Assembly: GCF_014199915.1 (NCBI RefSeq)
Contig: NZ_JACHOO010000001.1
Location: 672,328 to 736,327 of the forward strand
Length of the DNA stretch: 64,000 nt
Direction: 5' to 3'
From: Prosthecomicrobium pneumaticum
Lineage (GTDB): Bacteria > Pseudomonadota > Alphaproteobacteria > Rhizobiales > Kaistiaceae
Under the pieces are notes generated by a model. It was not told where the DNA came from. It saw only the letters and a list, made by a program, of their open reading frames with translations, and searched no databases. The translations under genes were made by a program, and so were the position numbers. Positions 1-64,000 of the stretch are shown in pieces (within the stretch, counting starts at the first letter, position 1; each line of letters begins with the position of its first letter).

Positions 1-69
1 AGGCCGAAGGCCCGCCACGCCAGAGCACCCGTCACCCCGGCCTCCGTGCCGGGGTCCATAATCGTGACG
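1..69 (+). repeat. REP-like palindromic repeat, copy 1
   Basis: These 69 bases recur at 351-419 with two mismatches. The core is a hairpin: stem ACCCCGGC (34-41), loop CTCCGT, stem GCCGGGGT (48-55), followed by TCCATAATCGTGAC. A third, inverted copy lies at 181-220. Such short extragenic palindromes are common in GC-rich alphaproteobacteria; mobility by a RAYT-type transposase would be inference, as none is in the window. Confidence 0.75.
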
Positions 70-122
70 CGCGAGGACCGAACGCCGCTGTCTCCCCCAA
101 CACACCCTTCATCCGGGGGCTT

Positions 123-152
123 GATGGGTCCCGGCTTCCGCCGGGATGACGG
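123..152. repeat. Second class of REP-like palindrome
   Basis: The stem TCCCGGC (129-135) pairs with GCCGGGA (140-146) around the loop TTCC, next to GATGACGG. The loop and flanks differ from the copies at 1-69, 181-220 and 351-419, so it looks like a second repeat class interspersed with the first. Seen directly; no function can be assigned. Confidence 0.5.
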
Positions 153-180
153 ACGGATAGGGCGTCCCCACAGCACCAAC

Positions 181-220
181 CCTCACGATTATGGATGCCG
201 GCACGGAGGCCGGCATGACG
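181..220 (-). repeat. REP-like palindromic repeat, inverted copy with compensated stem
   Basis: On the minus strand this reads as the same unit as 31-69, with the same loop CTCCGT and the same downstream TCCATAATCGTGA. The stem is ATGCCGGC/GCCGGCAT instead of ACCCCGGC/GCCGGGGT. Both stem arms changed together, so pairing is kept. Confidence 0.75.
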
Positions 221-350
221 GGTGGAGGGGGCTGTTCGAAAGAACGGGCGGAAAGGGCCGTGGAGCAGCCGGGCGGGTCCTGGAGCAGCGGACTCCCTAC
301 CCCGTATGGGACCACAAGGGGAGAGGATCGAGGTGGGGGTGACGGCGCCG

Positions 351-419
351 AGGCCGAAGGGCCGCCACGCCAGAGCCCCCGTCACCCCGGCCTCCGTGCC
401 GGGGTCCATAATCGTGACG
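351..419 (+). repeat. REP-like palindromic repeat, copy 2
   Basis: Direct copy of 1-69 at a spacing of exactly 350 bases, with two substitutions outside the hairpin. The stem lies at 384-391 and 398-405 around loop CTCCGT. It sits downstream of the DeoR gene that ends at 549. The rest of the gene-free stretch 1-548 holds the other repeats and a hairpin at 460-483; no credible gene was found in it. Confidence 0.75.
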
Positions 420-459
420 AGGGGCGAGCCGAACCCTGCTCCCGGCCCCTCCCCTCCGG

Positions 460-483
460 CCCTCCCCCAAAAAAGGGGGAGGG
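460..483 (-). terminator. Perfect 9-bp hairpin with A6/T6 loop downstream of DeoR gene
   Basis: CCCTCCCCC (460-468) and GGGGGAGGG (475-483) pair perfectly around a loop of six A. The hairpin lies 65 bases past the stop of the minus-strand DeoR gene and could end operon A, but no T-tract follows the stem. It may equally be another dispersed repeat. Confidence 0.35.
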
Positions 484-548
484 AGACCGGGCCCGGCGCG
501 CGCCGCAGCCGTCCGGCGGGCTGCATCGCGGCCCGCCGCCTTGCGCGC

Positions 549-1364
549 TCAGGCCTCGGACGGCGTCACCGGCACCACGGTGACCTTGACGTTGAGCGAC
601 CGGAGCGCGGCGAGGTGTTCGGCGGGGATGCCGTCATCGGTGATGATCTCGTCGACCGCCGAGACGTCGCAGAAGGTGCTGAAGGCCGGTGCCTGGAATT
701 TCGAGGAGTCGACGAGCAGGATCGTCCGCCGCGCCGACTGGATCATCAGGCGCTTGAGCGAGGCGACTTCGAGCGTCGCGTCGGTCAGCGTGCGGCCGGT
801 GACCGCATAGGCGCCGACGAAGCAGATGTCGACATGGATCGACTTCAGGAACGTCTCGCCGGGCTCGCCCACCATCATCTGCGAACCCTGGCGGATCGTG
901 CCGCCCGACATGATCACCCGCCATGTGGGACAGGCGGCGCAGAGCTGTGCGATGTCGAGGCTGTTCGTCACGACGGTGAGCGGAATGTCGCGCAGCGTCG
1001 CGGCGCGCACCGCCTCCGTCACCGTCGAGGAGGAATCGAAGATGACGCTGTCGCGCGGATTGAGCCGTGCCGCGGCAGCAAGGCCGATCGCCACCTTCTG
1101 GTCGTGCTGCAGCAGCGCGTTGATCGAGGGCTCGCGCTCGAAGGTGGCGCGCAGCGGCGGTACCAGGAGGACGCCGCCATGGGTGCGCTCGAGATAACCT
1201 TCCTCGGTCAGATGATCGAGATCGCGCCGGATCGTCGAGGGCGAGGCGCGTATCTCGTCGGCGAGCTCCTGGATCGTCGCGGCGCCGTTGCGGCGCACGC
1301 GCTCGAGGATCATCACGCGGCGTTGCGCCGGCAGGATTTCCACCCGCTTGGTGGGGGCGTCCAT
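549..1364 (-). CDS. DeoR/GlpR-family transcriptional regulator
   Basis: A cytoplasmic repressor of 271 residues, the usual size for the family. The N-terminal DeoR helix-turn-helix covers about residues 12-62, with recognition-helix motif TIRRDLD at 44-50 and THGG at 61-64. The C-terminal DeoRC sensor domain (about 80-245) has the isomerase-like fold that normally binds a phosphorylated sugar. The ATG at 1364 was chosen because the family begins just before the HTH; the longer frame upstream has no homologous content. It is the last gene of operon A (kinase, binding protein, two permeases, SDR) and probably controls it, possibly through the TTTTGG repeats near 6760-6818. The effector is unknown; a phosphosugar made by the operon kinase is a reasonable inference. 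Confidence 0.9.
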   Translation of the reverse strand: MDAPTKRVEILPAQRRVMILERVRRNGAATIQELADEIRASPSTIRRDLDHLTEEGYLERTHGGVLLVPPLRATFEREPSINALLQHDQKVAIGLAAAARLNPRDSVIFDSSSTVTEAVRAATLRDIPLTVVTNSLDIAQLCAACPTWRVIMSGGTIRQGSQMMVGEPGETFLKSIHVDICFVGAYAVTGRTLTDATLEVASLKRLMIQSARRTILLVDSSKFQAPAFSTFCDVSAVDEIITDDGIPAEHLAALRSLNVKVTVVPVTPSEA

Positions 1365-1419
1365 CCGCAACTCCTTCCCCACGCCGCGTCTGCCGCGGCG
1401 GCCGTCGACCGATGCGGCG

Positions 1420-1440
1420 GCGGGAGGCCCCTCCTCCCGC
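1420..1440. other. Hairpin between SDR and DeoR genes
   Basis: GCGGGAGG (1420-1427) pairs perfectly with CCTCCCGC (1433-1440) around a five-base loop. It lies in the gap 1365-1456 between the SDR stop and the DeoR start on the minus strand. It could lower read-through into the regulator gene or stabilise the upstream mRNA. There is no T-tract, so simple termination is unlikely. Confidence 0.35.
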
Positions 1441-1456
1441 GCGCCGCCCTCGACAC

Positions 1457-2230
1457 CTACCAGATCGTATAGCCGCAATCGACGACCACGACGGCGCCGG
1501 TCATCGCGCTCGACGCCTCGGTCGAGAGGAAGAGAATCGCCGAGGCGATCTCGTCGGCGCGCGCGACGCGGTTCATCGGCGTCATCGCCATCCAGGTCGG
1601 GAAGAGCGCCGGGTCCGTGAAGCCGCCGCGCGACATCACCGTGTCGACATAGGTCGGCGCGACCGTGTTGACCCGCACGCCGCGCTCCGCCCATTCCCCG
1701 GCGAGCGATTTGGTGAGGTGGTGCACGCCGGCCTTGGCGGCGTTGTAATGCGCCTGCCGCTGCGGCTTGTTGGAGATGATGCCCGACATCGATCCGACGG
1801 TGACGATCGCACCGCGCCCGCGCGACAGCATCGCCCGGCCGAATTCGCGGCAGGACCAGAACACGCCGTTGAGGTCGATATCGACGACCTTCAGCCAGAC
1901 CTCGTCGGTCATCTCCTCGCCGCCCGTGTCGGGCCAGGCGATGCCGGCATTGGCGATCAGAATGTCGATGCCGCCATGCTTGGCGTTCGCCTCGGCGGCG
2001 ACGCGGGCGACCTCGTCGGACCGCGTCACGTCGAGCACGACGGTCTCGACCGAATAGCCCTTCGCCGCGAGTTCCGCGCGGCCGCTTTCCAGCAGCTCGG
2101 CGCTGATGTCCGAGATGATGACGGCGGCGCCCGCCTCGAGCAGCGCCTCGGCGGTGGCGAGGCCGATGCCGCGGCCGCCGCCGGTAATGAAGGCGGTCTG
2201 GCCCTTCAGATCGTATTTGGCGAGATACAT
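1457..2230 (-). CDS. Short-chain dehydrogenase/reductase, probable sugar or polyol dehydrogenase
   Basis: A classical SDR of 257 residues. The Rossmann glycine motif GGGRGIG is at 17-23, the NAG motif (ANAG) at 93-96, and the catalytic residues are Ser149 (or Ser147), Tyr162 and Lys166 in HYNAAK. Asp41 after the second strand (IISD) favours NAD over NADP. The family oxidises polyols or sugars to keto compounds. It lies in operon A, 44 bases after the MalG-type permease, so it probably acts on the imported substrate or its product. The start is the ATG at 2230; the longer frame upstream runs into the permease gene. The exact substrate cannot be read from sequence; a polyol such as a pentitol or hexitol is the best guess. 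Confidence 0.88.
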   Translation of the reverse strand: MYLAKYDLKGQTAFITGGGRGIGLATAEALLEAGAAVIISDISAELLESGRAELAAKGYSVETVVLDVTRSDEVARVAAEANAKHGGIDILIANAGIAWPDTGGEEMTDEVWLKVVDIDLNGVFWSCREFGRAMLSRGRGAIVTVGSMSGIISNKPQRQAHYNAAKAGVHHLTKSLAGEWAERGVRVNTVAPTYVDTVMSRGGFTDPALFPTWMAMTPMNRVARADEIASAILFLSTEASSAMTGAVVVVDCGYTIW

Positions 2231-2274
2231 GGTTCCTGCCCCGTTTGCGGGTTGGCGTTGCGAAGAGGACGGCG

Positions 2275-3099
2275 TCACTTGACGGCGCCGAAGGTGAGAC
2301 CGCGGACGAGCTGCTTCTGGGTCAGCCAGCCGAAGGCGACGATCGGCCCGATGGCGAGCAGCGAGGCGGCCGACATCTTGGCCCAGAACAGGCCCTCGGG
2401 GCTCGAGAAGGAGGCGATGAAGGCCGGCAGCGGCGTCGCCCGCCAGGCGGTCAGGTTGATGCTCCAGAACGCCTCGTTCCAGGCGAGGATGATGGCGAGC
2501 AGCGCCGTCGAGGCGATGCCCGGCGCGGCGAGCGGGATGATCAGATGGACGAACTGGTCGAAGGAGCGCGCACCGTCGATCCGCGCCGCCTCGAGGATCT
2601 CCTTCGGGATCTCGCGCAGGAAGGTGAACAGCATCCAGACGATGATCGGCAGGTTGATCAGCGTGTTGAGGACGAGGAGGCCGGTGATGGTGTCGAGCAG
2701 CCCGGTCCAGCGGAAGAGCAGATAGAGCGGCACGAGCACCCCGACCGCCGGCATCATCTTGGTCGACAGCATCCAGACGAGCAGATCCTTCGCCCGCCGG
2801 CCGGGATGGAAGGCGAGCGCATAGGCCGCCGGCAGGCCGATCAGGATGCCGAGCGCCGTCGAGCCGACCGAGACGGCCACGCTGTTGAAGAAGAAGTGCA
2901 GGTAATCGGCGCGCGCGAGCACCGCCTCGAAGTTTTCGAGCGTCGGCGTGAACAGGAGCACCGGCGGCGAGGCGATCGCCTGCGTCTCCGTCTTGAAGGC
3001 GGCGAGACCCATCCACAGGATCGGGAAGAACATCACGAAGGTCGCCGACCAGCCGGCGAGGCCGATCGCCAGCCGGCGCTTGGCGGAAGGACGCGGCAT
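2275..3099 (-). CDS. Carbohydrate ABC transporter permease, MalG type
   Basis: Inner-membrane permease of 274 residues with about six hydrophobic segments; the first spans roughly residues 12-32. The EAA loop that docks the ATPase is visible as EAARIDGA followed by IIPLAAPG. The C-terminal FGAVKG/K tail is typical of MalG-like proteins. The start ATG at 3099 lies two bases from the stop of the MalF-like partner (3102-4028), so the two are translationally coupled. It forms the channel with that partner and receives substrate from the binding protein at 4089-5408. No ATPase gene is present in this operon. Confidence 0.9.
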   Translation of the reverse strand: MPRPSAKRRLAIGLAGWSATFVMFFPILWMGLAAFKTETQAIASPPVLLFTPTLENFEAVLARADYLHFFFNSVAVSVGSTALGILIGLPAAYALAFHPGRRAKDLLVWMLSTKMMPAVGVLVPLYLLFRWTGLLDTITGLLVLNTLINLPIIVWMLFTFLREIPKEILEAARIDGARSFDQFVHLIIPLAAPGIASTALLAIILAWNEAFWSINLTAWRATPLPAFIASFSSPEGLFWAKMSAASLLAIGPIVAFGWLTQKQLVRGLTFGAVK

Positions 3100-3101
3100 G
3101 G

Positions 3102-4028
3102 TCAGCGCTCCAGATTGTGCGCGATGGTGCGCACGAGGAAGAAGGCGACGATGTTGGCGAGGATGATCGCGAAGACGCCGCCGGCCGAGGCTCCGCCGAC
3201 ATCCCAGTCGAGCAGCGCGATCTTGTAGATGAGGAAGGGCAGCGTCATCGACTGGTCGCCCGGCCCGCCCGAGGTGGTGACGAGGATTTCGGCGAAGATC
3301 GACAGCAGGAAGATCGTCTCGATCATCGCGACGATGGTCATCGGCCGGTAGAGATGCGGCAGGATGACGTAACGCAGCCGCTGGCCGTCGCGCGCGCCAT
3401 CGATGAGGGCCGCCTCCATCTGCTCCTGGTCGAGCGACTGCAGCGCGGTCAGAAGGATCAGCGTCGCGAAGGGGATCCATTGCCAGGCGACGATGATGCC
3501 GATCGAGAACAAGGGCCAGCTCGTGAACCAGTCGACGGGCGGCAGGCCGAAGAGCTTGGCGATCCAGGCGAACAGGCCGTTCACCGGATGCATGAGCAGG
3601 TTCTTCCAGACCAGCGCCGATACGGTCGGCATGACGAAGAAGGGCGCGATGGCGAGGAGCCGGGCGAGATTGCGGCCGGGAAAGCGCTGGTCGAGCAGCA
3701 GCGCCATCACCGTGCCGATTGCGATCGAGGCGACGAGCACGCCGCCGACGAGGAGGATGGTGTTGCCGACCGCGGTCCACAGCGCCGGGTCGGACATCAG
3801 GTAGCGGTAGTTCCGCAGGCCCGCGAAGCCGCTGACGCGCGGATTGAGCAGATTGTAGCGCTGCGCCGAGAACCACAGCGTCATGGCGAGCGGCACGATC
3901 ATCCAGATGAGGAGCAGGACGACCGCGGGGGCGAGCAGCGGCTTCGTATTGACGCCCGGTCGCCGGCCCGGGTGAGCGGACCTCCCGCGCGCCGGCGCGG
4001 CGGCGGTCCGAGGCGATGCCATGGTCAT
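3102..4028 (-). CDS. Carbohydrate ABC transporter permease, MalF type
   Basis: Inner-membrane permease of 308 residues. A proline/arginine-rich N-terminus (about 1-27) is followed by a membrane segment (LLAPAVVLLLIWMIVPLAM) and several more. The EAA loop reads EAALIDGARDG near residues 205-215, with ILPHLYRP after it. The typical MalF/UgpA motif TSGGPGDQS is near 255. It pairs with the MalG-type protein at 2275-3099. The ATG at 4028 is followed six bases later by a second ATG; the first has the better placed upstream GGAA, but either is possible. Sugar or polyol uptake is inferred from family and neighbours. Confidence 0.9.
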   Translation of the reverse strand: MTMASPRTAAAPARGRSAHPGRRPGVNTKPLLAPAVVLLLIWMIVPLAMTLWFSAQRYNLLNPRVSGFAGLRNYRYLMSDPALWTAVGNTILLVGGVLVASIAIGTVMALLLDQRFPGRNLARLLAIAPFFVMPTVSALVWKNLLMHPVNGLFAWIAKLFGLPPVDWFTSWPLFSIGIIVAWQWIPFATLILLTALQSLDQEQMEAALIDGARDGQRLRYVILPHLYRPMTIVAMIETIFLLSIFAEILVTTSGGPGDQSMTLPFLIYKIALLDWDVGGASAGGVFAIILANIVAFFLVRTIAHNLER

Positions 4029-4088
4029 GCGCGATTCCGATCGTTTCCGGTCGGCGGGCGGCGACGGAAGCCGCCGCCCGCCCGCCCG

Positions 4089-5408
4089 TCAGTTGAGGTA
4101 GCCGGCCTGCTGCATGGCCCGCTTCGTCGAGGCCTGCGCGGCGGCGAGCGCCTCGTCGACCGTCTTCGAGCCGGCGATCACAGCGGCGAACTCCTGGCCG
4201 ACCGTCGTTCCGATGCTCTGGAACTCGGGGATGCCGACATAGGAGATGCCGACATAGGGCACCTTCTCCTGCGTCGCGTCGGTCGGATTGGCGGTCTCGA
4301 TCGTCTGCAGCGTCAGCTTGGCGAAGGGCGCGGCCGACAGATACTCGGCATTCTCATAGGTCGAGGTGCGGGTTCCCGGCGGCACCGTCGCCCAGCCGGA
4401 GCGTTCGGCCACCAGCTTGATGTAGTCCTTCGAGGTCGCCCAGTAGATGAACTTCTGCGCCGCTTCCTGCGACTTCGAGCTCACCGGAACGGCGAGTGCC
4501 CAGGACCAGAGATAATGGTTGCCCTTGTTGAACTTGCCGTAGGGCGGCAGCGCATAGCCGACCTTGCCGACAACCTTGCTCTGCTTCGGGTCGGAGAGGA
4601 AGCCGGCCGAGACCGTGGCGTCGATCCACATCGCGCACTTGCCGTCCGCGAACAGCGCGAGGTTCTCATTGTAGCCGTTCGAGGCGGCGCCGGGAGGTCC
4701 GTATTTCTTCAGGAGGTCGACATAGGTGGTGAGCGCCTCCTTCCATTCCGGCGTCTCGAGCTGCGGCTCCCAGTTCATATCGAACCAGCGCGCGCCGAAC
4801 GAATTGGCGACCGGCGTGATCTGGCCCATGTTCTCGCCCCAGCCCGGCTTGCCGCGCAGGCACATGCCGTAGACGCCCTTGTCGGGGTCGTGCACCTTCG
4901 CCGCCAACTGGTCGATATCCGCCCAGGTCGGCTGCTCCGGCATCGTCACGCCCGCCGCCTCGAAGAGGTCCGAGCGATAGAAGGTCATCTGGCTCTCGGC
5001 GTAGAAGGGCAGCGCATAGAGCTTGCCGTCGTGCGAGAGGCCGTCGCGCACCGACTTGAAGACGTCATTGAGATCGTAGTCGGCCGGCACGGTGTCGAAC
5101 GGCACCAGCCAGCCCCGCTCGCCCCACATCGGCGCCTCGAACAGGCCGATGGTCAGGATGTCGAACTGGCCGCCGCCGGTCGCGATGTCGGTGGTGAGAC
5201 GCTGGCGCAGCGTGTTCTCCTCGAGGATCGTCCAGTTGAGCTTGATGTCGGGGTTCGCCTCCTCGAACTTCTTCGACAGTTCCTGCATCACCACCATGTC
5301 GCTGTTGTTGACGGTGGCGATCGTCACCGTCGTCTGGGCGACGGCGGCGCTCGACATCAGCGCCGCGGCAAGACCCGCGGCGAATACGGCCCCAAGCGTT
5401 CTCTTCAT
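4089..5408 (-). CDS. Sugar ABC transporter substrate-binding protein
   Basis: A periplasmic family 1 extracellular solute-binding protein of 439 residues. The Sec signal peptide is seen at 1-24 (MKRTLGAVFAAGLAAALMSS, then AAVAQ), with cleavage after AVA. The mature protein begins TTVTIATVNNSDMV and has the MalE/UgpB two-lobe pattern. The closest type is sorbitol/mannitol- or alpha-glucoside-like binding proteins, which would fit the SDR in the same operon. The ATG at 5408 follows an AGGAAAC-type Shine-Dalgarno. It is the second gene of operon A, 80 bases after the kinase. Confidence 0.9.
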   Translation of the reverse strand: MKRTLGAVFAAGLAAALMSSAAVAQTTVTIATVNNSDMVVMQELSKKFEEANPDIKLNWTILEENTLRQRLTTDIATGGGQFDILTIGLFEAPMWGERGWLVPFDTVPADYDLNDVFKSVRDGLSHDGKLYALPFYAESQMTFYRSDLFEAAGVTMPEQPTWADIDQLAAKVHDPDKGVYGMCLRGKPGWGENMGQITPVANSFGARWFDMNWEPQLETPEWKEALTTYVDLLKKYGPPGAASNGYNENLALFADGKCAMWIDATVSAGFLSDPKQSKVVGKVGYALPPYGKFNKGNHYLWSWALAVPVSSKSQEAAQKFIYWATSKDYIKLVAERSGWATVPPGTRTSTYENAEYLSAAPFAKLTLQTIETANPTDATQEKVPYVGISYVGIPEFQSIGTTVGQEFAAVIAGSKTVDEALAAAQASTKRAMQQAGYLN

Positions 5409-5488
5409 TGTTTCCTCCGTTTGGTCGTGACGTGCCGGATCGGCCGGTGAACCGGCGTCCGGGCCTTCCCGGTCCTCCGCAGGGGCGC

Positions 5489-6718
5489 TCAGCGCGTCGG
5501 CGGCGAACCTTGTCCGAAGACCAGCAGGCACCCTCCGGTGAAGCTGTCCCCGAGCCCCAGCGTCGTCGCGGGGGTTTCCAGATAGGGCGAGGCGCAGGAG
5601 ACGAGGGTCCACCGCCCGCGGCGGACCGGCTCGTCGAAGGGAGAAGCGGCGAAGCGGGCGCCTTCCGGCAGGCGCTCCGGCCGCACCGGCGTGCCCGCCG
5701 CCGCCCGCGAGGCGGCGATCAGGCAGCCGGCCATCAGCGCGTCGCGGTCGCGCGCCGCGTCGCGGCGGGTGGCGATCGCGGCGAAATGGTCCGCATGCAC
5801 CACCAGCCGGTCGAGGCCGAGCTCATCGGCCATGGCCGGCATGCCAACCGACAGGTCCTCGGCGCCGCCGAGGCCGCGATATTCGGAATGGCTCATGCCG
5901 AGCGCGTCATAGCGGCCGCGCAGGCCGGTCAACGTCGCACGGCAGGCCTCGATGGTGTCGAAGCCGCCGAGTTCGTAATAGACCGTATCGAGGCCACCCG
6001 CCTTCCAGGCACCGGCGAGCGCGCCGACGCGGGCGATCTCGCCGTCGAGCCGGTCGCGGGCGACCGCATTGAAGGCGGAGATGAGCCCCGCCCCCGCCTC
6101 GCCGGCACGCGCGACGGTGAGGGCGTCGAACGCATCGTCGTGCTCGAGATCCGGATCGTTGAAGCGGACGATGATGCGCGACGAACGCGCCGGCACGACG
6201 TCGCCGATGGCGCGGCCGGCGGTGTATTCGAAGATGAAGATATGCGGCCGGCTGCGGCCGGCCCGCCGTGCCTCGCCGGCGGGAACGAGCCGGCCCTCCT
6301 CCGCGACGAGGATCTCGGCCGGGACGTGGGAGAGCATCGTCTCGCTGCGGTCCTCGAGTGCCACGACCGCCGGCGCACCGGCGGCCGTGAGCACCCAGGC
6401 GGCATGGGGACCGGTGCCGCCGAGGGAGGAGCGGATCGGCAGCCGTTCGGAGAGCCATGCCGGACCCTCCGGCCAGTCGACCCGCACCTCGCCGCCGATA
6501 CCGCGGCGCGCCCGGTCGACCAGCATGGAGAGGAAGTGCCGCGCTTCGGCCGGCGCATCGCCGTCGAGCAGAGGCGCGATCGCGGGAAGGTGGATACGCG
6601 CGTCGATGCAGGAGCCCATGCCGCAGAAGGTGAGCCGCGCGCGGGCCACGAGCGCCGGCAGCCGCTCGAGCAGCTCCCGATACGCCTCGCTCCACGCGAT
6701 CGCGGCGATTGCGGACAT
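5489..6718 (-). CDS. ADP-dependent phosphofructokinase/glucokinase-family protein
   Basis: A 409-residue protein that I assign to the ADP-dependent PFK/glucokinase family (PF04587), a ribokinase-fold family known mainly from archaea and animals. Supporting features are SLGGTGPHA at 98-106 (the family GG..A substrate motif), HIFIFEYTAG at 159-168, RFNDPD at 185-190, YYELGGFD at 247-254 and the catalytic GLGD at 388-391 with Asp391 as general base, followed by SFTGG. It is first in operon A behind a likely promoter, and would phosphorylate the sugar imported by the following ABC genes. Whether it uses ADP or ATP, and which sugar, cannot be told. The start ATG at 6718 has GGGAGGAAA upstream. Confidence 0.75.
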   Translation of the reverse strand: MSAIAAIAWSEAYRELLERLPALVARARLTFCGMGSCIDARIHLPAIAPLLDGDAPAEARHFLSMLVDRARRGIGGEVRVDWPEGPAWLSERLPIRSSLGGTGPHAAWVLTAAGAPAVVALEDRSETMLSHVPAEILVAEEGRLVPAGEARRAGRSRPHIFIFEYTAGRAIGDVVPARSSRIIVRFNDPDLEHDDAFDALTVARAGEAGAGLISAFNAVARDRLDGEIARVGALAGAWKAGGLDTVYYELGGFDTIEACRATLTGLRGRYDALGMSHSEYRGLGGAEDLSVGMPAMADELGLDRLVVHADHFAAIATRRDAARDRDALMAGCLIAASRAAAGTPVRPERLPEGARFAASPFDEPVRRGRWTLVSCASPYLETPATTLGLGDSFTGGCLLVFGQGSPPTR

Positions 6719-6759
6719 GTTTTCCTCCCTCGCGCCCCGTTCTCGAGGTCGCCAATTTG

Positions 6760-6818
6760 TTCCAAAAGATATCATCCTAGCCGGGGGAGTCAACGGCGCA
6801 TTTTGGTGGATTTTGGAA
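6760..6818 (-). promoter_or_regulatory. Promoter of operon A with TTTTGG operator repeats
   Basis: On the minus strand, TTGACT (6788-6793) and TATCTT (6766-6771) are separated by 16 bases, a good sigma70-type pair about 50 bases upstream of the kinase start. TTCCAAAA (6760-6767, plus strand) overlaps the -10, and its complement TTTTGGAA is at 6811-6818 with a further TTTTGG at 6801-6806, ten bases apart. This pattern suits a DeoR-family repressor, most likely the product of 549-1364 or 6959-7774. Inference from sequence only. Confidence 0.5.
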
Positions 6819-6958
6819 TTTATAGGACAGCGAAAGGCGCTCGAAGAAAAACGCCCGGGCTCGGCAAGGGATGGGGCACGCGCCCGACCCGATGGCGGGC
6901 GCTCCCGGGTCTCTCCGCGCGCAGCCGGCTCACGACCGGGCCGCCGGTCTGCCGACGC

Positions 6959-7774
6959 TCAGGGGTGGCAGACGAGGACCTGGACGCCGGCCCGTTCCAG
7001 TGCCGCGGCGAGATCCGGCGGCGGCGGCGCGTCGGTGACGAGATGCTCGATATCGTCGAGCGGCGCGATGTTCGCGAAGGCGGCGACGTCGAACTTGCTC
7101 TTGTCGGCGAGCACGATGGTGCGCCGGGCGATGCGGATCATGTTCGCCGTGTGGCTCGCCTCGTCGAGCTTGCTCATCGAGATGCCGGAGGCGGAGACGC
7201 CGGTGCAGCCGATCACGGCCGTGTCGACATGGATGCCGGCGACCGGGGCGAAGCCGATCGTGCCGATCGTCACCTGAAAATTCGCCCAGTAGGTGCCGCC
7301 GAGGATGTGCACGGCCTCGACGGCACTCTCGGGCAGTGCCGGCGGAACGCGCAGATTGTTGGTGACGATGGTCAGCTTGCGCCGGGCGCCGAGCGCGGAC
7401 GCGAAGAAATAGATCGTCGAGCCGCCGTTCAGCAGCAGCGTCTCGCCGTCGCGCACCAGTTGGGTCGCGGCCCGGCCGATCCGCCGCTTCGCCTCGACAT
7501 GCTCGTCCATGCGGGACCCGAGCGTCGTATCGACCCGCACCATCCGGTCGCCGTTCACCGCGCCGCCATGGGTGCGGACGAGCAGGCCGCGTTTTTCGAG
7601 CAGATCGAGATCGCGGCGGATCGTGTCGCGCGACACGTCGAACAGGGCGACGAGCTCGTTGACGGTGACCTGGCCGCGCTCGCGCACCAGCTGGACGAGC
7701 CGGTTCTGGCGGGCCGCCGGAAGGGCGCTCCCCGATTCGCCGTCTGTGATCGCCGCCTGTTCTTCCCGCTCCAT
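6959..7774 (-). CDS. DeoR/GlpR-family transcriptional regulator
   Basis: A 271-residue repressor and the last gene of operon B. The DeoR HTH covers about residues 22-77 (RQNRLVQLVRERGQVTV, then SRDTIRRDLDLLEKRGL and RTHGGA). The sensor domain follows, with LLNGGSTIYFF and the TNN motif (IVTNNL) that contact the phosphosugar effector. It lies nine bases after the ROK kinase gene, whose product could generate the inducer. It shares family and size with the regulator at 549-1364 but the two differ clearly in sequence. Likely targets are the GTTTGC repeats in front of operon B (16160-16197) and possibly the promoter at 6760-6818. Confidence 0.9.
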   Translation of the reverse strand: MEREEQAAITDGESGSALPAARQNRLVQLVRERGQVTVNELVALFDVSRDTIRRDLDLLEKRGLLVRTHGGAVNGDRMVRVDTTLGSRMDEHVEAKRRIGRAATQLVRDGETLLLNGGSTIYFFASALGARRKLTIVTNNLRVPPALPESAVEAVHILGGTYWANFQVTIGTIGFAPVAGIHVDTAVIGCTGVSASGISMSKLDEASHTANMIRIARRTIVLADKSKFDVAAFANIAPLDDIEHLVTDAPPPPDLAAALERAGVQVLVCHP

Positions 7775-7783
7775 CGCCTCCGT

Positions 7784-8722
7784 CTAGAGCACGAGACCGG
7801 CTGCGCCGACAAGGCCCGCATTGCGGCCGAGCGCGGCGGCAACCACCGGCACATCGCGATAGGCGACCATCGCCCGCTCCGCGATGGTCGCCTCGATCGT
7901 CGCACGCATCAGGTCGAGTGCCTCGCCGACGCCGCCGCCGAGGATCAGCCGCTCCGGCGCATAGAGATGGAGAAGGTTGACGAGGCCGATGCCGAGCCAG
8001 ACGGCCTCGGCCTGCAGGAGACCGGCGGCGACCGGGTCGCCCGCGCGCGCCGCCTCCGCGACATGCCGGGCGGTCGGCGCGCCGCCCGCGGCCCGCGCGG
8101 CGATTGCCGGGGCTTCTCCCGCCTCCACGCGGCGTGCCGCCTCGCGGCCGAGCGCCGTGCCCGAGGCGAGCGCCTCCCAGCAGCCGAGCGCGCCGCAGGC
8201 GCAGCGCTCGCGGCCGGCGGCGATCGTCATGTGGCCGACCTCCGCGGCGAGGCCGCGGTGGCCGCGCAGCAGCCGCCCGTCGGCAATCACGCCGCCGCCG
8301 ATGCCGGTCGAGACGGTGACGAAGACGACCGAGCGGGTGCCCCGCCCGGCACCGAAGCGCCATTCGCCGAGGGCCGCGGCGTTGGCGTCGTTCTCGATCC
8401 GCACCGGCAGGCCGAGCCGCGCCTCGAGCCGCGCGGCGAGCGGCACGTCGCGCCAGCCGGCGAGCGTCGGCGGGGCGATCGCGATGCCCGCCTCGCCGTC
8501 GAGCGGCCCCGGCGCCCCGACGCCGAGGCCGACGGGCGCGATCTGCGGCCGCTCGGTCGCGACCCGGCCGACCAGCGCGACGATCTGGTCGATCACCGCG
8601 TCCGGCCCGGCGGCGGCCGCCGTCGCGGTGGCCGCGAAGGCGCTGACCGCGCCGGTCTCCTCGACGATCGCGGCGCGCAGCTCGGTGCCGCCGAGATCGA
8701 CGGCGAGCGCGGCGCGTGTCAC
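7784..8722 (-). CDS. ROK-family sugar kinase
   Basis: A 312-residue cytoplasmic kinase without any N-terminal HTH, so a kinase rather than a NagC/Mlc-type repressor. ATP-binding DLGGT lies at 9-13. The ROK signature follows (IENDANAAALGEWRFG, GIGGGVI), with the catalytic Asp in NDAN. The zinc motif C-x-C-G-x2-G-C-x-E (CACGALGCWE) is intact, and AEVGH supplies the zinc histidine. The start is GTG at 8722, overlapping the preceding stop as GTGA. Glucokinase or N-acylhexosamine kinase are the usual activities. In operon B it would phosphorylate the final free hexose of the pathway. Confidence 0.88.
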   Translation of the reverse strand: MTRAALAVDLGGTELRAAIVEETGAVSAFAATATAAAAGPDAVIDQIVALVGRVATERPQIAPVGLGVGAPGPLDGEAGIAIAPPTLAGWRDVPLAARLEARLGLPVRIENDANAAALGEWRFGAGRGTRSVVFVTVSTGIGGGVIADGRLLRGHRGLAAEVGHMTIAAGRERCACGALGCWEALASGTALGREAARRVEAGEAPAIAARAAGGAPTARHVAEAARAGDPVAAGLLQAEAVWLGIGLVNLLHLYAPERLILGGGVGEALDLMRATIEATIAERAMVAYRDVPVVAAALGRNAGLVGAAGLVL

Positions 8723-9447
8723 GGCAGCGCCTCCGGCATCGGCAGGCCGTGCAGCCAGGCGATGCGGCCGGCGAGATCGGGATCGGCGAAGGCGAGCGAG
8801 CCGAGTACGACGGTCTCGGCGCCGGCGGCGCGCAGCAGCGGCACGGTCTGCGCCCGGATGCCGCCATCGGCGGCGAGCCGGATCGCGCCCTCCCGTCCCG
8901 CGGCGGCGATCAGCCGGCGTGCCTCGACGAGCCGCGGACAGGCGGTGTCGGAGAGCCCCTGCCCCTTCACGCCGATCGCCGTGCCGAGGAGCGTGACGAA
9001 GGAGACCCGGTCGAGAAAGGGCACGATCGCCTCGACCGGCGTTTCGAGCCGCAGCACGATGCCGGCTGCCCGGCCCGCCTCCGCCACCGCATCGAGCGCC
9101 GCGTCGACCGCGGCGCCATTCTCGGCATGGATCGTGACCAGGTCGGCGCCGGCCTCGACGAACTGCCGCGCCTGCGCCGCGACGATGTCGCCCTCGACCA
9201 TCAGATGGACGTGCAGCGGCTTCGCCGTCAGTGCCCGGATGCGCGCGAGCTGATCGGGGAAGAACAGGAAGGACGGTGCGAAGCGGCCGTCCGCGACATC
9301 GACGTGATAGAGGTCGACGAAAGGCTCGGTGCGAAGGATGTCGCGTTCGAGATTGGCGAGATCGGCGGACCAGAGCGAGAACTCGCCGAGCAGGCGATCG
9401 CGCGGCAGGGTGTCCAGCCAGTCGGCGGCGGGGTGGTTGGCGCTCAT
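8719..9447 (-). CDS. Ribulose-phosphate 3-epimerase-like TIM-barrel protein
   Basis: A 242-residue TIM barrel of the RPE/allulose-phosphate epimerase family. Family residues are visible in YHVDVADGRFAPSF (His and Asp for metal and catalysis), PLHVHLMV and AADGGIRAQT. The usual VNPGFGGQ loop is replaced by LLGTAIGVKGQGLS, so phosphate binding or substrate may differ from standard RPE. It overlaps the ROK gene by four bases downstream and the hydrolase gene by four upstream. A 3-epimerase acting on a ketose phosphate is the likely role; true pentose-phosphate RPE is less likely given the context and altered loop. Confidence 0.78.
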   Translation of the reverse strand: MSANHPAADWLDTLPRDRLLGEFSLWSADLANLERDILRTEPFVDLYHVDVADGRFAPSFLFFPDQLARIRALTAKPLHVHLMVEGDIVAAQARQFVEAGADLVTIHAENGAAVDAALDAVAEAGRAAGIVLRLETPVEAIVPFLDRVSFVTLLGTAIGVKGQGLSDTACPRLVEARRLIAAAGREGAIRLAADGGIRAQTVPLLRAAGAETVVLGSLAFADPDLAGRIAWLHGLPMPEALP

Positions 9448-10280
9448 GGCCGAGGCTCTTCGGTTACGGGGCGAAGGGGAAGCGTAGCGGCGAGGAAATC
9501 AGCGACCGCGGCGCGGAATTCGTCGCGATGGCGGGCGCGGTCGGTCGCCTTGGGCGCGATCTCGACGAGGCGCGCCCGTGGCAGCGTCGCGGCGAGAGCG
9601 CGCGCGAAGGCGACCGGGTGGGCATGGTCGACGCCATGACCGATGACGAGCGTCGGCACGTCGAGCGCTCTGGCCTCGGCCTCGGTGACGCCCGGACCGT
9701 CGGCGGCGATGTCGGCGAGCAGCTCCGCCGTCAGCGGCGGGTCCGGCCGGCCGAAGAAGCCGAGCAGCGAGGCGAGATTGTCGGGCGCGTCGCGGGAGAG
9801 CATGGCGGCGCAATCCGACGCGGCGAAGCGCGCTCGGGCGGCGTCCGGCGGCAAGGCACGGAGCGCCGCGGCGACCTCGGCATAGGGCCGCATATTGTCG
9901 GGTGCCGGCGCGAACAGCCAGGCCGGCCGGGCGAGCACGAGCGCCGCGACCCGGTCGGGATGGCGCGCGCCGATCGAAAGGGCGATCGCCGCGCCCATCG
10001 AAATGCCGCCGAGCGCGAACCGATCGAGGCCGAGCGCATCCGCCGCGGCGAGCACATCGTCCGCGAACAGGCCGATCGTGAAGGGCCGCACGTCTCCGGC
10101 CGTCGAGCCGCCATGGCCGCGACATTCGATGGTGATGCGGCGGAGCCCCGCCATTTCGGCGACATTGTCGGCGACCTGGGCGGCATCGCCGCCGAGCCCG
10201 TGCTGGAAGAGGACGGGGAAGCCCTCGCCCGCCTCGACGATCCGCAGCCGCGCGCCGTCGCGCCGGAGAAAGCCGGTCAT
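9444..10280 (-). CDS. Alpha/beta-fold hydrolase
   Basis: A 278-residue hydrolase. The oxyanion segment is FQHGLGGD near 26-33, the nucleophile elbow is GISMG (serine near residue 94), and a C-terminal His (RARHRDEF near 258) can complete the triad with an acid after strand 6 (GHGVDHAHP). No signal peptide is present, so it is cytoplasmic. It sits mid-operon, overlapping its neighbours by four bases on each side. It may open a lactone or remove an acyl group from a sugar, but the substrate is not evident. The ATG at 10280 was chosen because the longer frame upstream is antisense to the TIM-barrel gene. Confidence 0.8.
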   Translation of the reverse strand: MTGFLRRDGARLRIVEAGEGFPVLFQHGLGGDAAQVADNVAEMAGLRRITIECRGHGGSTAGDVRPFTIGLFADDVLAAADALGLDRFALGGISMGAAIALSIGARHPDRVAALVLARPAWLFAPAPDNMRPYAEVAAALRALPPDAARARFAASDCAAMLSRDAPDNLASLLGFFGRPDPPLTAELLADIAADGPGVTEAEARALDVPTLVIGHGVDHAHPVAFARALAATLPRARLVEIAPKATDRARHRDEFRAAVADFLAATLPLRPVTEEPRP

Positions 10281-11101
10281 TGCCTCACGAGACCGCGGAG
10301 GAAGGACGCGACGCCCGGCGCCTCCTCGGCCGAGAGGCCGTGCGTGACGAGCGGCCCGTCGAAGCCGGCGGCGCCAAGTCGGGCGATGAGATCGGGGAAG
10401 TCGACCACCCCCGTTCCGGCCGTCACGAAGGCGCCGTCGGCAGCGCGGTCCTTGGCATGGGCGAGCGCGATATGGGGGCCGAGCGCATCGACCGCCGCGG
10501 CGACGATCGCCCGTGCCTCGGCCGGCGTCGCCCGTTCGAAGAGATTGGCCGGGTCGAGCACGATGCGGATCGCCGGCGAGCCGATCGCACCGATGAGCCG
10601 GAGCGCATCGGCGGCCGAGGTGACGACGTTCGCCTGTTCCGGCTCGATGCCGAGCGCCACGCCGTGCCGCTCGGCGAGCGCAGACGCCTTCTCCATCTCG
10701 GCGAGCAGGTCGGACCAGGCCTCGGGCGTCGCATTGTCGGGATGGTGCCGCCACATGTCGGCGGCGTCGCGCGTGCCGGTGCACAGCGTGACGAGCGGCA
10801 CGCCGAGATCGGCGGCCGCGGCGAGCATGCCGCCGAGCCGGGCGAGCCCGCTCGTCCGCACCACCGGGTCGGGATGGATCATGTTGTAGGTCGCCGACAG
10901 CGCGGCGATCGCGACGCCCGTCCGGCGCGAGGCGAGCCGGATCGCGGCCAGCGCCTCGTCCGGGATCGCCTCCGGCAGCGAGGCGAGCCCGGCGCAGCTC
11001 ATGTTGAACTGCACGCAGTCATAGCCGGCTGCCTTCGCGGCCGAGAGGACCGTCTCCGGGTCCGAGCCCGGGAAGGTCTTGGCGAAGATGCCGACCCGCA
11101 T
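10277..11101 (-). CDS. Sugar phosphate isomerase/epimerase-type TIM barrel
   Basis: A 274-residue xylose-isomerase-like TIM barrel (AP-endonuclease family 2 fold). Probable metal ligands are in LGIEPEQAN (Glu), IVLDPANLFE (Asp) and ALAHAKDRA (His/Asp). Such proteins are epimerases, isomerases, inosose dehydratase-like lyases or 3-keto-glycoside eliminases. Its stop overlaps the hydrolase start (10277-10280), and its ATG shares one base with the stop of the Gfo/Idh gene (11101), so it is tightly coupled to an oxidoreductase. The pairing with a Gfo/Idh enzyme is typical of 3-keto-sugar or inositol-like pathways. Confidence 0.82.
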   Translation of the reverse strand: MRVGIFAKTFPGSDPETVLSAAKAAGYDCVQFNMSCAGLASLPEAIPDEALAAIRLASRRTGVAIAALSATYNMIHPDPVVRTSGLARLGGMLAAAADLGVPLVTLCTGTRDAADMWRHHPDNATPEAWSDLLAEMEKASALAERHGVALGIEPEQANVVTSAADALRLIGAIGSPAIRIVLDPANLFERATPAEARAIVAAAVDALGPHIALAHAKDRAADGAFVTAGTGVVDFPDLIARLGAAGFDGPLVTHGLSAEEAPGVASFLRGLVRQ

Positions 11102-12177
11102 CACACCGCCCCTTCGAAGTCGGCGACGCCGACCGCCTCGCCGGTCTTCACCGAACGGGCGATCGCCGCCATCGCGCGGACCGAGGCGAGCCCGTCCTCG
11201 ATGTCGGCGCCGCGCATCGGCGCTCCGGCGAGGATCGTGTCGGCGAAGCCCTCCAGCTGGCGACGGAAGAAATGTCCGTCCGCCCCGAGCGGGCGCCGAT
11301 AGGCCGCCTCGCGCTCGGAGAATATCTCGACATCGCTCGATCGGTAGTACCACGGGTTGTAGGTCCGGGCGACGACGCTGCCGTGCTCACCATAGAGCTG
11401 GAAGCCTTCGAACCAGTCCATCCGCACCGCGACCGTCAGGTCGAGATGGCCGAGCACGCCGTTCCGGAAGCCCGTTTCGACGAACCAGCAATAGGCGCCG
11501 AAGCGCTCGGAGAGCCGCGCCCGCACCCAGTCGATCTCGCCGCAGAGGAAGCGGGCGGTGTCGACGAGATGGCTGCCATGGGCGAGCATGTAATAGCGCG
11601 CCCGGTCGGCCTTCGGATCGCCCTCGGGCTTCTTCGCGCTCTTCGAGACGACCGGCAGCGGCTGCACGGCATCGGTCATCGTGTAGCGATGCGTGCTGTC
11701 GCAATACCAGGCCTTCAAGGCCAGCAATTCGCCGATCTCGTCGTCGATGAAGGCGCGCGTCGCCTCGAGCCCGGGATCGAAGCGCTTCATGTGGCCGACC
11801 TGCAGGACGAGCCCGGTCCGCCGCACCGCTTCGCGCAGCCGCAGCACCTCGGCGACGTCGACACCGAGCGGCTTTTCGCACAGCACGTGCTTGCCCGCCT
11901 CGATCGCCTTCAGCGCCATCGGCACGTGGAAGGCGTCGGAAACCGCGATGATCACCGCCTCGACATCGGGGTCGGCGAGCATCGTGTCGTAATCGGAATA
12001 GCGTCGCGCCGGCTCATAGGTCGCCGCCATCCGGGCGAGCAGGTCCGGCGCCGCGTCGCATAGGGCGAACAGTTCGGCGTTGCGCGCCTTCACGCAGGCC
12101 TCGAGATGCGCGAACTGCGCGATCGGACCCGCCCCCAGCACGCCGACGCGCAGCCGCCGTGCATCCTTCTTCACCAT
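11101..12177 (-). CDS. Gfo/Idh/MocA-family oxidoreductase
   Basis: A 358-residue NAD(P)-dependent dehydrogenase. The Rossmann motif GVLGAGPIAQ is at 12-21 and the catalytic-lysine motif EKPLG near 100-104. The C-terminal alpha/beta domain follows (from about 130), with MLAHGSHLVDTARFL carrying the family His/Asp. The family oxidises a ring hydroxyl of sugars or inositols, often at C3. It lies between two TIM-barrel genes in operon B. The start at 12177 has GAGG seven bases upstream. A second member of the family at 16316-17464 diverges from the operon and may catalyse the reverse or a later step. Confidence 0.9.
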   Translation of the reverse strand: MVKKDARRLRVGVLGAGPIAQFAHLEACVKARNAELFALCDAAPDLLARMAATYEPARRYSDYDTMLADPDVEAVIIAVSDAFHVPMALKAIEAGKHVLCEKPLGVDVAEVLRLREAVRRTGLVLQVGHMKRFDPGLEATRAFIDDEIGELLALKAWYCDSTHRYTMTDAVQPLPVVSKSAKKPEGDPKADRARYYMLAHGSHLVDTARFLCGEIDWVRARLSERFGAYCWFVETGFRNGVLGHLDLTVAVRMDWFEGFQLYGEHGSVVARTYNPWYYRSSDVEIFSEREAAYRRPLGADGHFFRRQLEGFADTILAGAPMRGADIEDGLASVRAMAAIARSVKTGEAVGVADFEGAV

Positions 12178-12193
12178 TCTTCGACCTCTCGTC

Positions 12194-13021
12194 TCAGGCG
12201 CCGAGCGCCCGCATCGTCTGCCGGTTCTTCGCCACCGCTGCCGCAGGGTCGGCGGCCGCCTCGTCGGATTCCTCCTCGAGCACCAGCCAGCCGGTGAAGG
12301 CCGGCGCCGCCGCCACCGAGGCGATCACCGCCGGCGTGTCGCAGACGCCGGCGCCGAGCATCGCCCAGTCGCCCGCGGCGTCGACATCCTTCAGGTGCAG
12401 ATAGCGGATCCGGTCGCGATAGGTGGCGAGGGTGTCGAGGATATCCTGGCCGCCGCGCAGGATGTGGCCGGTGTCCGGCACCCAGCCGACGAGCGCGTCG
12501 AGCCGCGCGAACAGCGCGTCGTAATCGGCGCGGTCGAAGAGGAGCGTGTCGTGATGCGAGCTCGGATGCACCGCGACGCCGATGCCGGCCTTCGCGCCCC
12601 GCGCCGCGGCGGCATTGTAGAAGCGGGCGGCGGCCTCGAACTTCTCCTCCCGCGCGCCCGGCGACATCACGGTCGCGCTGCCGAGCGACAGCAGTGCGCC
12701 GGGAAAGCCTTCGAGGAAGCCGAGCCAGCGGTCGACCGACGCGAGATCGGCATCGCGTGCGTCCGGCTCGGTGAAGCCGCTCGCGCTGCCGGCGGCGAAG
12801 GCGACGAGCGTGAGCCCGCGGGCGCCGAGCGCGCGGGCGAAATCGGCCGGCCGTCCGGCATAGTCGCCGATCATCGTGTTGGTGATCTCGATGCCGGCAT
12901 AGCCGGCGGCGGCGATCGCATCGAGGAGATCGTCCGGCCCGCCGGTGAAGCCGGGTCCGAGCATTTCCCAGGTGTAGGTCTGGCAGCCGACCTTCAGGCC
13001 GGCCGGGGTCTGCGCGCTCAT
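12194..13021 (-). CDS. Sugar phosphate isomerase/epimerase-type TIM barrel
   Basis: A 275-residue xylose-isomerase-like TIM barrel, only distantly like the one at 10277-11101. Metal-site candidates are GVAVHPSSHHDT, WVPDTGHILRGG (Asp/His), YLHLKDVD (His) and LVLEEESDE (Glu), the typical E-D-H-E arrangement. It begins with a start overlapping the permease stop by four bases (13018-13021), so it is the first enzyme after the transporter genes. Candidate roles are 3-keto-glycoside beta-elimination or hydrolysis, epimerisation, or an inosose-type dehydration; none can be fixed by sequence alone. Confidence 0.82.
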   Translation of the reverse strand: MSAQTPAGLKVGCQTYTWEMLGPGFTGGPDDLLDAIAAAGYAGIEITNTMIGDYAGRPADFARALGARGLTLVAFAAGSASGFTEPDARDADLASVDRWLGFLEGFPGALLSLGSATVMSPGAREEKFEAAARFYNAAAARGAKAGIGVAVHPSSHHDTLLFDRADYDALFARLDALVGWVPDTGHILRGGQDILDTLATYRDRIRYLHLKDVDAAGDWAMLGAGVCDTPAVIASVAAAPAFTGWLVLEEESDEAAADPAAAVAKNRQTMRALGA

Positions 13022-13854
13022 TCCTTGACGGCTCCGAGGGTGAGGCTTTCGATGATGTGACGCTGGAAGAACAGTACCAGCAGGATGAGCGGCACCGTGA
13101 CGACGACCGAGGCCGCGGCGATATCGCCCCAAGGCACGTAATAGAGATTGGTGAAGTTGGCGATGCCGACCGGCACCGTCTGCCGGCTTATACTGGACGT
13201 GAAGGCGAGCGCGAACATGAACTCGTTCCAGGCCGCGATGAAGGCGAGCAGGCCCGTTGTGACGAGCGAGGGGAGCGACATCGGCAGGATGATCCGCACG
13301 AGCAGGCCGATCGGACCGCAGCCGTCGATCCACGCCGCCTCGTCGATCTCGCGCGGCAGCGTGTCGAAATAACCGAACAGCACCCAGGTGACGAGCGGTA
13401 CGCCGAGCGCGACATAGGTGATGACAAGGCCGCGATAGGTGTCGAGCAGGCCCCAGTCGGAGGCGATCAGATAGAGCGGCCCGACGATCGCGATCTGCGG
13501 GAACATCGACACCGACAGGATGAGCCCGAGTATGCCGAACCGACCCTTCACCTCGAGCCGCGACAGCGCGAAGGCGGCCATCGCGCCGATCGCGAGGCAG
13601 ACGAACGTCGTCAGGCCGGCGACGACGAGCGAGTTCCACAGATAGCGGTGGAAGCTCTTGGCGACGAAGATGTTCGCGTAATGCTCGAGGGTCGGCGGCG
13701 ATGGCAGGAAGGTCGGCGTCGGCTGGGTGAGCGCGGCGTCGTACTGGAACGAGGTCGAGAACTGCCAGAGGAACGGCCCGGCCGACCAGGCGAAGATGAG
13801 CAAGCCGCCGGCATAGACGAGCAGGCTGCGGAGCGTGCTGCGGGAGCCGGTCAT
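13018..13854 (-). CDS. Carbohydrate ABC transporter permease, MalG type
   Basis: A 278-residue inner-membrane permease with about six membrane segments, the first at 10-30. The EAA loop is EAAWIDGCGP followed by IILPMSLPS, and the C-terminus ends LTLGAVKE as in MalG-like proteins. It overlaps the MalF-type gene by four bases upstream and the TIM-barrel gene by four downstream. It forms the channel for the binding protein at 14783-16120. Operon B has no ATPase gene. Confidence 0.9.
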   Translation of the reverse strand: MTGSRSTLRSLLVYAGGLLIFAWSAGPFLWQFSTSFQYDAALTQPTPTFLPSPPTLEHYANIFVAKSFHRYLWNSLVVAGLTTFVCLAIGAMAAFALSRLEVKGRFGILGLILSVSMFPQIAIVGPLYLIASDWGLLDTYRGLVITYVALGVPLVTWVLFGYFDTLPREIDEAAWIDGCGPIGLLVRIILPMSLPSLVTTGLLAFIAAWNEFMFALAFTSSISRQTVPVGIANFTNLYYVPWGDIAAASVVVTVPLILLVLFFQRHIIESLTLGAVKE

Positions 13855-14783
13855 CGGGCGCTCCGCATCTTGCGCATGATGAAATAGCCGAAGCCCGCCG
13901 CGATCAGCGCCTCGGTGACGAACATTGCCGTCGACAGGGCCGATCCGTAGCCGAACTGCAGCGTCGAGAAGAGGATCTTGTAGCTGAAGGTCGACAGCGT
14001 CTCGGTCGAGTCCGCCGGTCCGCCACCGGTCAGCACATAGACGAGGTCGAAGACGCGGAAGGCGTCGAGGGCGCGGAACATGCCGGCGATCAAGAGCGTC
14101 GGCATCAGAAGCGGCAGCCGGACGTTCCAGAAGGTCGACCAAGCCCCCGCCCCGTCGATCCGCGCTGCCTCGATCAGCGATTTCGGCACGGTCTGCAGAC
14201 CCGCGAGCAGGAGCAGCGCCATGAAGGGCGTCGTCTTCCAGACATCGGCGATGATGATCGTCGCCATCGCATTGTCGATCGAGCCGTACCAGTTGACGTT
14301 CTGGTCGATCAGACCGACCGAGCGGAGCAGATAATTGACGAGGCCGTACTGGCCGTCGAACAGCCAGCCGAACATCTTCGAGGTGACGACGGTCGGCATC
14401 GCCCAGGGCACCAGCATCGCCGCACGGATCATGCCGCGGCCGGTGAAATGCTCGAACAGCAGGAGCGCCATGGCGAGGCCGATCAGCGTCTCGGCGAGCG
14501 TCGAGACGAAGGTGAAGAAGACGGTGTGGCGCCAGGCGTTCCAGAACAGCGGATCGGCGATCAGCGCCTCGTAATTGCGAAGGCCGATGAAATCGTGCTC
14601 CTGCGTCACCAGCGAGGTGTTGGTGAGCGACAGCCGCAGCCCTTCGAAGATCGGATAGACGGACACGGCGCCGAGCGACACGGCGACGGGAAGCAGCAGC
14701 AGCCAGGGCGTCAGGCGCGACGCCAGACGGCCGGTCCCCTTGCGGGGGCCGGCCTGTTCGCCGAGACGGGCGGTCGCAGCCAT
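13851..14783 (-). CDS. Carbohydrate ABC transporter permease, MalF type
   Basis: A 310-residue permease. After a basic N-terminus (1-24) the first membrane segment runs about 25-47 (LLLLPVAVSLGAVSVYPIF). The EAA loop is EAARIDGAGAW with LPLLMPTL after it, and VLTGGGPADST is the usual MalF motif. The ATG at 14783 shares one base with the stop of the binding protein. It pairs with the permease at 13018-13854; sugar uptake is inferred from the family and the enzymes in the operon. Confidence 0.9.
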   Translation of the reverse strand: MAATARLGEQAGPRKGTGRLASRLTPWLLLLPVAVSLGAVSVYPIFEGLRLSLTNTSLVTQEHDFIGLRNYEALIADPLFWNAWRHTVFFTFVSTLAETLIGLAMALLLFEHFTGRGMIRAAMLVPWAMPTVVTSKMFGWLFDGQYGLVNYLLRSVGLIDQNVNWYGSIDNAMATIIIADVWKTTPFMALLLLAGLQTVPKSLIEAARIDGAGAWSTFWNVRLPLLMPTLLIAGMFRALDAFRVFDLVYVLTGGGPADSTETLSTFSYKILFSTLQFGYGSALSTAMFVTEALIAAGFGYFIMRKMRSAR

Positions 14784-16120
14784 CAGCCGCCGACGACCGA
14801 GCTGATCTTCTGGTTGGCGGCCTCGAGCTCCGCCTTCACATTGCCGGTCGCGAGGGCGCGGGAGACGCCGGACTGGATGGCGAGCGTCACCTGCGCATAT
14901 TTCGGCGTAACCGGACGCGGCGTCGCGCCGGTGAAGACCGGCTTCAGCTGCTTCATGAAGGGCTGCTCGGCGCCGAGCTTCTGGTCGTCGAACACGGCCG
15001 GTCGCGTCGGCGCGATGCCGAGCTGCAGCGCGAAGTGGAGCTGGATCTCCGGCGAGGACATCCAGGTCAGGAAATCGATCGCCGCCTCGCGGTTCTTGGT
15101 CGCGGCGTTGACGCCGTACTGATAGCCCCCGAGGCACGCGGCGCTCGAGCCGCCCGCGAAATGCGGCAGCGGCACGACGCCGACCTTGTCGACGACCTGG
15201 GAGGCCTTCGGGTCCTGCGCGATCGAATAGACATAGGACCAGTTGCGCAGAAAGGCCGCCTCGCCGCCGGTGAAGGGCGCGCGCGACGGCTCCTCGTCCC
15301 AGCTCAGCACGTCGGACGGGCTGATCTTGTGGGTGTTGATCGTGTCGTGGAGGAACTGGATCGCCTCGACCGCCTTCGCATCCGCGAGCGTGCCGGACTT
15401 GCCGTCGGCGGAAAGGATCGAGCCGCCATTCGAGGCGATCACCTCGACCGCGTCGCAGACCAGCACCTCGGCCTGCTTGCCCTGCCAGAGATAGCCGAAC
15501 TTCGCCTTGCCGCCCTCCTGCAGCGCCTTCGCCGTCGCGACGAGCTCGTCCCAGGTGGTCGGCGGCTTGGCGCCGGCCGTCTCGAGCAGGTCCTTGCGAT
15601 AATAGAGCATGCCCGAATCGACGAACCAGGGCAGCGCCGTCAGCTTGCCGTCATAGGTGCAGGCGGCCACCGTGCCGGGGAAATAGGCGGCCCGCGCCTC
15701 GGCGTTGAAATACTCGTCGAGCGGCAGCGCCCAGCCGGCGCCGGCGAACTCGGCGATCCAGACGACGTCCTGCGTGAAAACGTCCGGCGTGCCGCTCTTG
15801 CGGGCGAGCTGCTGTACCAGCGCCTGGTGCACCTCGGTCGAGGCGCTCGGCGGCGGCAGCTCGACATAGGTGACGTGCACCTTCGACTGCGCCTGATTGT
15901 ACATCTCGACGACGTCGCCGACCGTCTGCTTGCCGAAAAACTTCGCGCTCGCGAAGGTGATCTCGGTGCGCGACTGGGCGCGCGCCCGCGGCACGCCGAG
16001 CGCCGCGGCGCCGACGGCCATGCCCGCCCCGGCCATGAACTGGCGGCGGCCGACCATCAGGCGCGATGCGGCCTTCGGCCGTTGCGGTGACGGAGTCGTC
16101 TTGTTGGTGTCCTCGGACAT
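14783..16120 (-). CDS. Sugar ABC transporter substrate-binding protein with Tat signal
   Basis: A 445-residue family 1 solute-binding protein. A twin-arginine motif (GRRQFMAGAG, residues 24-33) precedes a hydrophobic stretch ending in PRARAQ near residue 49, so export is probably by Tat in folded form. The mature part begins SRTEITFASAKFFG. It is the first gene of operon B, behind the promoter at 16160-16197. The binding pocket cannot be assigned; the downstream enzymes suggest a hexose derivative or glycoside. Confidence 0.9.
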   Translation of the reverse strand: MSEDTNKTTPSPQRPKAASRLMVGRRQFMAGAGMAVGAAALGVPRARAQSRTEITFASAKFFGKQTVGDVVEMYNQAQSKVHVTYVELPPPSASTEVHQALVQQLARKSGTPDVFTQDVVWIAEFAGAGWALPLDEYFNAEARAAYFPGTVAACTYDGKLTALPWFVDSGMLYYRKDLLETAGAKPPTTWDELVATAKALQEGGKAKFGYLWQGKQAEVLVCDAVEVIASNGGSILSADGKSGTLADAKAVEAIQFLHDTINTHKISPSDVLSWDEEPSRAPFTGGEAAFLRNWSYVYSIAQDPKASQVVDKVGVVPLPHFAGGSSAACLGGYQYGVNAATKNREAAIDFLTWMSSPEIQLHFALQLGIAPTRPAVFDDQKLGAEQPFMKQLKPVFTGATPRPVTPKYAQVTLAIQSGVSRALATGNVKAELEAANQKISSVVGG

Positions 16121-16159
16121 GGTCTTCCTCCTCCACGGCGGCCGATCCGCCTATTCTTG

Positions 16160-16197
16160 TTTGCGCCCATGTTTGCCGCATCTCGCCGATTGGTCAA
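16160..16197 (-). promoter_or_regulatory. Promoter of operon B with phased GTTTGC repeats
   Basis: On the minus strand TTGACC (16192-16197) and AAACAT (16169-16174) are 17 bases apart, a possible sigma70 pair about 50 bases before the binding-protein gene. GTTTGC occurs twice on the plus strand at 16160-16165 and 16171-16176, eleven bases apart. Related GCAAAAC and GCGAAAAC stretches follow at 16197-16215, between the two divergent genes. Repeats on one helix face are typical for DeoR-type repressors; the regulator at 6959-7774 is the likely binder. Confidence 0.45.
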
Positions 16198-16315
16198 GCA
16201 AAACGTGCGAAAACATGCATGAAGCGGCATCGGAGGGACTTGAGATCAGCGGCGCCTTGGCGCAAAACTGCGGCAAGGCCGCCGCGAAGCACGGCCGTCG
16301 GGAGGAGTTCGCCCC

Positions 16316-17464
16316 ATGCGGGACCTGAAGATCGGCGTCGTCGGCTGCGGCAACATCGCCGGAACATACTTGCGCAACGCGGCCCTCTTCCGCGGCGTGC
16401 GGCTCACCGCCTGTGCCGATGTCGTGCACGAGGCCGCAGAAAGACGCGCCGCGGAGTTCGGTCTGCGGGCGCTCCCGGTCGGCGCCCTGCTCGCCGATCC
16501 GGAGGTCGATCTCGTCCTCAACCTCACCATCCCGGCGGCGCATTTCGACGTCTCGCTCGGCGCGCTCTCGGCCGGCAAGCACGTCTTCACCGAGAAGCCG
16601 CTCGCCGTCACGGCGGCCGAGGGCCGGCGCCTCGTCGAGGAAGCGGCGGCGCGCGGGCTCGCCATCGGTTCGGCGCCCGACACCTTTCTCGGCGCCGCCG
16701 GCCGGCTCGCCCGGCGCCTGATCGACGAGGGCGCGATCGGCAAACCGGTCGCCGGCACCGCCTTCATGATGACGCGCGGCATGGAGCACTGGCACCCCAA
16801 CCCGCAATTCTACTATCAGCGCGGCGGCGGCCCGGTGCTCGACATGGGTCCCTATTACCTGACCATGCTCGTCAACCTGCTCGGTCCGGCGCGTCGCGTC
16901 ACCGCCTTCGCGACCTCCGGCGAGGCCGAGCGGCTGATCACCGCCGACGGGCCGTTCAAGAACACGACTTTCGCGGTCGGTACGCCGACCACGGTCATGT
17001 CGGTCGTCGAGTTCGTCGCCGGTGCAGTCGTCACGGTCGGCATGAGCTGGGACGTCTTCAGGCACGGCCAGCACCCGATCGAACTGCACGGCACGGCGGG
17101 GTCGCTCCGCCTGCCCGATCCCGACACCTTCGGCGGCACGGTCGAGCTCAGCCGGCGCGGCGCCGCTTGGGAGGAGCACTCGACCGCCCAGATGCTGCAC
17201 GGCGTCATCAACTGGCCGTTCGGCGCGCCCGACCGGGCGAACTACCGGATGATCGGCATCGCCGATCTCGCCCGCGGCCTCGCCGACGGCCGGCCGCCGC
17301 GCGCCTCGGGCGCGTTGGCGCTGCACGTTCTCGAGATCATGGAGGGCATCCTCGCCTCGGCCGAGGCGGACCGGCCGGTCACGCTGCCGGCGGCGGAGAT
17401 CCGCCCCGCCGCGCTCGGTGAAGGCGAGGCCGCCGGCCTGATGGCCGAGCCGGTTGCGGCGTGA
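16316..17464 (+). CDS. Gfo/Idh/MocA-family oxidoreductase
   Basis: A 382-residue NAD(P)-dependent sugar dehydrogenase. The Rossmann motif GVVGCGNIAG lies at 7-16, the EKPLAV motif near 98-103, and the second domain contains GGGPVLDMGPYYLTML with the family Asp and Tyr. A strong GGAGGAG lies nine bases before the ATG. It diverges from operon B, sharing a 195-base control region, so it is probably co-regulated and works in the same pathway, perhaps reducing a keto-sugar or acting as a hydratase-like partner as in levoglucosan clusters. It ends six bases from the convergent eIF2B-like gene. Confidence 0.9.
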   Translation: MRDLKIGVVGCGNIAGTYLRNAALFRGVRLTACADVVHEAAERRAAEFGLRALPVGALLADPEVDLVLNLTIPAAHFDVSLGALSAGKHVFTEKPLAVTAAEGRRLVEEAAARGLAIGSAPDTFLGAAGRLARRLIDEGAIGKPVAGTAFMMTRGMEHWHPNPQFYYQRGGGPVLDMGPYYLTMLVNLLGPARRVTAFATSGEAERLITADGPFKNTTFAVGTPTTVMSVVEFVAGAVVTVGMSWDVFRHGQHPIELHGTAGSLRLPDPDTFGGTVELSRRGAAWEEHSTAQMLHGVINWPFGAPDRANYRMIGIADLARGLADGRPPRASGALALHVLEIMEGILASAEADRPVTLPAAEIRPAALGEGEAAGLMAEPVAA

Positions 17465-17470
17465 GCGGGC

Positions 17471-18388
17471 TCAGGCGGCGCCGGCGATCGCCTTCGCCGC
17501 CTCGACCACCGCAGCGGGCGCGAGCACGCCGCGGTCGGTGACGTAGGAAGCGACGAGCGCCGCGGGCACGACCTCGAAGAACTGGTTGAAGACGGTGACG
17601 CGCCCGCTTGCCGCCATCTCCCAGTCCTCGACCAGTTCCTCGGCGGGCCGCATCTCCATCGACACCTCGGCGGCATCACCGAGATGCACCTTCGAGAGTT
17701 CGCCGGCGACATGATAGGGCACGCCGAATTCCCGGCAGATCAGCGCCGCCGGCAGCGAGCCGGTCTTGTTGGCGAACGAGCCATCGGCGAGGATCGCATC
17801 GGCGCCGACGATGCAGAGATCGGCCTTCCGCGCCGCGATCGCCATGCCGGCGTCGGAATAGAGTTCGAGCCGCACCGGCAGGTCGGCGAGCGCGCTCGCG
17901 AGCAGCCGGCTCTCGCGGAGCGGCCGCGATTCCATCAGCTGGATGGTGAGGCCCGGGCAGGCCTCGGCCGCCGCCTTGAGCACGAAGGTCAGCGATTCGC
18001 TGTAGGAATGCGTCATCACCACCTGGCCGGGGCGGAACAGCGACAGGCCGTGCGCCCCGAGCGAGGCGATCGCCCGCTCCGATTCGGCGATGAAGCCGCG
18101 CATCGCCGCGGCGATCGCCGCCGCCGCCTCGCCGACCGGCAGGGGGCCGCCGGACGCGAGCGCGTCCCGGGCGATCCGCGCGACGGCGGAAACGCTCGTC
18201 ATCGACGGCTTGGTCGCGACGCCCCAGCGCGCCGCCTCCTCGATCGCCGCGTCGAAGGCCGCACGGTCGGCGCCGGCGTTCCGCTCGGCGGTCAGCGCGA
18301 TCACCTCGGCGACGGCACGGCCGAACCGGCTGCCGCCCTTCACCTCGTTGTTGTCGACGGCGGCGCGGATCTCTTCGAGCTTGGGCAT
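17471..18388 (-). CDS. eIF-2B alpha/beta/delta-family protein (sugar-phosphate isomerase fold)
   Basis: A 305-residue member of the eIF2B/MtnA/ribose-1,5-bisphosphate isomerase fold. Family motifs are NNEVKGGSRFG (13-23), MTHSYSES (125-132), ESRPLRESR (153-161, sugar-phosphate contact) and VGADAILADGSFANKTGS (194-211) with catalytic Asp197 and Lys208. The catalytic cysteine of MtnA and R15P isomerase (THC) is Ser128 here, so standard isomerase activity is doubtful. It follows a PfkB kinase gene in operon C, a pairing known from archaeal pentose-bisphosphate pathways, but no RuBisCO is present. The start at 18388 has AGGA eight bases upstream; an ATG at 18397 is the alternative. Confidence 0.8.
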   Translation of the reverse strand: MPKLEEIRAAVDNNEVKGGSRFGRAVAEVIALTAERNAGADRAAFDAAIEEAARWGVATKPSMTSVSAVARIARDALASGGPLPVGEAAAAIAAAMRGFIAESERAIASLGAHGLSLFRPGQVVMTHSYSESLTFVLKAAAEACPGLTIQLMESRPLRESRLLASALADLPVRLELYSDAGMAIAARKADLCIVGADAILADGSFANKTGSLPAALICREFGVPYHVAGELSKVHLGDAAEVSMEMRPAEELVEDWEMAASGRVTVFNQFFEVVPAALVASYVTDRGVLAPAAVVEAAKAIAGAA

Positions 18389-18435
18389 CACGGGCATCCT
18401 GGAAGGCGGGTGGATCGGGGGGCGAGGATGAGGGA

Positions 18436-19335
18436 TCAGCGGGCCGGACGGCCGCCGAGCCGCGTCACGGTCGCCGCGCCGGCGGCGACGCCGCTTTCGA
18501 GCGCGGCTTCGAGGTCCCGGCCGGCGAGATGCGCGGCGAGGAAGGCGGCGAGAAAGGAATCGCCCGCCCCCGTGGTGTCGACCGCAATCACCGCCGGCGG
18601 CATCGCGGTGACCGTCCGGCCGGCCTGCCGCGCCTCGGCGGCGAGCGGACCGCGCTTGATCACCACGGTGCGATAGAGGCCGGCGAGCCGGGCGAACTGC
18701 GCCTCGGGTTCGGCCGTTCCGGTCAAGACCGCCGCCTCCTCGCCGTTGGGGAAGCAGAAATCGGCGCCCCGCGTCCAGTCGAGGAAATCGGCGGGGCCGA
18801 TCTCGGCGAGGAAGCTCGCCGAGGCGGGGTCGACCGAGACGGCGATGCCGGCGGCGCGCGCCCGGGCGAGGAAGCCGAGCACGGCCGCCCGCGGCCCGGG
18901 CGCCACGAGGGCATAGCCCGAGACATGGACGAGATCGGCGCCCTCAAGCAGCGCGTCGGGCAGGTCGTCGACTGTGAGCGCGTCATTGGCGCCGCGGTCG
19001 GTGAAGAAGCTCCGCTCGCCATCCGGCGCGACGAGGGTGACGAGCATGCCGGACGGCAGCGCCGCATCCGCGGCGAGCCGGGGCTCGACCCCCGCTTCGG
19101 CGAAGGTCGCGGCGAGCGCATCGCGATCGCCCACGCCGACCCGCGCGACGAAGCGGACGGCGACGCCGAAATGGGCGAACCACGCCGCCTGATTAGCGCC
19201 GGAACCACCCGGCAGCATGCGGATCGTCGCGCGCCGGTCCGAGCCGCGGATCATCTCGCCCTCGGCGCGCACGATGACGTCGGTCATCACGTCGCCGATC
19301 ACCACGACGACCGGCCGGCCCGCCGCGTCAGCCAT
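18436..19335 (-). CDS. PfkB-family carbohydrate kinase
   Basis: A 299-residue ribokinase-family sugar kinase. The N-terminal substrate motif is MLPGGSGANQAAWFAHFG (about 40-57), and the C-terminal PfkB signature is DTTGAGDSFLAAF near 254-266 with the catalytic Asp in GAGD. ATP is the likely donor. In operon C it precedes the eIF2B-like gene by 47 bases and follows the M20 hydrolase gene. It would phosphorylate the sugar released or imported by the operon. A ribose-1-phosphate or nucleoside kinase activity is one possibility, by analogy with archaeal operons. GGAG lies seven bases before the ATG. Confidence 0.88.
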   Translation of the reverse strand: MADAAGRPVVVVIGDVMTDVIVRAEGEMIRGSDRRATIRMLPGGSGANQAAWFAHFGVAVRFVARVGVGDRDALAATFAEAGVEPRLAADAALPSGMLVTLVAPDGERSFFTDRGANDALTVDDLPDALLEGADLVHVSGYALVAPGPRAAVLGFLARARAAGIAVSVDPASASFLAEIGPADFLDWTRGADFCFPNGEEAAVLTGTAEPEAQFARLAGLYRTVVIKRGPLAAEARQAGRTVTAMPPAVIAVDTTGAGDSFLAAFLAAHLAGRDLEAALESGVAAGAATVTRLGGRPAR

Positions 19336-19428
19336 CTGTCGACTCCGGCGGCGTCAGGACGGGCGCGACGGACCTCGGTTGGCGACGGCGCGCCGCCCGG
19401 TGCCGATGCCCCTCCCCGCCCCGCATGC

Positions 19429-20745
19429 TCAGGCGCACCAGCGGGCGATGGTGAGCGCGATGGCGCGAGTGCAGTCGACGAGATCGGCAACCGAGACGTG
19501 CTCGTTCGGCTGGTGGGCCTGCGTCGGGTCGCCTGGACCGAAATTGAGCGTCGGCGTTTTGCCGAGCTCGGTCGGAATGCCCATGTCGGTGTGGGCGCCG
19601 GTGCCGGTCAGCTTCGGCGACAGGCCGGCGCTCGCCACCGCATCCTGCATCAAGGTCACGAAGGGATGCTCGGCCGGCACCTCGGCGCAGTCGGCGTCGA
19701 GGATCCATTCGATGCGGGCCGGGTGCTGCCGCAGATAGGGGTCGGCGTGGCAGACGGCGGCGATGTGCTCCTCGAACTCGCGCTTCACATGGCCGCCGAG
19801 CAGGAACTCGTCTTTTTCGGAAGGCAGGTACTGGATATCGACGACGATCTCCGCCCGGCCCGCCATCGACGCCGGATGCTCGCCGGCCTTGATCATGGTC
19901 GGGATGATCTGGTTCGGCAGGTCCATCAGCGGGTGGTTCTTCTTCGGGTCGAACTGCCAGCGGCGGTTCAGGATGTCGATGCCGTCGAGAATCTGGCGGC
20001 ACAGCCAGATCGCATCGACCGGTCCCGTCGAATACCACGGATTGGGCTGCAGTTCCGCATGGCCGCCGATGCCGTCGATGATGATCCGCGCCCACAGGAT
20101 GCCGTGGCAGATCGGCGCGATGGTGTTGGCGGTCGGCTCGGTCATGATGCCGACATCGGCGCGCCAGCCGCGATCGGCCATGGCGAGCGCGCCCATGCCG
20201 CCGATCTCCTCGTCGACCACCGTGCCCCAGACGACGTCGCCCGACAGCTCGACGCCGATCTCCTTCAGGATCTCGATCGCCATCAGCATGCAGGCGACGC
20301 CGCCCTTCATGTCGACGGCGCCGCGGCCGTAGATCTTGCCGTCGATCAGCTCGGACTTGAACGGATCGGTTTTCCAGTGCTCCGGCGGGCCAGGCGGCAC
20401 GACGTCGATATGGCCGGTCAGGAACACCGAGCGGCCGCCGCCCGTCCCCTTCAGCCGGCCGCCGAGATTCGGCCGGCCCTCGAAGGTGCGGCCCTTATGC
20501 GCCGCCGGCCCACCCTTGTATTTCTCGTAGAGCGCCGGGCCGTCGGGATCCCAGAGGTCGGTCTCGAAGCCGATCTTCTCGAGCCGGTCCTTCAGATAGA
20601 CTTGGCAGTCGTGCTCGCCCGGCCCCGCCTTGGTCGGATCCGACATCACGATCGAAGGGAAGTCGAGGATGTTCATCAGCGTCGCGGCGATGCGGTCCGC
20701 CCGCGCGGCGACGGCTTCGGCGATGGTGCGGTCGAGGTCCGACAT
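19429..20745 (-). CDS. M20-family peptidase/deacylase (ArgE/DapE type)
   Basis: A 438-residue zinc amidohydrolase. Metal ligands and catalytic residues are visible in FLTGHIDVVPPG (His, Asp), GRGAVDMKGG (bridging Asp), VVDEEIGGMGA (Glu-Glu pair) and GTGAHTDMG (His). A dimerisation domain is inserted between about 225 and 345. The family cleaves N-acyl amino acids, succinyl-diaminopimelate or dipeptides. Its place inside a sugar-uptake operon suggests that the imported compound has an amide or N-acyl group. Its ATG shares one base with the permease stop. The longer frame upstream is antisense overlap and was rejected as start. Confidence 0.88.
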   Translation of the reverse strand: MSDLDRTIAEAVAARADRIAATLMNILDFPSIVMSDPTKAGPGEHDCQVYLKDRLEKIGFETDLWDPDGPALYEKYKGGPAAHKGRTFEGRPNLGGRLKGTGGGRSVFLTGHIDVVPPGPPEHWKTDPFKSELIDGKIYGRGAVDMKGGVACMLMAIEILKEIGVELSGDVVWGTVVDEEIGGMGALAMADRGWRADVGIMTEPTANTIAPICHGILWARIIIDGIGGHAELQPNPWYSTGPVDAIWLCRQILDGIDILNRRWQFDPKKNHPLMDLPNQIIPTMIKAGEHPASMAGRAEIVVDIQYLPSEKDEFLLGGHVKREFEEHIAAVCHADPYLRQHPARIEWILDADCAEVPAEHPFVTLMQDAVASAGLSPKLTGTGAHTDMGIPTELGKTPTLNFGPGDPTQAHQPNEHVSVADLVDCTRAIALTIARWCA

Positions 20746-21698
20746 CAGGCTCTCCGGCGTGGAATCAGGAAATCGAGGAGGAGGACGAGAAGGAGCAGCG
20801 CGCCGACGATGCCGACCTGCCAGACGGTCGAGACATTGACGAATTGCAGGCCGGTCTTCAGCGTCACGATCATCAGGACGGCGATCAGCACGCCGATCAC
20901 GCCGCCCGAGCCGCCGGTGATCGCGATGCCGCCGAGCAGCGCCGCGGCGAGCGATTCGAGCTCGAGGTTGAGGCCGATATTCGGCCGGCCCGAGCCGAAC
21001 CAGGCGAGCGAGACGAGCGCCGCGAGGCCGGACAGCGCGCCCGACAGGCAATAGGCGAAGAAGCGGATGCGATCGACCCGGATGCCGACGAGATGGGCCG
21101 AGCGCTCATTGTAGCCCATCGCATAGAGCCAGCGGCCCCAGGCGGTGAAGGTGAGGATCACCGCCGCCGCGAGATAGGCGGGGAGCACGAGCGCAAGGAA
21201 GTGGTAGGGCACGCCGCCGACGAGGCCGCGGCCGAACGGCACCAGCCATTGCGGCACCCCCGACAGCGAGCCGCCGGCGGTCAGCGCCATGGCGAGGCCG
21301 CCATAGACGAACAGCGTGCCGAGGGTGGCGATCAGCGGCAGGATCCGGATCCGGGTGACGAGGATGCCGTTCACCGCGCCGAGCAGCGCCCCGATCGCCA
21401 CCGCGAGCACCGGCAGCGTGACAGGCGGTGCGCCGGCCTGCAGCGCCATCATCGACAGGATGGCGGAGAGCGAGACGATGCCGCCGACCGAGAGATCGAT
21501 CCCCGCCCCGCCGGCGAGCACGATCAGCGCCTGGCCGAGCGCGACGAGCGCCAGCATCGAGGCGAACTGCAGCACGGTCGAGACGAGCGAGGTCTGCAGG
21601 AAACGCGGCTGGTAGAGGCCGAAGGCGGCGACGATCGCCGCGAAGAGGACGAGGAGGATGACGAGCTTCAGCGCCGTCGAAGTGGTGCTGCGGGGCAT
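20745..21698 (-). CDS. Ribose-type ABC transporter permease (RbsC family)
   Basis: A 317-residue inner-membrane permease of the BPD_transp_2 family with eight or more hydrophobic segments. The family motif GIDLSVGG (about 65-72) and LESLAAALLGGIAITGGSGG (about 245-264) are present. It shares one base with the paralogous permease upstream at 21698. The two unlike permeases probably form a heterodimer, as in LsrC/D or RhaP/Q systems. Substrate type: monosaccharide, furanoside, nucleoside or AI-2-like compound. Confidence 0.9.
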   Translation of the reverse strand: MPRSTTSTALKLVILLVLFAAIVAAFGLYQPRFLQTSLVSTVLQFASMLALVALGQALIVLAGGAGIDLSVGGIVSLSAILSMMALQAGAPPVTLPVLAVAIGALLGAVNGILVTRIRILPLIATLGTLFVYGGLAMALTAGGSLSGVPQWLVPFGRGLVGGVPYHFLALVLPAYLAAAVILTFTAWGRWLYAMGYNERSAHLVGIRVDRIRFFAYCLSGALSGLAALVSLAWFGSGRPNIGLNLELESLAAALLGGIAITGGSGGVIGVLIAVLMIVTLKTGLQFVNVSTVWQVGIVGALLLLVLLLDFLIPRRRA

Positions 21699-22672
21699 CA
21701 CGGCGCTCCGAAGGCGAGCCGGCGCACACCGCCCGATGCGGCGAGACGCTCGAGCGACAGGGCGGCGAGGAGCAGGACGCCGGTGACCACCGGCTGCCAG
21801 AGCGAGGGCAGACCGACGATGGTGAAGCCGTTCTGCAGGACGCGGATGAGAAGCACGCCGAGCGCCGTGCCAAGAAGGCTCGCCCGGCCGCCGAGAATGC
21901 TCGTGCCGCCGAGCACGACGGCGGCGATCGCATCGAGCGCGACCGTCGAGCCGACCGTCATTTCGACGTTCCGGTAATTGGCGATGTAGAAGGTGGCGGC
22001 GAGACCGCACAGCGTGCCGGACACGACATAGGCGGCGAGCCGCACCCGCCGCACCGCGACGCCGGCGAGCCGGGCCCGCTCCTCGGCATTGCCGACCGCG
22101 AGCAGATGCAGGCCGAAGGGCGTCCGCCTGAGCACGACGAAGGCGGCGAGATAGGCGGCGAGGATGACGATATAGGAGGCCGGGAGGAAACCGCCGATCC
22201 GCGCCGCGAAGATGTCGGAGAGCGAGGACGGCAGGCCGGACAGCCAGCTGCCGCCCAAGAGCGCGAAGATCGCCGTGCGGTAGACGCCGAGCAGGCCGAT
22301 CGTCGCGACGATCGCCGGGATGCGGCCGAACACGATCACCGCGCCGGTGAAAGCCCCGAGCGCGGCGCCGACGAGCGGCCCGGCGAGCGCGGCGACCCAC
22401 GGGTCGGCGCCGGCGAGCAGCAGATTGCCGATCGCGATCGCGGCGATGCCGAGCACCATGCCGACCGAGACGTCGATACCGCCGATCGCCAGCACGAAGG
22501 TCAGGCCGAGGCCGACGACGAGCAGCTCGACGCTGTTGCGGACGACCTGGTAGAGATTGCCCGCCGAGAGATAGACGGGCGACAGGACGGCGAAGATCGC
22601 CATCGCGACGAGACCGGCGACGAGCAGGGTCAGCTCCCGCCCTCCGATCGATCCGGCGATCCTCGCGCCCAT
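21698..22672 (-). CDS. Ribose-type ABC transporter permease (RbsC family), second subunit
   Basis: A 324-residue permease with the same family motifs as its neighbour: GIDVSVGMVLG (about 63-73) and LDAIAAVVLGGTSILGGRAS (about 240-259). About eight to ten membrane segments are seen. It lies 15 bases after the binding-protein gene and overlaps the second permease by one base. It completes the transporter made of the genes at 22688-23671, 20745-21698 and 23717-24490. Confidence 0.9.
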   Translation of the reverse strand: MGARIAGSIGGRELTLLVAGLVAMAIFAVLSPVYLSAGNLYQVVRNSVELLVVGLGLTFVLAIGGIDVSVGMVLGIAAIAIGNLLLAGADPWVAALAGPLVGAALGAFTGAVIVFGRIPAIVATIGLLGVYRTAIFALLGGSWLSGLPSSLSDIFAARIGGFLPASYIVILAAYLAAFVVLRRTPFGLHLLAVGNAEERARLAGVAVRRVRLAAYVVSGTLCGLAATFYIANYRNVEMTVGSTVALDAIAAVVLGGTSILGGRASLLGTALGVLLIRVLQNGFTIVGLPSLWQPVVTGVLLLAALSLERLAASGGVRRLAFGAP

Positions 22673-22687
22673 GCGCCCGTCTCCGTC

Positions 22688-23671
22688 TCAGAAGTTGAAG
22701 CTGTCGACGTTCTCGGCGGTGAACACCGTCGGATCGCCGAGGAGCAGGATGCCGGTCTTCTCGTCATAGGGGATCGGGTGATCCATCCCCGGCACTTCGT
22801 TCGAGGCGACGAAGGGCTTGCCGTCGATCAGCTGCTTGCCGGCCCACACCGTCAGATAGCCGAGCGCCGCCGGGTCCCACAGCACGGTGAAGCCCATCGC
22901 GCCGCTCTTGATGTAGGAGCGGGCGGTGTTCGGGCTGCAATAGCCGGTGCCGACCACCTGGCCGACCTTGCCGGCGGACTCGATCGCCTGTCCGACGCCC
23001 GGGCAGGTGCTCGAGGCGACGGCGATCAGGCCCTTGAGGTCCGGATTGGCGGTCATCAGGTCGGAGGCGAGCTGGGCGGCGCGGTCCGAGGAGCCGCCGG
23101 CGAACTGCGGCTCGAGCAGCGTCACCTTCGGATATTTCTCCTTCACCCGGTCCTGGATGATCTTGATCCAGGCATTGAGGTTGGAGGACGTCGCCTCGCC
23201 GGAGACGAAGCCGATCTTCGCATCCTCGCCGACGCGCTTGACGAGCTCGTCGATCAGCGTCTCGCCGAGGCCCTGGTCGGAAGCCTGCGCGACATAGACG
23301 TCGCGGCCGCTGTCCGGCGCGTCGCTGTCGGAGGTGAAGAGCTTGAGGCCCTTCGCCTTTGCGTCCGCGACGACCGGAGCGATCGCCGAGGCGTCGATGA
23401 TCGAGATCGAGATCGCCTCGACGCCCTGATTGACGAGGTTCTGGACGATCTGCAGCTGATCGACCGGGTTGGCATCGACCGGGCCGGTGTAGATGAAGTC
23501 GACGCCGAAGGCCTCGGCCGCCTTCTTGCCGCCCTCCTCCATCGAATTGAAATACGGAATGCCGATCAGCTGCGGCACGAAGGCGACGCGCGGCTTGTCC
23601 TGGGCATGCGCGGCGCCGGCGAGGGCGGCGAGCGCCACCGTCGCGGCGAGAACGGATTTCAGCATCTTCAT
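22688..23671 (-). CDS. Periplasmic sugar-binding protein (RhaS/LsrB-like)
   Basis: A 327-residue periplasmic-binding protein of the ribose/autoinducer-2 class (Peripla_BP_4). The Sec signal is at 1-23 (MKMLKSVLAATVALAALAGA, then AHAQ). The mature start KPRVAFVPQLIGIPYF matches the first strand of the family, followed by the segments GVEAISISIIDASA and GLIAVASSTCPGVGQA. It serves the two RbsC-type permeases. Rhamnose, AI-2 or a related pentose-like ligand would fit the family; the exact ligand is unknown. Confidence 0.9.
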   Translation of the reverse strand: MKMLKSVLAATVALAALAGAAHAQDKPRVAFVPQLIGIPYFNSMEEGGKKAAEAFGVDFIYTGPVDANPVDQLQIVQNLVNQGVEAISISIIDASAIAPVVADAKAKGLKLFTSDSDAPDSGRDVYVAQASDQGLGETLIDELVKRVGEDAKIGFVSGEATSSNLNAWIKIIQDRVKEKYPKVTLLEPQFAGGSSDRAAQLASDLMTANPDLKGLIAVASSTCPGVGQAIESAGKVGQVVGTGYCSPNTARSYIKSGAMGFTVLWDPAALGYLTVWAGKQLIDGKPFVASNEVPGMDHPIPYDEKTGILLLGDPTVFTAENVDSFNF

Positions 23672-23716
23672 GTCTTCATTCCCCTCTGGTTGGCGCGAAC
23701 CACTCGCGCCTCTTGT

Positions 23717-24490
23717 TCATCCGAGGTGTTCCAAGGATCGCAGGCTTGGATGGGCGCCCGTGATGAATGAGACGATCTCTTCGGGATCGGTGTCGGCGCG
23801 CCGCCGCTCGGCGATCTTGCGGCCGCGGCGGAACACCACCATGCGGTCGGCGACCTCGAAGACGTCGGCAATGTTGTGGCTGATCAGCACGACGGCGCAG
23901 CCGCGCTCGGCGAGCCGGCGGACGAGGGCGAGCACCTTACGCGTCTCGGCGACGGCGAGCGCCGCGGTCGGCTCGTCCATGATGACGAGGCGGGCGTCGA
24001 GATTGAGCGCCCGGCAGATCGCCACCGCCTGACGCTGGCCGCCCGACAGGCCGCCGACCGGCATGTCGGGATTGGGGATGTGCGCGTCGAGCTCGTCGAG
24101 CAGCACGCCGACCCGCCGCCGCATCTCGGCCCGCTTCAGGAACGGGATACCGAGAATGCGCCGCACGTCCTCGCGGCCGAGATAGACGTTCTCGGCGACC
24201 GACAGGTTCTCCGACAGCGCGAGTTCCTGATAGATCGTCGCGATGCCGGCGGCCGCGGCGTCCTGCGGCGAGGCGAGGCTCACCGGCCGCCCCTCGATCG
24301 CGATCGTGCCGGCGCTCGGCCGGTGCGCGCCGGCGAGCACCTTGACGAAGGTCGACTTGCCGGCGCCGTTGTCGCCCAGAAGCGCGAGCACCTCGCCGCG
24401 ACGGATGTCCATGTCGACATCGGCGAGCGCGGTGACGCCGCCGAACTGCTTGCCGATGCCGCGCGCCTCGAGAAAAGCGTTGTCCGTCAC
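23717..24490 (-). CDS. Sugar ABC transporter ATPase, single-domain
   Basis: A 257-residue ATPase with Walker A GDNGAGKST (38-46), Q-loop YQELAL, signature LSGGQRQAV (about 148-156), Walker B LVIMDEPTAAL and switch ISHN. Ribose-type importers usually have a fused double ATPase of about 500 residues; this one has a single nucleotide-binding domain, as in FrcA-like fructose systems, and would act as a homodimer. The start is GTG at 24490, with AGGAGGAG about nine bases upstream. It lies between the GATase1-like gene and the binding protein in operon C. Confidence 0.9.
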   Translation of the reverse strand: MTDNAFLEARGIGKQFGGVTALADVDMDIRRGEVLALLGDNGAGKSTFVKVLAGAHRPSAGTIAIEGRPVSLASPQDAAAAGIATIYQELALSENLSVAENVYLGREDVRRILGIPFLKRAEMRRRVGVLLDELDAHIPNPDMPVGGLSGGQRQAVAICRALNLDARLVIMDEPTAALAVAETRKVLALVRRLAERGCAVVLISHNIADVFEVADRMVVFRRGRKIAERRRADTDPEEIVSFITGAHPSLRSLEHLG

Positions 24491-24533
24491 GGGCTTGTGC
24501 TCCTCCTTGGGGGGCTCTCAGCGCGCAGGGCTC

Positions 24534-25322
24534 TCAGCGCTCCTGCGCCGCCCAGCCGACGATGTTGTTCCAGAGCGTCGCGTAGCCGGGCCATTCGACG
24601 AAGGCGTTCGGCACCCAGTGCGGCCCGACATCGGAGGTCCAGGCGACGGTGCGGCCCTTGCCGAACGTGCCGGTGACGAGGAGCGGATGGCCGCCCTCCT
24701 CCGCCGGCAAACGCGCCAGCACCTCGGCGCCGGCCTTCGGCAGCACCTCATTGGCGCCGAGCAGCAGCGGCCATTCGCCCGACAGGCCCTCGAGCACCGG
24801 ATGGTCGGCAGGGCCCGTCAGGTCGGCGCGGAAGCCCTCCGGCACCTCGACACGGTCGTCATAGGGCAGGCAGGTGACCGGCAGCGCCTCCTCGACCGGG
24901 GTGCGCGCCCAGCGACCACGACCGTCGATGCCCTGGAAGGTCAGGTAGCCGCCGAACATCACGAGCCCGCCGCCATTCCGCGCCCATTCGCGCAGCAGCT
25001 TGAGACGGTTCGGCCGCGGCTTGCCGGTCAGCCACACATCGGGGTGGAGAAGCAGCGTGTTGGCGCCGATGTCGGAGATGACGATCACGTCCCAGGCGCC
25101 GAGGCCGTCGAGATCGAAGGGCAGTTCGGTCGCGGCGACGTGCGAGGGCATGTAGGTGACGTCGTAGCGCGCCTTCAGCGCGGCGACGAAGGGCTCGCCG
25201 CCGAGGTGGAAGGTGACGCTGCCGAACTGGTCGAAGCCCTTGTAATGAGTGGCGGAGGTCATCCAGCTCTCGCCGAGCAGCAGAACCTTCTTCCTGTCCG
25301 TCTTGGTGTTCTCGGCCGTCAC
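24534..25322 (-). CDS. GATase1-like cytoplasmic protein (PF07090 type)
   Basis: A 262-residue protein with the class-I glutamine-amidotransferase/ThuA-like fold, resembling the putative glutamine amidotransferase family PF07090. It begins KKVLLLGESWMTSATHYKG and has YDVTYMPSHVA, WDVIVISDIGANT and GGGLVMFGGYLTFQG, then GKGRTVAWTSDVGPHW near the end. No cysteine occupies the nucleophile elbow position (SDIGANT), so amidotransferase chemistry is doubtful. The family is often next to sugar ABC transporters, but its role is unknown. The GTG start at 25322 overlaps the LacI stop (GTGA) behind GAGGAGG. Confidence 0.78.
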   Translation of the reverse strand: MTAENTKTDRKKVLLLGESWMTSATHYKGFDQFGSVTFHLGGEPFVAALKARYDVTYMPSHVAATELPFDLDGLGAWDVIVISDIGANTLLLHPDVWLTGKPRPNRLKLLREWARNGGGLVMFGGYLTFQGIDGRGRWARTPVEEALPVTCLPYDDRVEVPEGFRADLTGPADHPVLEGLSGEWPLLLGANEVLPKAGAEVLARLPAEEGGHPLLVTGTFGKGRTVAWTSDVGPHWVPNAFVEWPGYATLWNNIVGWAAQER

Positions 25323-26368
25323 GGGCGCCTCCTCGTCGGCTTTTTCGCTTGGGTTGAATCTCGGGGAGCGGCCACGGAGGCCCGCGGCACGAATTCGATC
25401 GGCAGGCGGATCACCTCGGCGGCAGCGCCGCCCTTCATGCCGGCGATCACCCGCTGCACACCGATGCGGCCCATTTCGCCGATCGACTGGCGGATCGCCG
25501 AGATCGCCGGATCGAAGAAGGCGAGCGGCACGACATCGTCGAAGGTGACGATCGACACCTCGTCCGGCACGGCGATGCCGCGGGCGCGAAACACCTCGAG
25601 CAGGCCGAGCATGGTCTGGTCGCTGGCCGCGAAGACCGCCGTGGGCCCAACCGGGCTCGCGAGCATCGCCTCGGCCGCGCGGCGCCCCTGTGCAACCGTA
25701 TAGTCGCCGGCAAGCGCCTCGACCGAATCCTCGGGCAAGCCCGCTTCACGCGCAGCGGCGCGAAACCCCTCGGCACGCTCGCGCGCGCTCATCAGGGCCG
25801 GCGGGCCGCCGGCGAGGAAGAGCCGCCGGTGGCCGGCCTCGATCAGCGCCCGCGCCGCCAGCCTTCCGCCCTCGACATTGTCGGCGAAGACCTTCGACAC
25901 GCCGGTGCCGGGCACATCCTCGTCGAGCAGCACGACCTGCGCGGCGTGGCCGATCGCGGCCGCGAGCCGGCCGTCCTCATCGGCGTGGTTGGTGACGAAG
26001 AGCAGCGCGTCGACGTCGCTGCGGCCGAGCCGCGAGAGATATTCGAGTTCGCGTTCCAGCCGGTTCTCGGTCGCGAACAGCATGATGCCGAGGCCCTCGG
26101 CGGCGGCCGCGCGCTCGGCGGCGGCGGCGAGTTCGGCGAAGAACGGATTGCCGATCTCCGGCACGACGAGCGCGATCGTGTCCGAGCGGCCGAGGCTCAG
26201 CCGGCGGGCATGGGCGTTCGGCCGGTAGTCGAAGAAGGCGATCGCCGCCTCGATCCGCTCGATCGTGGCGGCGGGCAGGCTGATCGACCCGTTCAGAAAA
26301 CGCGATACGGCCGCCGGGGAGACCCCGGCGCGGGCGGCGACATCCTTGAGCTTGGCCGGCGCTCGCAT
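25319..26368 (-). CDS. LacI-family transcriptional regulator
   Basis: A 349-residue repressor. The LacI HTH covers residues 6-28 (KLKDVAARAGVSPAAVSRFL) with the hinge helix near 48-58. The periplasmic-binding-protein-like effector domain runs from about 62 to 330 (TIALVVPEIGNPFFAEL is its first strand). A basic, lysine/arginine-rich tail ends the protein. It is the first gene of operon C, so it is transcribed with the transporter and enzymes and is likely autoregulatory through the sites at 26373-26421. No clear Shine-Dalgarno is seen before the ATG at 26368, which may keep the repressor level low. Confidence 0.92.
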   Translation of the reverse strand: MRAPAKLKDVAARAGVSPAAVSRFLNGSISLPAATIERIEAAIAFFDYRPNAHARRLSLGRSDTIALVVPEIGNPFFAELAAAAERAAAAEGLGIMLFATENRLERELEYLSRLGRSDVDALLFVTNHADEDGRLAAAIGHAAQVVLLDEDVPGTGVSKVFADNVEGGRLAARALIEAGHRRLFLAGGPPALMSARERAEGFRAAAREAGLPEDSVEALAGDYTVAQGRRAAEAMLASPVGPTAVFAASDQTMLGLLEVFRARGIAVPDEVSIVTFDDVVPLAFFDPAISAIRQSIGEMGRIGVQRVIAGMKGGAAAEVIRLPIEFVPRASVAAPRDSTQAKKPTRRRP

Positions 26369-26372
26369 TCGG

Positions 26373-26421
26373 TAAACCGCGTTATCTCTCGTCGCTACGG
26401 GTTAGTATACCGCTTTACTAA
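26373..26421 (-). promoter_or_regulatory. Paired LacI-type operators upstream of operon C
   Basis: TAAACCGCGTTA (26373-26384) and TATACCGCTTTA (26406-26417) share TAxACCGCxTTA and are 33 bases apart, about three helix turns. The second lies inside TTAGTATACCGCTTTACTAA (26402-26421), whose outer arms TTAGTA/TACTAA are perfectly inverted. They start four bases before the LacI ATG. A central CG with A/T-rich arms is typical for LacI-family operators. The remaining upstream stretch to 26628 shows no gene. Confidence 0.6.
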
Positions 26422-26628
26422 GATGAGGGTAAAGTTTCCCCACCTCGCTCCGCAAGGGGATTGATGAGGCAGTCCTGCGCATTTTTTAGGCTAAGCGAAA
26501 CACCCGGGCCGGCGGCGCTGGCACCGCGTGGTTGGGAGACTGCGGAGAGGAGGAAAGATCGGCGGGCGGCGCGGACGAAAAGGCGCCATTTGGCGCGGCG
26601 TTTCGGTCGCGCGACGGACGACTCCCGG

Positions 26629-27594
26629 TCACCAGCTCTCGACCGGCCCGTGCAACAGCGGCGCCTCGCGCTCGAGCCAGGCCACGTAATCCGCGACGCC
26701 CTCCGGCATCGGGCGGAACCGCTCGTCACAACCTGCCGCCCGCAACCGCTCCAGCGATGCCCGGGTCGTGCTCTGATAACTCGGGAGGAGCCGGCCGGGA
26801 AAAGGCACCCGCCGCACCTCGCCCTGCGCCAGCCGCTCCACGACCGCCCGCGCCACTGCGTCGAACGACCAGGCCTCCCCCGTGCCCACGTTGAAGATGC
26901 CCGCAACCTGTGACCGCCAGGCCCAGACGAGGACCGAGACCACATCGTCGACGTGCACGAAGTCGCGCCGCGGCTCGGCACCGCCGGCGGGCGGCTCGAA
27001 CACCTCCGCAGCGCGTCCCTGCCGGATCTGTGAGAAGAAGCGGAAGACCGGCGAGCACATATCGTCCTTGTGGTGCTCGCCCGGCCCATAGACGTTGAAG
27101 AAGCGCAGGCCTGTGACCGGCGCCCGCAGACTGCTCGCCGTCACCTGCCGCACCCGGACGTCGAACAGACGCTTGGAGAGCGCGTAAACGCTGAGCGGCC
27201 GCTCGCACTCCGGCTCCTCACGGAAGACGCCGCCATTGCCGTAGACGCCCGCCGAGGAGGCGTAGACGAGCGGCACGCCGCCTTCCTGACAGAGGGCGAG
27301 CAGCGCGCGGGAGAACTCGTAGTTGTTCTTCATCACATAGCGCCCGTCCGCTTCCGTCGTCCGGGAACAGGCGCCGAGATGGAACACGATCTCGACCTCG
27401 GCCATGCGCCCGGCCAGCGCGGCGAGGCAGTCTTCCTTGTCGACATAGTCTTCGAAGCATGCGGTGGCGACGTTCTTGGCCTTGCGCCCGTCCGTCAGAT
27501 TGTCGGCGACGAGAATATCGCTGCGGCCAAGGCGGTTCAGCCTGTGGACCAAACGGCTTCCCACCATGCCGCATCCGCCGGTGACGACGATCAT
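26629..27594 (-). CDS. hldD: ADP-L-glycero-D-manno-heptose 6-epimerase-like protein
   Basis: A 321-residue extended SDR epimerase that converts ADP-D-glycero- to ADP-L-glycero-manno-heptose for LPS core synthesis. The NAD motif TGGCGMVG is at 5-12. The catalytic Tyr-x3-Lys is in SVYALSKR, and the diagnostic FNVYGPGEHHKDDM carries the second catalytic Lys of HldD. The glycine motif GGCGMVG differs from the usual GGAGFIG. ATG at 27594 was chosen because AGAAGGA lies eight bases upstream; a TTG at 27612 is less likely. It diverges from hldE across 86 bases. Other ADP- or GDP-heptose epimerases of the same superfamily are the main alternative. Confidence 0.82.
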   Translation of the reverse strand: MIVVTGGCGMVGSRLVHRLNRLGRSDILVADNLTDGRKAKNVATACFEDYVDKEDCLAALAGRMAEVEIVFHLGACSRTTEADGRYVMKNNYEFSRALLALCQEGGVPLVYASSAGVYGNGGVFREEPECERPLSVYALSKRLFDVRVRQVTASSLRAPVTGLRFFNVYGPGEHHKDDMCSPVFRFFSQIRQGRAAEVFEPPAGGAEPRRDFVHVDDVVSVLVWAWRSQVAGIFNVGTGEAWSFDAVARAVVERLAQGEVRRVPFPGRLLPSYQSTTRASLERLRAAGCDERFRPMPEGVADYVAWLEREAPLLHGPVESW

Positions 27595-27680
27595 CGAATC
27601 CGTCCTTCTCAAGCTTCGAAGGGGCTGCTACCCAAACGGAAGGATAGTTGAAAGAGCCATCGCGCGGACGGAGAACCACC

Positions 27681-29162
27681 GTGCATCTCGACACGGCCGC
27701 GATCGGCGCGACTGAGCCCACGCGTGCGCGGCCCCGGATCGCGGTGATGGGCGACCTGATCCTCGACACCTTCACGCAAGGGGAGGTCCGCCGCATCTCT
27801 CCCGAGGCGCCCGTACCCGTCCTCGTCTGCTCGGAAGACACCGATATTGCCGGCGGCGCAGCGAATGTCGCGGCCAATGTCGAGGCGCTCGGCGGCCATG
27901 CGCTCCTCTTCGGCGTCGCCGGCGACGACGCGCCCGGCAGCCGGCTCATTGCCTGCCTCGACCGTCTGCCCTGGGCGACGCCACCCGTCATCCCGCGGCG
28001 CGCCGGCTGGCAGACCCCGCACAAGATCCGTTACCGTGCCGGTGCGCAGCATCTGTTGCGGGTGGATTACGAGGCCGAGGGCGATCAGCCCGAGGCCTTC
28101 GAAAGCGCCGGCCTTCTCGCAGCGGTCGAAGCCGCAGCCGGAGCGGTGCGGATGGCGGTGATCTCCGATTATCGGAAAGGCACCCTCGCCCCCGCGGTCT
28201 GCCGGGGGATCATGGCCCGTCTGCGCCAGCACGGCGTTCCGGTGCTCGTCGACACCAAATCTACCGATCTTGGCCCGTTCGCGGGCGCTACTCTGATCAC
28301 GCCCAATCTCGGCGAGCTCGCAAAGTCCGCCGGCCGCCCGGTCGGCTCGCTCGACGAGGCGGCCGACGCGGCGCGGGGCCTGCTCGTCGCGCACGATATC
28401 GGCGCCGCGGTGGTGACCATGGGTGCGCGCGGCATGCTGATCGTCGAGCGGGATCGCCATCGCCATCTGCCCGCCCTCGCGCGCCAGCTCTACGACGTGA
28501 GCGGCGCCGGCGACACGGTGGTGGCAGCGCTCGCCGTCGCGCTCGCCGAAGACATGGCACTCGACGAGGCGACGCGCTTCGCCAACACCGCTGCCGCGCT
28601 CGCCGTCGAGAAGCCCGGCACCGGAGTGGTGACACGCGGGGAGGTCGTCGCCCGCACCGCTCCTCCGCACGCCGTCCCCGTTCTCGACGCCTCCCGCGAT
28701 GGTGCCGCCCTGCGCGCCCTCGTCGCGACCTGGCGCGCCTCCGGTCTGCGGGTCGGCTTCACCAATGGTTGTTTCGACATTCTCCATCCCGGCCATCTGA
28801 AGATCATCACCGAGGCCGCGGCGCATTGCGACCGGCTGGTGGTGGGGGTCAACACCGATCATTCGGTGAAGCGGTTGAAGGGTCCCTCGCGCCCGGTTCA
28901 GCCGGAGGATATCCGTGCGATGGCGGTGCGCGGCGTACCGGGCGTGGCGGCTGTCGTCACCTTCGCGGACGACACGCCGGCCGCCCTGATCGCCGCGATC
29001 GAGCCCGACCTCCTCGCCAAGGGCTCCGACTACACGCTCGACCGGATCGTCGGCGCCGTCGAGACGATCGCTCGCGGCGGCACGGTCCTGCGCGTCCCGC
29101 TCCTCGACGGCCACAGCACGTCCGGTCTCATCCGCACCATGACGCCGGAGCCGAGCCGATGA
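27681..29162 (+). CDS. hldE: Bifunctional heptose-7-phosphate kinase / heptose-1-phosphate adenylyltransferase
   Basis: A two-domain enzyme of 493 residues making ADP-D-glycero-manno-heptose. The N-terminal PfkB kinase domain (about 15-305) has IAGGAANVAANVEALGG and DVSGAGDTVVAAL (about 270-282). The C-terminal nucleotidyltransferase domain (about 350-490) has GFTNGCFDILHPGHL with the HxGH motif, RPVQPEDIRAMAV and LAKGSDY. Both domains look complete. GTG at 27681 was chosen because GGAG lies seven bases upstream; TTG at 27648 is the alternative and would add 11 residues. It is the partner of the divergent hldD, with GmhA and GmhB functions not in the window. Confidence 0.92.
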   Translation: MHLDTAAIGATEPTRARPRIAVMGDLILDTFTQGEVRRISPEAPVPVLVCSEDTDIAGGAANVAANVEALGGHALLFGVAGDDAPGSRLIACLDRLPWATPPVIPRRAGWQTPHKIRYRAGAQHLLRVDYEAEGDQPEAFESAGLLAAVEAAAGAVRMAVISDYRKGTLAPAVCRGIMARLRQHGVPVLVDTKSTDLGPFAGATLITPNLGELAKSAGRPVGSLDEAADAARGLLVAHDIGAAVVTMGARGMLIVERDRHRHLPALARQLYDVSGAGDTVVAALAVALAEDMALDEATRFANTAAALAVEKPGTGVVTRGEVVARTAPPHAVPVLDASRDGAALRALVATWRASGLRVGFTNGCFDILHPGHLKIITEAAAHCDRLVVGVNTDHSVKRLKGPSRPVQPEDIRAMAVRGVPGVAAVVTFADDTPAALIAAIEPDLLAKGSDYTLDRIVGAVETIARGGTVLRVPLLDGHSTSGLIRTMTPEPSR

Positions 29163-29271
29163 CGCCGCTCGGATCGGATCGGCGACCGCACTCGCGGCGC
29201 GGCTCGTGCGACGGTCTCACACAAGGCGGCGTGTCCGCCGCGGCGGCTCGTGGCGGATACGGAGGGGCATC

Positions 29272-30234
29272 TTGACTGCGAAGGACGACGAACGGCAGCC
29301 GGCAGAACCCGATCTCGCCGCGATCGCGGCAGGGCTCGAGGCGATGGAGGCGAGGCTCCACGCTGCCCTGCGACCGATCAATCGACGCCTGCGCGACCTC
29401 GAGAACCGGACGCTGCTGCTCTGCCCGACGCCGGAGGTGGCGGCCGGGCTTCAGGAGCGCGTTCTTCGCATCGGCCGGCTGCTGCGGCCGCAGCGCGCCC
29501 GAGGCGTCGGCAAGATCCGGGTCGGCAAGATCGGTGATGGCGGCTATGTGCAGCTCGACGATTTCGAGCACACCGACGCCGCCCTCTCGCTCGGTATCGG
29601 GACGGAGGTGAGCTGGGACCTCGATGTCGCCGAGCGCGGACTGACGGTCCTGCAGTTCGACCACACCGTCCCTGGCCCGCCGGTCGACCATCCCAATTTC
29701 CGTTTCGCCCCGCTCCGGATCGGTCCGCAGAGCGGAGAGGGCGTCGTCGCACTGTCGGACGCCATCGAACGCGCGGCCGGCCGAGACGGACGCGCGATCC
29801 TCAAGATGGACATCGAGGGGGCCGAGTGGGATGCGCTCGATGCGACGCCGCTCCCCGTCCTCGCCCGCTGCCGGCAGATCGTCTGTGAACTGCACGGCTT
29901 CCAGCAACTCCCCGCACAACGGACGAGCGACTTGGTCCACCGGGTCCTCGCGAAGCTGCATCAGGTGTTCGGGGTGGTCCACGTCCACGCCAACAATGTC
30001 GGCCCGATCATCGTGCTCGGGAATGTCCCCTTCTTCTCGACGCTCGAGGTGACCTTCGCGAACCGCGCGGACTTCGACCTGGAGCCGTCCGGAGAGGTGT
30101 TCCCGACGCCGCTCGACTCCCCGAACAATCCCGCCGGGCCGGACCATTTCCTCGGCACCTTCGACTTCGGGCCGGACCCCGAACCATCGTCGCCCGACAG
30201 CCGGCCCGCAGCCGGAAGCGGGGCCGCCGCATGA
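29272..30234 (+). CDS. FkbM-family methyltransferase-like protein
   Basis: A 320-residue protein with the FkbM SAM-methyltransferase motif ILKMDIEGAEWDAL (about residues 178-191) and an upstream segment DAALSLGIGTEVSWDLDVAERG that could be the SAM-binding loop. The N-terminal 70 residues contain a probable coiled coil (LEAMEARLHAALRPINRRL). The tail is rich in Asp, Pro and Ser. It is followed by a glycosyltransferase gene overlapping by ATGA, so it probably methylates a surface glycan or lipid-linked sugar. TTG at 29272 was chosen because GGAGGGG lies five bases upstream; the frame extends to 29206 without a good ribosome-binding site. Confidence 0.78.
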   Translation: MTAKDDERQPAEPDLAAIAAGLEAMEARLHAALRPINRRLRDLENRTLLLCPTPEVAAGLQERVLRIGRLLRPQRARGVGKIRVGKIGDGGYVQLDDFEHTDAALSLGIGTEVSWDLDVAERGLTVLQFDHTVPGPPVDHPNFRFAPLRIGPQSGEGVVALSDAIERAAGRDGRAILKMDIEGAEWDALDATPLPVLARCRQIVCELHGFQQLPAQRTSDLVHRVLAKLHQVFGVVHVHANNVGPIIVLGNVPFFSTLEVTFANRADFDLEPSGEVFPTPLDSPNNPAGPDHFLGTFDFGPDPEPSSPDSRPAAGSGAAA

Positions 30235-33200
30235 TGCGCTCGCCCGACCGGGGCGACGCCTCGCCGGCCGGCCACGAAAGCGATGCGCGCGACGACACCC
30301 TCGTCGCGCGGAAGGTCTTCGGCGAAGATGTCACTTCGCTCGACGCGGATCGCGTTATCGTGGTGCCGCCGGCAGAAGGCGAGGTGGCGACGGAACGGGA
30401 TGCCGCCTGCCGCGAAGCGCTCAGACCACACCATGTCGCCGCCTTGGGATGGGACGGCAGGATCGCGATCCGCGCCGGCGATCTGCGCGAAGTCGCCGCA
30501 GTCCATCCCGGTGCGGCGACGGATTGTCGGCGCCTGGCGCCGGTTCTGGTGGCCGCCGGGCGTGTCGTGTGGGCCGAGGCGACCGACGATGCGCCGGTCT
30601 TCCAGCCGCAAGGTCTCGGCCCGGTCTGGCATGGGCTCGAAGGTCCGCTGCCCGACGGGCTGGCGCGCCTGTCCGCCGCGGGCCTTGCAGTAGGCCCCGC
30701 TCCGGTCACGCTTCGCGTGGAGACGCCCGAAGCCGCCGCGACACTGCGGCAGGCGATCTGGGCAAACCCACCCAGCGCGCTCGTCGTGCCCGATGAGGCC
30801 GTTCCCGCCATCACCGAGTCGGTGCGGCGCCTCGCGGTCGCCGTGCTCTCGGCGAGTGAATGTGCCCGGCTCGAGCCTGCGGCCGTTGTCCGTCTGATCG
30901 GCGCGCGCCAGATCCCGGTGGCGGTGGCGCTCGGCAACGGTATCGGCAACATCATCGTCGGCACCCCGCTCGTCCGCCGTCTCGCCGAGGCGCTCGGCCG
31001 CCCCGTCGATGTGCACCTCAACGCCGACTATCCCGGCTGCGAGGTGATTTTCGAGGGGGTCCCCTGGGTCGATGCGGTCCTCACGAGCTCCGCCGATGCG
31101 GTGCGCACGCCCTACGCCCTGGTGGTCGCTACGCATTTCTGCCTGGCCCAGCCCAGCGATTACCCGACCGGTCGGACGCTGTGGGCGCGCGAGCACGGCT
31201 CGGTCGCGCGGCTGAAGGTCGCGCACGAGGCTGCGGTCAACCTTTCGCTCCTGCGGGGTCCCTTGAGAATCCCTGTTCGGGAGGACGATGTGCGGGGCCA
31301 GTTCCTCGGCACCTTCCGCCATCGCCCGGCCGGACGCCGGCGCATCGGCCTTCATGCGGGATCGAAGCCCGGCCGGTGGGCGGTGAAGCGCTGGCCGCAT
31401 TTCGAAGCGCTCTGCAGCCGGCTCATCGCGCGCGGCTTCGAGATCGTCTGCGTCGGTGGTGCCGACGAACTCGTCGCCGGCGCGCGGGACGAGACGGGCC
31501 GCACGCTCTCCGAGACCTTCGCGGCGATCGCCGCCTGCGACGCCTTCATCGCCAATGACAGCGGCCTGATGCACGCCGCCGATGCGATCGGCGTGCCGCT
31601 CCTCGCGCTCTTCGGGCCGACCTCGGTGGTGAAGAACGGGCCACTCGGTGCGGCCAGCCGGGTCGTGCGCATCGAGAAGGACTGCGCGCCCTGCCAGTTC
31701 GATCCCAACCGCTTCGCCGTCTGCGCGTGCATCGGCGAACTGACGGTCGACCGGGTCGAGGCGGCCTTCGACGCGCTGTGGGCGGAGGAATGCGCCGGCG
31801 TCGGACGCGGCACCACGCCCGCAGCCGCCGCCAAAAAACCCGCGCCGGCCGCCGTCGGAGCGGCCGCGCTCGCGCAGGAGCGGGCGGCGGCCGCGCGCCT
31901 GCTCGCCGATGCCGAGGCCTTCGGAGCACTCTCCGTCGCCGACGCGGCGCGACTTCTCCATCGCGCGCCGCTGCTCGGCCTCGCCGCGGAAGTGGCCGCC
32001 CTCCCCGCACCGGCGGTGATGGCGCTGCCGCGCCGCGCGCCTGCGCTCCTTCGCGCCTATGGGGAGGCTGCCGCCTTCGCGCTCGACGCTGCGGCCTTGC
32101 GGTCACGGCTCGACCTGTGCCTGGAAGCGGCGATCGCAGCGCGATCACCCGCGGCGGCCCAGGAGGCACTCTCGCTCCTGCTCGCCCATTGCGGCAAGGA
32201 GGCTGCGGCGACCGCCTTGCGCGGGCTGCAGAAGGGCGAGGCCTTCGCGCAGGCGCTTCGGCCGCCGATCCGCGAACTGGCGGCGCTCGCCGATGCGGAG
32301 CCCGGCCTCGGCGCGGCTCTGCCGCTCCAACGGCGTATCGAAGATCGGCTGGCGGCCGGAGATCGGCAGGGCTTCGTCGCCGCGGTCAACCAGTGGCTCG
32401 CCACCTGGCGCGATCCGCGGACGCTGGCGCTGGCGCTGCGGACGGAAACCGACCGTCTCGCGCGCCTCAGCCTCAGACCCGAGGAAATCTGGCGAAGCGG
32501 CGCCGGCGAGCCTCTTCTCGATCTTCTGCTCTTCGCGGGCGGGGTCGATGCACCGCGCGGCGACGCGGAGATGGCCGCGATGGTGGCAGCGGCCCGCGGC
32601 GATCTAACGCCCCTCAACACGTTCATGGAGGGTGCTCTCGACGGTCTCGAACCCGTCCGCTTCACGGGAACGGAGCGGCGGGGCGTGCTCGCCTCGGCGC
32701 TGCGCTGTTCGGCGCCGCCGGCGCCCTCCTCGTTCGGAAGGGTGTCGGTGATCATCACGGCGCATGCGCCCGACCTGGAGCTTCTCGCCCTCGCCATCAC
32801 CTCGATCCTGCGCCAGAGCTATCGCGACCTCGAGATCATCCTCGTCGACGATGCGAGCCCGGTGCCGCTCGCGGGACTGCTGCGCCCCGGGCACCGGTCG
32901 CACGACCGCATCCGGCTGATCCGGATCGATCGGCACAGCGGCCCCTACACCTGCCGGAACGAGGCGATAGCCGTCGCTTCGGGCGACTGGATCGCCTTTC
33001 ACGACGCCGACGACATCGCCCATCCGCAGCGTATGGCCGTGCAGATCGCCGCTCTCGCGGCCGACCCGTCGCGGCGGGTCTGCTATGCCGGCCATATGCG
33101 TTTCGATGCCTGCGCACGGATCCAGCCGGAGTTCAAGGGCGGCCTCATCGGCGACGGGCCGTCGACCTCGGTCTTTCCCCGCGCCGTCTTCGAGGAGATC

Positions 33201-33521
33201 GGCCTCTTCAGTCCCGTCCAGTCGCGCGGCGACATTGAGATGCGGGAGCGCGTCGCGCTCGCCTATGGTGCGGACGCGGTCCTGCATCTGCCGCTGCCGC
33301 TCCTCTATTGCTCGGGCGGCTTGACACTCTCGATCCGCGCGCAGCGCGAACTCCTTGGGCCGCTGCAGCTTTTCCGTCGCGCCTTTGGTGCCCGGCTGGT
33401 CGAAGACCATGCCGGAGCCGATCGTCGGGCGGCGACGCTCGGACCGCTGCCGATTCCACCGGGCCTGCTCGGCGGAAAGCTGAAGGGGCTGGGCGTGAGC
33501 CCACCCGCCGGGCGCCGCTGA
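30231..33521 (+). CDS. Fused GT9-like and GT2 glycosyltransferase, 1096 residues
   Basis: A large cytoplasmic protein with two glycosyltransferase domains. Residues 1-225 match nothing I recognise. A GT9 (heptosyltransferase-like) domain follows, with GNGIGNIIVGTPLVRRLAEA near 234-253, LHAGSKPGRWAVKRWP near 379, IANDSGLMHAADAIGVPLLA near 441, and a cysteine cluster CAPCQFDPNRFAVCAC near 484. A long alanine-rich helical linker covers about 520-835. A GT2 domain starts at RVSVIITAHAPDLELLALAI (about 837), with DDAS and AFHDADD metal/nucleotide motifs near 923. It overlaps the FkbM-like gene by four bases. With hldE/hldD nearby, it probably adds heptose and another sugar to a surface glycan. Fusion of the two families is unusual. 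Confidence 0.8.
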   Translation: MMRSPDRGDASPAGHESDARDDTLVARKVFGEDVTSLDADRVIVVPPAEGEVATERDAACREALRPHHVAALGWDGRIAIRAGDLREVAAVHPGAATDCRRLAPVLVAAGRVVWAEATDDAPVFQPQGLGPVWHGLEGPLPDGLARLSAAGLAVGPAPVTLRVETPEAAATLRQAIWANPPSALVVPDEAVPAITESVRRLAVAVLSASECARLEPAAVVRLIGARQIPVAVALGNGIGNIIVGTPLVRRLAEALGRPVDVHLNADYPGCEVIFEGVPWVDAVLTSSADAVRTPYALVVATHFCLAQPSDYPTGRTLWAREHGSVARLKVAHEAAVNLSLLRGPLRIPVREDDVRGQFLGTFRHRPAGRRRIGLHAGSKPGRWAVKRWPHFEALCSRLIARGFEIVCVGGADELVAGARDETGRTLSETFAAIAACDAFIANDSGLMHAADAIGVPLLALFGPTSVVKNGPLGAASRVVRIEKDCAPCQFDPNRFAVCACIGELTVDRVEAAFDALWAEECAGVGRGTTPAAAAKKPAPAAVGAAALAQERAAAARLLADAEAFGALSVADAARLLHRAPLLGLAAEVAALPAPAVMALPRRAPALLRAYGEAAAFALDAAALRSRLDLCLEAAIAARSPAAAQEALSLLLAHCGKEAAATALRGLQKGEAFAQALRPPIRELAALADAEPGLGAALPLQRRIEDRLAAGDRQGFVAAVNQWLATWRDPRTLALALRTETDRLARLSLRPEEIWRSGAGEPLLDLLLFAGGVDAPRGDAEMAAMVAAARGDLTPLNTFMEGALDGLEPVRFTGTERRGVLASALRCSAPPAPSSFGRVSVIITAHAPDLELLALAITSILRQSYRDLEIILVDDASPVPLAGLLRPGHRSHDRIRLIRIDRHSGPYTCRNEAIAVASGDWIAFHDADDIAHPQRMAVQIAALAADPSRRVCYAGHMRFDACARIQPEFKGGLIGDGPSTSVFPRAVFEEIGLFSPVQSRGDIEMRERVALAYGADAVLHLPLPLLYCSGGLTLSIRAQRELLGPLQLFRRAFGARLVEDHAGADRRAATLGPLPIPPGLLGGKLKGLGVSPPAGRR

Positions 33522-33534
33522 CCCGCGACCCGGC

Positions 33535-33969
33535 TCAGGCCGTGATCGCCCGCTCGACGAGCGGCAGCAGGCGGGCATCCGCGAGCGCCGCGACCCGATG
33601 GCCCAACCCGGCCCGATAGGCCTCGTCCTCCGCGAAGGCGAGAAAGGCGGCGACGCTCGCCTGCCGGACCAGCATGACGAGGTCCCAGGATTCGTCCTCC
33701 GGGCCGATCAGGAAGGCGCCGCCCTCGCCGAGGAAGACGAGATCGCCGCCGCTCGCCCGCAGGAAAGGCAGGGTGTGCCGGACATAGCGGTCGAACGCCG
33801 CCGCGCCGGAGATCGGCTCGGGCGGCGCGAGCTCCGGATGGGCCGCATAGTCGGCGACGGGGCGGAACCGCAGCAGGTTGAGCATCGTCACGCCGCCCTT
33901 GATGCGGCGGCCGACGAAACGGCGACCGGCGGCCTGCGTCGGCTCGATGAAGGCGGGCCAGCCGGTCAC
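33535..33969 (-). CDS. DUF1330-family protein
   Basis: A 144-residue protein with a ferredoxin-like alpha/beta pattern of the DUF1330 type: MLNLLRFRPVADY near 29, then WDLVMLVRQASVAAFLAFAE and VAALADARLLPLVER near the end. Function of the family is unknown; it belongs to the dimeric alpha-beta barrel superfamily. It starts at a GTG that overlaps the DUF2239 stop as GTGA, so the two are coupled. Its end is 13 bases from the convergent glycosyltransferase gene. Confidence 0.78.
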   Translation of the reverse strand: MTGWPAFIEPTQAAGRRFVGRRIKGGVTMLNLLRFRPVADYAAHPELAPPEPISGAAAFDRYVRHTLPFLRASGGDLVFLGEGGAFLIGPEDESWDLVMLVRQASVAAFLAFAEDEAYRAGLGHRVAALADARLLPLVERAITA

Positions 33970-34628
33970 GGTGCCGCCTCCGCTGTAGCGGCCGCCGCCG
34001 CCTCGGCACCGAAGGCGAGGCGCAGCGCATAGGCCCGGATGTCCTCCGGCCAGTCCGCCATGCGCGCCTCCATCCCCGTGCGATCGTCGGCGAAGAGCGC
34101 GCGCGTCGCTTCTTCATAGCCCGGCCGGTCGCCGGCGATCGCCAGCATGAAGCGGTAAGCCGCCTCCTGCGCCGTACGGCGCTCCTGCCGCGCACCACCG
34201 TTCCGCCGCGCCTCGTCGACGAGTCGGCGCAGGGCGGCGGACGCACCGCCCGGCTGGGCGCCGAGCCAGTCCCATTGCCGCGGCAGCAGGGTGACCTCGC
34301 GGGCCACCACGCCGAGCCGGGGCCGTCCGCGGCCCCGCGGTTCGGCCGTCTCGTGCGCCGCCTCTTCGGGCTGCGCGGCAGCGCGCGGCCGGTAGCGGCC
34401 CGCCGGCGCCGCCGCCGGCTGCGTCAGCCGCCCGATCAGCTCCGCCGTACCGCCCCGCAGATCGAGATCGACGACCCTCCCGGTCGCGTCGTCGAAGACG
34501 AGCAGCGGCTCGGCCGGCGCCCGCGCCGCGGCCGCCTTCACGGCCAGCGCGACATCGACGAGCGGGCCGGAGAGCAGGAGGCGGGCGCCTTCGAAGGCGG
34601 TGGACGGTTTCGACAGGCGGTCGGACAT
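33966..34628 (-). CDS. DUF2239-family protein
   Basis: A 220-residue cytoplasmic protein. DUF2239 features are FDDATGRVVDLDLRGGTAEL (about 45-65) and a strongly basic-acidic centre with RGRPRLGVVAREVTLLPRQW and QPGGASAALRRLVDEAR, reminiscent of an AT-hook/ribbon DNA-binding style region. A helical domain with AYRFMLAIAGDRPGYEEATRAL follows, then an alanine-rich tail. No biochemical role is established for the family that I know. ATGs at 34628, 34634 and 34643 are in frame; 34628 has GGGAG eight bases upstream. A promoter with a palindromic operator lies directly upstream. Confidence 0.8.
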   Translation of the reverse strand: MSDRLSKPSTAFEGARLLLSGPLVDVALAVKAAAARAPAEPLLVFDDATGRVVDLDLRGGTAELIGRLTQPAAAPAGRYRPRAAAQPEEAAHETAEPRGRGRPRLGVVAREVTLLPRQWDWLGAQPGGASAALRRLVDEARRNGGARQERRTAQEAAYRFMLAIAGDRPGYEEATRALFADDRTGMEARMADWPEDIRAYALRLAFGAEAAAAATAEAAP

Positions 34629-34654
34629 GGACATAGCTCCCAAAGGATCCCGTC

Positions 34655-34683
34655 CATATACCCGGGTATAATTTCCATTTCAA
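34655..34683 (-). promoter_or_regulatory. Promoter with TATACCCGGGTATA palindrome
   Basis: On the minus strand TTGAAA (34678-34683) and TATATG (34655-34660) are spaced 17 bases, a good sigma70-like promoter for the DUF2239-DUF1330 pair. A perfect 14-base palindrome, TATACCCGGGTATA (34657-34670), covers the spacer and the -10, the position expected for a repressor site. The binding regulator is not identified; no regulator gene is adjacent. Confidence 0.5.
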
Positions 34684-34818
34684 TAAAGGCCGGGTAAAAA
34701 AATCCGAACCCGGGGCCGCGGGCTTGCTCTCGGCGCGGGCTCGCGAAAATGATCGGGCCGTGTCGGCGCGGCGACCCCTTACCCGTCCTTGAGACGAGAT
34801 CCAATGGAGAAGCGGCCA

Positions 34819-35262
34819 ATGCCCAGCACCGTCACCCTGCATCGTGTTCTGACGACCCGCCCGGAAAAGCTCTATCGCGCCTTCGTCGAGCCGGACGCGC
34901 TCGCCCAATGGCTGCCGCCGAACGGCTTCGTCTGCACCGTCCACCACGTCGAGCCCCATGTCGGCGGCACGTTCCGGATGTCCTTCCGGAACTTCACCAA
35001 TGGCGAGAGCCATGCCTTCGGCGGCGAGTATCTGGAACTCGTCCCCGGCGAGCGCCTGCGCTACACGGACCGGTTCGATGATCCGGCGCTGTCCGGCACG
35101 ATCACGGTGACGGTCACGTTGAAGGCCGTCTCGGTCGGCACCGAACTGACCATCGTGCAGGAGGGCATTCCGGACGTGATCCCGCCCGAGGCCTGCTATC
35201 TCGGCTGGCAGCAGTCGCTGCGCAATCTCGCCCGGCTGGTCGAACCCGAGATCAACGGCTGA
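34819..35262 (+). CDS. SRPBCC (AHSA1-type) protein
   Basis: A 147-residue START-like domain protein of the Activator of Hsp90 ATPase type: LHRVLTTRPEKLYRAFVEPDALAQWL at the start, HHVEPHVGGTFRMSFRN and GGEYLELVPGERLRYTDRF in the middle, and CYLGWQQSLRNLARLVEPE at the end. Such small proteins bind hydrophobic ligands; true Hsp90 regulation is not implied. ATG at 34819 was preferred because GGAG lies nine bases upstream; ATG at 34804 is possible. It diverges from the DUF2239 gene and precedes a VOC gene, a common pairing in alphaproteobacteria. Confidence 0.85.
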   Translation: MPSTVTLHRVLTTRPEKLYRAFVEPDALAQWLPPNGFVCTVHHVEPHVGGTFRMSFRNFTNGESHAFGGEYLELVPGERLRYTDRFDDPALSGTITVTVTLKAVSVGTELTIVQEGIPDVIPPEACYLGWQQSLRNLARLVEPEING

Positions 35263-35313
35263 GGCGGGCCGCAAAGGCCCCGCGGCGCCGCACGATCAGG
35301 AGGAGGAGCGATC

Positions 35314-35793
35314 ATGACGACCCCGAAGAACACGATCTGCCTGTGGTTCGAAAGCGAGGCCGAGGCGGCCGCCCGGTTCTATACGGAGCTCTTTCCGGAC
35401 AGCGCGATGGGCGAGGTGTTTCTCGCGCCCACCGACTATCCCTCGGGCACGGCCGGTCAGGTGCTGACCGTCACCTTCACCGTCGCCGGCATTCCCTGTC
35501 TCGGGCTCAATGGCGGCCCGGCCTTCCGGCACAGCGAGGCCTTCTCCTTCCAGATCGCCACCGACGACCAGGAGGAGACCGACCGCTACTGGAACGCCAT
35601 CGTCGCCAATGGCGGGCAGGAGAGCGCCTGCGGCTGGTGCAAGGATCGCTGGGGCATCTCCTGGCAGATCACCCCGCGCGCCCTGACCGACGCCCTCGCG
35701 GCGGGCGGCGCGGAGTCGGCGCGCGCCTTCGCGGCGATGATGACGATGGGCAAGATCGACATCGCCGCCATCGAAGCCGCGCGCCGCGGCTGA
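35314..35793 (+). CDS. VOC-fold PhnB/3-demethylubiquinone-9 methyltransferase-like protein
   Basis: A 159-residue glyoxalase-fold protein of the PF06983 type. The typical start NTICLWFESEAEAAARFYTELFPDS is present in order (positions 6-30), followed by FTVAGIPCLGLNGGP and CGWCKDRWGISWQITPRAL. Despite the domain name, methyltransferase activity is unlikely and the function is unknown. AGGAGGAG lies five bases before the ATG. It follows the SRPBCC gene by 51 bases and probably shares its transcript. Confidence 0.85.
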   Translation: MTTPKNTICLWFESEAEAAARFYTELFPDSAMGEVFLAPTDYPSGTAGQVLTVTFTVAGIPCLGLNGGPAFRHSEAFSFQIATDDQEETDRYWNAIVANGGQESACGWCKDRWGISWQITPRALTDALAAGGAESARAFAAMMTMGKIDIAAIEAARRG

Positions 35794-35806
35794 GCGAAGG
35801 CCGCAA

Positions 35807-35868
35807 GGCCGGCATTCCGGCCGACCGACAGGGCCGAGGACAGGCGCCCCCACTCCACGGCGGGGGCG
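35807..35868. terminator. Two hairpins between convergent VOC and AraD1 genes
   Basis: GGCCGG/CCGGCC (35807-35812, 35817-35822) with loop CATT, and CGCCCCC/GGGGGCG (35845-35851, 35862-35868) with a ten-base loop, lie between the convergent stops at 35793 and 35888. No T-tract is present. They could stop transcription in either direction; confidence is low because GC-rich DNA forms such stems by chance. Confidence 0.35.
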
Positions 35869-35887
35869 TGCGGACCGCCGTCGGCGC

Positions 35888-36874
35888 TCAGAGCGCCACG
35901 ACGCGCGGGGCGGCATCCGCGGTGTGGCGGATCGTGTTGACGAGCGGCAGGCCGAAGGGAGCGGCGGCGATCGCGATGCGGTCGCCCGACTCGATCTTCA
36001 GACCCTCGGAGAAGCTGAGCAGGCTCGCGCCGTAGTAGTAGACGTGGACATCCCCCGGCCGGCGGAAGCCGGCATATTTGAAATGGTGGTGCTCCAGATT
36101 GGCGATCGAATGACACATGTTCGCCTCGCCCGACAGGAACACGCTCGACCAGATCTCGCGGCCGCCGCGCGACACCGACACGCGCCCCTCGACATGATCC
36201 GGCAGAGCGCCCACCAGGAGCTCCGGCCCGTAGGACGAGGCGCGCAGCTTCGAGTGCGCCAGATAGAGGTAATTGCGCTGCTCCATCACATGATCGGAGT
36301 ACTCGTTGCCGAGCGCGAAGCCGACCCGCAGCACCGCGCCGTCCGGCGCGATCACATAGAGCCCGGCGATCTCCGCCTCCTCGCCGCCGTCTTCGGCGAA
36401 ATCCGGCCGGTCGAGCGCCGCGCCCGGCGGCACGGCCCAGCTTCCGTCGCCCTTATAGGCCCATTCCGGCTGAACGCCGATCGCGCCCGGTGCGGGCTTG
36501 CCGCCCTCGATGCCGAGCTTGAACATCTTCATCGAGTCGGAGAGATCATCGGCGGCGAGCTTGGCGTGCATCGCGTCGCGCGACTGCGCGCTGCCGAGAT
36601 GGGTGAGCCCGGTAATGGCGAGGACGGTGCGCGCGGGCTCGGGATGATCGAGCGGCAGGAGGAGCCGCCCGGAAGCGGCGAGCGCCGCGGCATCGACCGT
36701 CTCCGGGCGGAGGAGGGTTTCGACATGGGCCGCAAGGCCGCGTCCGGCCGCATGGGCGGCGAGCGCCAGATCGCGGACCGACGTCGCGTCCACGACGCGG
36801 TGCGCCGGCGCGCCCGGCATCAGCGCCGCGACGCCGCGGCCGCCCGCCTCGGTCAGGAACTGCAACAGCCGCAT
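35888..36874 (-). CDS. AraD1/GguC-family protein (fumarylacetoacetate hydrolase superfamily)
   Basis: A 328-residue FAH-superfamily protein of the AraD1/GguC group. Diagnostic segments are VGFALGNEYSDHVMEQRNYLYLA, followed by HSKLRASSYGPELLVG, and GVQPEWAYKGDGSWAVPPGA. Acidic residues in AEDGGEEAEIAGLY and NEYSDH probably bind the divalent metal. Members act on 2-keto-3-deoxy sugar acids or their 2,4-diketo derivatives in non-phosphorylative aldose breakdown. It diverges from the aldo/keto reductase gene, with an operator-like site between (36896-36910). GGGAGGA lies six bases before the ATG. Dehydratase or hydrolase activity cannot be told apart by sequence alone. Confidence 0.82.
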   Translation of the reverse strand: MRLLQFLTEAGGRGVAALMPGAPAHRVVDATSVRDLALAAHAAGRGLAAHVETLLRPETVDAAALAASGRLLLPLDHPEPARTVLAITGLTHLGSAQSRDAMHAKLAADDLSDSMKMFKLGIEGGKPAPGAIGVQPEWAYKGDGSWAVPPGAALDRPDFAEDGGEEAEIAGLYVIAPDGAVLRVGFALGNEYSDHVMEQRNYLYLAHSKLRASSYGPELLVGALPDHVEGRVSVSRGGREIWSSVFLSGEANMCHSIANLEHHHFKYAGFRRPGDVHVYYYGASLLSFSEGLKIESGDRIAIAAAPFGLPLVNTIRHTADAAPRVVAL

Positions 36875-36895
36875 CGGATCCTCCCGGTGACATTA

Positions 36896-36910
36896 CCACT
36901 ATCGTATGAG
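36896..36910 (+). promoter_or_regulatory. FadR-type operator candidate, site 1
   Basis: TATGAG (36905-36910) preceded by TCG and a poor left arm (CCACTA). The same right half occurs at 41243-41248, 44817-44822 and 46962-46967, each time in a gene-start region of the sugar-acid cluster. The site lies between the divergent AraD1 and aldo/keto reductase genes. Confidence 0.5.
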
Positions 36911-36950
36911 TATATATCCGCATTCAGCCTGTCCATGGGAGGAAACGGCA

Positions 36951-37976
36951 ATGAAGGCAACGGACCGACGTCCGCTCGGCAAGTCCGGCATCGAGGTCAC
37001 GCTCTTGGGTCTCGGCGGTGCCCCGCTCGGCGATCTCTATGAGGCGATCCCCGAGGACCGGGCGCTCGCGACCATCGAGACGGCCTACCGGCTCGGCGTC
37101 CGGCTCTACGACACGGCGCCCTATTACGGCCAGGGCATCTCGGAGCACCGTTTCGGCCATGTGCTGCGGCAGCGGCCGGACGAGCGCGACGAGATCGTGC
37201 TGTCGACCAAGATCGGCCGCTACATGGTGCCGGAGCACCGCTCGAAGGTCGATCACAGCGTCTTCAAGGGCGGTCTCGATTTCCGCCTGATCGCCGATTA
37301 CAGCTATGACGGCACGATGCGGGCGCTCGATCAGAGCTGGCAGCGGCTCGGCATGAACCGCATCGACATCGTCCACATCCACGATGTCGACGTGCGCAGC
37401 TGGGGCGGCGTCGAGGCTTATGAGGCGCGCTTCAAGGAGGCGGCCGACGGCGCCTACAAGGCGCTCGACGAGTTGCGCTCCGCAGGAGTCGTCGGCGCGA
37501 TCGGCGTCGGCGTCAACGAGATCGAGCCGCTGCTCGCCTTCTCGAAGGTCGGCGATTTCGACTGCTTCATGCTCGCCGGCCGCTACACGCTGCTCGAGCA
37601 CGCCGCGCTCGACGAGTTGCTTCCGCTCTGCGAGACGCGCGGCATCGGCATCCTGACCGCCGGACCGTATAATTCGGGCATCCTCGCCACCGGCGCCCGG
37701 CCGGGCGCCAAGTACAACTACCAGCCGGCGCCGCAGGACATTCTCGACCGCGTCGCCGGGATCGAGGCGGTGTGCGGCCGGCACGGCGTCCCCCTCCCCG
37801 CCGCTGCGGTGCAGTTCCCGCTCGCCCATCCGGCGATCTCGGCCATGGTGCCGGGCGCGGTGCGGCCGGAAGAGGTCGAGGCGAATGTGAAGCTCGTCGA
37901 GACGCCGATCCCGGCCGATTTCTGGGCCGAGCTGAAGCACGAGGGCCTGCTGCGCGCCGACGCACCGACCCCCTGA
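36951..37976 (+). CDS. Aldo/keto reductase, L-fucose/D-threo-aldose dehydrogenase-like
   Basis: A 341-residue AKR (TIM barrel). The catalytic tetrad is visible as Asp and Tyr in VRLYDTAPYYGQG (about 43-55), Lys in LSTKIGRYM (near 86) and His in IVHIHDVDV (near 143). The start RPLGKSGIEVTLLGLGGAPLG and the following region resemble D-threo-aldose 1-dehydrogenase (L-fucose/galactose dehydrogenase) and pyridoxal 4-dehydrogenase. It would oxidise an aldose to its lactone with NAD(P), the first step of the pathway completed by the lactonase (42037-42939) and dehydratase (42958-44691). GGGAGGA lies seven bases before the ATG. Confidence 0.88.
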   Translation: MKATDRRPLGKSGIEVTLLGLGGAPLGDLYEAIPEDRALATIETAYRLGVRLYDTAPYYGQGISEHRFGHVLRQRPDERDEIVLSTKIGRYMVPEHRSKVDHSVFKGGLDFRLIADYSYDGTMRALDQSWQRLGMNRIDIVHIHDVDVRSWGGVEAYEARFKEAADGAYKALDELRSAGVVGAIGVGVNEIEPLLAFSKVGDFDCFMLAGRYTLLEHAALDELLPLCETRGIGILTAGPYNSGILATGARPGAKYNYQPAPQDILDRVAGIEAVCGRHGVPLPAAAVQFPLAHPAISAMVPGAVRPEEVEANVKLVETPIPADFWAELKHEGLLRADAPTP

Positions 37977-37981
37977 CGAAA

Positions 37982-38013
37982 GAAGCCCCGGCCGTGCGGG
38001 CGGCCGGGGCTTC
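37982..38013. terminator. Bidirectional terminator hairpin
   Basis: GAAGCCCCGGCCG (37982-37994) pairs perfectly over 13 bases with CGGCCGGGGCTTC (38001-38013) around a six-base loop. It lies between the convergent aldo/keto reductase and binding-protein genes. The A/T-containing base of the stem gives a short TTC on each strand, consistent with use in both directions. Confidence 0.8.
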
Positions 38014-38034
38014 CTGCGGGGCCAGGGAGGACGA

Positions 38035-39384
38035 CTACCCGCCCATGGCGCGGGTCATACCCGCAGCGGCATCCTTCATCGCCGTCTCGACGTCCTTCGT
38101 GCCGGTCAGCACATTGACGATCTCGATCGACAGCGCGTCGACGACCGGCGGGAACTTCGGATCGGAATACGGCACCCGGAGCGGCTGCACCGAAGCGAGC
38201 GTCTTCGAGATCTCGGCCGCGGTGTCGCCCGGATAGAACTTCCGGAAGCCCTCGTCTTCCCATACCGAGGCGCGGGCGACCGGCGAGCCGGTGTCGCGAC
38301 CGACGGCGAGCGAGATCTCCGGCGAGGTCGCCCAGGCGATGAACAGCGCGGCGGCTTCCTGATTACGGCTCGTTGCCGGCATGCCGAGCAGCCAGAACCA
38401 GTAGTTCGGCGCCGCCGCCTGATCGCCATAGCTCGGCCAGGCGAAGGTGCCGACCGTGTCGACGACGCGGCTGCTCGCCTTGTCGAGAACGACGGCGAGC
38501 TGGCCGCTCGCATCCGTATAGATCGCCGCCTTGCCGTCCTTGAACACGCCCGAGGCCTCGAGCCAGGACATGTTGGCGGTGCCCTGCGGGCCGTTCGCCT
38601 TCAGGAGCTTGTTGACATAGAGGTCGGTCGCCTTGACGCCCGCCTCGGTGTCGACCCCCGGCTTGCCGTCGACGAAGAAGTCGCCGCCATGGCCGAGGAA
38701 ATAGCCGGTCCAGACCCAGACCACGTCGAGGCCGCGCCGGCCGCGGCCGACGATACCCGCGACGCCGTCCTTGTTCATCGCCGTCGCCGCGGCCTCGAGA
38801 TCGTCGAAGGTGCGGATCGGGCCGAGACCGGCCTTTTCGAGCAGGTCGGTGCGGTAGATCACCGCCTCGGCCTCGGTGCTGATCGGCAGCGCCTGCAGGC
38901 TGCCGTTCATCGAGCCCGCCTCGCGGCCCGGCGCGAAGATGTCCTCCAGATTGTACCAGGACTTGTCGATGATCGCCGAGGAGGACAGAAGATCGCCGAG
39001 CGGGGCGAGCCAGCCGGCCGCCATATACTGGCCGGCCTGCATGTTGCCGACCATCAGCGCGTCGTAATTGCCCATGCCGGCGGAAAGCTCGACCGCGGCC
39101 TTCTGGTAATAATTATCCTCGGCGAGGACGTCGAGGGTGACCTTCATTCCGGTCAGCTTCTCGAACTCCGGAATCTTCGCCTTGACCGCGTCGGTCCACC
39201 AATGATTGACGAGCAGCAGGCGCAGATTGGTGCCGCTGAACTTCGCCCAGTCGCCGGCATTGGCGATCTGCGCATAGGCCGGGCCGAGTCCGCCGAGGCC
39301 GAGGCCCAGCGCACCCGCGCCGATGCCCTTCATGAGGCCGCGCCGCGTCGGCGTCCACAGCCCGGTCTTACCGTTCTTGATCAT
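38035..39384 (-). CDS. Sugar ABC transporter substrate-binding protein with Tat signal
   Basis: A 449-residue family 1 solute-binding protein. A twin-arginine motif TPTRRGLMKG (about 11-20) is followed by a glycine-rich hydrophobic core and GPAYAQ near residue 40, so Tat export is likely. The mature part has FSGTNLRLLLVNHWWTDAV, LPISTEAEAVIYRTDLL and AMGG at the end. ATG at 39384 was chosen because GGGAGGA lies six bases upstream; an in-frame ATG at 39399 precedes it. No permease genes adjoin it; the MalFGK genes at 47029-49933 in the same putative regulon have no binding protein and are the likely partner. Confidence 0.9.
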   Translation of the reverse strand: MIKNGKTGLWTPTRRGLMKGIGAGALGLGLGGLGPAYAQIANAGDWAKFSGTNLRLLLVNHWWTDAVKAKIPEFEKLTGMKVTLDVLAEDNYYQKAAVELSAGMGNYDALMVGNMQAGQYMAAGWLAPLGDLLSSSAIIDKSWYNLEDIFAPGREAGSMNGSLQALPISTEAEAVIYRTDLLEKAGLGPIRTFDDLEAAATAMNKDGVAGIVGRGRRGLDVVWVWTGYFLGHGGDFFVDGKPGVDTEAGVKATDLYVNKLLKANGPQGTANMSWLEASGVFKDGKAAIYTDASGQLAVVLDKASSRVVDTVGTFAWPSYGDQAAAPNYWFWLLGMPATSRNQEAAALFIAWATSPEISLAVGRDTGSPVARASVWEDEGFRKFYPGDTAAEISKTLASVQPLRVPYSDPKFPPVVDALSIEIVNVLTGTKDVETAMKDAAAGMTRAMGG

Positions 39385-39414
39385 TATCAGTCCTCCCATG
39401 GGATTGGTCTTGTC

Positions 39415-39437
39415 GCCCGCCGGAGCCGGCGGCGGGC
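39415..39437 (-). other. Hairpin between GMC oxidoreductase and binding-protein genes
   Basis: GCCCGCCG (39415-39422) pairs with CGGCGGGC (39430-39437) around a seven-base loop, in the 62-base gap between the GMC stop and the binding-protein start. It may raise the relative expression of the binding protein by protecting its mRNA, as is common in transporter operons. Inference only. Confidence 0.3.
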
Positions 39438-39446
39438 TCGTTGGTG

Positions 39447-41066
39447 TCAGATCGCGACGGGCGCCGGGCGCGGCTCGCCCATCATCAGGCCGACCGCCTT
39501 GTCGGCGATCGCCATCGTCGGCGCGTTGGTGTTCGCGCTGATGAGGTTCGGCATGATCGAGGCGTCGAACACGCGCAGGTTGCGGATACCGCGCACCGCG
39601 AGCTCGGGCGTCACCACCGCCATCGGGTCGCCGTCATGGCCCATCTTGCAGGTGCCGACCGGGTGATAGTTGGTCTTCACCGTGCGGCGGCAAAAGGCGG
39701 CGAGTTCCTCATCCGTCTGCGCGTCGGGCCCGGGCAGAACCTCGCGGGCGATGGTGTCGCTCATTGGCCGGCTGGCGAGGATCTCGCGGCCGTAGCGCAG
39801 CGCCGCGATCTCGATCCTCAGGTCGTCGGGATGACCGAGGAAGTTCGGATTGATCAGCGCGTTCTGCATCGGATCGGCGGAGCGCAGCTCGACATAACCG
39901 CGCGCCTTGGGCCGCATCAGGCAGCAGGTGAAGGTCACGCCGTGGCCGGGCGGCACGTCGGAGACGTCGCGGTCGAGATAGATCATCGCGACGCAGTAGA
40001 TCTTCACCGTCGTGTCGTCGGTGCGCGTCTCCGGATTGACGAAGGCGCAGGTCTCGGCGCCGTTCGAGGCGACCGGGCCGCTGCCGAAGAGCAGGTACTG
40101 GATGCCGTTGATCAGCATCTTCACCCCCCGCTCCTCGCCGAAATAGCCATAGGCGCCGTTCGTATAGGCGCTGACCGGCACTTCGTGGTGATCCTGCAGG
40201 TTACGGCCGACGCCCGGCAGATCGACCTTCACGTCGATGCCGTGCTTGCGCAGATGATCGGCCGGCCCGATGCCGGACAGCATCAGGAGCTTGGGCGAGA
40301 CATAGGAGCCCGCCGCGAGCACAACCTCGTTCGCCGCATGCGCCTTGTGGACCTGGCCGTTCTGGACATATTCGACGCCGATCGCCCGGTCGCCGTCGAA
40401 GAGCAGCCGCGTCACCTTCGCGCCCGTCTTCAGCGAGAAGCGCTTGTCCTTCCGGATCGGATCGATGAAGGCGCGCGCGGCGCTGCAGCGCTTGCCCTTG
40501 TGGGTGGTCAGTTGCATGAAGCCGGCGCCATACTGGTTGCCGGCGTTGAAATCATTCGTATAGGGCACGCCCATGCCCTGCATCGTCTTCAGGAAGATGT
40601 GGGCCATGTCGCAGATATAGAGGTGGTCCGAGACCTTGAGCGGACCGTCTATGCCGTGCGCCGGACCGTAGAGCCGCTGATTGCCCTCGAGCCGGGTGTA
40701 GTGCGCGAGCATGTCGCGCCAGCCCCAGCCTGCGCCGCCGGAGGCGACGTCCCACTCCTCATATTCGGACGGCTTGCCGCGCATGTAGATCATGGCGTTG
40801 ACCGAACTGCCGCCGCCGAGCACGTTCGCCTGCGGCACCTTCGTGGTGCGGCCACCGAGCAGCGCCTGCGGCTCGGATTCGTAGATGTTGAGATAGGGGC
40901 TGCCGCCGAGCATCTTGAAGAAGCCGGCCGGCATCGAGAAGAGCATGCTCCTGTCGAGGTGCCCCGCCTCGAGCATCAGCACCTTGGCGCCGTGGTCCTT
41001 GACCAGCCGCCAGGCCGTGACGCAACCGGAACTGCCGCCGCCGACGACGATGTAATCGTAGTCCAT
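39447..41066 (-). CDS. GMC-family FAD-dependent oxidoreductase (choline dehydrogenase-like)
   Basis: A 539-residue flavoprotein. The FAD dinucleotide motif VVGGGSSG is at 7-14, the GMC signatures are VPQANVLGGGSSVNAMIYMRG and AAGSYVSPKLLMLSGIGP, and the catalytic His lies in KTNYHPVGTCKMG near 470. No signal peptide is visible, so it is cytoplasmic. Members oxidise alcohols or sugar hydroxyls. GGAAGGA precedes the ATG at 41066. It is followed by the binding-protein gene and is controlled from the region with the operator at 41234-41248. Its substrate in the sugar-acid cluster is unclear; it could oxidise a polyol or 2-hydroxy side product. Confidence 0.9.
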   Translation of the reverse strand: MDYDYIVVGGGSSGCVTAWRLVKDHGAKVLMLEAGHLDRSMLFSMPAGFFKMLGGSPYLNIYESEPQALLGGRTTKVPQANVLGGGSSVNAMIYMRGKPSEYEEWDVASGGAGWGWRDMLAHYTRLEGNQRLYGPAHGIDGPLKVSDHLYICDMAHIFLKTMQGMGVPYTNDFNAGNQYGAGFMQLTTHKGKRCSAARAFIDPIRKDKRFSLKTGAKVTRLLFDGDRAIGVEYVQNGQVHKAHAANEVVLAAGSYVSPKLLMLSGIGPADHLRKHGIDVKVDLPGVGRNLQDHHEVPVSAYTNGAYGYFGEERGVKMLINGIQYLLFGSGPVASNGAETCAFVNPETRTDDTTVKIYCVAMIYLDRDVSDVPPGHGVTFTCCLMRPKARGYVELRSADPMQNALINPNFLGHPDDLRIEIAALRYGREILASRPMSDTIAREVLPGPDAQTDEELAAFCRRTVKTNYHPVGTCKMGHDGDPMAVVTPELAVRGIRNLRVFDASIMPNLISANTNAPTMAIADKAVGLMMGEPRPAPVAI

Positions 41067-41233
41067 CACTCTTCCTTCCGGGCGGCCCGGAGGGCGTGAC
41101 GATCCATCCATCACCTCCGGCACAGGTGTCCGGAGAGGCGGCTCTCACTCCCTCGCGGCGGCGCCTTCGCGAGCCCGCCATTCTTCTTGGGGCGGCCCGG
41201 GCGGGCTCGCCTCTTGTTTCTATTCCTCGTAGG

Positions 41234-41248
41234 ATAATAGAATATGAG
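41234..41248 (+). promoter_or_regulatory. FadR-type operator candidate, site 2
   Basis: ATAATA-GAA-TATGAG matches the palindrome CTCATA-CAA-TATGAG (46953-46967) in the whole right arm and four of six left-arm bases. It lies in the 217-base divergent region between the GMC oxidoreductase and SDR genes, 36 bases before the SDR start. Confidence 0.5.
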
Positions 41249-41283
41249 TAGCGGTCAAGCGCGCCAGAGTGGGAGGAAACAGC

Positions 41284-42033
41284 GTGTCGAAGCTATCGGG
41301 AGTTGTGATCGTGACGGGCGCGGCGTCGGGTATCGGCCGGCGCTCGGCCGAAATCTTCGCGGAGCGCGGCGCAACGGTGGTCGCCGCCGACATCAACCGC
41401 GCCGGGCTCGAGACGATTACGACGCCGGGCGTCCACGCCATCGCTGCGGACCTCACCCGCGCCGGGGACTGCCGCGAGGTCGCCGCCTTTGCGGCGCGCC
41501 TCGGCACGGTGGCGGGGCTCTTCAACTGCGCGGGCCTCGAACTGCACGGCAGCGTCGTCGACATGCCGGAGGAGGATTGGGACCGGGTGATGGCGATCAA
41601 TCTGAAGGCCATCTTCCTGCTCTCGAAGCACGTCATCCCGCTGATGGTCGCAGCGGGCGGCGGCGCCGTCGTCAACATGTCGTCGATCCACGCGCAGGCG
41701 AGTTCGCCCGAGGTCGCCGCCTATGCCGCAACGAAGGGGGCGGTGATCGCGATGACGCGGGTGATGGCGCTCGACCACGGCCGCGACAATGTCCGCGTCA
41801 CGGCGATCCTGCCGGGTGCCATCGACACGCCGCTGATGCGCGGCAATGCGGCCGCCTTCAATCCGGAGAACCCTGAGGCGAAGATCGCCGAATGGGCGGC
41901 CGAGCACGCGCTGAACCGGCTCGGCCGCACCGACGAGGTGGCGAAACTCGCCGCCTTTCTCTTGTCCGACGACGCTTCCTTCATCACCGGCTCGGCGCAT
42001 CTCGTCGACGGCGGCATGCTGGCGTCGTTCTGA
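41284..42033 (+). CDS. Short-chain dehydrogenase/reductase, possible keto-deoxy sugar-acid dehydrogenase
   Basis: A 249-residue classical SDR. TGAASGIG (about 10-17) binds NAD, with AADIN carrying the Asp that prefers NAD. NCAG is near 83, and the catalytic Ser-Tyr-Lys are in NMSSIH and YAATKG. The C-terminus GSAHLVDGGMLASF is typical. Similar SDRs oxidise 2-keto-3-deoxy-L-fuconate or -rhamnonate in non-phosphorylative routes, which suits the AraD1 protein nearby. Many other substrates are possible for the family. GTG at 41284 was chosen because GGGAGGA lies six bases upstream. It ends three bases from the convergent lactonase gene. Confidence 0.87.
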   Translation: MSKLSGVVIVTGAASGIGRRSAEIFAERGATVVAADINRAGLETITTPGVHAIAADLTRAGDCREVAAFAARLGTVAGLFNCAGLELHGSVVDMPEEDWDRVMAINLKAIFLLSKHVIPLMVAAGGGAVVNMSSIHAQASSPEVAAYAATKGAVIAMTRVMALDHGRDNVRVTAILPGAIDTPLMRGNAAAFNPENPEAKIAEWAAEHALNRLGRTDEVAKLAAFLLSDDASFITGSAHLVDGGMLASF

Positions 42034-42036
42034 GGC

Positions 42037-42939
42037 TCAGAGCGTGACGCGGTTCTCCGGCAGGCCCGTCACGCTCGTCTCCATGGCGAAGAGCGAGCCG
42101 CGCAGTCTCTCGCTCTCCGGCGCCATCATGCCGGCGGAGGTGAAGAAGAGCGTCGAGAGATCGTCGCCGCCGAAGGCGCAGGTGGTCGGATTGGTGACCG
42201 GCGTCTCGATCACCCGGTCGACCGTGCCGTCGGGCGCGATGCGGACGATGCAGCCGCCGCCGAACCGGCAGTTCCACAGATAGCCGTCCGAATCGATCGT
42301 CGAGCCGTCCGGACCGCCGCGGCCGAAGCCGGCGAGGAAGACCTCGGGCGCTCCGATCGTGCCGGCGGCGTCGTCATAGGCATGCACCCAGATGATGTCG
42401 GCGAGCGTGTCGGCGAAGTAGAAGCGGCTGCGATCGGGGCTCCAGCACAGCGTGTTGGATATGCCGATCCCGTCGCGGAACACCGCCGACGACCCCTCGC
42501 GGCCGATCCGGAAGAGCAGCCCGTCCGTGCCTCCGGCGTCGAGCACCTCGCCGTTCGGTCCGACATTCGAGCGCATCGACCCGACCCAGAACCGACCGGA
42601 CGGATCGCTCCGCCCGTCGTTGAGGCGGACATGCGGCGTCCCCTCGAGCACGAAGCCCTGAGGGCGCCTCGCATCGGTCTCCGGCGACCAGATCAGCAGG
42701 CGCGAGGCGACGGCGACGAGCATCTCATCCGCCCGGTCGGTGAGCGAGAGCGCCACCACCGGCTCGTCGAACATCCAGGAATGCACCGCCCCGTCCGCCG
42801 CCCGCCAGCGATGGACGAGGAAGCGGTTGATGTCGGTCCAGTAGACCGCCTTCTCGGACGCGCTCCACAGCGCGCCCTCGCCGCACCGGTCGCCGGCCGG
42901 CACGACACAGCGCACCGGCCCGATCTCGATTCCGCTCAT
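42037..42939 (-). CDS. SMP-30/gluconolactonase-family protein
   Basis: A 300-residue six-bladed beta-propeller lactonase. Metal-binding residues are seen in CGEGALWSASEKAVYWTDI (Glu), VRLNDGRSDPSGRFWVGSM (Asn, Asp), GISNTLCWSPD (Asn) and GGPDGSTIDSDGYLWNC (Asp). It hydrolyses aldonolactones to the free acid. It is next to the dehydratase gene (18 bases) and would supply its substrate from the lactone made by the aldo/keto reductase. GGGGAGGA lies five bases before the ATG. Confidence 0.92.
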   Translation of the reverse strand: MSGIEIGPVRCVVPAGDRCGEGALWSASEKAVYWTDINRFLVHRWRAADGAVHSWMFDEPVVALSLTDRADEMLVAVASRLLIWSPETDARRPQGFVLEGTPHVRLNDGRSDPSGRFWVGSMRSNVGPNGEVLDAGGTDGLLFRIGREGSSAVFRDGIGISNTLCWSPDRSRFYFADTLADIIWVHAYDDAAGTIGAPEVFLAGFGRGGPDGSTIDSDGYLWNCRFGGGCIVRIAPDGTVDRVIETPVTNPTTCAFGGDDLSTLFFTSAGMMAPESERLRGSLFAMETSVTGLPENRVTL

Positions 42940-42957
42940 TGGTCCTCCCCGAAAACG

Positions 42958-44691
42958 TCAGTGCGATTCGCGCGGCACGGCGGAGCCCCGCGTGCCGAGC
43001 AGGAAATCGAAGTCGCAGCCGGTATCCGCCTGCATCACGTGGTCGGTGAAGAGCCGCGTATAGCCCGTCTCCGAATGCGCCGCCGGCGGCGTCCAGGCCG
43101 CCTTGCGGCGTTCCAGTTCCTCCGCGCCGACATCGAGATGGATTCGCCGGCCCGGCACATCGACCTCGATCATGTCGCCGTTCTCGATCAGCGCCAGCGG
43201 CCCGCCGATCGCCGCCTCGGGCACCGTGTGCAGCAGCACCGTGCCGTAGGCGGTGCCGCTCATGCGCCCGTCGGAGAGGCGGATCATGTCGCGCACCCCC
43301 TTCTGCAGCACCTTGGGCGGCAGGCCCATATTGCCGACCTCGGCGAAGCCGGGATAGCCGACCGGCCCGCAATATTTGAGCACCATGATGCAGGTCTCGT
43401 CGATGTCGAGGTCCGGATCGCCGATCCGGGCGTGGTAGTCCTCGATCGATTCGAAGACGACCGCCCGGCCGCGATGCACCATCAGCTCGGGCGACGCCGC
43501 CGAGGGCTTCAGGATGCAGCCGCCGGGGGCGACGTTGCCGCGCAGCACGGCGATGCCGCCGCTCTCGGTGAGCGGCCTGTCCGCCGGACGGATCACCTCG
43601 GTGTCGAAGCACTCCGCATCGCGGATCCCCTCCCAGACCGGCTGGCCGGTGACGGTGAGCGCCTCCCGATGCAGATGGCCCTCCTCGGCGAGCCGCCGCA
43701 TCACCACCGGCAGGCCGCCGGCATAATAGAAGTCCTCCATCAGGAAGCGGCCCGACGGCATCAGGTCGACAATGGTCGGGATGTCGCGGCCGAGCCGGTC
43801 CCAGTCTTCGAGCGACAGCTCGATGCCGACCCGGCCGGCGATCGCGAGCAGGTGGACGACGGCGTTGGTCGAGCCCCCGATCGCGCCGTTGACGCGAATG
43901 GCGTTCTCGAAGGCGGCCCGCGTCAGGATCTGCGAGGGCTTCAGGTCCTCCTCGACCATCCTCGTGATGCGGTGGCCGACGGCGTTGGCGAGCACCATCC
44001 GGCGCGCATCGACGGCCGGGATCGCCGCATTGCCGGGCAGCGCCATGCCGAGCGCCTCGGCCATCGAGGCCATGGTCGAGGCGGTGCCCATCGTCATGCA
44101 ATGGCCGGCGGAGCGCGACATCGCCGCCTCGGCGGCCATGAACTCGTCGCTCGAGATGAGGCCGCTCTTCACGTCCTCGCTGAGCTGCCAGACGGCCGTC
44201 CCGGAGCCGATCGTGCGGCCGCGATAGCGCCCGTTCAGCATCGGCCCGCCGGACAGCACGATGGTCGGCAGGTCGACGCTCGCCGCACCCATCAGGAGCG
44301 CCGGCGTGGTCTTGTCGCAGCCGCAGAGCAGCACGACGCCGTCGATCGGATTGGCCCGGATCGATTCCTCGACATCCATCGAGACGAGGTTGCGCAGGAA
44401 CATCGCGGTCGGCCGGATATTCGACTCGCCCGTCGAGGTCACCGGGAACTCGACCGGGAAGCCGCCCGCTTCATAGACCCCGCGTTTCACATGCTCGGCG
44501 AGACCGCGGAAGTGCGCGTTGCACGGCGTCAGTTCCGACCAAGTGTTGCAGATGCCGATGACCGGTCGACCATCGAAGACATGCGATGGAAGCCCCTGGT
44601 TGCGCATCCAGCTGCGATGGATGAAGGCATCCTTGTCGTTCTTCCCGAACCACTCCGCCGACCGGTAGCGGCGCTTTTCTTTTTCGCTCAT
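42958..44691 (-). CDS. IlvD/Edd-family sugar-acid dehydratase
   Basis: A 577-residue iron-sulfur dehydratase. Cys57 (SELTPCN), Cys125 (LLCGCDKTTP) and Cys198 (SAGHCMTMG) are spaced as the cluster ligands of Rhizobium L-arabinonate dehydratase, with the whole set two residues earlier by my recollection. The catalytic serine motif GRMSGTAYG is present. The family turns an aldonate into a 2-keto-3-deoxy acid; the length and N-terminus fit the sugar-acid rather than branched-chain-amino-acid subgroup. L-arabonate, D-xylonate or L-fuconate are candidates. It diverges from the FadR-type regulator gene. ATG at 44691 was preferred; the frame upstream lacks family similarity. Confidence 0.9.
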   Translation of the reverse strand: MSEKEKRRYRSAEWFGKNDKDAFIHRSWMRNQGLPSHVFDGRPVIGICNTWSELTPCNAHFRGLAEHVKRGVYEAGGFPVEFPVTSTGESNIRPTAMFLRNLVSMDVEESIRANPIDGVVLLCGCDKTTPALLMGAASVDLPTIVLSGGPMLNGRYRGRTIGSGTAVWQLSEDVKSGLISSDEFMAAEAAMSRSAGHCMTMGTASTMASMAEALGMALPGNAAIPAVDARRMVLANAVGHRITRMVEEDLKPSQILTRAAFENAIRVNGAIGGSTNAVVHLLAIAGRVGIELSLEDWDRLGRDIPTIVDLMPSGRFLMEDFYYAGGLPVVMRRLAEEGHLHREALTVTGQPVWEGIRDAECFDTEVIRPADRPLTESGGIAVLRGNVAPGGCILKPSAASPELMVHRGRAVVFESIEDYHARIGDPDLDIDETCIMVLKYCGPVGYPGFAEVGNMGLPPKVLQKGVRDMIRLSDGRMSGTAYGTVLLHTVPEAAIGGPLALIENGDMIEVDVPGRRIHLDVGAEELERRKAAWTPPAAHSETGYTRLFTDHVMQADTGCDFDFLLGTRGSAVPRESH

Positions 44692-44807
44692 CCTGTGTCC
44701 AGACTCGGATCCATGAGGACGAGAGGGCCGAAACCATAGGGGCCTCATCCCGCCGGAGGGGCGGGGATGGCGGTCGCTGTTTGCACGTTGCGCCTCCCTC
44801 GCTACAT

Positions 44808-44822
44808 CTATTATTGTATGAG
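44808..44822 (+). promoter_or_regulatory. FadR-type operator candidate, site 3
   Basis: CTATTA-TTG-TATGAG matches the palindrome at 46953-46967 in the right arm and four of six left-arm bases. It lies between the divergent dehydratase and GntR-family genes, 48 bases before the regulator start, so the regulator may control itself and the dehydratase-lactonase pair. Confidence 0.55.
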
Positions 44823-44870
44823 TAATTCGCAGAGCTCGCAACGGTGCAGCAGCGCCGAGGAGAGAAAGCC

Positions 44871-45623
44871 GTGGACCTTGTCGACCTCCTGGCGCGCGTC
44901 AACGCGCCCTCCTCGGTCAGCCAGAGACGGCTGCACGGCTCCGTCGCGCATCAGCTCGCGGTGATGATCATCGGCGGGCGGCTGAAGCCGGGCGAAGTTC
45001 TGCCGAACGAGGACCTGCTCTCGGCGCAGCTCTCGGTCTCGCGCACCGCCTATCGCGAGGCGATGCGCATCCTGGTCGCGAAGGGCCTCGTCAAGTCGCG
45101 CCCCAAGGCCGGCACCACGGTCAATCCCCGCTCGGAGTGGAACATCCTCGATCCGGACGTGCTGTCCTGGCATTTCGAGGTCGAGCCGAGCCCCTCCTTC
45201 ATCATCGCGCTGTTCGAACTTCGCCGGATCATCGAGCCCGCCGGCGCGGCGATCGCGGCCGAGCGGCGGACGGCGGACGATCTCGCGGCGATGCGCAGCG
45301 CCCTCGAGAAGATGCGCACCATGCCGCCGGGCGACGTCACCGGCCTCGATGCCGACCTCGCCTTCCATCACACGATCCTCGTGGCGGCGAAGAACGAGGC
45401 GCTGCAGGCGCTCACCAATGTGATCGGCTCGACGCTGCGCTGGTCGGTCCGTTTGAAGATCACCGCCGACCCGCTCGTCTACGAGACCTCCCTCCCCGAC
45501 CATGTCGCGGTCATGGAAGCGATCGAGCGGCAGGATGCGGCGGAGGCGAGCGGGCGCATGACGATTCTCGTCAACAAGGCACTTTCGGATACGCTGCGCA
45601 CTCTCGAAAGCCAGTCCCGCTGA
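44871..45623 (+). CDS. GntR-family regulator, FadR subfamily (FCD domain)
   Basis: A 250-residue regulator. The winged HTH covers about 20-88 (QLAVMIIGGRLKPGEVLPNE, SRTAYREAMRILVAKGLV). The FCD ligand domain (about 105-245) has the metal-site residues Asp and His in DADLAFHHTILVA, with further His in SLPDHVAVMEAI. FCD regulators usually sense sugar acids or other carboxylates, which fits the surrounding enzymes. GTG at 44871 was chosen because GAGGAG lies about eight bases upstream; GTG at 44844 is the alternative. The next gene starts eight bases after its stop. Confidence 0.9.
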   Translation: MDLVDLLARVNAPSSVSQRRLHGSVAHQLAVMIIGGRLKPGEVLPNEDLLSAQLSVSRTAYREAMRILVAKGLVKSRPKAGTTVNPRSEWNILDPDVLSWHFEVEPSPSFIIALFELRRIIEPAGAAIAAERRTADDLAAMRSALEKMRTMPPGDVTGLDADLAFHHTILVAAKNEALQALTNVIGSTLRWSVRLKITADPLVYETSLPDHVAVMEAIERQDAAEASGRMTILVNKALSDTLRTLESQSR

Positions 45624-45631
45624 GTCTCTCC

Positions 45632-46777
45632 ATGATCGTCAATATCGAGGACGCGCGCCGCCGCGCCCGCCGCCGTCTTCCCCGTATGTTCTTCGACTAT
45701 CTCGACGGCGGCGCCTTCGCCGAGGCGACGATGCGGCGGAACCGCAGCGATTTCGACGCTCTGACCCTCGAGCAGCACGTTCTGGTCGACGTCTCCCGCC
45801 GTGACCTGACCCACCATTTCCTCGGCCGGACGTGGAAGCTGCCGATGATGCTCGGGCCGATCGGCTTCTGCGGCATGATGGCGGGCGGCGGCGAGGTGAA
45901 GGCGGCGACGGCCGCGGCGAAGGCCGGCATCGGCTTCGCGCTTTCGACCTTCGCGATCGCCTCGATCGAGGCCGTGCGGACGAAGGCGCCGCTCCCCGCC
46001 TTCCAGCTCTATATGTTCCGCGACCGGGCGATCGCCGCCGATCTCGTCGCCCGCGCCGCCGCGGCCGGCGTCGAGACGCTGTTCGTCACCGTCGACACCG
46101 CCGTCTCCGGCATTCGCGAGCGCGACACCCGGAACGGCTTCCGCACCTCGGCGCGGCTCGGGCCCCGCGCCCTGCTCGACATGGCGCTCCATCCGCTCTG
46201 GGGCCTCGATGTTCTCGCGAACGGCAAGCCGCAGCTCGGCAATGCCGCCGGCCGGCCCGGCATGGGCAGCACGCTGATGGCGCAGGCGGCGCAGTTCAGC
46301 GCCGGCCTCGACCCGACCGTCGGCCCGGCCGATCTCGAATGGCTGCGCTCGCGGTGGCAAGGCCGGCTGATCGCCAAGGGTGTGCTCTCCGCACGCGATG
46401 CGCAGACCGCGATCGATTCGGGCTGCGACGGCGTCGTCGTCAGCAATCACGGCGGGCGGCAGCTCGACGGCGCGCGCTCGACGATTTCGGTGCTGCCCGA
46501 GATCGCCGATGCGGTCGGCGGCCGTGCCGAGGTCCTGCTCGACAGCGGCATCCGCCGCGGCAGCGACATTGCGAAGGCGCTGGCGCTCGGCGCCGACGGC
46601 GTGCTGATCGGCCGGGCCTATATCTACGGCCTCGCCGCGGCGGGCGAAGCGGGCGTCGGCGGCGTGATCGAGCATCTGCGCGGCGAACTCGACGTCACCC
46701 TCGCCCTGATGGGCCTCGATTCGATCGCCGCGCTGAAGGCCGCAGGCCGCGACGCCGTCCGCCGCGCCACCCTCTGA
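45632..46777 (+). CDS. FMN-dependent alpha-hydroxy acid dehydrogenase (L-lactate dehydrogenase-like)
   Basis: A 381-residue FMN TIM-barrel enzyme. Signature residues are DYLDGGAFAEATMRRN (about 21-36), LIAKGVLSARDA (Lys contacting FMN), VSNHGGRQLDGA (catalytic His, then Arg) and LLDSGIRRGSDIAKALALGA with GADGVLIGRAYIYGLA. It oxidises L-lactate or another L-2-hydroxy acid to the keto acid, usually passing electrons to the respiratory chain. It is cotranscribed with the FadR-type regulator. L-lactate would be an end product if the pathway degrades L-fucose through a diketo acid. Glycolate or mandelate-type substrates are alternatives. Confidence 0.9.
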   Translation: MIVNIEDARRRARRRLPRMFFDYLDGGAFAEATMRRNRSDFDALTLEQHVLVDVSRRDLTHHFLGRTWKLPMMLGPIGFCGMMAGGGEVKAATAAAKAGIGFALSTFAIASIEAVRTKAPLPAFQLYMFRDRAIAADLVARAAAAGVETLFVTVDTAVSGIRERDTRNGFRTSARLGPRALLDMALHPLWGLDVLANGKPQLGNAAGRPGMGSTLMAQAAQFSAGLDPTVGPADLEWLRSRWQGRLIAKGVLSARDAQTAIDSGCDGVVVSNHGGRQLDGARSTISVLPEIADAVGGRAEVLLDSGIRRGSDIAKALALGADGVLIGRAYIYGLAAAGEAGVGGVIEHLRGELDVTLALMGLDSIAALKAAGRDAVRRATL

Positions 46778-46952
46778 TCCCCGGCCGGGCGGCATCCGGC
46801 CGCGCCCCCCCCGAATCGAGCGCCGCACGCTTCCCTTCGTCGAGTCCTTCGGCCGGGCCGTCAAAGCCGTGCGCCGGTCGCGGAGTCGCGTCCGGCTGTC
46901 CGGTGAGGATCGCGCGCGCGAGCGCAGCGTGACCCGCCTCGGCACTTTTCTT

Positions 46953-46967
46953 CTCATACAATATGAG
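46953..46967 (+). promoter_or_regulatory. FadR-type operator candidate, site 4 (perfect palindrome)
   Basis: CTCATA-CAA-TATGAG is a perfect inverted repeat with a three-base centre, 62 bases before the MalF-type permease start. It is the best copy of the motif found at 36896, 41234 and 44808. The rest of the 251-base gap 46778-47028 holds a C8 run and no gene. Confidence 0.65.
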
Positions 46968-47028
46968 GTATTAAATTCTCGCCGGGGCGGGGAAATCAGG
47001 AAGGCGCCCGCGGCGGGAGGAGTTGAAG

Positions 47029-47952
47029 ATGAGCACCCCAGCCGGTGCGCGGTCCGCCGCGCGCCGATCGCGCGGCCGCGGCCTCGTGGAGCGCTCCGCA
47101 CCGGTCGTGATGTTGGCGCCGATCATCATCGTGCTCGCCGCGCTCACCCTCTATCCGTTCTTCGCCAATGTCTGGTACAGCCTGCACGCGCGGGACCTGA
47201 CCCAGCCCTTCCAGACCGGCTTCAACGCGCCGCGCAATTTCGAGGCGGTCATCGAGGGCGGCAGCCTCCTGCACGCCCTCTCGATCACCGGCCAGTTCGT
47301 CGTCATCGCGCTCATCGTCGAGCTCGTGCTCGGCGGCCTGATCGCCCTCGCCCTCTGGCAGCCGATCCGCGGCGCGCGGCTCTTCTCGACCATCCTCATC
47401 CTGCCCTTCGGGCTCACGCCGGTGGCGCTCGCGCTCGCCTGGCGCCTGCTCCTCAATCCGGCCGGCGGCGGGCTCAATGCGATCCTCGCCCATCTCGGCC
47501 TGCCGACACTCGACTGGACGGCCTCGCCCGCCCTCGCGCTTCCCTCGCTGATCCTCGTCGACGTCTGGCAATGGACGCCCTTCGTCACGCTGATCCTGCT
47601 CGCCGGCCTCGTCGCGCTGCCGAACGAGCCGTTCGAGGCGGCTTCCGTCGAGGGTGCCGGCTATTGGCGCTCCGTCTTCGACATCGCCCTGCCGCTCCTC
47701 AAGCCGCTGATCCTCGTCGTCGTACTGTTCCGCGGCATCGACCTCTTCCGCACCTTCGACACCTTCTGGGTGATCACCGGCGGCGGACCGGGCAATGCCA
47801 CCGAGACGCTCAACATGCTGCTCTACCGGCTCGCCTTCCAGAACCTCAATTTCGGTCAGGCCGCCGCCCTCGCCCTGGTGATGCTGGTGATCGTGATCCT
47901 CTGCACGCAGCCGCTGATGAAGCGCCTCGTTGCGCGGAAGGACGGACGATGA
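47029..47952 (+). CDS. Carbohydrate ABC transporter permease, MalF type
   Basis: A 307-residue inner-membrane permease. After a basic N-terminus the first membrane segment spans about 24-44 (VVMLAPIIIVLAALTLYPFF). The EAA loop is EAASVEGAGYWRS with ALPLLKPL after it, and WVITGGGPGNATE is the MalF motif. ATG at 47029 has GGGAGGA seven bases upstream. It overlaps the MalG-type gene by ATGA and needs a binding protein encoded elsewhere, probably at 38035-39384. Confidence 0.92.
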   Translation: MSTPAGARSAARRSRGRGLVERSAPVVMLAPIIIVLAALTLYPFFANVWYSLHARDLTQPFQTGFNAPRNFEAVIEGGSLLHALSITGQFVVIALIVELVLGGLIALALWQPIRGARLFSTILILPFGLTPVALALAWRLLLNPAGGGLNAILAHLGLPTLDWTASPALALPSLILVDVWQWTPFVTLILLAGLVALPNEPFEAASVEGAGYWRSVFDIALPLLKPLILVVVLFRGIDLFRTFDTFWVITGGGPGNATETLNMLLYRLAFQNLNFGQAAALALVMLVIVILCTQPLMKRLVARKDGR

Positions 47953-48770
47953 AATCGCGCGGCTCCAATCTCGTCCGGTTTCTCGTCCTCCTCGTCTTCT
48001 GCGCGATCTGGGCGTTGCCGCTCCTCTATATCCTGCGCGTCGCCTTCGCCGCGCCGCTCGATGCGGCGAGCGGTGCGCCCTCGCCCTTCGCCGCCCTGTC
48101 GCTCGAGAATTTCCGCACCGTGCTCGCCAATCCGGAGATGATCCGGGCGCTCGGCAATTCGCTCGTCATCGGCGTCGTCTCGACGCTGCTCGTGCTCGCC
48201 ATCGCGACGCCGGCCGCCTTCGTCTGCGCGACCCGCGAGTTCCGCGGCCGCGAGATGATCGAGGGCTGGATCCTGAGCACCCGCATGCTGCCGGCCTTCG
48301 TCGTCATCCTCCCCTATTTCATGCTGTTCCGCACGGCGCATCTTCTCGACACCATGCTCGGCCTCGTGATCATGCACGTGATCGTCAGCCTGGCGCTCGC
48401 CTTCTTCATGCTGCGGAGCTTCTTCGCCGAACTGCCGCGCGAGGTGCTCGAGGCGTCCTACATGGAAGGCGCCGGCAGCTACCGCACCTTTGCGAGCGTC
48501 GCGCTGCCGCAGGTGCGCGGCGGCCTGATCGCCACCGGCATCATGGTGTTCATCTTCTCCTGGAACGAGCTCGCCTTCGCCTTCACCCTCGCCGGCGGCG
48601 CGGTGAAGACCGGGCCGGTCGCCATCCTCGGCTTCATGGCTTTCCAGAACGTCCAGATCGCCCCGCTGATGGCGGCGGCGAGCATCCTGATCGCGCCGAT
48701 CGCGATCCTTCTCATCCTCGCGCAGAAGGGGCTCATCCGCGGCCTCAGCTTCGGCGCGGTCAAGGCATAG
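47949..48770 (+). CDS. Carbohydrate ABC transporter permease, MalG type
   Basis: A 273-residue permease with six membrane segments. The EAA loop is EASYMEGAGSYRT followed by VALPQVRGG, and the protein ends LSFGAVKA as typical for MalG-like subunits. It is translationally coupled to the MalF-type gene and lies five bases before the ATPase gene. It imports the sugar or sugar acid degraded by the neighbouring enzymes. Confidence 0.92.
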   Translation: MKSRGSNLVRFLVLLVFCAIWALPLLYILRVAFAAPLDAASGAPSPFAALSLENFRTVLANPEMIRALGNSLVIGVVSTLLVLAIATPAAFVCATREFRGREMIEGWILSTRMLPAFVVILPYFMLFRTAHLLDTMLGLVIMHVIVSLALAFFMLRSFFAELPREVLEASYMEGAGSYRTFASVALPQVRGGLIATGIMVFIFSWNELAFAFTLAGGAVKTGPVAILGFMAFQNVQIAPLMAAASILIAPIAILLILAQKGLIRGLSFGAVKA

Positions 48771-48775
48771 GTCTC

Positions 48776-49933
48776 ATGGCTCGGATCAGCATCGAAGGCG
48801 TCACCAAGCGCTATTCCGACGGCTCGGCTGCGGTCGACAACGTCTCGATCGAGGTCGCCGACGGCGAGTTCCTCGTTCTCGTCGGCCCGTCCGGCTGCGG
48901 CAAGTCCACCCTGCTGCGGATGATCGCCGGGCTCGAGGACATCACCTCCGGCGCCATCCGGGTCGACGACCGCATCGTCAACGACCTGCCGCCGAAGGAT
49001 CGCGACATCGCGATGATCTTCCAGACCTACGCGCTCTTCCCGCACATGACGGTCGAGAAGAACCTCCGCTATGGCCTGAAAGTCCGCGGCACGCCGAAGG
49101 CGGAAGCCGATGCCCGCGTCCAGAAGGCGGCGAAGACGCTCGGCCTCCTGCCCCTGATGAACCGCCGGCCCGGCCAGCTCTCCGGCGGCCAGCGCCAGCG
49201 CGTCGCGATCGGCCGGGCGCTGGTGCGCGAGCCCTCGGTCTTCCTGATGGACGAGCCGCTCGCCAATCTCGATACCAAGCTGCGCGTCCACATGCGCACC
49301 GAGTTCGCCCGCCTGCGCGAGCAGTTGCGCACGACCACCGTCTACGTCACCCACGATCAGGTCGAGGCGATGACGCTCGGCCACCGGGTCTGCGTGCTGC
49401 GCGACGGCGTCGTCCAGCAGATCGACACGCCCGACCAGCTCTTCGCCCGGCCGAAGAACATGTTCGTCGCCGGCTTCATCGGCTCGCCCGAGATGAACTT
49501 TGCGAAGGCGAAGGTCGTGGGCCGCACCGTGACGCTCGGCAGTCACGCGGTCGGCCTGCCTGACGACGTCGATCTCGCTCGCCATGACGGCCGCGAGATC
49601 GTGCTCGGCATCCGTCCGAGCGACTTCTACGAGCGTGCGGACGGTCAGTTCATGGTCGATGTCGAGCTCGTCGAGCGGCTCGGCAGCGAGAACATCGTCG
49701 TCTTCCCCGTCGCCGCCGAGAGTGTGCGGGCCGACCGGATCGGCGGGCGCGCCTCGGCCGTCGTCGACGACGAGGAGGCGCTGCAGGCCGGCCAGGCGGG
49801 CCGCACCCCCTTTACCGCGCGGCTCGACGGCACCGCGAAGGCGCGGGCCGGCGTGCCGCTCCGCCTCGGCGTCGCGCCGGAGGCGCTGCATTTCTTCGAT
49901 CCTCAGACCGGCCTTTCGATCGGCAGGCGCTGA
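48776..49933 (+). CDS. Sugar ABC transporter ATPase, MalK/UgpC type
   Basis: A 385-residue ATPase. Walker A GPSGCGKST (about 37-45), Q-loop FQTYALFPHMTV, signature LSGGQRQRVAIGRALV, Walker B VFLMDEPLANLD and switch YVTHDQVEAMTL are intact. The C-terminal OB/TOBE regulatory domain starts near 235. It is the only MalK-type ATPase gene in the window and could energise the two ATPase-less MalEFG sets at 2275-5408 and 13018-16120 as well. Such sharing is known for MsmK/UgpC-like ATPases; here it is inference. Confidence 0.93.
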   Translation: MARISIEGVTKRYSDGSAAVDNVSIEVADGEFLVLVGPSGCGKSTLLRMIAGLEDITSGAIRVDDRIVNDLPPKDRDIAMIFQTYALFPHMTVEKNLRYGLKVRGTPKAEADARVQKAAKTLGLLPLMNRRPGQLSGGQRQRVAIGRALVREPSVFLMDEPLANLDTKLRVHMRTEFARLREQLRTTTVYVTHDQVEAMTLGHRVCVLRDGVVQQIDTPDQLFARPKNMFVAGFIGSPEMNFAKAKVVGRTVTLGSHAVGLPDDVDLARHDGREIVLGIRPSDFYERADGQFMVDVELVERLGSENIVVFPVAAESVRADRIGGRASAVVDDEEALQAGQAGRTPFTARLDGTAKARAGVPLRLGVAPEALHFFDPQTGLSIGRR

Positions 49934-49937
49934 CGTC

Positions 49938-50840
49938 ATGCCCGCGACCCCCGGCTTCTCCGGCATCCACGCCGTCCTCTACGCCTTCTTCGACGCAGAC
50001 GAGCGGCTCGACCGCACGGCCATGCGTCGGCAGGTCGAGACGATGCTCGCCGCCGGTGTCGATGGCATCGTCGTCAACGGCCTCGCCACCGAGGTGGCGA
50101 AGCTCTCGGAAGCGGAGAAGCGGACGATCGTCGCGTGGGCGGCGGAGGATATCGCCGGCCGCGCGCCGCTGGGCGTGACGGTGACCGGCGGATCGGTGGC
50201 GGCGCAGACCGACCTGCTGCGCCACGCCGAGGCCACCGGAGCGCACTGGGTGATCCTGCAGCCGCCGGCCGTCGGCAGCTACGCCGCGGCGGAATATATC
50301 CGCTTCTTCGGCCGGGTCGCCGCCGGAACGTCTCTGCCGGTGGCGATCCAGAACGCCCCCGCCTATCTCGGCCGGGGCCTCTCCGCCGCCGACATCGCCG
50401 AGCTCACCCGCCTCTATCCGAATATCCGGCTCCTCAAGGGCGAAGGCCCGGCCGTCGAGATCGAGCGGCTGATTGCGACCACCGAGGGGCGGCTGCCGGT
50501 CTTCAACGGGCGCGGCGGGCTCGAACTCGTCGACAATCTGCGCGCCGGCTGCGCCGGCTTCATCCTCGCGCCCGACCTGATCGACGTGGCGCTCGCCGCC
50601 TGTCGTGCCTATCGAGCCGGTGACGAGGCCGGCGCCGAGGACGCATATCGGCGTATGCTGCCCGCCGCGTGCTTCGTCATGCAGTCGCTCGAGACGCTGA
50701 TCTGCTACGGCAAGCGGCTCTTCGCCGCCCGCGCCGGGCTCGCGGTGCACGACCGCGCTCCGGCGCTCGCCCCGACCGAGTTCGGCCTCGCCCGCGTCGC
50801 CGCCTATGCCGAGGCGCTCGGCCCCCTGCACGAGGGCTGA
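49938..50840 (+). CDS. DHDPS-family aldolase/dehydratase
   Basis: A 300-residue class I aldolase-fold protein (DHDPS/NAL family). The Schiff-base lysine is Lys167 in RLLKGEG. The usual catalytic tyrosine (YNxP) is Gln138 in IQNAPAYLG, and GTTGE is GLATE at 48-52. Lack of the tyrosine is also seen, as I recall, in L-2-keto-3-deoxyarabonate dehydratases (VQDAP), so a dehydratase on a 2-keto-3-deoxy acid is more likely than dihydrodipicolinate synthesis. It follows the ATPase gene by four bases and belongs to the sugar-acid cluster. Confidence 0.85.
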   Translation: MPATPGFSGIHAVLYAFFDADERLDRTAMRRQVETMLAAGVDGIVVNGLATEVAKLSEAEKRTIVAWAAEDIAGRAPLGVTVTGGSVAAQTDLLRHAEATGAHWVILQPPAVGSYAAAEYIRFFGRVAAGTSLPVAIQNAPAYLGRGLSAADIAELTRLYPNIRLLKGEGPAVEIERLIATTEGRLPVFNGRGGLELVDNLRAGCAGFILAPDLIDVALAACRAYRAGDEAGAEDAYRRMLPAACFVMQSLETLICYGKRLFAARAGLAVHDRAPALAPTEFGLARVAAYAEALGPLHEG

Positions 50841-50890
50841 AGCCCCCCGACCGCGCCGTCGATCGCGACGGAGACCCCGCAGCCGAACAG

Positions 50891-50906
50891 GGCGGACTTA
50901 TCCGCC
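50891..50906. terminator. Weak hairpin between convergent aldolase and TetR genes
   Basis: GGCGGA (50891-50896) pairs with TCCGCC (50901-50906) around CTTA, in the 156-base gap between convergent stops. Only six base pairs and no T-tract, so a terminator role is uncertain. Confidence 0.3.
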
Positions 50907-50996
50907 GCGTGCGGAGAGCGCCGGAAGCGCCCCACGTCGCGGAAGCCTGTCCGAACCCGCTCACTGATCTCTTTCCGCGCCCGGGCGCGAGCAGGC

Positions 50997-51611
50997 TCAG
51001 AGGCGCCGGTCGCTCATTTCGCACTCGAGAGCATCGAAGACGCTCCCGAAAACCGTCCCGATCGGACGTCGCCCGCCCTCCCGATTGAAGGTCTCGGTCG
51101 CCAGCCGCATCGCGCCGACCGCCATCATCGCCACCAGCCGCAGACCGGTCTCCCGCTCCGCCGCGGGCCAGCGCTCCTTGAGTGCGCCGAACAGCGCGTT
51201 CTCCTGCTCGACATAGCTCGCCTGCTTGCGCGCCTGGACGGCCGGGCTGGCGCGCATCAGCCGGTCGATCTCGATCATGTCCGCGGCCGGGATCAGTGCG
51301 CAGACGGCGAGCACCGCCTCACGCACCGTGTCGAGCGGCCCGCCATCAGGTGGGGCGCCGCGCACCGCTTCGACCAGCATGTCGCCGACGCCCGCCTGCA
51401 GCGACAGCAGAATCTCGTCCTTCGACTTGAAGTAGTAGAAGAAGGTCCGGCGTGAAATACCGGCTTTCTCGGCGATTTCTTCGATGGTCGTCCCTTCGTA
51501 GCCCTTCGCGATGAAGAGGCTCATTCCCGCGTCGGTGATCCGGGCGAGCGTCTCGCGGCGCTTTCGCTCGCGCAGCCCCTCGCCCCGCGGATCCGCAACG
51601 CGGTCTCCCAT
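50997..51611 (-). CDS. TetR/AcrR-family transcriptional regulator
   Basis: A 204-residue repressor. The HTH covers about 20-66 (ARITDAGMSLFIAKGYEGTT, EEIAEKAGISRRTFFYYFKS KDEI region). The C-terminal helical domain (about 85-195) binds an unknown ligand. It diverges from an SDR gene with a 78-base gap that holds two operator-like repeats (51631-51671), so it probably represses both itself and the SDR. The ATG at 51611 follows an AGGGGCTT stretch. Confidence 0.9.
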   Translation of the reverse strand: MGDRVADPRGEGLRERKRRETLARITDAGMSLFIAKGYEGTTIEEIAEKAGISRRTFFYYFKSKDEILLSLQAGVGDMLVEAVRGAPPDGGPLDTVREAVLAVCALIPAADMIEIDRLMRASPAVQARKQASYVEQENALFGALKERWPAAERETGLRLVAMMAVGAMRLATETFNREGGRRPIGTVFGSVFDALECEMSDRRL

Positions 51612-51630
51612 AACGCAAGCCCCTTGAATT

Positions 51631-51671
51631 TTACACTCAGTGCGATATTGATCTTACATCCAGTGCAACAT
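51631..51671. promoter_or_regulatory. Tandem TetR operator candidates
   Basis: TTACACTCAGTGCGATAT (51631-51648) and TTACATCCAGTGCAACAT (51654-51671) match at 14 of 18 positions and are 23 bases apart, about two helix turns. The first contains CACT-C-AGTG, a perfect inverted repeat, and both fit the pattern TTxxACTxAGTxxAA common for TetR-type operators. They lie between the divergent TetR and SDR genes. Confidence 0.6.
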
Positions 51672-51689
51672 TTTTGAAAGGCCCTCACT

Positions 51690-52601
51690 TTGGCCCGGTG
51701 GACAGCAACGGACATCCCCCCTCAGCACGGCCGCACCGCAGTGGTGACGGGAACCGGCGGCCTCGGCTTCGAGGATGCGCTCGCCCTCGCCCGGGCCGGC
51801 GCCGAGGTGATCATCGCCGGTCGTAATCCGCAGAAGGGTGAGACGGCGCTCGCGCGGATCCGCGCCGCCGTGTCCGGCGCCGCCGTGCGGTTCGAGCATG
51901 TCGACCTCGCCGACCTGCACTCGATCGCCGCCTTCGGCACGCGCATGGCCGAGCAGCAGGACCGTCTCGATCTCCTGATCAACAACGCGGCCGTCATGGT
52001 GCCTCCGAAACGCGAGCTGACGAGGGATGGCTTCGAGCTGCAGTTCGGCACCAATTATCTCGGTCCGTTCGCGCTCACCGCGCATCTTCTGCCGCTGCTG
52101 CGCAGGGGCCGGCATCCGCGCGTCGTAACGCTGTCGAGCGTCGCGGCGCGGAGCGGCACGATCGACTTCGACAATCTCGACGCGGAGCGGATCTACCGGC
52201 CGATGCCGGCCTACAGCCAGTCGAAGCTCGCCGACCTGATGTTCGCGCTCGAACTGCAACGACGGAGTACCGCACGGGGCTGGGGCATAGCGAGCATCGC
52301 CGCCCATCCCGGCGTCGCCCGCACCGAGCTTCTCTACAACGGCCCCGGCCGCCGCAGCGGTCATGGTCTTGCTCGATCCCTGCTGTGGTTCCTGTTCCAG
52401 CCTCCTGCGCAGGGCGCCCTGCCGACCCTCTTTGCCGCCACCGCGCCGCAGGCCCGGCCCGGCGGCTATTACGGTCCCGACCGCTTCAGCGAGACACGAG
52501 GCTATCCCGCGGAAGCGGCGGTCCCGCCCCAGGCGCTCGATGCCGCCACTGTGGCCCGCCTCTGGCAGGTTTCCGAGGAACTGACCGGCATCGGCTTCTA
52601 G
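51690..52601 (+). CDS. Short-chain dehydrogenase/reductase (retinol-dehydrogenase-like)
   Basis: A 303-residue SDR of the longer type. TGTGGLGFE (about 20-28) is the nucleotide motif, with AGRNPQKGE carrying the Arg that suggests NADP. NNAA is near 98, and Tyr-x3-Lys is in AYSQSKLADL near 176. It resembles retinol dehydrogenase/protochlorophyllide-reductase-like SDRs that act on hydrophobic carbonyls or steroids. The start is TTG at 51690, the only start before the Rossmann motif with a plausible AAAGG upstream. Control by the divergent TetR regulator suggests induction by a xenobiotic or lipid-like compound. Confidence 0.85.
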   Translation: MARWTATDIPPQHGRTAVVTGTGGLGFEDALALARAGAEVIIAGRNPQKGETALARIRAAVSGAAVRFEHVDLADLHSIAAFGTRMAEQQDRLDLLINNAAVMVPPKRELTRDGFELQFGTNYLGPFALTAHLLPLLRRGRHPRVVTLSSVAARSGTIDFDNLDAERIYRPMPAYSQSKLADLMFALELQRRSTARGWGIASIAAHPGVARTELLYNGPGRRSGHGLARSLLWFLFQPPAQGALPTLFAATAPQARPGGYYGPDRFSETRGYPAEAAVPPQALDAATVARLWQVSEELTGIGF

Positions 52602-52659
52602 AGACGAGACCCGGCCGCCGCTCTCGGGCCATAGCCGCGCACGGGTCGGTCCGGGTCGC

Positions 52660-53664
52660 TCAGGGGGCGAGTTCGCCCGGGTAATGGCAGGCGGCGGCGT
52701 GGCCAGCCGCAGTCGTGGCGAGGGGCGGGCGGACGTCGGCGCAGAGCGCACGATCGCGGCCGATCGGACAGCGCGGCCGGAAGATGCAGCCCTTGGGGCG
52801 TTCGCCGCTGATCGGTGCGATCTCGCCCTCGAGGATGATCCGGCGCGCCGGCGCGGCGCCGCGGCGCACCGTCGGCACGGCGGAGACGAGGCTCGCCGTA
52901 TAGGGGTGCTGCGGCGCCCCGAACAGCGCTGCGCTCGGCCCCGCCTCCATCACCTCCCCGAGATAGAGCACGACGATCTCGTCGCAGAAGAACTCGGCGA
53001 CGTGCAGGTCGTGCACGATGAACACGTAGGAGACCGCGAACTCGGCCTGCAGATCCTTGAGGAGGTTGAGGATCTGCGCCTGGACGGAGACATCGAGGGC
53101 GGACACCGGCTCGTCGAGGACGAGGAGCTCGGGCGCGAGTGCGAGCGCCCGGGCGATGCCGATCCGCTGCCGCTGGCCGCCGGAGAATTCGTGCGGCCTG
53201 CGGCGCGCCACGGCCGGATCGAAGCCGACCCGTTCGAGCATCGACGCGACCTTCGCCCGTCGCTCCGCGCCGCTGCCGATGCGGTGCACGCTGAGCGGCT
53301 CCTCGATCAGCGCGCCGACGCTCATCCGCGGGTCGAGCGTGCCGGTGGTATCCTGGAACACCATCTGCATCCGCCGGCGAAAACGCCGCAGCGGCTCCGG
53401 CGCGAGCGCGAGCAGGTCGATGCCGTCGAAGGTGACGGAGCCCTGCGTCGGCTCGATCAGCCTGAGGAGCGCGCGCGCCGCGGTCGACTTGCCGCTGCCC
53501 GACTCGCCGACGATGCCGGTCGTGCGGCCGCGGCCGACCGCGAACGACACGCCGTCGAGCGCGCGCAGCGTCTCGCGTCCGCCCGAGGCGTCGCGCCGGG
53601 TCGTCTCGAAGGTCTTGCCGAGATCGCGGACCTCGAGCAGCGGACGGGCGGGCACGGCGCTCAT
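52660..53664 (-). CDS. Oligopeptide/dipeptide ABC transporter ATPase (DppF type)
   Basis: A 334-residue ATPase. Walker A GESGSGKST (about 50-58), Q-loop FQDTTGTLDPRM, signature FSGGQRQRIGIARAL, Walker B LLVLDEPVSALD and switch His in IVHDLH are present. The C-terminal oligo_HPY domain has QHPYTASLVSAVP, and a four-cysteine set (CIFRPRCP, LCAD, CHYP) that may bind an iron-sulfur cluster as in Dpp-type ATPases. It overlaps the DppD-type gene by four bases and is the last gene of the peptide transporter operon. Confidence 0.92.
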   Translation of the reverse strand: MSAVPARPLLEVRDLGKTFETTRRDASGGRETLRALDGVSFAVGRGRTTGIVGESGSGKSTAARALLRLIEPTQGSVTFDGIDLLALAPEPLRRFRRRMQMVFQDTTGTLDPRMSVGALIEEPLSVHRIGSGAERRAKVASMLERVGFDPAVARRRPHEFSGGQRQRIGIARALALAPELLVLDEPVSALDVSVQAQILNLLKDLQAEFAVSYVFIVHDLHVAEFFCDEIVVLYLGEVMEAGPSAALFGAPQHPYTASLVSAVPTVRRGAAPARRIILEGEIAPISGERPKGCIFRPRCPIGRDRALCADVRPPLATTAAGHAAACHYPGELAP

Positions 53665-54671
53665 GCGGCGCCCTCCCCCGCCCGCTCGGCGGCGAAATGG
53701 CATTCCGCGAAGGCACCCGGCCCGCGGTCGGCGAGCGGCACGGGCGGCGGCGCGACGGTCCGGCAGACCGGTCGGCCGCGGCCGACGGGGCAGCGCGGCT
53801 CGAAGGAACAGCCGGTCGGCAGCCGGCGGAGATCGGGCGGCAGGCCCTCGATCGTGCGCAGGCGCGCGCCGCGGCGCGCCGGATCCGGAATGCTCTCGAT
53901 CAGCGCCTCGGTATAGGGATGGGCCGGCCGCTCGAAGACCGCGTCGACCGCACCGCGCTCGACGATGCGGCCGGCATACATCACCTGCAGCGTGTCGCAG
54001 AAATTCGCCACCACGGCGAGATTGTGGGTGATCATCAGGAGCGCCAGGCCGCGGCGGGCGACCAGCCGGTCGAACAGCGCCAGGATCTGCGCCTGCGTCG
54101 TCACGTCGAGCGCGGTGGTCGGCTCGTCGGCGACGACGATATCGGGATCGTTGGCGATCGCGATCGCGATCATCACCCGCTGACGCATGCCACCGGAATA
54201 CTGGTGCGGATAGTCGTCGAGCCGGCGCTCGGCATCGCCGACCTCCACCTCACGCAAAAGTTCCGCCGCTCGCCGCCGCGCATCGGCGCGCGACAGGCCG
54301 GGCTGGTGGCGGCGAAGCGTATCGACGAGCTGCGCGCCGATCGTCTTGATCGGATCGAGCGCCCCCATCGGGTCCTGGAAGACGAGGGAGATCGACCGGC
54401 CGCGCACCCGCTTCAGCGCTCCCTCGCCGAGCCCGACGAGGTCGCGGCCATCGAGCCGGACCGCCCCGGCGGCGATCCGGCCGGGCGGATCGAGGAGCCC
54501 GAGCAGCGCCAAGGCGAAGGTCGACTTGCCGCTGCCCGATTCGCCGACGATCGCCACTTTCTCGCCCGCCCGCACCGTGAAGCCGACATCGCGCACGACA
54601 TGCGCAGTACCCTCGCGGGTGGCGAATTCGGCGGAGAGCCCCGCGATGTCGAGCACGACATTCCCGGTCAT
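53661..54671 (-). CDS. Oligopeptide/dipeptide ABC transporter ATPase (DppD type)
   Basis: A 336-residue ATPase. Walker A GESGSGKST (about 41-49), Q-loop FQDPMGALDP, signature YSGGMRQRVMIAIAI, Walker B IVVADEPTTALD and ITHN are intact. The C-terminal oligo_HPY domain has AHPYTEALIESIPD and cysteines in CSFEPRCP, VCRT and ECHF. It forms a heterodimer with the DppF-type ATPase. Start and stop overlap both neighbours by four bases. Confidence 0.92.
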   Translation of the reverse strand: MTGNVVLDIAGLSAEFATREGTAHVVRDVGFTVRAGEKVAIVGESGSGKSTFALALLGLLDPPGRIAAGAVRLDGRDLVGLGEGALKRVRGRSISLVFQDPMGALDPIKTIGAQLVDTLRRHQPGLSRADARRRAAELLREVEVGDAERRLDDYPHQYSGGMRQRVMIAIAIANDPDIVVADEPTTALDVTTQAQILALFDRLVARRGLALLMITHNLAVVANFCDTLQVMYAGRIVERGAVDAVFERPAHPYTEALIESIPDPARRGARLRTIEGLPPDLRRLPTGCSFEPRCPVGRGRPVCRTVAPPPVPLADRGPGAFAECHFAAERAGEGAA

Positions 54672-55681
54672 CGCGCCGCCCCTGCGACGCGCGGATCGAT
54701 GAGGCCGGCGATCAGATCGACGGCGAGGTTGCACAGCACATAGATGACGGCGCTCAGGAGGATGAAGGCCTGCACGACCGAAAAATCCTGCTTCAACACG
54801 CCATCGGTGACGAGCGCCCCGACGCCCGGCCAGACGAACACCCGCTCGACGAGCACGCTGCCGGCGAGCAGCTGGCCGAACAGAAGGCCGGAGGCGGTCA
54901 GCGTCGGCAGGAAGGCGTTCGGCAGGGCGTGGCGGACGAAGGCCCACCAGCGGGTGAGACCCCGGCTGCGGGCGACCGTGATGAAGGGCTCGCGGGCGAT
55001 GTCGATCAGATTGGCGCGCAGCAGCCGGAAGAGGAAGGAGAACGGCATCAGCGCCAGCGTGACGCCGGGCAGGATCAGATGGGCGAGCGCATCGCGGAAC
55101 GCCGCGCCGTCGCCGGCGAGGAGCGCATCGACGGTCACAAAGCCGGTGACGGCCGGCGGCGGAATGGTGCGCAGCGACAGCCGGCCGTCCGGCCCGGGCA
55201 GCCAGCCGAGCGCCTCGAAGAAGACGAGCAGCAGGACGAGGCCGAACCAGAAGGGCGGCACGCCCATGGCGAAGAAGGAGACGGCGCGGGCGCCCGCATC
55301 GGTCGGTCCCCTCCGATAGGCCGCGACGAGGGCGAGCGCGACCGCCGCGACGAAAGCGAGGAGGAAGGCGAAGAGGCCGAGCTCGAGCGTCGCCGGAAAG
55401 CGGCGGGCGATCAGCGTCGCGACGGGCTGGCCAGTCGAATAGGAAAAACCCCAGTCGCCGCGCAGGAAATTGGCGATGTAGAGGAGGTATTGCGAGGCGA
55501 GCGAGCCGTCGAGGCCGAGCTCGACGCGCAGCGCATCGACCGCCTCCCGGCCGGCGAACGGGCCGAGGAAAAGGCGCGCCGGGTCGCCGGGCGAGAGCCG
55601 CAGGATGAGGAAGGCGACGAGCGAGGCGCCGAAGAGCGAGACGAGCGAGGCGCCGAGCCGGCCGATCAGGAAGCGGCTCAT
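54668..55681 (-). CDS. Oligopeptide/dipeptide ABC transporter permease (DppB type)
   Basis: A 337-residue inner-membrane permease. The typical N-terminus MSRFLIGRLGASLVSLFGAS is followed by FLILRLSPGDPARLFLGP, then a periplasmic region and six membrane segments in all. FLRGDWGFSYSTGQPV and RARSRGLTRWW-like EAA loop (VARSRGLTRWWAFVRHALPN) support the DppB class. It overlaps the next permease by four bases. Confidence 0.92.
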   Translation of the reverse strand: MSRFLIGRLGASLVSLFGASLVAFLILRLSPGDPARLFLGPFAGREAVDALRVELGLDGSLASQYLLYIANFLRGDWGFSYSTGQPVATLIARRFPATLELGLFAFLLAFVAAVALALVAAYRRGPTDAGARAVSFFAMGVPPFWFGLVLLLVFFEALGWLPGPDGRLSLRTIPPPAVTGFVTVDALLAGDGAAFRDALAHLILPGVTLALMPFSFLFRLLRANLIDIAREPFITVARSRGLTRWWAFVRHALPNAFLPTLTASGLLFGQLLAGSVLVERVFVWPGVGALVTDGVLKQDFSVVQAFILLSAVIYVLCNLAVDLIAGLIDPRVAGAAR

Positions 55682-56562
55682 CGCTCCCGCCCCCGCACGC
55701 CGAGGACCGCCTGGGCGTGATCGGCGAGAAGGTTCGCAGCGACGACGGCGGCGAGCACGCCGAAGCCCGGGAAGAGCGCCAGCCACCATTGGCCGGTCAG
55801 CGCATATTGCAGCCCGTCGGTGATCATCGCGCCCCATTCCGGCTCGGGGATCTGCGCGCCGAGCCCGATGAAGCCGAGGCCGGCGAGCGTCAGGATCGCA
55901 TAGCCGAAGACCGAGGCGCACTGCACCAGCATGGTCGGCGCGGTGTGCGGCAGCAGATGCCGGCCGACGATGCGCCAGCGGCCGACGCCCACCGCGACGC
56001 TCGCCTCGATGAAGGGCAGCGCGCGGATGCGCAGGATGTCGGCGCGCATCAGCCGGGCGAAGAACGGCACGCAGGAGAGCATGATGCCGAAGGCGGCGGT
56101 GGTCAGGCCCACGCCGAGGCCGACGGTGATCGCCATGGCGAGGATGAGCGGCGGAAAGGCGGCGAGCGCGTCGACGATCCGCATCAGCACCGTGTCGAGG
56201 ACCCGGCCGCCGATCCCCGCCGCGATGCCGATGCCGCCCCCGACGATCAGGCCGGTGACGACCACCGCCGCGCCGACCGCGAGCGAGATCCGCGCGCCGG
56301 CAAGGAAGCGAGCGAAGACGTCGCGGCCATTGCTGTCGGTGCCCATCGGATGCGCGAAGGAGGGCGCGGCGAGCGGCGCGCCGAAATCCATGTCGAGCGG
56401 CCCGAGATGCCACAGAGACGGTCCGGCGATCGCAAGCAGAAGAAGCACGACCGTCAGGACGAGCGCGAGGCCGAAGCCCGCATTGCGGCGAAGGGAGGCG
56501 AGGACGGCGCGGGATCGCGATCGAGGGCGCGCGCCCGCCGCGATCGACCCCGCCTCGCTCAT
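55678..56562 (-). CDS. Oligopeptide/dipeptide ABC transporter permease (DppC type)
   Basis: A 294-residue permease. A basic N-terminus precedes the first membrane segment (LALVLTVVLLLLAIAGPSLW). HPMGTDSNGRDVFARFLAG is the DppC signature near 74-92, and the EAA-type loop is EASVAVGVGRWRIVGRHLLP. It pairs with the DppB-type permease. It is 79 bases downstream of the binding-protein gene. Confidence 0.92.
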   Translation of the reverse strand: MSEAGSIAAGARPRSRSRAVLASLRRNAGFGLALVLTVVLLLLAIAGPSLWHLGPLDMDFGAPLAAPSFAHPMGTDSNGRDVFARFLAGARISLAVGAAVVVTGLIVGGGIGIAAGIGGRVLDTVLMRIVDALAAFPPLILAMAITVGLGVGLTTAAFGIMLSCVPFFARLMRADILRIRALPFIEASVAVGVGRWRIVGRHLLPHTAPTMLVQCASVFGYAILTLAGLGFIGLGAQIPEPEWGAMITDGLQYALTGQWWLALFPGFGVLAAVVAANLLADHAQAVLGVRGRER

Positions 56563-56641
56563 CGGCCGCCCCGGACCGGCATACGGCGACGGAGCGGCCG
56601 CGAGGCCGCTCCGCGATCGTCACGTCCCGTGTCGGGACGGC

Positions 56642-58231
56642 TCAACGACGGCCCCACTGGTCGAGGTCGAACGGGCCGTCCTGCGCGAAGTGCCATTCCT
56701 TGACCGAGCCCGAGACGACCGCCGTATAGGTGTCGGCATAGATCGGAACGCGCGGCGAATCGGCGATCCAGATCTTGGCGATGTCGTCCCAGATCACCTG
56801 CCGGGCGGCCGCATCGGCCGTCGCGTGGCCCTTGTCGAGCAGCGCCTCGGCCTCGGCATTGCAATAGTTCGAGGTGTTGTAGGCCGACTTGCAGCGCATG
56901 TCGTAATCGAGCAGCCAGGCCGGATCGTCGACCGAGGGGCCGTCGAAGCGCACGATCAGCGCCTCCTTGGTCTCGGCGCCGACCGCCTCCTGATAGGCGG
57001 AGGCCGCGAGCTTGCGGATCGAGAGATTGACGCCGAGCTGCGACCACGCCCCCTGCAGGATGGTGGCGATCTGCTCCTGGTCGTTCTGTCCTTCGCGGAT
57101 CACGATGTCGGCGGCAACCGGCGTCGCGACGCCGGATTCGGCGAGCAGCGCCTTCGCCTTGTCGAGGTCATAGCTGCGCGGTGGGGCGATCTCGGCATTG
57201 AACGCCGGGAAGGCCGGCGGATAGGGTCCGTAGAAGATCGTGCCGAGACCGTGCGCGACATTGGCGAGGATCGGCTCGTAGGGCACCGCATAGCTGAGGG
57301 CCGCACGGAACTTCGCGTTGTCGAAGGGCGCCTTCTTGTTCGGGAAGCCGACGAGCTGCCAGCGGGCGGTCGGCACCTTGATGACCTTCAGGTCGGCGCT
57401 CTCGGCGAGGCTCGCCACCGAGGCCTTCGACAGGCCGAGCGTCACGTCGGCCTGGCCGTTGCGGGCCTGAAGGAGCAGCGTCGCATTGTCGGTGACGAAG
57501 TTGACGATCACTTCGGGCTCGATCGGCGGCGTGCCGAAGAAGTCCGGATTGGCCTTGAACACGGCCCGCACGCCCGGCTCATAGCTGGCGAGCACATAGG
57601 GGCCGGAGCCGGCGGCGTTGCTGGCGAGCCAGGTCTTGCCGCCATTCGCCTCGACCGCCTTCAGATCGATGATGCCGGTGTTCGGCTGGGTGAGCGCGTG
57701 CAGCACGAGCGGCTCGCCGCGCTTCAGCTTGATGACGACGGTCGTCGCATCCGGCGCCTCGATCGCCTCGGTGTTGCCGAACTGCGCGGCCTCGAAGAAA
57801 TAGGTGCCGCAGGTGCCGCTCTTCCAGGTGAATTCGAGCGAGGCCTTGACCGCCGCGGCGTCGAGCGGATTGCCGCTCGGGAATTTGAGCCCGGGGCGCA
57901 GCTTGAAGGTCAGTGTCCTGCCGTCGTCGGAGACGCTGTAGGACTCGGCGAGATAGCCGACCACCTTGGTGGTGTCCTCGGTCGTCACCGTCACCCCGGC
58001 CGGCACATCGGTGACCGGCTTCGCCTCGTAGCGGAGCAGCGGGGTGTAGAGGCTGGCGATGAAGCCGTCATCGGCGATGTCGCAGACGATGCTCGGATCG
58101 AGCGTCGGCGGCGGCAGCGAGTAATTGACCACGAAGGGTCCGTCGGCCGCCGACGCCGGCAACGCGGCGAATGCACTCGCCATGCCGAGCAAGGCGCTCG
58201 CGGCGATACCAAGTCCTGATCTCTTCGTCAT
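56642..58231 (-). CDS. Peptide/oligopeptide ABC transporter substrate-binding protein (DppA-like)
   Basis: A 529-residue family 5 solute-binding protein. A Sec signal is seen at 1-29 (MTKRSGLGIAASALLGMASA, ending ALPASAA). The family pattern includes YLAESYSVSDDGRTLTFKLR and RAALSYAVPYEPI. The ligand may be a peptide, glutathione, or a cyclic amide such as a hydantoin or 5-oxoproline, given the divergent hydantoinase genes. ATG at 58231 was preferred over the TTG at 58243. It is the first gene of the transporter operon. Confidence 0.92.
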   Translation of the reverse strand: MTKRSGLGIAASALLGMASAFAALPASAADGPFVVNYSLPPPTLDPSIVCDIADDGFIASLYTPLLRYEAKPVTDVPAGVTVTTEDTTKVVGYLAESYSVSDDGRTLTFKLRPGLKFPSGNPLDAAAVKASLEFTWKSGTCGTYFFEAAQFGNTEAIEAPDATTVVIKLKRGEPLVLHALTQPNTGIIDLKAVEANGGKTWLASNAAGSGPYVLASYEPGVRAVFKANPDFFGTPPIEPEVIVNFVTDNATLLLQARNGQADVTLGLSKASVASLAESADLKVIKVPTARWQLVGFPNKKAPFDNAKFRAALSYAVPYEPILANVAHGLGTIFYGPYPPAFPAFNAEIAPPRSYDLDKAKALLAESGVATPVAADIVIREGQNDQEQIATILQGAWSQLGVNLSIRKLAASAYQEAVGAETKEALIVRFDGPSVDDPAWLLDYDMRCKSAYNTSNYCNAEAEALLDKGHATADAAARQVIWDDIAKIWIADSPRVPIYADTYTAVVSGSVKEWHFAQDGPFDLDQWGRR

Positions 58232-58531
58232 CTTCGACCCCAATCCTTGCGCGGGCTACCGGTGCGCCCCCACCCCGATCCGGCGCAGGCAACGGCCGAT
58301 CGACCGTTCCCGCCGGAAGACGCGGCCTGCGACCCTAGCCCCTCGACATCCTTTTGACGTGCAATTTTCGTGCTCGATTTTTGGTCCTGCTGAAAATATG
58401 GTTTCATAGATTTCGCGCATGCGAAAGCCGTTTCCTCGCGGAAAGGTGCCGGTTCCGGCAGCGTTGTCCGCCCTCCCTTTGGCGATCGCCGCTTTCAACC
58501 AGCGGCGACCGAGACCGACGAGCACCGGCAC
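58232..58531. promoter_or_regulatory. Divergent control region between Dpp and hydantoinase operons
   Basis: A 300-base gap with a locally A/T-rich centre (58350-58410). TGAAAATATGGTTTCA (58391-58406) is an inverted repeat (TGAAA/TTTCA) and CGTGC recurs at 58358 and 58369 before A/T-rich tracts. TTGACG at 58354-58359 could be a -35 for the plus-strand operon, without a convincing -10. No open reading frame here looks real. A regulator gene is not adjacent. Confidence 0.4.
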
Positions 58532-60610
58532 ATGGCGCACTGGAACGTGGGAATCGATGTCGGTGGCACCTTCACCGACCTCGTGGCGATCAACGAGCAC
58601 GGGGAAATCCGCGCCACCAAGACACCATCGACGCCGGACCAGTCCGACGGCGTGATCAATGCGCTCGCCCGTCTCGCCGGCGAGCTCGGCGAGGACCTCT
58701 CCGCCTTTCTCGCCGGCCTGCCGATGATCGTGCACGGCACCACGGTCGCGACCAACGCGCTGCTCGAATATGACGGCGCCAGGGTCGGTCTGATCACGAC
58801 GAAGGGCTTCCGCGACGAGATCGAGTTCCGCCGCTCCTACAAGGAGAGCGTCTTCGACCCGCGGCTGAAGCCGCCGCATCCGATCGTGCCGCGGCGCTCC
58901 CGGCTCGGCGTTTCCGAGCGCGTCGATTTCAAGGGCAATGTGCTCACCCCGCTCGACGAGGACGAGGTCCGCGCCGCAGTGGCGGACCTGAAGGCACAGG
59001 GCGTCACCTCGGTGGCGATCTGCTACCTGTTCTCCTTCGTCAATCCGGCGCACGAGCGGCGCACGGCGGAGATCGTCCGCGAAATGATGCCGGACGCTTT
59101 CCTGTCGCTCTCCTGCGACGTGCTGCCGGAGATCCGCGAGTTCGAGCGCGTCTCGACGACCGTGGTGAACGCCTTCGTCGGCCCGCGCGTGCACGCCTAC
59201 CTCTCCCATCTCGAAAGCCGGCTGCGCGAAAAGGGCTTCGGCGGCGAGCTCTTCATCATCCAGTCGAATGGCGGCGTTCTGTCCGCCGACGAGGCGGGCC
59301 GATATGCGGTCAACACCCTCCTCTCCGGGCCGGCGGGCGGCGTCACCGCCGGCTCGTTCCTCGGCACCATGTCGGGCCACGACAATCTCATCACCGTCGA
59401 CATGGGCGGCACGAGCTACGACATCGCGCTGATCGAGAACCTGCGGCCCGCGGTGACGACCGAGAGCTGGATCGGGCGCTACCGGATCGCGCTGCCGATG
59501 CTCGACATCCACACGATCGGCGCCGGCGGCGGCTCGATCGCGTGGGTCGATTCGGGCGGCGCGCTGCAGGTCGGCCCGGCGAGTGCCGGCTCCTATCCCG
59601 GCCCGGCCTGCTATGGCCGCGGCGGCACCCGCCCGACCGTGACCGACGCCAATGTCGTGCTCGGCCTTCTCAACCCGGACTTCTTCCTCGGCGGCGAGAT
59701 GGTGCTCGACAAGGCGAAGGCCGTGGAGGCGATCCGCCGCGAGGTCGCCGAGCCGCTCGGTCTCGGCGTCGTCGAGGCGGCGAGCGCGATCATCGACCTC
59801 GTCAACAACAACATGGCGAACGCCACCCGTCTGGTGACGACCAAGCGCGGCCACGATCCGGCCGCCTTCGCGCTCGTCGCGGCGGGCGGTGCCGGCGGCA
59901 TCCATGCCGGCAAGCAGGCCGAGGAACTCGGCATCCGCACCGTCATCGTGCCGGCGCTCGCGCCGGTCTTCTGCGCGCTCGGCGACAATGTCGCCGATCT
60001 CAAGATCTCGGAATCGCGCACCAGCATCGCCCGGCTCGACCAGCTCGACTTCGAGGCCTTCAACGAGGTGTTCCAGGAGATGGAGGCGCGGGCGCGCAAG
60101 CGCCTCTCCGAACAGTCGATCGTCAAGAGCTTCGAAACCCGCCGCAGCCTCGACATGCACTATGTCGGCGAGGTGCACGAGGTGACGGTGCCGATCCGCT
60201 CGCGCACCCGCCGCATCACCAAGCTCAATCTCGACGCCACCCTCAACGACTTCCACGTCCTGCACGAACGGCTCTTCGCCCATAAGGACGTCAAGCAGCC
60301 GGTCGAGGTGCTGACGCTGCGGCTCGACCTGATCGGCATTCGCGAGCGGCCGCGCATGAATGCGGCGGAGTTCGGCGAGGAGGACGCCGCCCCCGCCCTG
60401 AAGGGCCACCGCCCGGTGCATTTCGCCGTCGAGCCGACCATCGTCCCGGTCTATGACGGCGGCCGGCTGAAGCCCGGCAATTTCATCCTCGGACCGGCGA
60501 TCATCGAGCAGTGGGGCACGACGATCGCCGTCTATCCCGGCCATGAATGCCTGATCGACGCCTATGGCAATGTCATCGTCGAGATCGGCCAGGGCGGAGC
60601 CGCCGGATGA
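58532..60610 (+). CDS. Hydantoinase/oxoprolinase A-subunit (HyuA family)
   Basis: A 692-residue ATP-dependent hydantoinase/5-oxoprolinase alpha-type subunit. The actin-fold phosphate motif GIDVGGTFTDLVA is at 7-19, HGTTVATNALLE near 69, a second domain with NTLLSGPAGGVTAGSF near 264, VDMGGTSYDIALI near 288 and TIGAGGGSIAW near 328. Metal residues (His, Asp) fit the Hydantoinase_A domain. It cleaves or carboxylates a cyclic amide or ketone with ATP, together with a B subunit. The B-type gene overlaps it by four bases. Substrate is unknown; 5-oxoproline, N-methylhydantoin and acetophenone-type ketones are all known for the family. Confidence 0.92.
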   Translation: MAHWNVGIDVGGTFTDLVAINEHGEIRATKTPSTPDQSDGVINALARLAGELGEDLSAFLAGLPMIVHGTTVATNALLEYDGARVGLITTKGFRDEIEFRRSYKESVFDPRLKPPHPIVPRRSRLGVSERVDFKGNVLTPLDEDEVRAAVADLKAQGVTSVAICYLFSFVNPAHERRTAEIVREMMPDAFLSLSCDVLPEIREFERVSTTVVNAFVGPRVHAYLSHLESRLREKGFGGELFIIQSNGGVLSADEAGRYAVNTLLSGPAGGVTAGSFLGTMSGHDNLITVDMGGTSYDIALIENLRPAVTTESWIGRYRIALPMLDIHTIGAGGGSIAWVDSGGALQVGPASAGSYPGPACYGRGGTRPTVTDANVVLGLLNPDFFLGGEMVLDKAKAVEAIRREVAEPLGLGVVEAASAIIDLVNNNMANATRLVTTKRGHDPAAFALVAAGGAGGIHAGKQAEELGIRTVIVPALAPVFCALGDNVADLKISESRTSIARLDQLDFEAFNEVFQEMEARARKRLSEQSIVKSFETRRSLDMHYVGEVHEVTVPIRSRTRRITKLNLDATLNDFHVLHERLFAHKDVKQPVEVLTLRLDLIGIRERPRMNAAEFGEEDAAPALKGHRPVHFAVEPTIVPVYDGGRLKPGNFILGPAIIEQWGTTIAVYPGHECLIDAYGNVIVEIGQGGAAG

Positions 60611-62070
60611 TCGTCCGCTCCCAGATCGTCTACAGCCGCCTCTGCGCGATCGTCCGCGAGCTCGCCGAGACGGTCGGCCGGACCGCCCGCTCGCGCGGCC
60701 TGACCGAGGGGCGCCGCTACGCCGCCGCCGTGCTGACCGGTGCGCCGCAGCTCGCCGCGCAGGTCCAGTTCGGCCCGGAACACGCCTATCTCGTGCGCGA
60801 CAGCGCCGCCACCGTGCTCGACCGCTTCGCCTTCAATCTCTTCGACGGCGACGTGGTGATCGTCGGCGATCCCTATTCCGGCGGCTCGACGCCGCAGATG
60901 CTGACCGTCGTGGCGCCGCTCTTCTTCGAGGGCGAGCTCGTCCTCTTCCCCGCGGTGCGGGCGCAGATGGCCGACCTCGCCGGCGAATTCCCGGGCGACC
61001 TCCATCCCTTCGCCGCCGAGACCTGGCAGGACGCGGTCCGCTTCACCCCGCTCAAGATCTACCGGCACGGCGTGCTGCAGCGCGACGCGCTGCGCTTCGT
61101 GCTGCGCAACAGCCGTGCCGAGAAGATCGTCGCCGCCGATCTCGAGGCGATCGTCGCCGCGCTCCGGGCGAGCTGCGCCGCGCTCGTCCGGCTGATGACC
61201 GAGCACGGCCGTGCCGATGTCGAGACGGCGGTCGCTTCCGCCATCGCACACAGCCGCCGGGTCGCCGCCGCCGACCTCGAAGCGCGCTTCGGCGGCCGGG
61301 ACGAGACGGCCGAGGCCACCATTCCCGGCGCTGGCGGCGCCGTGCCGCTCAAGGTCCGCGTCGCGGTCGGGCCGGACGGGCTGACGCTCGATCTCGCCGG
61401 CACGGGGTCCGACCCTTCAGGCCCGTTCAACATGACGCCCGGCCAGGTGAAGGGCTATGGGCTCGTCGCCGCGCTCGCCGAGCGGCTCGACGAGATCGCC
61501 TTCAACGACGGCCTGCTGCAGCTCGTCACCGCGACGGCGCCGAAGGGTTCGATCGCCGATCCGGTTCTCCCCGCCGCGACCGGCCTGTCGGACGCGCTCA
61601 CCGGCCACCGCCTCGCCGCGCTCGTGCGCCGCGCGCTCGGTCTCGCCGAGCGGCTCGACGGTCCCGCGCCGGCGATCGTCGCCTTCCGGCCGATCGGCGC
61701 GGAGGAGAACCCGCCGGTCGCCCTCGATCTCGCCTTCCCGCTCGCCGCGCAGGGCTGGGGTCCGCCGGTTCTGGCCGGCCGCCGCACCATGCCGTCGGCC
61801 GAGGAGATGGAGGCGCGCGAACGGCTCGTCGTGCTCGGCCGCGAGTTCGACGAGACGGGAGCGGTCCGCGCCGCCGTCCGCAACGACCGCATGCCGCTCG
61901 AGGCGAACTTCTTCCTGCCGCAGGCGGCTGACGGCGCGACGGCCGGCAGCTTCACCCTGACCGCCGAGGGCGCCACCCGCCCGCTCGAGAGCGCCACCAT
62001 CGTGCCGATCGCCGAGGGCGGTCTCGTCGAGATCACCTACCCCGCTTATGGAACCCGTGCCGATGGATAA
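60607..62070 (+). CDS. Hydantoinase B-type subunit, short (HyuB family)
   Basis: A 487-residue Hydantoinase_B-type protein, shorter than the usual 550-590. Family segments are DGDVVIVGDPYSGGSTPQML (about 85-104), FFEGELVLFPAVRAQMADLA, and DLAGTGSDPSGPFNMTPGQV (about 262-281). The C-terminal glycine-rich region found in the neighbouring B subunit is missing or divergent, and cysteines of the canonical subunit are lacking. It overlaps the A gene by four bases and the next B gene by 23. It may be a structural or specificity subunit next to the full-length B protein. Confidence 0.85.
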   Translation: MIVRSQIVYSRLCAIVRELAETVGRTARSRGLTEGRRYAAAVLTGAPQLAAQVQFGPEHAYLVRDSAATVLDRFAFNLFDGDVVIVGDPYSGGSTPQMLTVVAPLFFEGELVLFPAVRAQMADLAGEFPGDLHPFAAETWQDAVRFTPLKIYRHGVLQRDALRFVLRNSRAEKIVAADLEAIVAALRASCAALVRLMTEHGRADVETAVASAIAHSRRVAAADLEARFGGRDETAEATIPGAGGAVPLKVRVAVGPDGLTLDLAGTGSDPSGPFNMTPGQVKGYGLVAALAERLDEIAFNDGLLQLVTATAPKGSIADPVLPAATGLSDALTGHRLAALVRRALGLAERLDGPAPAIVAFRPIGAEENPPVALDLAFPLAAQGWGPPVLAGRRTMPSAEEMEARERLVVLGREFDETGAVRAAVRNDRMPLEANFFLPQAADGATAGSFTLTAEGATRPLESATIVPIAEGGLVEITYPAYGTRADG

Positions 62071-63805
62071 GCGCAGCGTCGTCCTCTCGCAGGTGATCGG
62101 CGGATCGCTCAACACCATCGCCGACGAGATGAGCGCCACCGTCACCCGCACCGCCCGTTCGCCGGTGTTCAACGAGGCGCACGATTTCACCACCGCCATC
62201 TTCGAGATGAACGGGCTCAAATCCCGCCTCGTCGCGCAGTCGCCCGGCTGCACACTGCATCTCTATGCCGTCGCGATGGCGGTCGACCGGGCGATCGACG
62301 CCTTCAAGCACGATCTGCAGCCCGGCGACGTCCTGCTCGCCAGCGATCCCTACAATGGCGGCACCCACATCCCCGATCTCGTCGTGGTGACGCCGGTCTT
62401 CCGCGACCGCAAGCCCGTGCTCTTCCCGGCCGTGCGCGCCCATATGGGCGATGTCGGCGGACCGGTCGCCGGCGGCTACAATCCGCATGCCCGCGACGTC
62501 TGGCAGGACGGGCTCGTCATGCCGCCGGTCAAGATCGTCGAGCGCGGCGAGCGGCGCACCGAGATGCTCGATCTCCTCGTCGCCAACAACCGCATCGCCC
62601 ACTGGATCGAGGGCGATCTCGCCTCGATGATCGGCGCCTGCGAGATGGCCGGCCGACGGATCGAGGCGCTGCTCGACCGCTACGGCCTCGACACGGTGCG
62701 CGACGCGATCCAGGCGAATGTCGACTATTCCGAGCGGCGTGTCCGGGCGGAGATCGCCTCCTGGCCGGACGGCGAATATGTCGGCGAGACCTTCGTCGAC
62801 CACGACTATCAGGGCCAGCGGGACGTCCGCGTCGTCTGCAAGGCGACGGTGAAGGGTTCCGACCTCACCCTCGACTTCACCGGCAGCGACCCGCAGACCA
62901 AGGGCTTCATCAACAGCCCGATCGCCAACACGCTCTCCTTCATCTTCATCGCGCTGACGACCTGCTGCGACGAGGACATCCCGATCAATGAAGGCTGCAT
63001 GGCCCCGGTCACCTGCATCATCCCGGAAGGGACGGTGATCAATCCGACCCGCCCCGCGCCGGTCGGCACCTGCACCTGTTCGGCCGGCGCCGAGGTGACC
63101 GAGGCGGTGCTCCTCGCGCTCGGCCGCTGCGCGCCGGAGCGGGTCGGCGTCAACGCCCACAAGATGCCGCTCGCCTTCTCCTATGGCAGCTATGACGACG
63201 GCCGGATGTGGGTGTTCCTGAATTTCATCGGGTTCACCGGCGGCGCCGGCGCCGCCTATGAGACAGACGGCTGGGGCCTCTATCCGCCGCTGATGACGGG
63301 CGTCATCCTGCCCTCGATCGAGATGACGGAGATCCAGTATCCGTCCCGCGTGCTGAAGCACGAGTACGTCGCCGACATGACCGGTGCCGGCCGCTGGCGC
63401 GGCGCGCCCGGGCTCGAGACGGTGACGCAGCATCTCGTGCCGAGCCTCAGCAGCGTCATGATGGAGGGCGTCCGTCATACCGCGAAGGGCTTCGCGGGCG
63501 GCGAGCACGGCGCCCCGAACCGCGTCTTCCTGGTCGAGAGTGCGGCCGCCGACGCGATCGACGTGCCGGAATACGCCTTCATGCACGCTTTGCCGCCCGG
63601 CGGCATGCTGCGCACCGTCCGCGGCGGCGGTGGCGGCTGGGGTCCGGCGATCGAGCGTGATCCCGACGCCGTCCGCGAGGACGTGCTCGACGGCTATGTG
63701 ACGCGCGACGGCGCCCTCGCCGATTACGGTGTGGTGCTCGACGCCGCGCTCGAGCTCGATCGTGCCGCCACCGAACGCGAGCGCGCCCGCCGGGTCGCCG
63801 CCTGA
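62048..63805 (+). CDS. Hydantoinase/oxoprolinase B-subunit (HyuB family)
   Basis: A 585-residue full-length Hydantoinase_B protein. Motifs are MSATVTRTARSPVFNEAHDF, GDVLLASDPYNGGTHIPDLV (near 93-112), FPAVRAHMGDVGG, DFTGSDPQTKGFINSPIA and the C-terminal glycine-rich GGGGGWGPAIERDPDAV. It works with an A subunit in ATP-dependent ring opening. ATGs at 62048 and 62063 are in frame; the second would shorten the overlap with the previous gene to eight bases. The next A-type gene begins one base inside its stop (TGATG). Confidence 0.92.
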   Translation: MEPVPMDKRSVVLSQVIGGSLNTIADEMSATVTRTARSPVFNEAHDFTTAIFEMNGLKSRLVAQSPGCTLHLYAVAMAVDRAIDAFKHDLQPGDVLLASDPYNGGTHIPDLVVVTPVFRDRKPVLFPAVRAHMGDVGGPVAGGYNPHARDVWQDGLVMPPVKIVERGERRTEMLDLLVANNRIAHWIEGDLASMIGACEMAGRRIEALLDRYGLDTVRDAIQANVDYSERRVRAEIASWPDGEYVGETFVDHDYQGQRDVRVVCKATVKGSDLTLDFTGSDPQTKGFINSPIANTLSFIFIALTTCCDEDIPINEGCMAPVTCIIPEGTVINPTRPAPVGTCTCSAGAEVTEAVLLALGRCAPERVGVNAHKMPLAFSYGSYDDGRMWVFLNFIGFTGGAGAAYETDGWGLYPPLMTGVILPSIEMTEIQYPSRVLKHEYVADMTGAGRWRGAPGLETVTQHLVPSLSSVMMEGVRHTAKGFAGGEHGAPNRVFLVESAAADAIDVPEYAFMHALPPGGMLRTVRGGGGGWGPAIERDPDAVREDVLDGYVTRDGALADYGVVLDAALELDRAATERERARRVAA

Positions 63806-64000
63806 TGGCCCGCAGCGTCCGTCTCGCCTTCGACATCGGCGGCACCTTCACCGATATCGTGCTCGATCTCGACGGGCGCATGGTCTCGACGAAGGTGCTG
63901 ACGACGCCCGACGCCCCGGAACGCGGCGCGCTGGAGGGCATCGCCGCGGTGCTCGCCGAAGCGGGCGTCACCCCGCCCGAACTCACGCTCCTCGTCCACG
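63805..64000 (+). CDS. Second hydantoinase/oxoprolinase A-subunit, truncated by window end
   Basis: The first 65 codons of another HyuA-type protein are visible. LAFDIGGTFTDIVLDLDG (about 7-24) is the actin-fold phosphate motif of the family, followed by VSTKVLTTPDAPERGALEGI as in full-length members. The gene starts inside the stop of the HyuB gene (63803-63805), so it is translationally coupled. It is a paralogue of the A subunit at 58532-60610, giving the order A-B-B-A. The remaining part lies beyond 64000. Confidence 0.88.
   Translation, partial: MARSVRLAFDIGGTFTDIVLDLDGRMVSTKVLTTPDAPERGALEGIAAVLAEAGVTPPELTLLVH

Follow-up and report, generated by a model that had tools for sequence, protein, structure and literature searches.

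Four sites lying between gene starts in a 64,000-nucleotide stretch of Prosthecomicrobium pneumaticum DNA (referred to throughout as the window) are predicted from sequence, with a probability of about 0.85, to be the operators of one local regulator, an FCD-domain GntR protein encoded at 44871-45623 (+ strand). The arrangement is that of a local autoregulated sugar-acid regulon, in which a common operator is found at the promoter of the regulator gene and at those of neighbouring catabolic and transport genes. Control of the cluster would thus be that of a fairly ordinary bacterial regulon, whose operators most likely bind the cluster-encoded repressor.

The earlier note had placed the sites before AraD1/aldo-keto reductase, GMC/SDR, dehydratase/regulator and MalFGK genes; the gene families given here were assigned from domain profiles. 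The cluster begins with genes for an AraD1/GguC family protein (35888-36874, - strand; NF040903), an aldo-keto reductase (AKR; 36951-37976, +; PF00248), an ABC sugar-binding protein (SBP; 38035-39399, -; PF01547), a GMC oxidoreductase (39447-41066, -; PF00732, PF05199), an SDR dehydrogenase (41284-42033, +; PF13561), an SMP-30/gluconolactonase family lactonase (42037-42939, -; PF08450) and an IlvD/EDD sugar-acid dehydratase (42958-44691, -; NF004784 at 940.5 bits and NF009559 at 884.5 bits, cut-off 882). The gene of the proposed repressor is followed by those for an FMN-dependent L-lactate dehydrogenase-like protein (45632-46777, +; profile matches), MalF-like (47029-47952, +) and MalG-like permeases (47952-48770, +, start codon tentative; both PF00528), a MalK-like ATPase (48776-49933, +; PF00005, PF17912) and a DHDPS-family aldolase or dehydratase (49938-50840, +; PF00701). 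The proposed repressor was characterised by domain profiles, sequence and predicted fold: it is a GntR regulator of the FadR subfamily (FCD type), with an N-terminal GntR winged helix (PF00392, 58.5 bits) and a C-terminal FCD domain (PF07729, 81.5 bits), both above cut-off, and GntR-family structures match its predicted fold among the 50 matches listed.

The predicted operators are about 15-18 bp in size, with TATGAG as the better half. Operator 1, CCACTATCGTATGAG (36896-36910, +), is common to the AraD1 and AKR promoters; operator 3, CTATTATTGTATGAGTAA (44808-44825, +), is common to the dehydratase and regulator promoters and is identical in three genera; operator 4, CTCATACAATATGAG (46953-46967, +), precedes MalF. 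TATGAG occurs on the + strand at 36905, 41243, 44817 and 46962, all between gene starts, and on the - strand at 46953, where it completes CTCATA-CAA-TATGAG (46953-46967), a perfect palindrome, all as the earlier note had described. Its use of the copy at 41243 as the GMC/SDR operator arm did not hold. The overlapping match that contains this copy, ATAATAGAATATGAG (41234-41248, +), has a right arm which is not kept in the two other genera compared (genomes G003 and G021), TATGAG being replaced there by TATTAC and a TTAGAA-like sequence, and 41243 was rejected as the anchor of this site. The conserved register is instead that of operator 2 (41226-41240, -; CTCGTAGGATAATAG on the + strand), common to the GMC and SDR promoters, where a block CTCnnAGGATARTAG is conserved. 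Promoter-like elements overlap operator 2 (TTGACC-16-TATCCT for GMC, 41231-41258, -, a layout also present in G003 and G021) and operator 3 (TTGCGA-17-TACAAT for the dehydratase, 44813-44841, -); the promoter scan found none at operators 1 and 4, nor for the SDR and regulator genes.

Within the window TATGAG was counted 12 times against 5.58 expected, a total reached in 1 of 100 shuffles. Five copies fall within the four promoter gaps, which make up 723 of the 64,000 bases, and seven elsewhere, three of them inside cluster genes (37038, 37419 and 40758); TATGAG alone is therefore no marker, and was rejected as an operator by itself. The full motif, unlike the hexamer, is specific. When each gap was shuffled 5,000 times, TATGAG turned up at least once, on one strand or the other, with a probability of 0.076 for AKR, 0.065 for SDR, 0.086 for the regulator (FadR) and 0.020 for MalF, giving a product of 8e-6 for gaps which were picked after the motif had been seen. 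The best match to CTCATA-N3-TATGAG was 9/12 in the AKR gap (equalled by 5.0% of shuffles, and therefore weak on this measure), 10/12 in the SDR gap (0.26%), 10/12 in the regulator gap (0.42%) and 12/12 in the MalF gap (0%). With up to 3 mismatches the palindrome was found 7 times in the whole window against 4.9 expected (equalled by 25 of 100 shuffles), so the case rests on comparison with other genera and not on the window alone.

Corresponding clusters were found in G003 (regulator 68% identical; 11 of 13 genes) and G021 (62%; 12 of 13 genes), and the full motif is present at their corresponding promoters, the operator 1 counterpart being CCAATATAATATGAG in G021 and a weak AACATATCATAAGAG in G003. 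It was observed that the gap between the regulator and dehydratase genes holds 18 identical bases in all three genera (at most 9 in 200 shuffles), while in the AKR, SDR and MalF gaps the words shared exactly by all three were only 6 bases long, not above shuffles. On a weight matrix made from the 7 sites of G003 and G021 only, sites of the window took ranks 1-6 (36.2 to 18.2 bits) and the best unrelated place scored 10.0 bits, so that the four promoters outranked everything else; both this matrix and the motif patterns were built on sites found partly via TATGAG, so neither counts as a blind test. A model of the same seven sites with 18 positions gave 7 matches at E <=10 in the three genomes, all within the clusters, and reached 1 of the 4 window operators at that threshold (best E 0.2 per genome). 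The exact 16-mer TATTATTGTATGAGTA occurred in 3 of 397 genomes, each time in the regulator gap. With one mismatch it was found in 4 genomes and its reversed control in 11, and therefore only exact matches carry weight; the one-mismatch match in G104 is surrounded by unrelated frames.

The genome-wide motif search suggested earlier was run on the organism's own 4.65-Mb genome (G000), where four of the five matches to the strict pattern CTCNNANNATADKRG are the operators. Outside the cluster this pattern was found once in G000, once in G003 and twice in G021 (reversed control 2, 2 and 4), no more than the control, and a wider regulon was accordingly rejected. A second pattern with one mismatch gave 3, 1 and 6 outside places (control 1, 2 and 6), G000 thus being slightly above its own control. 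Each of the 12 outside places overlaps an open frame of 120 codons or more, such frames being common at this G+C; those at L052, L064 and L066 may fall beyond the real gene. Near two of the places in G000 there are genes weakly homologous to cluster members, namely an SDR in L071 (34%) and an ABC ATPase in L069 (24%). Conservation in three genera, the two-genome matrix and this specificity together back the shared-operator regulon which the earlier note had put forward.

We infer that the FCD GntR protein is the binder because its gene is the only regulator gene present in all three clusters (of 17 window genes compared, 34804-52601), because the promoter of this gene holds the best conserved site, and because in G110 a relative of 57% identity, next to another sugar transporter, has TTGTATGAG twice upstream. 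Two more distant relatives from one common genus (G316, 48%, and G376, 47%) have GTCATACGATAG, which resembles operator 1, in the upstream 400 bases; no site was found in the 400 bases upstream of relatives at 51-59% in G249, G095, G130, G230, G298 and G324. A scan of named genomes gave 12 relatives at 27-52% identity, with the whole cluster in none of the stretches examined. The sites could belong to a regulator encoded elsewhere in the genome, with the FCD protein merely one target, since co-occurrence does not separate proteins that travel together and the genome holds 25 matches to the regulator at E <=0.001, one at 44% identity on the same contig. This is unlikely: besides the position of the best conserved site, the motif matches of the genome are confined to the cluster, chance-level ones aside, as for a local regulator, and no counterpart of the adjoining TetR gene was present in the G003 and G021 stretches compared.

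It is considerably less probable that the common A/T-rich words, instead of being operators, are conserved parts of promoters from the -10 and start regions. Operators 2 and 3 do include -10-like hexamers, and TTGAYC-16-TATCCT occurs at GMC in three genera, so a promoter may explain part of the conservation of that site; however, the 18-base word of the regulator gap exceeds a -10 box in length, the palindrome at site 4 is perfect and the motif is not genome-wide, unlike what would be expected of a promoter element. That TATGAG fell in the four gaps by accident, as the seven copies outside them and the near-expected palindrome count might suggest, is scarcely credible given that the sites are conserved in other genera and that the motif is specific.

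Under control by the FCD protein, a regulator dimer would, in the absence of inducer, cover a near-palindromic site of 15-18 bp, CTMATA-N3-TATGAG, whose strongest form is CTATTATTGTATGAGTAA. As this site is at or next to the -10 region, transcription would be blocked. The units affected would be AraD1; AKR; GMC-SBP; SDR; dehydratase-lactonase; the regulator with the FMN dehydrogenase; and a MalFGK-aldolase operon. The single operator common to the cluster promoters agrees with the earlier proposal of a one-regulator local regulon, whose extent is revised from about twelve genes in five transcripts to about seven predicted transcripts comprising 13 genes. Release of the repressor may be brought about by a sugar acid or a keto-acid intermediate, and the enzymes would suit a non-phosphorylative route in which an imported sugar is broken down by oxidation, lactone opening, dehydration and cleavage. 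A specific regulator is thereby proposed for a sugar-acid cluster, together with its operator and targets, and a candidate FadR-subfamily motif outside the usual consensus is added.

The usual operator core of the FadR subfamily is TKGT-N3-ACMA, with known exceptions. The core centred on the perfect palindromes here is TA-N3-TA, and one of the two boxes is retained when the site is read off-centre as TTGT-ATG-AGTA; the likely operator centre would do without the usual GT-N3-AC core, the one mildly unusual feature. More tentatively, at somewhat less than even odds, the regulator may belong to a FadR-subfamily branch (with NED or NEE and then SRTAYRE in the recognition region) which reads the core-less CTMATA-N3-TATGAG, the divergent version at the GMC promoter, CTATTATCCTnnGAG, doubling as its -10 element. 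The motif was not named in the literature searched (supplements and RegPrecise being outside its scope), and the main text of PMC4494728 does not contain TATGAG. BioR, a FadR-subfamily regulator, is likewise described in that text with a motif (TTATMKATAA) that has no GT-N3-AC core, differing in sequence and in pathway (biotin) and likened by site alone.

The nearest solved sequence to the regulator is E. coli DgoR (PDB 7c7e). The DgoR metal ligands D146, H150 and H195 (PMC7674646, in extract) align with D162, H166 and H211, through which the effector would probably be bound via a metal, and R102 is kept as R118, whereas pocket residues Q173 and R179 are Leu189 and Leu195 here; with two of the compared residues changed, the alignment does not match a DgoR-type D-galactonate pocket. 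DgoR, which also has GntR and FCD domains, represses a sugar-acid pathway via inverted repeats overlapping the promoter (PMC12288454, in extract), and operators 2 and 3 here overlap promoter-like elements. Its IR1 holds TTGTA-G-TACAA, while the sites here have no second TACAA arm, and the four sites here would serve 13 genes that include an ABC transporter and enzymes of other kinds. The gene content resembles the non-phosphorylative pentose/deoxyhexose clusters of Herbaspirillum huttiense, for which ILVD/EDD dehydratases, SDR and FAH-type COG3970 proteins are described, often clustered with ABC transporter and regulator genes (PMC6336799, in extract); the present cluster shares all of these and differs in having also a GMC oxidoreductase, an aldo-keto reductase, a MalFGK-type transporter and an FMN lactate dehydrogenase-like enzyme.

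The cluster was assigned by Pfam and NCBIfam to genes for AraD1/GguC, an aldo-keto reductase (AKR), a sugar-binding protein, a GMC oxidoreductase, an SDR, an SMP-30 lactonase, an IlvD/EDD dehydratase (barely over the L-arabinonate dehydratase cut-off and scoring higher for a broader subfamily), an FCD-domain GntR regulator (44871-45623, plus strand), an FMN L-lactate dehydrogenase-like protein, two permeases, MalK and a DHDPS-family protein. An earlier note counted about twelve genes in five transcripts; strands and spacing give 13 genes and seven predicted transcripts. The enzymes would fit a route from sugar via lactone and sugar acid to a 2-keto-3-deoxy acid, which may be cleaved by the DHDPS-type protein or by the SDR with a FAH-type protein. 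AraD1 we take to be a member of the FAH-type COG3970 group, and lactate as end product would presumably account for the FMN enzyme. SDR plus FAH-type routes that end in glycolate or lactate are described in PMC6336799. Elsewhere in the window, 30231-33521 is a single open frame of 1096 amino acids with a glycosyltransferase family 9 (heptosyltransferase) stretch and a C-terminal family 2 glycosyltransferase.

Among 61 genomes searched, the closest regulators were found in G003 (68%) and G021 (62%), genomes of two other genera, with the remaining matches listed at 48% or below; a search of 397 genomes from the order put the next closest at 59% (G249) and 57% (G110). Within the stretches fetched, and counting matches of at least 38% identity and at least 40% coverage, G003 carries 11 of the 13 cluster genes (no SDR or AraD1 match) and G021 carries 12 (no SMP-30 match), in broadly the same order as in the window.

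The motif was present at the corresponding promoters of both genomes. In the regulator/dehydratase gap (operator at 44808-44825), CTATTATTGTATGAGTAA is identical in all three, the longest three-way word being 18 bases, where none of 200 shuffles exceeded 9. The AKR, SDR and MalF gaps have exact three-way words of 6 bases, not better than shuffles, so support there lies in motif likeness at the same place and not in long identity. The MalF site (46953-46967) reads CTCATACAATATGAG in the window, CTCATATAATATGAG in G003 and CTCATACAATATTAG in G021; the AKR site (36896-36910) reads CCACTATCGTATGAG in the window and CCAATATAATATGAG in G021, with only AACATATCATAAGAG in G003; and the GMC site reads CTCGTAGGATAATAG in the window, CTCTGAGGATAATAG in G021 and CTCTGAGGATAGTAG in G003. 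At this last promoter the TATGAG proposed at 41243 was not conserved in the alignment; 41226-41240 was conserved instead, and its minus-strand reading, CTATTATCCTnnGAG, is the same type of site as CTATTATTGTATGAG. The site includes the -10-like TATCCT of TTGAYC-16-TATCCT, an element found in all three genera, so a promoter may explain part of its conservation. A promoter scan of 35800-51100 gave 4 matches (1.2 expected), two overlapping the GMC/SDR and regulator/dehydratase operators and two inside genes, with none at the AKR or MalF operators.

TATGAG does occur at all four positions first reported (36905, 41243, 44817 and 46962), and the last site is indeed a perfect palindrome (46953-46967). 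On its own the hexamer is weak evidence: the window holds 12 copies compared to 5.58 expected, seven of them outside the four gaps. Palindrome matches with up to three mismatches were near expectation (7 versus 4.9). The shuffle probability of at least one TATGAG in every gap was approximately 8e-6, a product calculated for gaps picked after the motif had been seen.

A weight matrix trained on seven sites of G003 and G021, with no window site among them, gave window sites ranks 1-6 over the two strands together (36.2, 27.2, 26.2, 23.2, 21.8 and 18.2 bits); ranks 7, 8, 10, 12 and 14 overlapped the same sites and the best unrelated place scored 10.0 bits. As the training sites were partly found via TATGAG, this tests consistency and is not blind. 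Genome-wide (4.65 Mb), YWMNTANNNTATGAG was found only at the regulator/dehydratase and MalF operators (control, 1 match), and CTCNNANNATADKRG at five places, four being operators (control, 2 matches); because the latter pattern was drawn up on the full set of sites, it was bound to recover them, and the information lies solely in how few other matches there are. The exact 16-mer TATTATTGTATGAGTA occurs in 3 of 397 genomes (this one, G003 and G021), always in the regulator gap. With one mismatch permitted, a single unrelated place was gained and the reversed control matched in 11 genomes; weight is therefore given to exact matches only. Among 30 loci around regulator matches of the 61-genome search, TATGAGTA was confined to the three orthologues.

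The cluster is a real, conserved, local regulon of an ordinary kind, and the FCD regulator is predicted to bind the motif. This link draws on where the regulator gene lies, on the motif copy in its promoter, and on the TetR gene next to the cluster, which is missing from the stretches fetched for G003 and G021. It also draws on G110, where a 57% relative and a sugar ABC transporter of a different kind are divergently oriented (start codons inferred), and TTGTATGAG occurs twice upstream of the relative (L087:9000-9450), once per strand. Counting against the link, no comparable site was seen within 400 bases upstream of the 51-59% relatives in a further six genomes. In G316 and G376, GTCATACGATAG, resembling the AKR operator (CTCATACGATAGTGG), precedes regulator genes (47-48%) that adjoin a MalK-like gene (loci L093 and L094). 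The TetR gene itself, directly after the cluster (50997-52601), has an MftR-type C-terminal domain and is divergent from another SDR gene.

The regulator model had a mean pLDDT of 88.5, and the 50 Foldseek matches listed for it were to GntR-family structures, at modest TM-scores. Among solved structures, the nearest in sequence is E. coli DgoR (7c7e), whose metal ligands D146, H150 and H195, as given in the excerpted PMC7674646, align with D162, H166 and H211; R102, required for ligand binding in DgoR, corresponds to R118, whereas Q173 is replaced by Leu189. These residues support a putative metal-dependent acid sensor, not one for D-galactonate in particular. The predicted operator would be slightly unusual in form. 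The FadR-subfamily consensus is TKGT-N3-ACMA, with exceptions that include BioR and NanR (PMC4494728, in excerpt), whereas the motif centred on the perfect palindromes has TA-N3-TA; the alternative register TTGT-ATG-AGTA retains one box of the consensus.
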